The notes beneath the pieces are model-generated. The model saw only the letters and a program-made list of their open reading frames with translations. It did not search any database and was not told where the DNA came from. Shown piece by piece: positions 1-15,440 of a stretch of DNA of 15,440 nt (position 1 is its first letter; the number at the start of each line of letters is the position of its first letter). The translations under genes and the position numbers were made by a program. Origin of the DNA: Actinomycetes bacterium (GTDB lineage Bacteria; Actinomycetota; Acidimicrobiia; Acidimicrobiales; Acidimicrobiaceae). The DNA lies in NCBI GenBank assembly GCA_021785315.1, contig JAJYFX010000009.1:1-15440 (forward strand), given 5' to 3'.

Positions 1-1
1 G

Positions 2-187
2 ACGAACATTGACCTCATCGCTGTTTACTTGACCGGAGTCGCAACCGTCCTGCTTTTGGCAATTCCGTTCATACCGGGCCTTAGAGATATTCCCCGAGTA
101 GTCCCCGTTCACAAGGCGGTTTGGCGCAAGTGGTACAAAAGCACCGAAGAAACACCGTCTGACAACGAGGCTCAGTCGCTTACCTGA
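2..187 (+). CDS. C-terminal end of an integral membrane protein (5' truncated by the window)
   Basis: An open frame enters at position 2 and stops at TGA 185-187, giving 61 residues. It starts with a hydrophobic helix (roughly residues 4-25, rich in Leu, Val and Ala), then the motif IPFIPGLRDIPR, a basic stretch with VPVHKAVWRKWYK, and a polar acidic tail. This looks like the last transmembrane helix and cytoplasmic tail of a polytopic membrane protein. The PGLRDIPR-VPVH-WR pattern resembles tails I associate with actinobacterial membrane proteins, but I cannot name the family. It is followed by 209 bp before xseA, so the two need not share an operon. The coding call is sound; the identity is unknown. 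Confidence 0.7.
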   Translation, partial: TNIDLIAVYLTGVATVLLLAIPFIPGLRDIPRVVPVHKAVWRKWYKSTEETPSDNEAQSLT

Positions 188-396
188 AATAGCACTGGCT
201 GTTCGTGCTTCGGATATTGCGGAAAAGACAATTTGACGCTGGACGAGATTCGTTGATTCTTTCACGCATTCCGGCCAAAGGAACGAGACGATTAGCAAGC
301 ATTGCCGGCAAATTACAAAAACGCAATTACTGAACTATTTGGTGGTTAGCATCTACTTCAAGATAGTGGTGCGGATTAATAGAGTTAGGTGCTGCA

Positions 397-1827
397 TTGT
401 TTCCAGAATTCTCTGAGAACACGATCCTATCGGTGTCAGAATTAGGCGAGTTCGTGAAGGCCGCCCTCAACATGAGTTTCGGCACGGAAGGACTTTGGGT
501 TAAAGGTGTTGTGGCGTCGTATTCACCTCATACATCGGGACATCACTATCTTGACCTGCAAGAATTCGGCGACCTAGGCTCAACGGCTCCTGTGGCGACG
601 GTTAGCTGCGTCATTTGGAAGACCCGAGCCTCGTATTTGGTGCACCAAATCCAGTCAACGCCACTTGGCAATATCAAGAATGGACTAAGCCTGGTGGTGC
701 GCGTAAAACCTAATTTTTGGCCCAAAGGAGGAAGACTTTCATTTCAAATAGAAGATATTGACCTCGGGCTGTCACAGATTGCAAACCTGCAGGAAAAAGA
801 GAAGATCCGAGCAAAACTCCGGCAGCTTGGCATATGGGATCACAACCGCCGGCTCGAAGTGCCTGTAGTTCCGCTAAGGGTCGGGCTCGTTACCGCCTCG
901 GGAAGCGCGGCCGAAAGTGACTTCCTGGGAGAACTCAAAAGAAGCGGATTTGCCTTCAAGGTTACGTACCGACCGGCCTCGACCGCCGGAGATGCGGCCC
1001 CACCGCAAATATCTCGTTCTATCCAAAAACTTCAAAATTCGGACCTGGATCTCATCTGCCTGGTGCGGGGCGGCGGATCAATGTCTGACCTGTCAGTTTT
1101 CGACACAGAAGAAGTCGTCACGGCGGTAGCTGCCAGCTCGATACCTATTTGGGTCGGAATCGGCCACTCTACTGATACCACGCTCGTGGAGGAGGTGGCC
1201 AACAAATACCTCGACGTCCCGCAAAGCGTGGCCCGGGCCGTAGTCGCTAGAATTCAGGACTTCCTAGTTCAGATCGATCAGCTGAACCAAAGAGCGTATA
1301 ATCTAGGGCGCTCCAAGGTGGAAACAGCCCGGCTTCAAATATCAGAAATATCTCACCTGGCAGTGCGCAAACCCATAGAACTCATTCACGGCCACAATGT
1401 GCGGCTGAGTCAATACGTTGAACGCATAAAATCCAGCGCCCAATTATCTGTGACAAGCGCCAAGTCAGAGATCTCCAACAGCCAACGCCTTTTGTCTGCC
1501 GCGGCACGCTATCAAGTCATGGACCAGGGACGACAAGTAACAATACTGGCAGAACTGCCAAAAGCTCGGTCGCTGTCAGTATTGCGCAGTCAAGCGCATG
1601 TCCTGGATCTCCTCGAAAGCTCTGCCCGGGCAAGCGATCCGGAGGAAATGTCAAAGAGAGGATTTTCACTCCTCGCAAATGAATCAGGCGCATTGATCAG
1701 AACTATCGAGAAAATCAACGTGGGCCAGAAGATAAAGGGTATTGTCGGCCATGGTAGTTTTATCGCTACCGTGAATGAGACGAATTCAACTAATGAGGAT
1801 AACGAACGGAGTGGTGCTGGTGCTTGA
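397..1827 (+). CDS. xseA: Exodeoxyribonuclease VII large subunit
   Basis: Nuclease subunit of exonuclease VII, a cytoplasmic enzyme that degrades single-stranded DNA to oligonucleotides in repair; it works with several copies of XseB. The 476-residue length is normal for the family. Residues about 32-125 form the N-terminal OB fold (LWVKGVV, TSGHHYLDL). The catalytic domain follows, with VGLVTASGSAAESD near 162-175, RGGGSMSDL at 224-232 and GIGHSTD at 254-260. The conserved Asp, Arg, His and Asp map to D175, R224, H257 and D260. A long helical region follows, then the C-terminal SKRGFSLL and VGQKIKGIVGHG segment. The start is TTG at 397, preceded by AGGTG (387-391) at 5-nt spacing. The usual GHETD is GHSTD here, and the segment after it is divergent. 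Its end overlaps xseB. Confidence 0.95.
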   Translation: MFPEFSENTILSVSELGEFVKAALNMSFGTEGLWVKGVVASYSPHTSGHHYLDLQEFGDLGSTAPVATVSCVIWKTRASYLVHQIQSTPLGNIKNGLSLVVRVKPNFWPKGGRLSFQIEDIDLGLSQIANLQEKEKIRAKLRQLGIWDHNRRLEVPVVPLRVGLVTASGSAAESDFLGELKRSGFAFKVTYRPASTAGDAAPPQISRSIQKLQNSDLDLICLVRGGGSMSDLSVFDTEEVVTAVAASSIPIWVGIGHSTDTTLVEEVANKYLDVPQSVARAVVARIQDFLVQIDQLNQRAYNLGRSKVETARLQISEISHLAVRKPIELIHGHNVRLSQYVERIKSSAQLSVTSAKSEISNSQRLLSAAARYQVMDQGRQVTILAELPKARSLSVLRSQAHVLDLLESSARASDPEEMSKRGFSLLANESGALIRTIEKINVGQKIKGIVGHGSFIATVNETNSTNEDNERSGAGA

Positions 1828-2038
1828 ACCTGCCGGCAATGAACTTGGATATGTCGACGCACTCAACGAGCTGCGTGAACTCGTAGAACGACTCTCTACC
1901 GAGCAGGACATAGATCAATTGGCCAAAGAGGTCGGCAGAGCTAAGGAACTAATAGATTTTTGCAGATCCAGAATTAGTTATGCCGAACTCGAGATCAACC
2001 AAATCCTGTCCGACGATGCGAGCGAAGAGCCATCCTGA
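1811..2038 (+). CDS. xseB: Exodeoxyribonuclease VII small subunit
   Basis: Small helical subunit of exonuclease VII, which binds the XseA helical region. The recognisable core begins GYVDALNELRELVERL, followed by an amphipathic coiled coil (QLAKEVGRAKELIDFC) and an acidic tail, as in the XseB family. The frame is open from an ATG at 1775, but that would add 12 or more residues not expected in the family. A GTG at 1811 is chosen because a GAGG-like sequence lies just upstream and because it places the core near the N-terminus; GTG at 1814 or 1820 and ATG at 1793 are alternatives. The start lies inside the last codons of xseA (stop 1825-1827), which points to translational coupling. Identity is good; the exact start is uncertain. 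Confidence 0.85.
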   Translation: MVLVLEPAGNELGYVDALNELRELVERLSTEQDIDQLAKEVGRAKELIDFCRSRISYAELEINQILSDDASEEPS

Positions 2039-2126
2039 CCAATGATCTCGTTCGAGATGGGATATAGCCACTAGTGGTTGTCGCCCAAGCCAGTCCAGAA
2101 AAGCTGGCTGGCGGCAGATGAGTTTG

Positions 2127-2182
2127 TCGATCTGGCAATGCCCGCTGAGAGCTAATCGAAAGGCAAAATTCCGCCAGATCGA
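2127..2182. repeat. 10-bp inverted repeat between convergent xseB and nadC
   Basis: TCGATCTGGC at 2127-2136 is the exact reverse complement of GCCAGATCGA at 2173-2182, with 36 nt between. It lies in the 191-bp gap between two convergent genes. The gap also contains shorter hairpins: ATCTCG-TT-CGAGAT near 2045-2058, a CCACTAGTGG palindrome near 2070, and AGCCAG/CTGGCT near 2090-2112. The position suits a two-way transcription end. No T-run follows a stem, so this is not a textbook intrinsic terminator. Confidence 0.5.
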
Positions 2183-2229
2183 TCAGTCGAACCAAAATAC
2201 AGCTCGATCATCAGCCGAATTTCTAAAGC

Positions 2230-3066
2230 TCAAGATACCTTGAGCGAGATATCGAGGGACTTCACAGAGTGAGTTAAGGATCCGGCCGAGATATAGTCAA
2301 CACCAGTTACCGCAACTTCCCTGACCCTCTCGACAGTCATATTCCCGCTCGCCTCAAGCTTGGCCCGGCCGTTTGTGATCTTCACGGCTTCAGCCATCAT
2401 TTCGGTGGACATATTGTCTAGCAGGATTGCGGGAACCCCAAATTGCAAAGCTTCTCTCAATTCTTCTAAGGTTTCAACCTCAACCTCTACAGCCAAGAAA
2501 TGGGGTGCCGACTTATTTAGAAGTTCCAGAGCCTTGGTTATTCCTCCGGCAGCCTTGATGTGGTTATCCTTGATAAGAATCCCATCGAATAATCCGAACC
2601 GATGGTTCTGGCCGCCACCAACCGTAACTGCGTATTTTTCGAGAAATCGTAGCCCTGGGGTGGTTTTACGCGTATCAAGAATTTTTGCCTTGAATCCCTT
2701 TGTCTCGGCTACAAATTCCCTGGTCCTAGTGGAAATCCCCGAAAGCCGCTGGAGCAGGTTTAGCGCCACTCTTTCACCGCCCATTATCTTGCCCAAGTCG
2801 CCTGAGACTTCCGCGATGACGTCTCCCTTTTTAACCTCCTGGCCTTCCTCAACAAACCGCTCAACGCTTATCTGGTCGTCGACCAGGCTGAAGGTTCTGG
2901 CCACCACTGGAAGACCGCAGATGATCCCGTCTTCCTTCATCAGAAAACGGCCCCTTCCCAATATCCCAGGAGGTACCGTGAGAATCGTGCTTATATCTCC
3001 ATGACCTATATCTTCTCTGAGCCAAGAACGGAGACTCTCATCGAGAATGTTCATATCGATTTCCAT
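2230..3066 (-). CDS. nadC: Nicotinate-nucleotide pyrophosphorylase, carboxylating (quinolinate phosphoribosyltransferase)
   Basis: Converts quinolinate and PRPP to nicotinate mononucleotide, pyrophosphate and CO2 in de novo NAD synthesis, in the cytoplasm. The 278-residue product carries the family's landmarks in order: REDIGHGDIST near the N-terminus, the barrel segment ERVALNLLQRLSGIST, then ILDTRKTTPGLR, KYAVTVGGGQNHR and DGILIKDNHI, then the VEVEVE strand, ILLDNMS, LEASGNM and YISAGSLTHSV. The frame is open to a GTG at 3087, but the ATG at 3066 is preferred: AAGGGA lies upstream of it, while the GTG has no ribosome site. A TATTAT -10-like hexamer lies upstream (3124-3119). nadA and nadB are not adjacent. 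It is convergent with xseB and appears to be a single-gene unit. Confidence 0.97.
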   Translation of the reverse strand: MEIDMNILDESLRSWLREDIGHGDISTILTVPPGILGRGRFLMKEDGIICGLPVVARTFSLVDDQISVERFVEEGQEVKKGDVIAEVSGDLGKIMGGERVALNLLQRLSGISTRTREFVAETKGFKAKILDTRKTTPGLRFLEKYAVTVGGGQNHRFGLFDGILIKDNHIKAAGGITKALELLNKSAPHFLAVEVEVETLEELREALQFGVPAILLDNMSTEMMAEAVKITNGRAKLEASGNMTVERVREVAVTGVDYISAGSLTHSVKSLDISLKVS

Positions 3067-3330
3067 ATGAAAGCGACTTCCCTTCACTGTTGATTTACCA
3101 AAGAAATGTAATGCGCTAATAATAGGACAAAATCACCTAGCAGCAGAACCCGGCCACCTGCACAAATAAACCTGAGCCCCAGAAAAGCTATCTGCGTCGT
3201 CTAGCCTCAAAGCACCGAAACGAATGTGGGCAAAAGCTGGCTAATAACTACTGCGTTCTGAGCTGGCAGAATAGATGTTAGTTAGACTCAGGGAACCTAA
3301 CAACAAATAGGGCCTAAAAGTTATTTTCTA
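3067..3330. other. Non-coding upstream region of nadC
   Basis: This holds the nadC leader and a possible -10 (TATTAT on the minus strand, 3124-3119). I see no coding frame of weight, RNA gene or strong hairpin. It runs directly into the decayed transposase-like segment. Confidence 0.5.
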
Positions 3331-3591
3331 TCTACCGACCTCCGGGGCACCAATTTTGTGCCCAATGATAACAATCTTGTCCCAAGTGCCGGACTTCCGG
3401 CCGTCGCCATGTTGCCTCGCGGCCTTGAGCACTGTGGGCTGATTGACGACAAAGCGCCACTTCCGGGTCAATTCAAGAGAGCCAATCCAAGTGGAAAGCC
3501 TCCGGCGCAGGTTCATGCCAAAGGAGTCAGCGCCATCTGCCTGCAGGCCAAAGTCGGCTTCAACAACGGCATGCGGAGGATTCGGATCTAG
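3331..3591 (+). pseudogene. Remnant resembling the N-terminus of an IS1380-type transposase
   Basis: Read in one plus-strand frame up to the TAG ending at 3591, the translation gives NNLVPSAGLPAVAMLPRGLE, then CGLIDD, then a RANPSGK block and more degenerate sequence. IS1380-family transposases begin with a similar pattern: a 'D-x-x-LV-x-x-AGL' motif, a Leu-rich helix, 'GL', and an 'ANP-x-x-K' segment about 25-30 residues later. The frame then stops, and the DDE catalytic regions are not visible. This is a short, degraded similarity seen by eye. An alternative is non-coding sequence with chance resemblance. No terminal inverted repeats or target duplication were identified. Confidence 0.35.
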
Positions 3592-3592
3592 G

Positions 3593-3883
3593 TTGTCGCG
3601 AGTTAAATCAACTCTCGCCTTAGCTCTGGATACGTTACAAGTTGCCGCTGATGAAATTGCAACTACATCGAGCTCTGGATCGCGCGGCGCGCAATCACAG
3701 CTCGCAGGACAAGTCCGCAGCTTTGAGCAAAATGGTGTCGAATTGACAATCAGCGTTCCGCGGACAGACCCGCAACCGGAAAAGGGTCAGAAAACCCAAG
3801 GCCGTTCATCGGTTGCAAAAGACTTTTATCATTACCGATGCTTACAAATTCATGTCTGGCCGAGTTTGGGCGGAACCCCTTAG
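3593..3883 (+). pseudogene. Remnant resembling the C-terminal half of an IS1182-like DDE transposase
   Basis: This lies in an open plus-strand frame that ends with TAG at 3883. The translation contains LDTLQVAADE, then FEQNGVELTISVPRTDPQPE, a KGQKTQGRSSVAKDF segment and YHYRC. IS1182-type transposases carry a comparable order: a 'L-x-x-VAD-x-GY' strand with a catalytic Asp, 'C-x-x-x-GI-x-x-VP', a GRF-x-x-xDF-x-Y segment, then 'CPAG'. The GY and CPAG signatures are damaged here. The end overlaps the 3' end of the MFS gene on the other strand. The frame differs from the upstream remnant, so either two elements or one frameshifted element is represented. Confidence is low to moderate. Confidence 0.35.
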
Positions 3884-4987
3884 GAACCATAATGCACCCA
3901 TGAGGCTTGCCAAGCTAACCACCCCCATACCGAGCAGAAGCGTAGGAAGCACCACAAACGTGACGAGCGAACCAAAGACCAGCGGAGCAGATACCTGGAC
4001 CGCTCGATTCACTGCAGTGCGCAGCCCAACAGCTAGGCCTTGATCCTGTCTAGGAGTGGCCTTGGATAGAAGGCTGATCAACGACGTTTGGGAGAGCCCA
4101 TTACCTACCCCAAACACCACCTGGCATATCACCTGGGACATAAAGGATGCAAAGAAGGGAACCGCCGTAAAGGCTAAGGCCATTCCAAATAGGCTCAAAT
4201 ACAAAAGCCTTTCGGCTTGAAATCTTCGATGCAAGAGACCGGTCATTGCCGCTGCGCCAGCGCTTGCCGCCGAACCCAGGGAAAGTACAATGCCTATGTC
4301 CAGCGGGCTCCAACCCAAATGGTGCAAATAAACCACGTAGAAAGAGTTTCGTATTGCTATAAGTCCCAGACGAACCACTGAGCCGATGATTAGCAGACGG
4401 AATGCTGGCATTCCAAGCAGCCTGAAAGCTCGTCCAAAATGGCGGCTCGCCTCGATTGGCGCTTCTTGCGGCGATGAAGAAGCAGGCGGAATCTCAGAAC
4501 TTACTGAAACATCGCGCACGGTAACAGAAAATGCGACCGCCGCAATTGCACCAGCGGCGACGAAAAACGCCAGAGTCATGTTGGCGCGCGAGACGAGCAC
4601 TCCAGCCAGGAATGGCCCGCCAAAATTGCCAACCTGGGCCGACAAGCTCAGCCACCCGATTCGACGAGCTCGCCTACTCCCCTGTTCGCGCTCTCTTGTG
4701 ACCGATGTCTGAGCTCCAATCCATGCTGCGGACCGACCGAGTCCAGCAACCATCTGCCAAAAGCCAAATAACCAGACGTTGGCAACCGAAATGCTAAGTA
4801 TCGTAGCCACCCCAGCGGAAATAGCTCCGATTAGAACTACATGTCGGCTACCCAGCCGATCAGCGGCCGCCCCAATAGGAATTGCGAAAAACATGGGCGC
4901 AACTGAAACAGCAGCGACGTCAGCACCAATGGCAAACGCAGATCCATGCATCCGCAACACCCACAAAGGAATAAGAAGCATGACCAT
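3842..4987 (-). CDS. MFS transporter
   Basis: Major facilitator superfamily permease of the inner membrane; substrate unknown, probably small-molecule efflux by proton antiport. The sequence shows two six-helix halves joined by a polar loop around residues 165-190 (SSEIPPASSSPQEAP). The family's A-like motif appears as IPIGAAADRLGSRHVVLIGA, and an Arg-rich cytoplasmic loop (REREQGSRRARR) lies near 100-110. The 381 residues from ATG 4987 cut into the first helix. The same frame runs upstream for 33 more codons, through RSANLVFSIGIGQRV, to a TAG at 5087-5089, with no ATG, GTG or TTG in that stretch. An ATC at 5050 is preceded by AAGGGG at 6-nt spacing. The real start is therefore unresolved. 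No regulator is adjacent. Confidence 0.88.
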   Translation of the reverse strand: MVMLLIPLWVLRMHGSAFAIGADVAAVSVAPMFFAIPIGAAADRLGSRHVVLIGAISAGVATILSISVANVWLFGFWQMVAGLGRSAAWIGAQTSVTREREQGSRRARRIGWLSLSAQVGNFGGPFLAGVLVSRANMTLAFFVAAGAIAAVAFSVTVRDVSVSSEIPPASSSPQEAPIEASRHFGRAFRLLGMPAFRLLIIGSVVRLGLIAIRNSFYVVYLHHLGWSPLDIGIVLSLGSAASAGAAAMTGLLHRRFQAERLLYLSLFGMALAFTAVPFFASFMSQVICQVVFGVGNGLSQTSLISLLSKATPRQDQGLAVGLRTAVNRAVQVSAPLVFGSLVTFVVLPTLLLGMGVVSLASLMGALWFLRGSAQTRPDMNL

Positions 4988-5253
4988 CGACTGCGAAACC
5001 CGCTGTCCGATGCCAATGCTGAATACCAGATTTGCGGAACGACGACCGATGTCAGGCCCCTTAACTATTGCAGATCGGCATAGCTTCTAACGCTGCAATC
5101 ATATTTCGAATTCTTTTGCGTCAGCTCATCTTTCGGATTTCCCTCAGGGACAATCCAGGCAAGTGCCGCAACCGCGCCGCCACCAACTCTGAACCGCTTT
5201 CGAAAGGAGTCCGGTCGTAATGTTTCCCCGAGGAGATGCAGCGAAAAGATTTA

Positions 5254-6042
5254 TTAAGCTCTTGAACTGGTCCTTTTGATCTGAGCTTGCCCCTTCTTTT
5301 GTTGCACCGCATACCGCGAGTAGCCGAAAGTTACTAATAATAGCGCAGTGACAAGGTACATCAGGGAGAGCGCCGAACTGTCAGAGCCCGCATAAACGGC
5401 ATGAATCCAGATCATGATCAAAGCGATGACACTGAACCTGTGAACGTTCAACCACCCACGCTTCCCGTATCCAATTTTGAGTCTTGCTGAAAGCCCGGTC
5501 AGCAAACCGGCATAAAGCCCCATTGTCCCCAGGGCAACTGGAAGCGGTCTGTACGCCGAACGCAATGGGATGAATGCGCCAACCAATCCAACCTTGGCAT
5601 ATGTGTCGAGCACAACCGCCATGATATGGAGGGCCGTGAAGCTGAGGGTAAAAACAGCCAAAAGGGTATGGAACCTCATGCGGGTGATGGGGTGCAGGAA
5701 CTTGATCCTGTGCCTCGAGGGGTGAGAAAGAAAAAGTCCTGTCATTGCCAGAAACCAGAACAGGAGATATGCGGTAATACCGCTAGCTCTCGCGATCAGC
5801 CATGGGGCCATCCTCGGCTGGTCCAGATAACGGGATTCAAAAACAGTTAAAAGGTAGCCGATCGCAATTGCGTTCGCGGTGACAATTACGAGCGTGAACA
5901 GGTCAGCAACCAGCGAGTGCGGCTCATCTTCATCTAGGTATTCGTCAACCGGGTTTTCTCTTGCGCCGTCTGGTTTAGTCACCCAAAACTCTCTATTTTT
6001 CTGAGCAATAACCCGAAGACAAATCTCATCGAAGCCTGCCAT
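5254..6042 (-). CDS. Ferric-reductase-like transmembrane b-haem protein
   Basis: A 262-residue membrane protein with an acidic cytoplasmic N-terminus and about six helices (roughly 45-67, 80-104, 124-145, 165-184, 200-217 and 223-241), matching the ferric reductase-like transmembrane domain (PF01794 type). Two histidine pairs sit at haem-ligand spacing: H125 and H139 in helix 3, and H201 and H214 in helix 5. This suggests two b haems that carry electrons across the membrane. No FAD- or NAD-binding domain is attached, so the protein needs partners. The ATG at 6042 overlaps the last 17 nt of apbE, indicating coupling. In related systems this domain pairs with ApbE-modified FMN proteins; no such standard partner is visible here. 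Electron donor and acceptor are unknown. Confidence 0.87.
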   Translation of the reverse strand: MAGFDEICLRVIAQKNREFWVTKPDGARENPVDEYLDEDEPHSLVADLFTLVIVTANAIAIGYLLTVFESRYLDQPRMAPWLIARASGITAYLLFWFLAMTGLFLSHPSRHRIKFLHPITRMRFHTLLAVFTLSFTALHIMAVVLDTYAKVGLVGAFIPLRSAYRPLPVALGTMGLYAGLLTGLSARLKIGYGKRGWLNVHRFSVIALIMIWIHAVYAGSDSSALSLMYLVTALLLVTFGYSRYAVQQKKGQAQIKRTSSRA

Positions 6043-6970
6043 CCCAAATGACGTACTGGTCGATTAACGAATTCGTGAACGCCTGTCCGTAATCAGTTAT
6101 CCATGCGGCGGATATGTTTAGGGATTCCGAGACACCTTTTATGCGATCTGGGCCAAGTAGGAATAATGATTTTGACCAAACTTCCGCTTCAGCGGGGTCC
6201 TGGGCAACTACCGTAACGGCTGCCAGCCCTTTCCCGCCAGGTTCACCCGTATTCGGGTCGATGAGGTGATGCCTCAGCTCACCATTTTGCCACCAACTCC
6301 TTACGGCGGTGGACGAGGTGCAAACAGCAAGATCCAAAAGCCTCAATACCAGCACTGGATCACCTTCGGGCTGGAATGGATTTTGAACGCCAATATTCCA
6401 GCCGTTCATCGTCGGTCCGTATCCGGAACAGATGCAGTCTCCGCCAGCTTCGATCAGGAATTGCGAATGTCCAGGTTGGAGGGCCGCCGCTGACCATCTG
6501 AGCGCAAGCCCCTTGCCTATACCACCCAGGTCAATAGGAAGCTCGCCGACACGGACTAGATTTCCCGTTTTGAACTCGGGACTCCATTCCGGCAATGGAT
6601 CTCGCACATGAAGGGTTCGATCTGACTTTGACTCCGGCATGCCTTCGGTCCAGGAGTTCTTGTACCCAAGCGACACGAGATCTGTCAGAATCCTAGGATC
6701 GAACAGAAAGCCTGTGAGTTTGTAGGCCTCGTAGGCATCTTGGATGGCCATGAAGCACCGGGGCGAGACCTTGTGCCACGATTGAGGTGACTGGTTAATT
6801 TGAGATAGATCGCTGGTTGGACTGAATCTGGTGCAAGCGGTTTCTGTATCCGAAAAAACAGCCTGTACTTTCAGAAAACTCTCTTGTAAATCTTGATCAT
6901 CCCTCACTTGACAGGCCGACACTATGACCGAGGTTGCCATCGACCGGAAAGAGCCGATTACTGGTACCAT
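6026..6970 (-). CDS. apbE: ApbE-family FAD:protein FMN transferase
   Basis: The ApbE family moves FMN from FAD onto a Thr or Ser of a target protein through a phosphoester bond, using Mg2+. The 314-residue product shows the expected blocks: SFRSMATSV at the N-terminus, DLGGIGKGLAL near 147-157, EAGGD near 174-178, a CTSSTAVRSW strand, the HHLIDPNTGEP motif near 234-244, and AEVWSKSLFLLG near 262-273. No signal peptide or lipobox is evident, so a cytoplasmic location is likely. I chose the ATG at 6970, 7 nt after the preceding gene's stop; an in-frame GTG at 6991 would overlap that gene by 14 nt. The gene is in a tight operon with a b-haem membrane protein, so its target is probably part of that redox chain. 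Confidence 0.92.
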   Translation of the reverse strand: MVPVIGSFRSMATSVIVSACQVRDDQDLQESFLKVQAVFSDTETACTRFSPTSDLSQINQSPQSWHKVSPRCFMAIQDAYEAYKLTGFLFDPRILTDLVSLGYKNSWTEGMPESKSDRTLHVRDPLPEWSPEFKTGNLVRVGELPIDLGGIGKGLALRWSAAALQPGHSQFLIEAGGDCICSGYGPTMNGWNIGVQNPFQPEGDPVLVLRLLDLAVCTSSTAVRSWWQNGELRHHLIDPNTGEPGGKGLAAVTVVAQDPAEAEVWSKSLFLLGPDRIKGVSESLNISAAWITDYGQAFTNSLIDQYVIWDGRLR

Positions 6971-6977
6971 GTGAGTC

Positions 6978-7421
6978 TCAACCGAGGGCACGTGACGCCC
7001 CAGTGGAGCCGTGGGTTGGAGGTGGTGCTGTCGCTACTGTTCTCCGTGGATTGGACTGGCTTCGCGTCACAGGGGGTGAACTCTGGCTTCCTCCTGTTAT
7101 TTGCGGAGCAGACCCCGCCGATGCCGCGCCACTCAGCTGTTGAATCTGACCTTTCAACTGGGCAATCTGTGCTTGAAGCCGTGCAATCCTCTGCTGCTCT
7201 TCGCGTTGCTGCGGACTGGCCTCGGTGGCGGCTAACGACTGCGTAGTAGGTGTGATGTCGGCCGCTTTCGCACCTGAGTTACTGTAGGTTGGGTAGCTGC
7301 GATTTAGGATGTTGGCGACGTAAATTGTCGACAGCACACCCAACCCCGTTGACACTGGATACAGCACCACCAACGGCACATATTTCCTCAGCTTCGTCTG
7401 CTGCACCTTAGAGAGCTTCAT
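6978..7421 (-). CDS. Small membrane-anchored coiled-coil protein
   Basis: A 147-residue protein I do not recognise. It has a basic N-terminus, one hydrophobic segment (about 14-38) that should act as a membrane anchor, a Gln-rich coiled coil (about 70-98, heptad-like QQREEQQRIARLQAQIAQLK), and a Ser/Pro/Gly-rich tail ending in STGASRALG. The tail is probably outside the membrane. It starts at ATG 7421, 16 nt after the upstream gene, and its stop falls at the start of apbE, so it belongs to the four-gene operon. The STGAS tetrad resembles the core of ApbE target motifs (Dxx[ST]GA[ST]) but lacks the leading Asp. The role may be as a scaffold or electron-carrier subunit; this is inference only. 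Confidence 0.72.
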   Translation of the reverse strand: MKLSKVQQTKLRKYVPLVVLYPVSTGLGVLSTIYVANILNRSYPTYSNSGAKAADITPTTQSLAATEASPQQREEQQRIARLQAQIAQLKGQIQQLSGAASAGSAPQITGGSQSSPPVTRSQSNPRRTVATAPPPTHGSTGASRALG

Positions 7422-7437
7422 TCGGCCTCAGTGATAG

Positions 7438-7905
7438 CTAGTCATCCGTCTTATGTGCCATGGTAGTCGTCACGCCGCCGCTGGTGCCAGGGAGTGTGGT
7501 TGTCGCGTGATCGCCAGAGTCGTCAGAAGTGCCATCGTCTGCTTTGGCCGAACTTGCCCCGGTTGTCGCGCTTGTTGGCGGTACCTCCGATGCCGGGGAA
7601 TTCCCAGCGAGAAAGGCAGCGTTGCCGTTGGCGTTGTCAATCGCGGGAGCGGGCAACCGCGACGCCAGAGTGGATTTCGCGGAGTTCAACTCCGACTGAA
7701 GCTTTGCCTCTTCGTTTGAAAGCCTGCCAAGTGCGGCGGCCGTCGGATCCTGGGTCGTCGTGGTTGAAGAGGTCGTCGTTGACGCATCCTGGCCAACCGG
7801 CAAAGAGGGCGGAGCTACCACGCTCACGGCGTGTATGGCTGTTGCAGACCCTGCCCCTATACCGATTGCAGCGGCCAATTTGATAAAGCCTGTTCTTGTA
7901 AGCAA
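7438..7905 (-). CDS. Small exported Thr-rich protein
   Basis: First gene of the apbE/ferric-reductase operon, unrecognised. The start is set at TTG 7905 (155 residues) because a perfect GGAGG (minus strand, 7916-7912) sits 6 nt upstream; a GTG-type start at 7947 would add 14 polar residues ahead of the signal. Residues 1-32 have basic residues followed by a hydrophobic stretch (FIKLAAAIGIGAGSATA), a signal peptide or anchor. A run of Thr and Ser (41-52) and a short helix (about 58-82) follow. The rest is low-complexity Ala/Ser/Thr/Asp with TTGASS near 114-119 and SGGVTTT near 142-148. Composition suggests an extracytoplasmic linker-like protein. Whether it is an ApbE substrate is speculative. 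Confidence 0.7.
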   Translation of the reverse strand: MLTRTGFIKLAAAIGIGAGSATAIHAVSVVAPPSLPVGQDASTTTSSTTTTQDPTAAALGRLSNEEAKLQSELNSAKSTLASRLPAPAIDNANGNAAFLAGNSPASEVPPTSATTGASSAKADDGTSDDSGDHATTTLPGTSGGVTTTMAHKTDD

Positions 7906-7965
7906 ATTCAACCTCCAGCTTCGATGTATACAGTCTCCAAGACCCAAATTCGTTTGGGATTATGC

Positions 7966-7974
7966 TGGTATTAG
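7966..7974 (+). promoter_or_regulatory. Possible extended -10 for the small plus-strand ORF
   Basis: TGG followed by TATTAG (7969-7974) forms an extended -10-like element about 30 nt before ATG 8005. No clear -35 lies at normal distance. It is weak evidence by itself and is given because it supports an otherwise orphan small ORF. Confidence 0.25.
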
Positions 7975-8004
7975 AATTTTCTTAGCTAGCTCGCCTCTGG
8001 CCGG

Positions 8005-8163
8005 ATGTTTGGCAGAGCCCCAGTCTGGCTTGCGCTTCTAGCTGGAATCGTCTTTTTGCCGCATGTGCTCTCGCTGAGCTCCGACACCAAACGACATGCA
8101 AGCGCAAAGAGGTCGTTTAAACCAGCTGCAACCACGATCCCCGCCTATGTGGCATGGCGATAG
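8005..8163 (+). CDS. Possible small secreted peptide (52 residues)
   Basis: ATG 8005 to TAG 8161-8163. The product starts MFGRAPVWLALLAGIVFLPH, a plausible signal peptide or single membrane helix, followed by a basic hydrophilic tail (SDTKRHASAKRSFKPAATT) ending AYVAWR. It is divergent from the redox operon, and no clear ribosome site precedes the ATG. Either a real small exported or membrane peptide, or the broken N-terminus of a longer secreted protein; another frame stays open beyond the stop but shows no recognisable domain. Only the hydrophobic pattern supports it. Confidence 0.3.
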   Translation: MFGRAPVWLALLAGIVFLPHVLSLSSDTKRHASAKRSFKPAATTIPAYVAWR

Positions 8164-8608
8164 CCCGACCCCGACCGGAGAGTCACCTAGGATTGGGAGC
8201 AGACCAGGGGAATTTGGAATGGAGCGTCCGAGCGTAATATGTAGATGCGCTGTTCACTTGCACTCTTTAGAGCGAAAACAGAAACACGCTTGGCTCCCGT
8301 CTGGCCGAAGGCCATTTCAACCAGATAATAAAGTTCAGTTCGCCGTTGGCACCAGACGAGCACGAATCCGATCTATCGCTATACGAGGTGCAATTTCTGT
8401 TCCGGTTAAGGGGTGCATCCGCAATGGAATGGAAATCATGGCGTAGCTACAGCAGCTAGCTGCAGCACGCGCCTGACCGAGTGCCCAGCCCTCGTTAATG
8501 CGAAATGCTGGAAATTCCCCAAGTCGCGAATACAAAAGATATCGAAGCCACCAGGATGCACCGCAATTATTGTCCTTGGAGTTCCCAAGTCAAGGCTGCT
8601 TCCAATTC

Positions 8609-9829
8609 CTAGCGAGTCGGCCTCACGGATTCCTCGATAAGCGAAGCCGGTAAAATGGCACCCGTTCCGAAACGTTCCTTGATTTTTGCCACGCTTTGAG
8701 AAAGCGCCATTCCGCGCTGACCCTGCTCATCGTCAAGCATCAACTGCTCTGCTCCCTCTTTTTTCAGGTTTGACATCGCGACACCTAACAATCGGATTCC
8801 ATGGTCGTTCGAACCCTTAGGAAACAGCTGCCTCAAATGACCTAGAATCTCTACGCCTGAATCGGTGGCAGACGACAAAGTAACTGACCTTGTGATTGTG
8901 TGAAAATCACCAAATCGGATCTTCAACGTTATCGTCCTTGCGGCCGCCTTGTTCTTCCTCATCCGATTTGCCACGCTTTCCGCGAGCCTCACCAGCTCGT
9001 GGTCAACTTGGCTCATCTCGTAAAGATCGGCGGGATAGGTCTGATCGTGACCGATCGACTTGCGACGCGAACCTGATGTTACTGAGTCGGAGTCACCCCC
9101 GCTTGCCAGAAGCCGCAGGTGCGGAGTGGCCTTCCCGAAAATAGAAGTCAAAGTAGCGTCGGGAATTCTCAGCAAGTCCCCAATTCGCTCGACCCCGACC
9201 GACCGCAATCGCTGATAAGTCTTGGGACCGACTCCCCACAGCTCCCTGACAGAAATTGGATCGAGAAACTCTTGCTCTCCACCGGGCCATACCACTACAA
9301 CACCTTTCGGAACTTCCACGATTCCTCCACTAATGGCAGGCTTTGCCCGGCGAGATGCTAACTTCGCGACCTGCTTGGTCGTGCCCACCCCCACGCACAC
9401 CGAGAGGCCAAGCTCTTTCCAAACCGATCGCCGTATCTCGGCTGCAATGGCCTGCGGCGGACCGAAGAGACGCAGGCTGCCGCTGACATCCATGAATGCC
9501 TCGTCCAAGCCCACTGTTTGTATTTCATCCGTAAAACTGCGCAACACTGCGTGAAAGCGAATGGAAATCTCCGCGTACCGCGAATAGTTGCCGTCCAGAA
9601 ATACTCCTCGCGGACACAGCTGCCTGGCCTTAGTCGTAGGCATGGCGGAACGAACTCCAAAGATACGAGCCTCGTAACTCGCGGAATTGACAACGCCTCG
9701 GGGGCCGGTTCCACCCACAATGACCGGCAACCCTGCCAGGCGGGGATTATCCAGCACCTCGACCGACGCAAAGAAGCAGTCCAAATCAGCGTGAAGAATC
9801 GCTCTATTGGCTCCCCAAGGACGCTCCAT
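8609..9829 (-). CDS. dinB: DNA polymerase IV (Y-family translesion polymerase)
   Basis: Error-prone, distributive polymerase that copies past damaged bases. The 406-residue product has the Y-family signatures: HADLDCFFASVE near the N-terminus (first catalytic Asp, and the aromatic steric gate in the FF pair), SYEARIFGVRSAMP, GNYSRYAEIS, and LDEAFMDVSGS carrying the catalytic Asp-Glu pair (about 109-110). The thumb follows (ELWGVGPKTYQRL, helix-hairpin-helix like), then the little-finger domain. EQLMLDD near 365 may be a weak clamp-binding motif. The SIDEAF form common in the family is GLDEAF here. The ATG at 9829 is preferred over the upstream TTG at 9835, because the AGG in GGGTAGG lies 8 nt before the ATG. 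I found no GAACN4GTTC SOS box upstream. It appears to be a single-gene unit. Confidence 0.97.
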   Translation of the reverse strand: MERPWGANRAILHADLDCFFASVEVLDNPRLAGLPVIVGGTGPRGVVNSASYEARIFGVRSAMPTTKARQLCPRGVFLDGNYSRYAEISIRFHAVLRSFTDEIQTVGLDEAFMDVSGSLRLFGPPQAIAAEIRRSVWKELGLSVCVGVGTTKQVAKLASRRAKPAISGGIVEVPKGVVVVWPGGEQEFLDPISVRELWGVGPKTYQRLRSVGVERIGDLLRIPDATLTSIFGKATPHLRLLASGGDSDSVTSGSRRKSIGHDQTYPADLYEMSQVDHELVRLAESVANRMRKNKAAARTITLKIRFGDFHTITRSVTLSSATDSGVEILGHLRQLFPKGSNDHGIRLLGVAMSNLKKEGAEQLMLDDEQGQRGMALSQSVAKIKERFGTGAILPASLIEESVRPTR

Positions 9830-10117
9830 ATCCAAAGCCTACCCACCTACTCTTTGTCATGTTGCTTCAAGCACGGTCGACTCGCTCGCGACCCTCCTAG
9901 GCTTCCGCGAAGCCAAGATTCGAATCGGCCGGCATCAGCGAAACCGTTCTATGTCGGCGCATGGACATCGATCTGGCGCACCTGCAAGCACTTTAATATC
10001 GTTAGCTGTGATGAGCTGCATGGCGGCTATGAGCAATTGGGTTGTTCCTAACGAATCTCAAGTGCAATAAGGGGTTCGCTCACTCTCGGATCAATAGACA
10101 ACTTGCAGAATCGCCGA

Positions 10118-10528
10118 TCATTTCGCTGACGCACGCTCGCTAAGAATCTGCTGTACTAATCCCGGGTCGTCGGGAGTAATAGTCGGACGAATATGCCTGC
10201 CTACATCGAGCACCAGCGCAAGACTTTTCTTTGGCCGGCTCGTATCAAGGTTCCACCAGTGGATGAAGTCTCCTGAACCCCATATTCGCCAGCGGCGGAC
10301 AGCATTAAATCCCGCCAGGGGAAGCTCGGTCACTGTCTTGATGGCGGAGTACGGAATTCGCTTAGCGCCCCAGAGGTAGTACCACCGGATCACCAGTGCA
10401 TCGTCGTCACAAGCGATGCGGCCGTCATCATAAATAAAGTGACCACTCGACATCTTCACCATCCCTAAGGCTCCGCCGTTGGTAATTATTATAACGATGC
10501 CAATCGCAAGTGTCAGGGCTAAAAGCAT
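10118..10528 (-). CDS. Membrane protein with a bacterial PH-like domain
   Basis: A 136-residue protein of a conserved type without known function. Residues 1-22 form a hydrophobic helix (LLALTLAIGIVIIITNGGAL), so it is membrane anchored. The remainder reads as one small beta-rich domain: the DDALVIRWYYLWGAKRIPYS segment, IKTVTELPL, then RRWRIWGSGDFIHWWNLD, RPKKSLALVLDVG and a closing helix after TPDDPGLVQQIL. This layout fits bacterial PH-like domains. ATG 10528 is the first usable start; the frame upstream has no ATG, GTG or TTG. The gene is flanked by 280-bp gaps on both sides, so context gives no clue. Family assignment is by pattern only. Confidence 0.75.
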   Translation of the reverse strand: MLLALTLAIGIVIIITNGGALGMVKMSSGHFIYDDGRIACDDDALVIRWYYLWGAKRIPYSAIKTVTELPLAGFNAVRRWRIWGSGDFIHWWNLDTSRPKKSLALVLDVGRHIRPTITPDDPGLVQQILSERASAK

Positions 10529-10786
10529 CGCGCCAACTGACCTGGTGCGATTCAGTCCGACGAAACTTCGTGTTTGCCGATATCGTCGACGACCTACCCG
10601 CTACCACGGTTGCGGCCAAACGCGCGCCGCAACGAGGAAATGCTCACTGGACCCGATAGAAAGCGCCAGGCACTTTCGCTGCCCCACACAGTTTCCGGCG
10701 CGCCGCTTCCAAGGGTGACCGGCAGCCTGATGCTAAACCGTGGTCAAGTTTGGACCTTTCATGATTAGAGTAATGAATCAAATAGG

Positions 10787-10792
10787 TATCAT
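10787..10792 (+). promoter_or_regulatory. -10 element of the tRNA-Arg gene
   Basis: TATCAT (five of six consensus bases) lies 17 bp before the mature tRNA 5' end. The -35 region is poor (TTAGAG at 16-bp spacing). TCATGATT occurs twice, at 10759-10766 and 10789-10796, flanking and overlapping the -10. Confidence 0.4.
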
Positions 10793-10809
10793 GATTGTTA
10801 CGAAGCTAC

Positions 10810-10881
10810 GCCCCCGTAGCTCAGGGGATAGAGCATCGGTTTCCTAAACCGTGTGCGCAGGTTCGAATCCTGCCGGGGGCA
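10810..10881 (+). tRNA. tRNA-Arg (anticodon CCT)
   Basis: A complete 72-nt cloverleaf. The acceptor arms GCCCCCG (10810-10816) and CGGGGGC pair fully, with discriminator A at 10881. The D arm is GCTC/GAGC. The anticodon loop TTCCTAA gives anticodon CCT, which reads AGG. The anticodon stem has one T-T mismatch at its base. The variable loop is 4 nt, and the T arm is GCAGG-TTCGAAT-CCTGC. The 3' CCA is not encoded. No repeat of its 3' end was noticed elsewhere in the window, so there is no sign of an integration site here. Confidence 0.97.
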
Positions 10882-11137
10882 CGACGGGTTGCAGACAACA
10901 GTTACCTGATCATTACGGCAACAGTCCCGCCTTGGATGTCAAATATGGCGACTGGGTACGGCCATCTATTTGCTGTTGAGTCATGTCGAACTCGTAGCTT
11001 CAAAAGATGAGACGTTGTTGTCATGAAGAGCCGAAGAGCCGGAGTCAGGCCGACAGCTGTCCGGACAGAAGCGAACCAGGCCGCTACGGGCACGTTGAAC
11101 AGCGCGTCTCCGCAGCGAATGCAACCCAGACTGCCAT

Positions 11138-12337
11138 TCACAGGTCCGAGGCGTCACCCGGAGTGGAAGCCGTACTCCGCTGAGCAACCTTCCAATTACG
11201 CTCCAAATTGGCGATCAGACCTGGACTGTAGAGGCAGCGCGCCTGTTCGTAGCTATACACGCTCATATAGAGGCGGAAACGGTCCAAAGGCTCCCGGGCA
11301 ACTCGCAGCGTCCGCCGGTTTCCGAGCAAAGCCGCCACGCCCGCGCCGGTGAGCATTGACGCGGCGCTCTCTATTGCCCCCGAGATCTCATCAGCCTTCA
11401 CTACCTTGTCGACCATCAGCTGACCCCCGGGTTCGTCGACGTTAAAGACGCGCTCGAAAAGAATAGCTTGCCGGGCAAGCCGGTCGCCGACCACCTGCGG
11501 CAAGCGCAAAGCTGCGCACCCGGGGATAATCCCCTCCTTCCTGGCGGGAAGACTGAAGTACGAGCCGGTTTCGGCGACCACGTGGTCAACCACCAGCAGC
11601 CACTGGCAGGCGCCGCCAATGGCGAAGCTCTCCAGGGCTGCGATCCAAGGCTTCTCAGGTCTGGCGTCGGAACCGCGAACCTCGTCGTCGCGGATGCCAT
11701 GTCCGCGATATATCTTGTTGAGGGCGCCCAATTCCCGCTCAATCATGAACTCAATCAGCGAAATCTTGCCCTGGTAGAGGGCCGTTAGATCAATCCCGCT
11801 GCCTAGGATACGCTGGCCGGCATACTTTGGGTGCGTCGAAACCGCTCCTCGCAGCACGCCTACCTCAATCCGGTCGTCGAGCAGGACCAAATCGACCGCC
11901 GTCTCAAGCGCACTTACCGATCGGTCGTCCTCCGCGTTCAGCACCGCGAGATTCTGCACTGTAACCGTACCCAGGGTCCCGTCACGATCGACCCTCACCG
12001 GTCCCAGATCGACGCTGCCCGTAAGCTCAAACTCCTGGCGTCGCTCCCGCGCCTCCGACGTTGGTAGCGACATGGCGTGGAGCAGGTGGAGGCCAGTGTC
12101 GCGGTTGGCAAGTACCCGCGACACGAATATTCCCTGGTCGATCTCCAGACCAACCTTATTCTTCTGAAGCAGCTGGCGCTCGGCATCGATAGCCGAACGC
12201 GTCGGGAGCACCCCGGGAAACTGCTCGGCTACACCGTAGACCAGCTCCGCGACGCGCAGATGACTTCTTCGACCTTCTGTAAGTTCGTCGTAGATACGAA
12301 CGACATCCGTATCGTCCGTTATCGACATCTGGCTCAT
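11138..12337 (-). CDS. dpgC: DpgC-like cofactor-independent arylacetyl-CoA dioxygenase (crotonase superfamily)
   Basis: DpgC converts (3,5-dihydroxyphenyl)acetyl-CoA and O2 to (3,5-dihydroxyphenyl)glyoxylate without metal or cofactor, in dihydroxyphenylglycine synthesis for vancomycin-type antibiotics. The 399-residue product has the two-part layout of that family: a helical N-terminal region (about 1-105) found in DpgC but not in plain enoyl-CoA hydratases, then a crotonase fold. Visible motifs are HPKYAGQR (169-176), GSGIDLTALY (179-188), KPWIAALESFAIGG (229-242, oxyanion-hole glycines), YFSLPARKEGIIPG (260-273), VGDRLARQAILF (283-294) and GNRRTLR (339-345). The C-terminal LYSPGL helix also fits. 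Its substrate need not be the dihydroxyphenyl compound, since no dpgA, dpgB, dpgD or peptide-synthetase gene is present. It lies downstream of an arylpyruvate oxidoreductase and has its own promoter. A plain enoyl-CoA hydratase is the less likely alternative. Confidence 0.85.
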   Translation of the reverse strand: MSQMSITDDTDVVRIYDELTEGRRSHLRVAELVYGVAEQFPGVLPTRSAIDAERQLLQKNKVGLEIDQGIFVSRVLANRDTGLHLLHAMSLPTSEARERRQEFELTGSVDLGPVRVDRDGTLGTVTVQNLAVLNAEDDRSVSALETAVDLVLLDDRIEVGVLRGAVSTHPKYAGQRILGSGIDLTALYQGKISLIEFMIERELGALNKIYRGHGIRDDEVRGSDARPEKPWIAALESFAIGGACQWLLVVDHVVAETGSYFSLPARKEGIIPGCAALRLPQVVGDRLARQAILFERVFNVDEPGGQLMVDKVVKADEISGAIESAASMLTGAGVAALLGNRRTLRVAREPLDRFRLYMSVYSYEQARCLYSPGLIANLERNWKVAQRSTASTPGDASDL

Positions 12338-12906
12338 GGCAAAATGCTAGCACTACCGGCAGAACCTGTCATGCAGCAGTTTCCACGTCTCCACATCTGT
12401 ACGGACGGGCCCCTTTTCCGACGCAGAAACAGCGAAGTATCGTGGTGGCAACCGGATAAGAATTGCAGAGCGGGCAATGATTGACGGCCGAAGTGGCACA
12501 AAACTAGGAAAGCGTGTATAGGCGGCGTGATCGTCGAGCAGCTTGAGATCCCAAAAGCATCGCAGAGAAAATCTGAATATTTTATAGGTATAGACAAAGA
12601 ACGCCTAGCTTGGACAGGCATTGTCAACACAACCAGGTGAATCGCCGACAGTAACTGGCTCACAAACCAGAATTGCGCAAAATCGCCAAAGCCGGGAAAA
12701 CGAGTGCCACGGTTTTCTGGAAGAATCGTTAGTTCATTCTCAGCTGGCTATTTGCATTTCGAGCAATGCCGTCCGGGTCGCCGGCCGCACGGCAAATAAG
12801 TCCGGCCGAGCACGTCCGCTGACAATCCTCCGAGAGGCATCCTGCGCGCACGCGCTTAAGTCCGGGATGCGCTCGGACGGCCAGATCATTAATCGCCGGC
12901 TTTGCT
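12338..12906. other. Long intergenic region between the oxidoreductase and dpgC-like genes
   Basis: 569 bp with no convincing gene. The left end holds the dpgC promoter. Near the right end, 28 nt past the oxidoreductase stop, GTCCG (12860-12864) and CGGAC (12874-12878) form a short hairpin without a T-run. TAAGTCCGG occurs twice, at 12797-12805 and 12857-12865, exactly 60 bp apart. The middle (about 12580-12600) is AT-rich. Confidence 0.5.
12344..12372 (-). promoter_or_regulatory. Promoter of the dpgC-like gene, probably giving a leaderless mRNA
   Basis: On the minus strand, ATGACA (12372-12367, five of six -35 bases) and TAGCAT (12349-12344, four of six -10 bases) are separated by exactly 17 bp, and TGC immediately precedes the -10 (extended -10). 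Only 6 nt separate the -10 from ATG 12337, so transcription should begin at or next to the start codon. No Shine-Dalgarno sequence precedes the ATG, which agrees with leaderless translation, common in actinobacteria. Confidence 0.6.
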
Positions 12907-15440
12907 TCAAACGCTTGACCTGCGCCCGGATTTGACGTCGCTAAGTTGTGCGAGCAGTTCGTCGCCTCTGCGGCGAGCCTCCTTTAGGGCTGCGTCTTTT
13001 ATATCTTCGTATCCCCTGATCAAGTCTGGAAGTTCAGCCACCTGGACCACAAGGTCAATAGTGCTGAGATCGAGACTCTTCAGGGCCGTTTCCATTAAGC
13101 CCATGTACCAGTTAGGAGCCTCGCGTTCCTGACGCCGCAGTTGGGAATGTGAAAATAAATCTAGAGGCGTTCCACGCAGAAAGCGCATGCGGCGTAGCAG
13201 GCGCAGTGGTCCCCGAAACCATGGCCCAAGAGCCAGCTTCCTGCTGACGCCAAAAGAGCGCAGCAGCGGAGGATGCAAATGGTAGGTCACTCGGCCGGGA
13301 GCTTCAAATGTTGCGGCCACCTGTTTTTCGAAGGAATCAGACAAGTACAGTCTTGCCACCTCGTATTCATCCTTGTATGCCATGAGCTTGTACAGGTTGG
13401 TGGACACAGCACCAGTGACAACATGGCTTTCGGGAATCGCAGCGGTCTCGCGGCCATAAACCGCGGCAACGTGGTCTAAATAGACTTCCGCCAGTTTTAG
13501 GTTCTGGTAAGAAACCAGGTCGCTTGCCTTGTCCGTGACCGAAGTGGCAATTTGATCAGGGAGTCCGGAAAGGGACTGTCGCTTTGATATTGACTTTCTC
13601 ACTTGACGATCGCGAATACGGCTTAAATTTGCTAAAGGTTCAGCGATCGCCACGCTTCTGTCGAGATCCAGCGCATCTTTAACGGAGCGAGGATCAACCA
13701 CCCATGTCCTGCCCCACCGAAAGGCCGACAGATTTTGGGGCACGGACACGCCGTTAGCAACAATTGCGGCTTCGATGGCCCGGGAGGAAATGGGAATTGT
13801 TCCCGCCTGATACGCTGCCCCAATAGCTACGATGTTGGTCAAAAGATAGTCACCGACAATGCTTTCAGCTATCCTGCGTGCTGGAACCGCAATAAGGCGC
13901 TTATTGGAGGTGCAAGACCGAACCAGTGATAACATCGCTGATTCATCCAAACTCAGCCGCCGATTCCTTACAATCTCGCCGGTATCCATGGCGTCGGTAT
14001 TGACAACAGCGACGGTGAACTCCTCGCTACATCTCGCCAGGTTCTTAGCATCCACAGCTGCAACCAGGTCGAGAGCTAGGTACACGTCAGCCGAACCCAG
14101 CCCGACCTTGGCGGTAGATAGGTCGGTCTCCGGCGTGCCGAGCACCAGAGATGACAGCACTGGTCCCCACTTCTGGGCAGCACCGGTCTGATCATAAGTG
14201 GCAACCCCGAGACCGTCAATAGATGCGGCGGTTGCAAGAATAGCGTTAGCCGTTATCACCCCGGTGCCACCGAGACCAGGTATGTAGATTGAATAACCAG
14301 AATTCCCAGGCGCCGGAAGTTCTGGTTCCTGGAGCAATCCTTCTGGAACCTGCCGCTGAACTCTCCTGTATCCAGTCTTCGGCCTCGTCTCGACTGTTAC
14401 AAAAGACGGGCAATCGCCCCGAAGACACGACTCGTCTTGGTTGCACGACGAGGTATGAATCTGGGTCTTCAGTCCCAAGTTCGTTCGAACCTGAATCAGC
14501 GACATGCAGTTTGATTTGACGCCGCAGTCCCCGCATGCCTCGCAGACCCGCTCATTTATCAAAACATAACGCGATGGTGGGGGCAATTGGCCGCGCCGCT
14601 GCTGGCGTCTCCGCTCGTTTGCGCAAGATTCGTCATAAACAAGCACGGTCACGCCGTTCGTCTCCGACAAGGATCTCTGAACGTCAACAATCTTGTCAGG
14701 AGAGCAAATCTCTACAGTGGACCCAAAATGATCGCCTTTGTATCGTCCTTTGTCCTTGGTCACGAGCGCGACTCTGGAAACCCCGTCATCTAGGAGTCGC
14801 CGTATTAGGGAAGCTACCGACAGCTGGCCAACTGGATGTTGAGCGCCCGTATTAGCTATGACCCCGTTGAAGAGAATCTTGAAGGTGATGGACGCCCCTG
14901 CGGCAACACACATGGCAATATTGGGGTAGCTCGAATGAAATAGAGAGCCATCCCCAACATTCTGAAACACATGTTTTTGCTCGGTAAATGGAGCGAGACC
15001 TATCCAAGGAAGGCCCTCTCCACCGTATTGCGTCATCGCTTCGATATGTCGCGGCTCCTCGATGATCGAGGCAAAACTATGACAACCTGGGCTACCCCAA
15101 GCTGTTGCGCCCTCAGGCAACTGGGTCGAAACACTGTGCGGGCACCCAGAGCAGTAGTTGGGAGTGCGTCCGCGCATTATGGGCACGCTCCGCGACTCGG
15201 CCTTTCCAATCCTTGCAAGCGCGTCAACCAGGGGGCGCTCGAACTCCGTTTTCGCAAAAAGGAAATTGCCTAACAATTTCAGAATTAGATCGGAATCAAA
15301 CCCTCCCTCCACGGGAAATAGCTCGCTGCCGTCAGCCAGGTGCTTTCCAAACACCGGGGTTGTGTCGCCCCAAAGATGCAAGGCCGCTCTCAGATTCGTC
15401 TCCAGCAGATCTCGCTTCTCCTCCACAACAAAGATCTGGT
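12907..15440 (-). CDS. Fused indolepyruvate (arylpyruvate):ferredoxin oxidoreductase, N-terminus beyond the window
   Basis: Thiamine-diphosphate and iron-sulphur enzyme that decarboxylates arylpyruvates (indolepyruvate, phenylpyruvate and relatives) to the arylacetyl-CoA, passing electrons to ferredoxin. About 843 residues are visible; full-length members are near 1,150-1,200, so the N-terminal part is off the edge. The frame stays open through FVVEEKRDLLE at the edge. In order come a Cys motif (YCSGCPHSVST), the TPP-binding core (NVGDGSLFHSS, KILFNGVIANTG), a Cys cluster (CEACGDCGVKSNC, then SSCNQDESCLRGDC) able to hold iron-sulphur centres, the gamma-type domain starting at YIPGLGGTGV, and a C-terminal DUF6537-type domain (YKLMAYKDEYEVARLY, HLHPPLLRS). 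This is the single-chain form found in many aerobes. It lies 569 bp upstream of the dpgC-like gene on the same strand, with a plausible metabolic link. Confidence 0.94.
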   Translation of the reverse strand, partial: QIFVVEEKRDLLETNLRAALHLWGDTTPVFGKHLADGSELFPVEGGFDSDLILKLLGNFLFAKTEFERPLVDALARIGKAESRSVPIMRGRTPNYCSGCPHSVSTQLPEGATAWGSPGCHSFASIIEEPRHIEAMTQYGGEGLPWIGLAPFTEQKHVFQNVGDGSLFHSSYPNIAMCVAAGASITFKILFNGVIANTGAQHPVGQLSVASLIRRLLDDGVSRVALVTKDKGRYKGDHFGSTVEICSPDKIVDVQRSLSETNGVTVLVYDESCANERRRQQRRGQLPPPSRYVLINERVCEACGDCGVKSNCMSLIQVRTNLGLKTQIHTSSCNQDESCLRGDCPSFVTVETRPKTGYRRVQRQVPEGLLQEPELPAPGNSGYSIYIPGLGGTGVITANAILATAASIDGLGVATYDQTGAAQKWGPVLSSLVLGTPETDLSTAKVGLGSADVYLALDLVAAVDAKNLARCSEEFTVAVVNTDAMDTGEIVRNRRLSLDESAMLSLVRSCTSNKRLIAVPARRIAESIVGDYLLTNIVAIGAAYQAGTIPISSRAIEAAIVANGVSVPQNLSAFRWGRTWVVDPRSVKDALDLDRSVAIAEPLANLSRIRDRQVRKSISKRQSLSGLPDQIATSVTDKASDLVSYQNLKLAEVYLDHVAAVYGRETAAIPESHVVTGAVSTNLYKLMAYKDEYEVARLYLSDSFEKQVAATFEAPGRVTYHLHPPLLRSFGVSRKLALGPWFRGPLRLLRRMRFLRGTPLDLFSHSQLRRQEREAPNWYMGLMETALKSLDLSTIDLVVQVAELPDLIRGYEDIKDAALKEARRRGDELLAQLSDVKSGRRSSV

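Follow-up and report, generated by a model that had tools for sequence, protein, structure and literature searches.

The window analysed here, a stretch of 15,440 nucleotides from an Acidimicrobiaceae contig (JAJYFX010000009.1), ends in a gene pair that has a probability of about 0.5 of serving an aerobic pathway for the breakdown of arylacetic acids and perhaps also of arylpyruvates. The pair comprises a fused 2-oxoacid:ferredoxin oxidoreductase of the indolepyruvate:ferredoxin oxidoreductase (IOR) family and a homologue of the cofactor-free dioxygenase DpgC. In the proposed route, a CoA ligase encoded outside the window would make arylacetyl-CoA. The DpgC-like protein would then deprotonate it and add O2 without metal or cofactor, giving arylglyoxylate and free CoA, a step to which homology, active site and gene neighbours point. 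Judging from the neighbours, the fused IOR-type enzyme would convert arylglyoxylate and CoA into aroyl-CoA, CO2 and reduced ferredoxin. Finally, as relatives suggest, BoxAB and BoxC would open the benzoyl-CoA ring; the window itself shows no box genes.

The 399-aa DpgC-like protein, proposed to convert arylacetyl-CoA to arylglyoxylate, is encoded at 11138..12337 on the minus strand. The IOR open frame lies on the same strand (12907..15438) and runs off the window end with its 5' part cut off. Between the two is a gap of 569 nt (12338..12906), in which no credible gene was seen among the window ORFs. The first-pass annotation had described a fused IOR and a full-length DpgC homologue in the same direction with no gene between them. 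This arrangement was confirmed, with the IOR represented by its C-terminal 843 aa only. Two promoter-like sites were found between 12200 and 13000, where shuffled sequence averaged 0.4 (sd 0.7); terminator-like sites there also numbered two, with a shuffle average of 1.0 (sd 1.4). On the gene strand lies one site of either kind. The window held no NRPS-sized gene, and an antibiotic cluster is therefore disfavoured as the setting.

DpgC is the (3,5-dihydroxyphenyl)acetyl-CoA 1,2-dioxygenase of glycopeptide antibiotic clusters, including that of the vancomycin pathway (PDB 2np9, 4ylh and 5kaj). DpgC ranked first for the window protein in both the PDB and the NCBIfam searches, and the PDB match ran over nearly its full length (2np9, E 2.8e-92, residues 9-376). 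The match to the DpgC equivalog model NF042432 covered profile positions 42-407 of 412 at 396.9 bits. Since this is below the cut-off of 530, the window protein is not filed as DpgC itself, the equivalog being specific for 3,5-DHPA-CoA. The AF2 model (pLDDT 83.2) has the DpgC fold with its N-terminal helical domain; the 19 best Foldseek matches were all DpgC (TMq 0.86-0.88), and the next match reached 0.49. In DpgC numbering, we take E189, R254 and Q299 to be active-site residues, I235 and G296 to be oxyanion residues, and A319, I324 and V425 to form the O2 pocket. The window protein is identical to DpgC at E189, R254, I235, G296, Q299, A319 and I324, and differs from it by A298 to C and V425 to L. 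Among homologue rows with a letter at the position, Q299, G296 and A319 were kept in 83/83, I324 in 82/83, E189 in 77/78 and R254 in 76/81 (K in 5). Across the DpgC-like family, the I235 column holds I, L or V, and the V425 column holds L in 81/82. E189 and R254 presumably hold a phenolic OH in DpgC, and their retention in the DpgC-like proteins suggests that the substrate may be hydroxylated. By sequence, predicted fold and active site, the window protein matches the DpgC type, with its catalysis being a prediction.

Immediate IOR-DpgC adjacency recurred in three further genomes (L035, L045 and L126), with gaps of 11, 13 and 134 nt, respectively, compared with 569 nt in the window. The adjacent pairs fall in separate parts of the DpgC tree, and the IOR precedes DpgC in 4/4. 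Given this recurrence, we consider the adjacency more than chance. The genome loci were found by a search with alignment A1; a scan with a single protein gave no match. The adjacency rests on tblastn matches and ORF listings because our home-made gene caller missed some genes. Overall, an IOR lay within 3 kb of the DpgC-like gene at 2/76 loci. The pairing extends to three further genomes, but among the eight nearest relatives (L001-L007 and L060; DpgC 68-74%), several on short contigs, 0/8 had an IOR, CoA ligase or TPP enzyme within 3 kb.

The window IOR passed the cut-off of NF009589 (PRK13030, indolepyruvate ferredoxin oxidoreductase family) with 826.6 bits against 816 despite its missing N-terminus, which places it in the fused IOR family. 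The alignment covered profile positions 344-1159 of 1170, indicating that the missing N-terminal part, some 343 residues, is encoded past base 15440. The protein contains POR (PF01558) and DUF6537 (PF20169) domains, and a PDB search with its sequence returned no match. It thus shares domain content and profile match with the indolepyruvate:ferredoxin oxidoreductases (IorAB and fused forms), but falls in a distinct clade with links to DpgC and to benzoyl-CoA genes. This clade, which unites it with other DpgC- or Box-linked IORs, has 13 rows and a support of 100/100. Box (BoxB/BoxC) or BCR-like benzoyl-CoA genes were near the clade IOR in 7/13 rows and a CoA ligase in 6/13; in the stretch seen, 6/13 rows, including the window and L126, had no box or BCR-like gene. 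BoxC-BoxB adjoin the IOR in G004, G006 and G1272. One of these copies, L142, reads benzoate-CoA ligase (TIGR02262, 546 bits), then BoxC-BoxB-IOR-AMP ligase, and the order BoxC-BoxB-IOR-ligase is common to L141, L143 and L165, the last nearly the same as L141. In G336, BcrCBAD-like and PaaK-type genes lie within 8 kb of the clade IOR. BoxB and BoxC were also found 2-4 kb from the DpgC gene in L035 (over the equivalog cut-offs) and L045 (close homologues). These neighbours point to aroyl-CoA as the IOR product. We favour an IOR that would act after DpgC, from arylglyoxylate to aroyl-CoA; it may instead act upstream. The genome search found no DpgC in G306, G336 and G1273, though all carry a clade IOR.

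The first-pass annotation had proposed the opposite order, in which the IOR turns arylpyruvates from Phe, Tyr and Trp into arylacetyl-CoA and DpgC then forms arylglyoxylate. We regard this order as a serious but less probable alternative. It agrees with the known IOR-family conversion of phenylpyruvate to phenylacetyl-CoA, as given in PMC9765128 and PMC5109826, and with the gene order of all adjacent pairs. No CoA ligase was present in the stretch searched on both sides of the L035 and L126 pairs, as if the IOR had replaced it; this result covers these two loci, neither the window nor L045 having its upstream flank in view. An aminotransferase-domain gene adjoins the sister-clade IOR of the DpgC-positive genome G641, which fits an arylpyruvate substrate. 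The phenylglycine route of pristinamycin follows the same logic, PglB/C and then PglA (PMC7089894). However, an IOR-first order does not explain the box or BCR-like genes and CoA ligases around the clade IOR, and in L035 and L045 no other gene was found to carry arylglyoxylate to benzoyl-CoA. The arylpyruvate-to-arylglyoxylate pathway as first proposed is thus backed by the DpgC-type enzyme, the recurrent adjacency and the ligase and TPP neighbours, but less so in the IOR as arylacetyl-CoA supplier.

An AMP-forming CoA ligase was found within 3 kb of the DpgC-like gene at 29/76 loci, in 23 of these 29 on the DpgC strand, and a TPP enzyme of the acetolactate-synthase superfamily at 7/76. Neither enzyme nor an IOR was within 3 kb at 45/76. 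At 74 loci (BLAST E 1e-20), the density of ligase matches was 7.3 per 100 kb inside the 3-kb zone and 0.8 beyond it, and TPP enzymes gave a total of 5 matches inside and 0 beyond; these tests reach only relatives of the representative sequences used. The Pigmentiphaga loci have the order TPP enzyme-DpgC-aldehyde dehydrogenase-UbiD. Ligase and TPP neighbours are what one would expect around an enzyme that takes up arylacetyl-CoA and releases arylglyoxylate. In contrast to the antibiotic-cluster setting of DpgC, the neighbours in relatives look catabolic in character. Two genomes with TPP-DpgC loci, G008 and G009, had no IOR match, so the partners of DpgC look interchangeable. This would suit an IOR that does both steps itself, or an adjacency that reflects shared regulation only, with the DpgC-like enzyme still making arylglyoxylate that TPP enzymes use elsewhere. 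We consider this reading unlikely, and on its own it leaves the IOR-Box clusters unexplained.

A non-oxygenase role for the DpgC-like protein within the crotonase fold, be it as hydratase, isomerase or thioesterase, is very improbable. Its sub-cut-off NF042432 score and JGI names such as 'thioesterase DpgC' might suggest such a role, but its predicted fold resembles DpgC much more than it does any hydratase, and the hydratase glutamate columns hold Q and A, as in DpgC, in 83/83 rows with a letter. We take E144 and E164 of rat ECH to be the two catalytic glutamates of enoyl-CoA hydratase. A typical hydratase ORF (L181), with the usual motifs present, has two glutamates in the columns of Q299 and A319, where the window protein has Q245 and A265. 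A plain hydratase/isomerase identity is rejected on the strength of these columns. Members of this protein group also go by the name 'enoyl-CoA hydratase/isomerase'; among the matches listed, each of the 120 best shows at least 61% identity. A hydratase-family protein of L126 lacks both catalytic glutamates.

DpgC and the box pathway were also compared at the genome level. BoxB was over its cut-off in 9/9 genomes with a DpgC 60-75% identical to that of the window. It was not found in G008, G009, G692 and G015, DpgC-positive genomes outside those nine (56-59% identity), and was absent over cut-off in 20/39 DpgC-positive genomes. Among 35 genomes of one family, DpgC occurred in 5, BoxB in 5 and both in 4 (Fisher 4.7e-4); IORs above 800 bits occurred in 4/35, all BoxB-positive. 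Among 395 genomes of the class, BoxB occurred in 47 and DpgC was found in 4, all with BoxB. PaaABCDE epoxidation is likewise an aerobic use of phenylacetyl-CoA, but PaaA (TIGR02156) was over cut-off in only 2/39 DpgC-positive genomes. This supports the difference from PaaABCDE that had been claimed, yet weaker matches occurred in 22 more of the 39, among them matches of about 100-117 bits in many Chloroflexota and Thermoleophilia-type genomes. An earlier worry that O2 sensitivity of the IOR would conflict with an oxygenase appears weak, because IOR homologues are present in genomes such as Pigmentiphaga (G013), which has an aerobic lifestyle.

In function, the proposed route would parallel the anaerobic Pad pathway but use O2. 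The Pad pathway comprises PadJ, PadBCD and PadEFGHI of Thauera, Azoarcus and Aromatoleum (PMC5109826, PMC9765128). The two would share the intermediates phenylacetyl-CoA, phenylglyoxylate and benzoyl-CoA. By analogy, DpgC, an O2-using crotonase-fold enzyme, would replace the Mo-Fe-S oxidoreductase PadBCD, and a fused IOR-type enzyme, followed by aerobic box ring cleavage, would replace PadEFGHI. The Pgl route of Streptomyces pristinaespiralis has the phenylpyruvate, phenylacetyl-CoA and phenylglyoxylate logic in common, but is biosynthetic and uses a PDH-like complex, the dioxygenase PglA and a separate thioesterase, according to PMC7089894. No O2-using route from arylacetates via arylglyoxylates was found among the open-access papers searched, which suggests that such a route is undescribed so far. 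We give about even odds to the broader view that DpgC chemistry is catabolic in several phyla, with arylglyoxylate passing to aroyl-CoA (IOR clade) or aryl aldehyde (TPP enzymes) in an undescribed bypass of PaaABCDE. If true, an aerobic fate for phenylacetyl-CoA would be added beside the Paa epoxidase, and cofactor-free oxygenation, tied to the box pathway, would serve carbon turnover beyond one antibiotic precursor. The large protein group under the two names above would also gain a function.

An FMN-dependent hydroxyacid dehydrogenase and an MR/MLE enzyme were observed near the G007 IOR. A mandelate route there was left weak, the best PDB matches being lactate/hydroxyacid oxidases with mandelate enzymes lower. 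The MR/MLE enzyme was closest in the PDB to an uncharacterised MR-like protein.

The ORF listing of the window confirmed the two minus-strand genes of the first-pass annotation, a fused indolepyruvate:ferredoxin oxidoreductase gene (IOR, 12907-15438) and a DpgC-like gene (11138-12337), separated by 569 nt. The IOR fragment, whose N-terminal portion falls outside the window, matched positions 344-1159 of profile NF009589 with 826.6 bits (cut-off 816). The DpgC-like protein (399 aa) matched DpgC in the PDB with an E value of 2.8e-92 and scored 396.9 bits against the DpgC equivalog profile, below the cut-off of 530; a homologue at 69% identity (P0009) carries the name 'Acidimicrobiales bacterium'. 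The neighbours at 397-4987 and 8609-9835 encode exonuclease VII large subunit, a NadC-like protein and an MFS transporter (all assigned by eye) and DNA polymerase IV (by Pfam). In addition, the minus strand at 5254-6991 encodes an ApbE-type FMN transferase and a membrane protein resembling ferric reductases. Among the loci compared, their homologues (33-35% identity) were found only in L126/L100 of genome G246, where they also adjoin IOR-DpgC, and this pair could be an electron outlet there.

An AlphaFold2 model of the window DpgC-like protein, built from 42 sequences, had a pLDDT of 83.2 and a pTM of 0.87. In a structure search, its 19 best PDB matches were DpgC structures (TMq 0.86-0.88), and the next was an enoyl-CoA hydratase/racemase (TMq 0.49). 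The residue table comprised 85 distinct rows out of 123 sequences (DpgC, the window protein and 83 other homologues), and residues were counted among rows with a letter in the column. E189 was kept in 77/78 rows, R254 in 76/81 (lysine in the other five), I324 in 82/83, and Q299, G296 and A319 each in 83/83, and the V425 column held leucine in 81/82. In DpgC these seven residues belong to the active site and O2 pocket; titles among the PDB matches show that R254, A319 and V425 have been mutated by others. In L181, a hydratase ORF with the usual motifs, two glutamates occupy the Q299 and A319 columns, and both are catalytic in hydratases. The other hydratase-family protein aligned has neither glutamate, and the alignment is uninformative on this point. 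At these key positions the window protein resembles DpgC, yet its score below the cut-off sets it apart from the DpgC equivalog. The residues that bind a phenolic hydroxyl in DpgC are conserved, so the substrate may carry a ring hydroxyl.

Scanning GTDB genomes yielded 76 DpgC-like loci. In 29 of them, a CoA ligase was encoded no more than 3 kb away from the DpgC gene; 16 of these ligases resembled a protein whose C-terminal domain is PaaK-type, and 13 were AMP-forming ligases of other kinds. At the same distance, 7 loci had a TPP enzyme and 2 an IOR, and 45/76 had none of the three. In a density control by BLAST (E 1e-20) on the 74 loci left after removal of two near-identical Pigmentiphaga loci, ligase matches numbered 7.3 per 100 kb up to 3 kb from DpgC versus 0.8 farther out, TPP matches 5 versus 0, and IOR matches 2 versus 0. 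Gene orders included TPP-DpgC-PaaK (L010), ligase-DpgC-TPP (L068) and DpgC-ligase-TPP (L029). Four Pigmentiphaga loci had TPP-DpgC-aldehyde dehydrogenase-UbiD plus extra ligases; a more distant TPP enzyme about 6 kb off in Pigmentiphaga loci lies outside the control's count. The TPP enzymes were of two types, with acetolactate-synthase-like or other TPP proteins as best profiles, and the 25 best profiles for each type included no benzoylformate decarboxylase name. These partners fit an arylacetyl-CoA substrate and an arylglyoxylate product: the ligases would make the former, and the TPP enzymes, we infer, would decarboxylate the latter. Most likely, DpgC-like enzymes convert arylacetyl-CoA to arylglyoxylate in catabolism. 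Every kind of enzyme involved is already known; searches of open-access full-text literature, which covers few subscription journals, turned up neither this combination nor a catabolic use of DpgC chemistry.

Two other features were observed near DpgC-like genes. A hemerythrin-like/DUF2249/440-aa unknown trio is conserved in L020, L022, L023, L032, L033, L036, L042, L043 and L071; the contig of L022 is short and shows only the first two members. In a SAR324 MAG (L065, 11262-12956), a YjjI-family glycyl radical enzyme immediately follows the DpgC-like gene.

The IOR-DpgC adjacency recurred outside the window in L035/G011, L045/G012 and L126/G246, with IOR immediately upstream on the same strand (gaps of 11, 13 and 134 nt); among the nearest relatives of the window it occurred in 0/8. 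G011 and G012 are from the same phylum, and G246 is in the class of G001. In G460, the same IOR lies close to the end of one contig, and another contig starts with a partial DpgC, which is compatible with adjacency but does not prove it. On a quick-method DpgC tree (79 rows), IOR-linked proteins fell in three places, and the branch of the G246 protein (L100) was long. The 37-row IOR tree put all DpgC-linked IORs inside one clade of 13 (support 100/100). The DpgC-adjacent IORs and G460 alone as a group, picked after an earlier tree, were rejected (p-AU 2.7e-7). The 12 genomes carrying this clade were mostly picked for DpgC or BoxB and are no free sample; DpgC was not found in 3 of them (G306, G336, G1273).

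Genes for benzoyl-CoA ring opening (BoxB, BoxC) or benzoyl-CoA reductase-like (BCR-like) genes were in the stretch seen for 7/13 IOR-clade rows, and in none of that seen for the window, L126, L144, L200, L175 and L204. L035 encodes BoxB (TIGR03225, 790.6 bits) and BoxC (TIGR03222, 749.4 bits) 2-4 kb from DpgC on the opposite strand; L045 has homologues (79% and 75% identity) likewise placed, and L002 has BoxB 8.2 kb from DpgC. G004 (two copies), G006 and G1272 carry window-type IORs (~52% identity) within clusters of the order BoxC-BoxB-IOR-ligase, the G1272 copy being almost identical to one from G004. In the L142 cluster, the BoxC side also holds a benzoate-CoA ligase. BCR-like genes lie about 3 kb from the IOR in G002; in G336, four lie with a PaaK-type ligase within 8 kb, all under equivalog cut-offs. 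A ligase, which could supply the CoA thioester, was present in 6/13 rows (L140, L141, L142, L143, L175, L203).

Because the clade often sits with benzoyl-CoA enzymes and a ligase is in 6/13 rows, we place IOR after DpgC, where it would convert arylglyoxylate to aroyl-CoA. PadEFGHI carries out this step anaerobically in the phenylacetate (Pad) pathway, as described in PMC5109826 (see also PMC9765128). The first-pass annotation had IOR upstream, oxidising arylpyruvates to arylacetyl-CoA for DpgC. That order is possible but rather doubtful: the same sources have known IORs acting on arylpyruvates, IOR precedes DpgC in 4/4 pairs, no ligase was seen in L035 and L126, and a sister-clade IOR in a DpgC-positive genome adjoins an aminotransferase-domain gene, whereas the benzoyl-CoA genes near the clade favour IOR after DpgC.

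BoxB exceeded its cut-off in 19/39 DpgC-positive genomes and in 9/9 with a DpgC 60-75% identical to that of the window; G008, G009, G692 and G015 (56-59%) were without BoxB. The phenylacetyl-CoA epoxidase subunit PaaA exceeded its cut-off in 2/39, and a further 22 gave weaker hits. Within a single family of 35 genomes, DpgC and BoxB were each found in 5 and together in 4 (one-sided Fisher 4.7e-4), and an IOR above 800 bits occurred in 4, with BoxB in 4/4 and DpgC in 3/4. Among 395 genomes of the class, BoxB exceeded its cut-off in 47 and DpgC was found in 4, all four BoxB-positive; MAGs are incomplete, and this search of the class took only a handful of candidates from each genome. DpgC was not found in 44 genomes of the class that had a BoxB match; 8 of these had any IOR at E 1e-60 and 2 the window-type clade (G306, G336), G324 not being placed on the tree.

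In MAGs, L201 (G306), L203 (G336) and L140 (G002) carry BCR-like genes, whose scores for the class I benzoyl-CoA reductase family stay under the equivalog cut-offs. In G306 they adjoin BoxBC, bringing aerobic and anaerobic-type benzoyl-CoA genes together. In L144 (G007, 2649-11546), the genes for the window-type IOR and an FMN-dependent hydroxyacid dehydrogenase are arranged tail to tail, an MR/MLE enzyme comes next, and a branched-chain-type ABC transporter lies on the other side of the IOR; these neighbours possibly feed a hydroxyacid to IOR.
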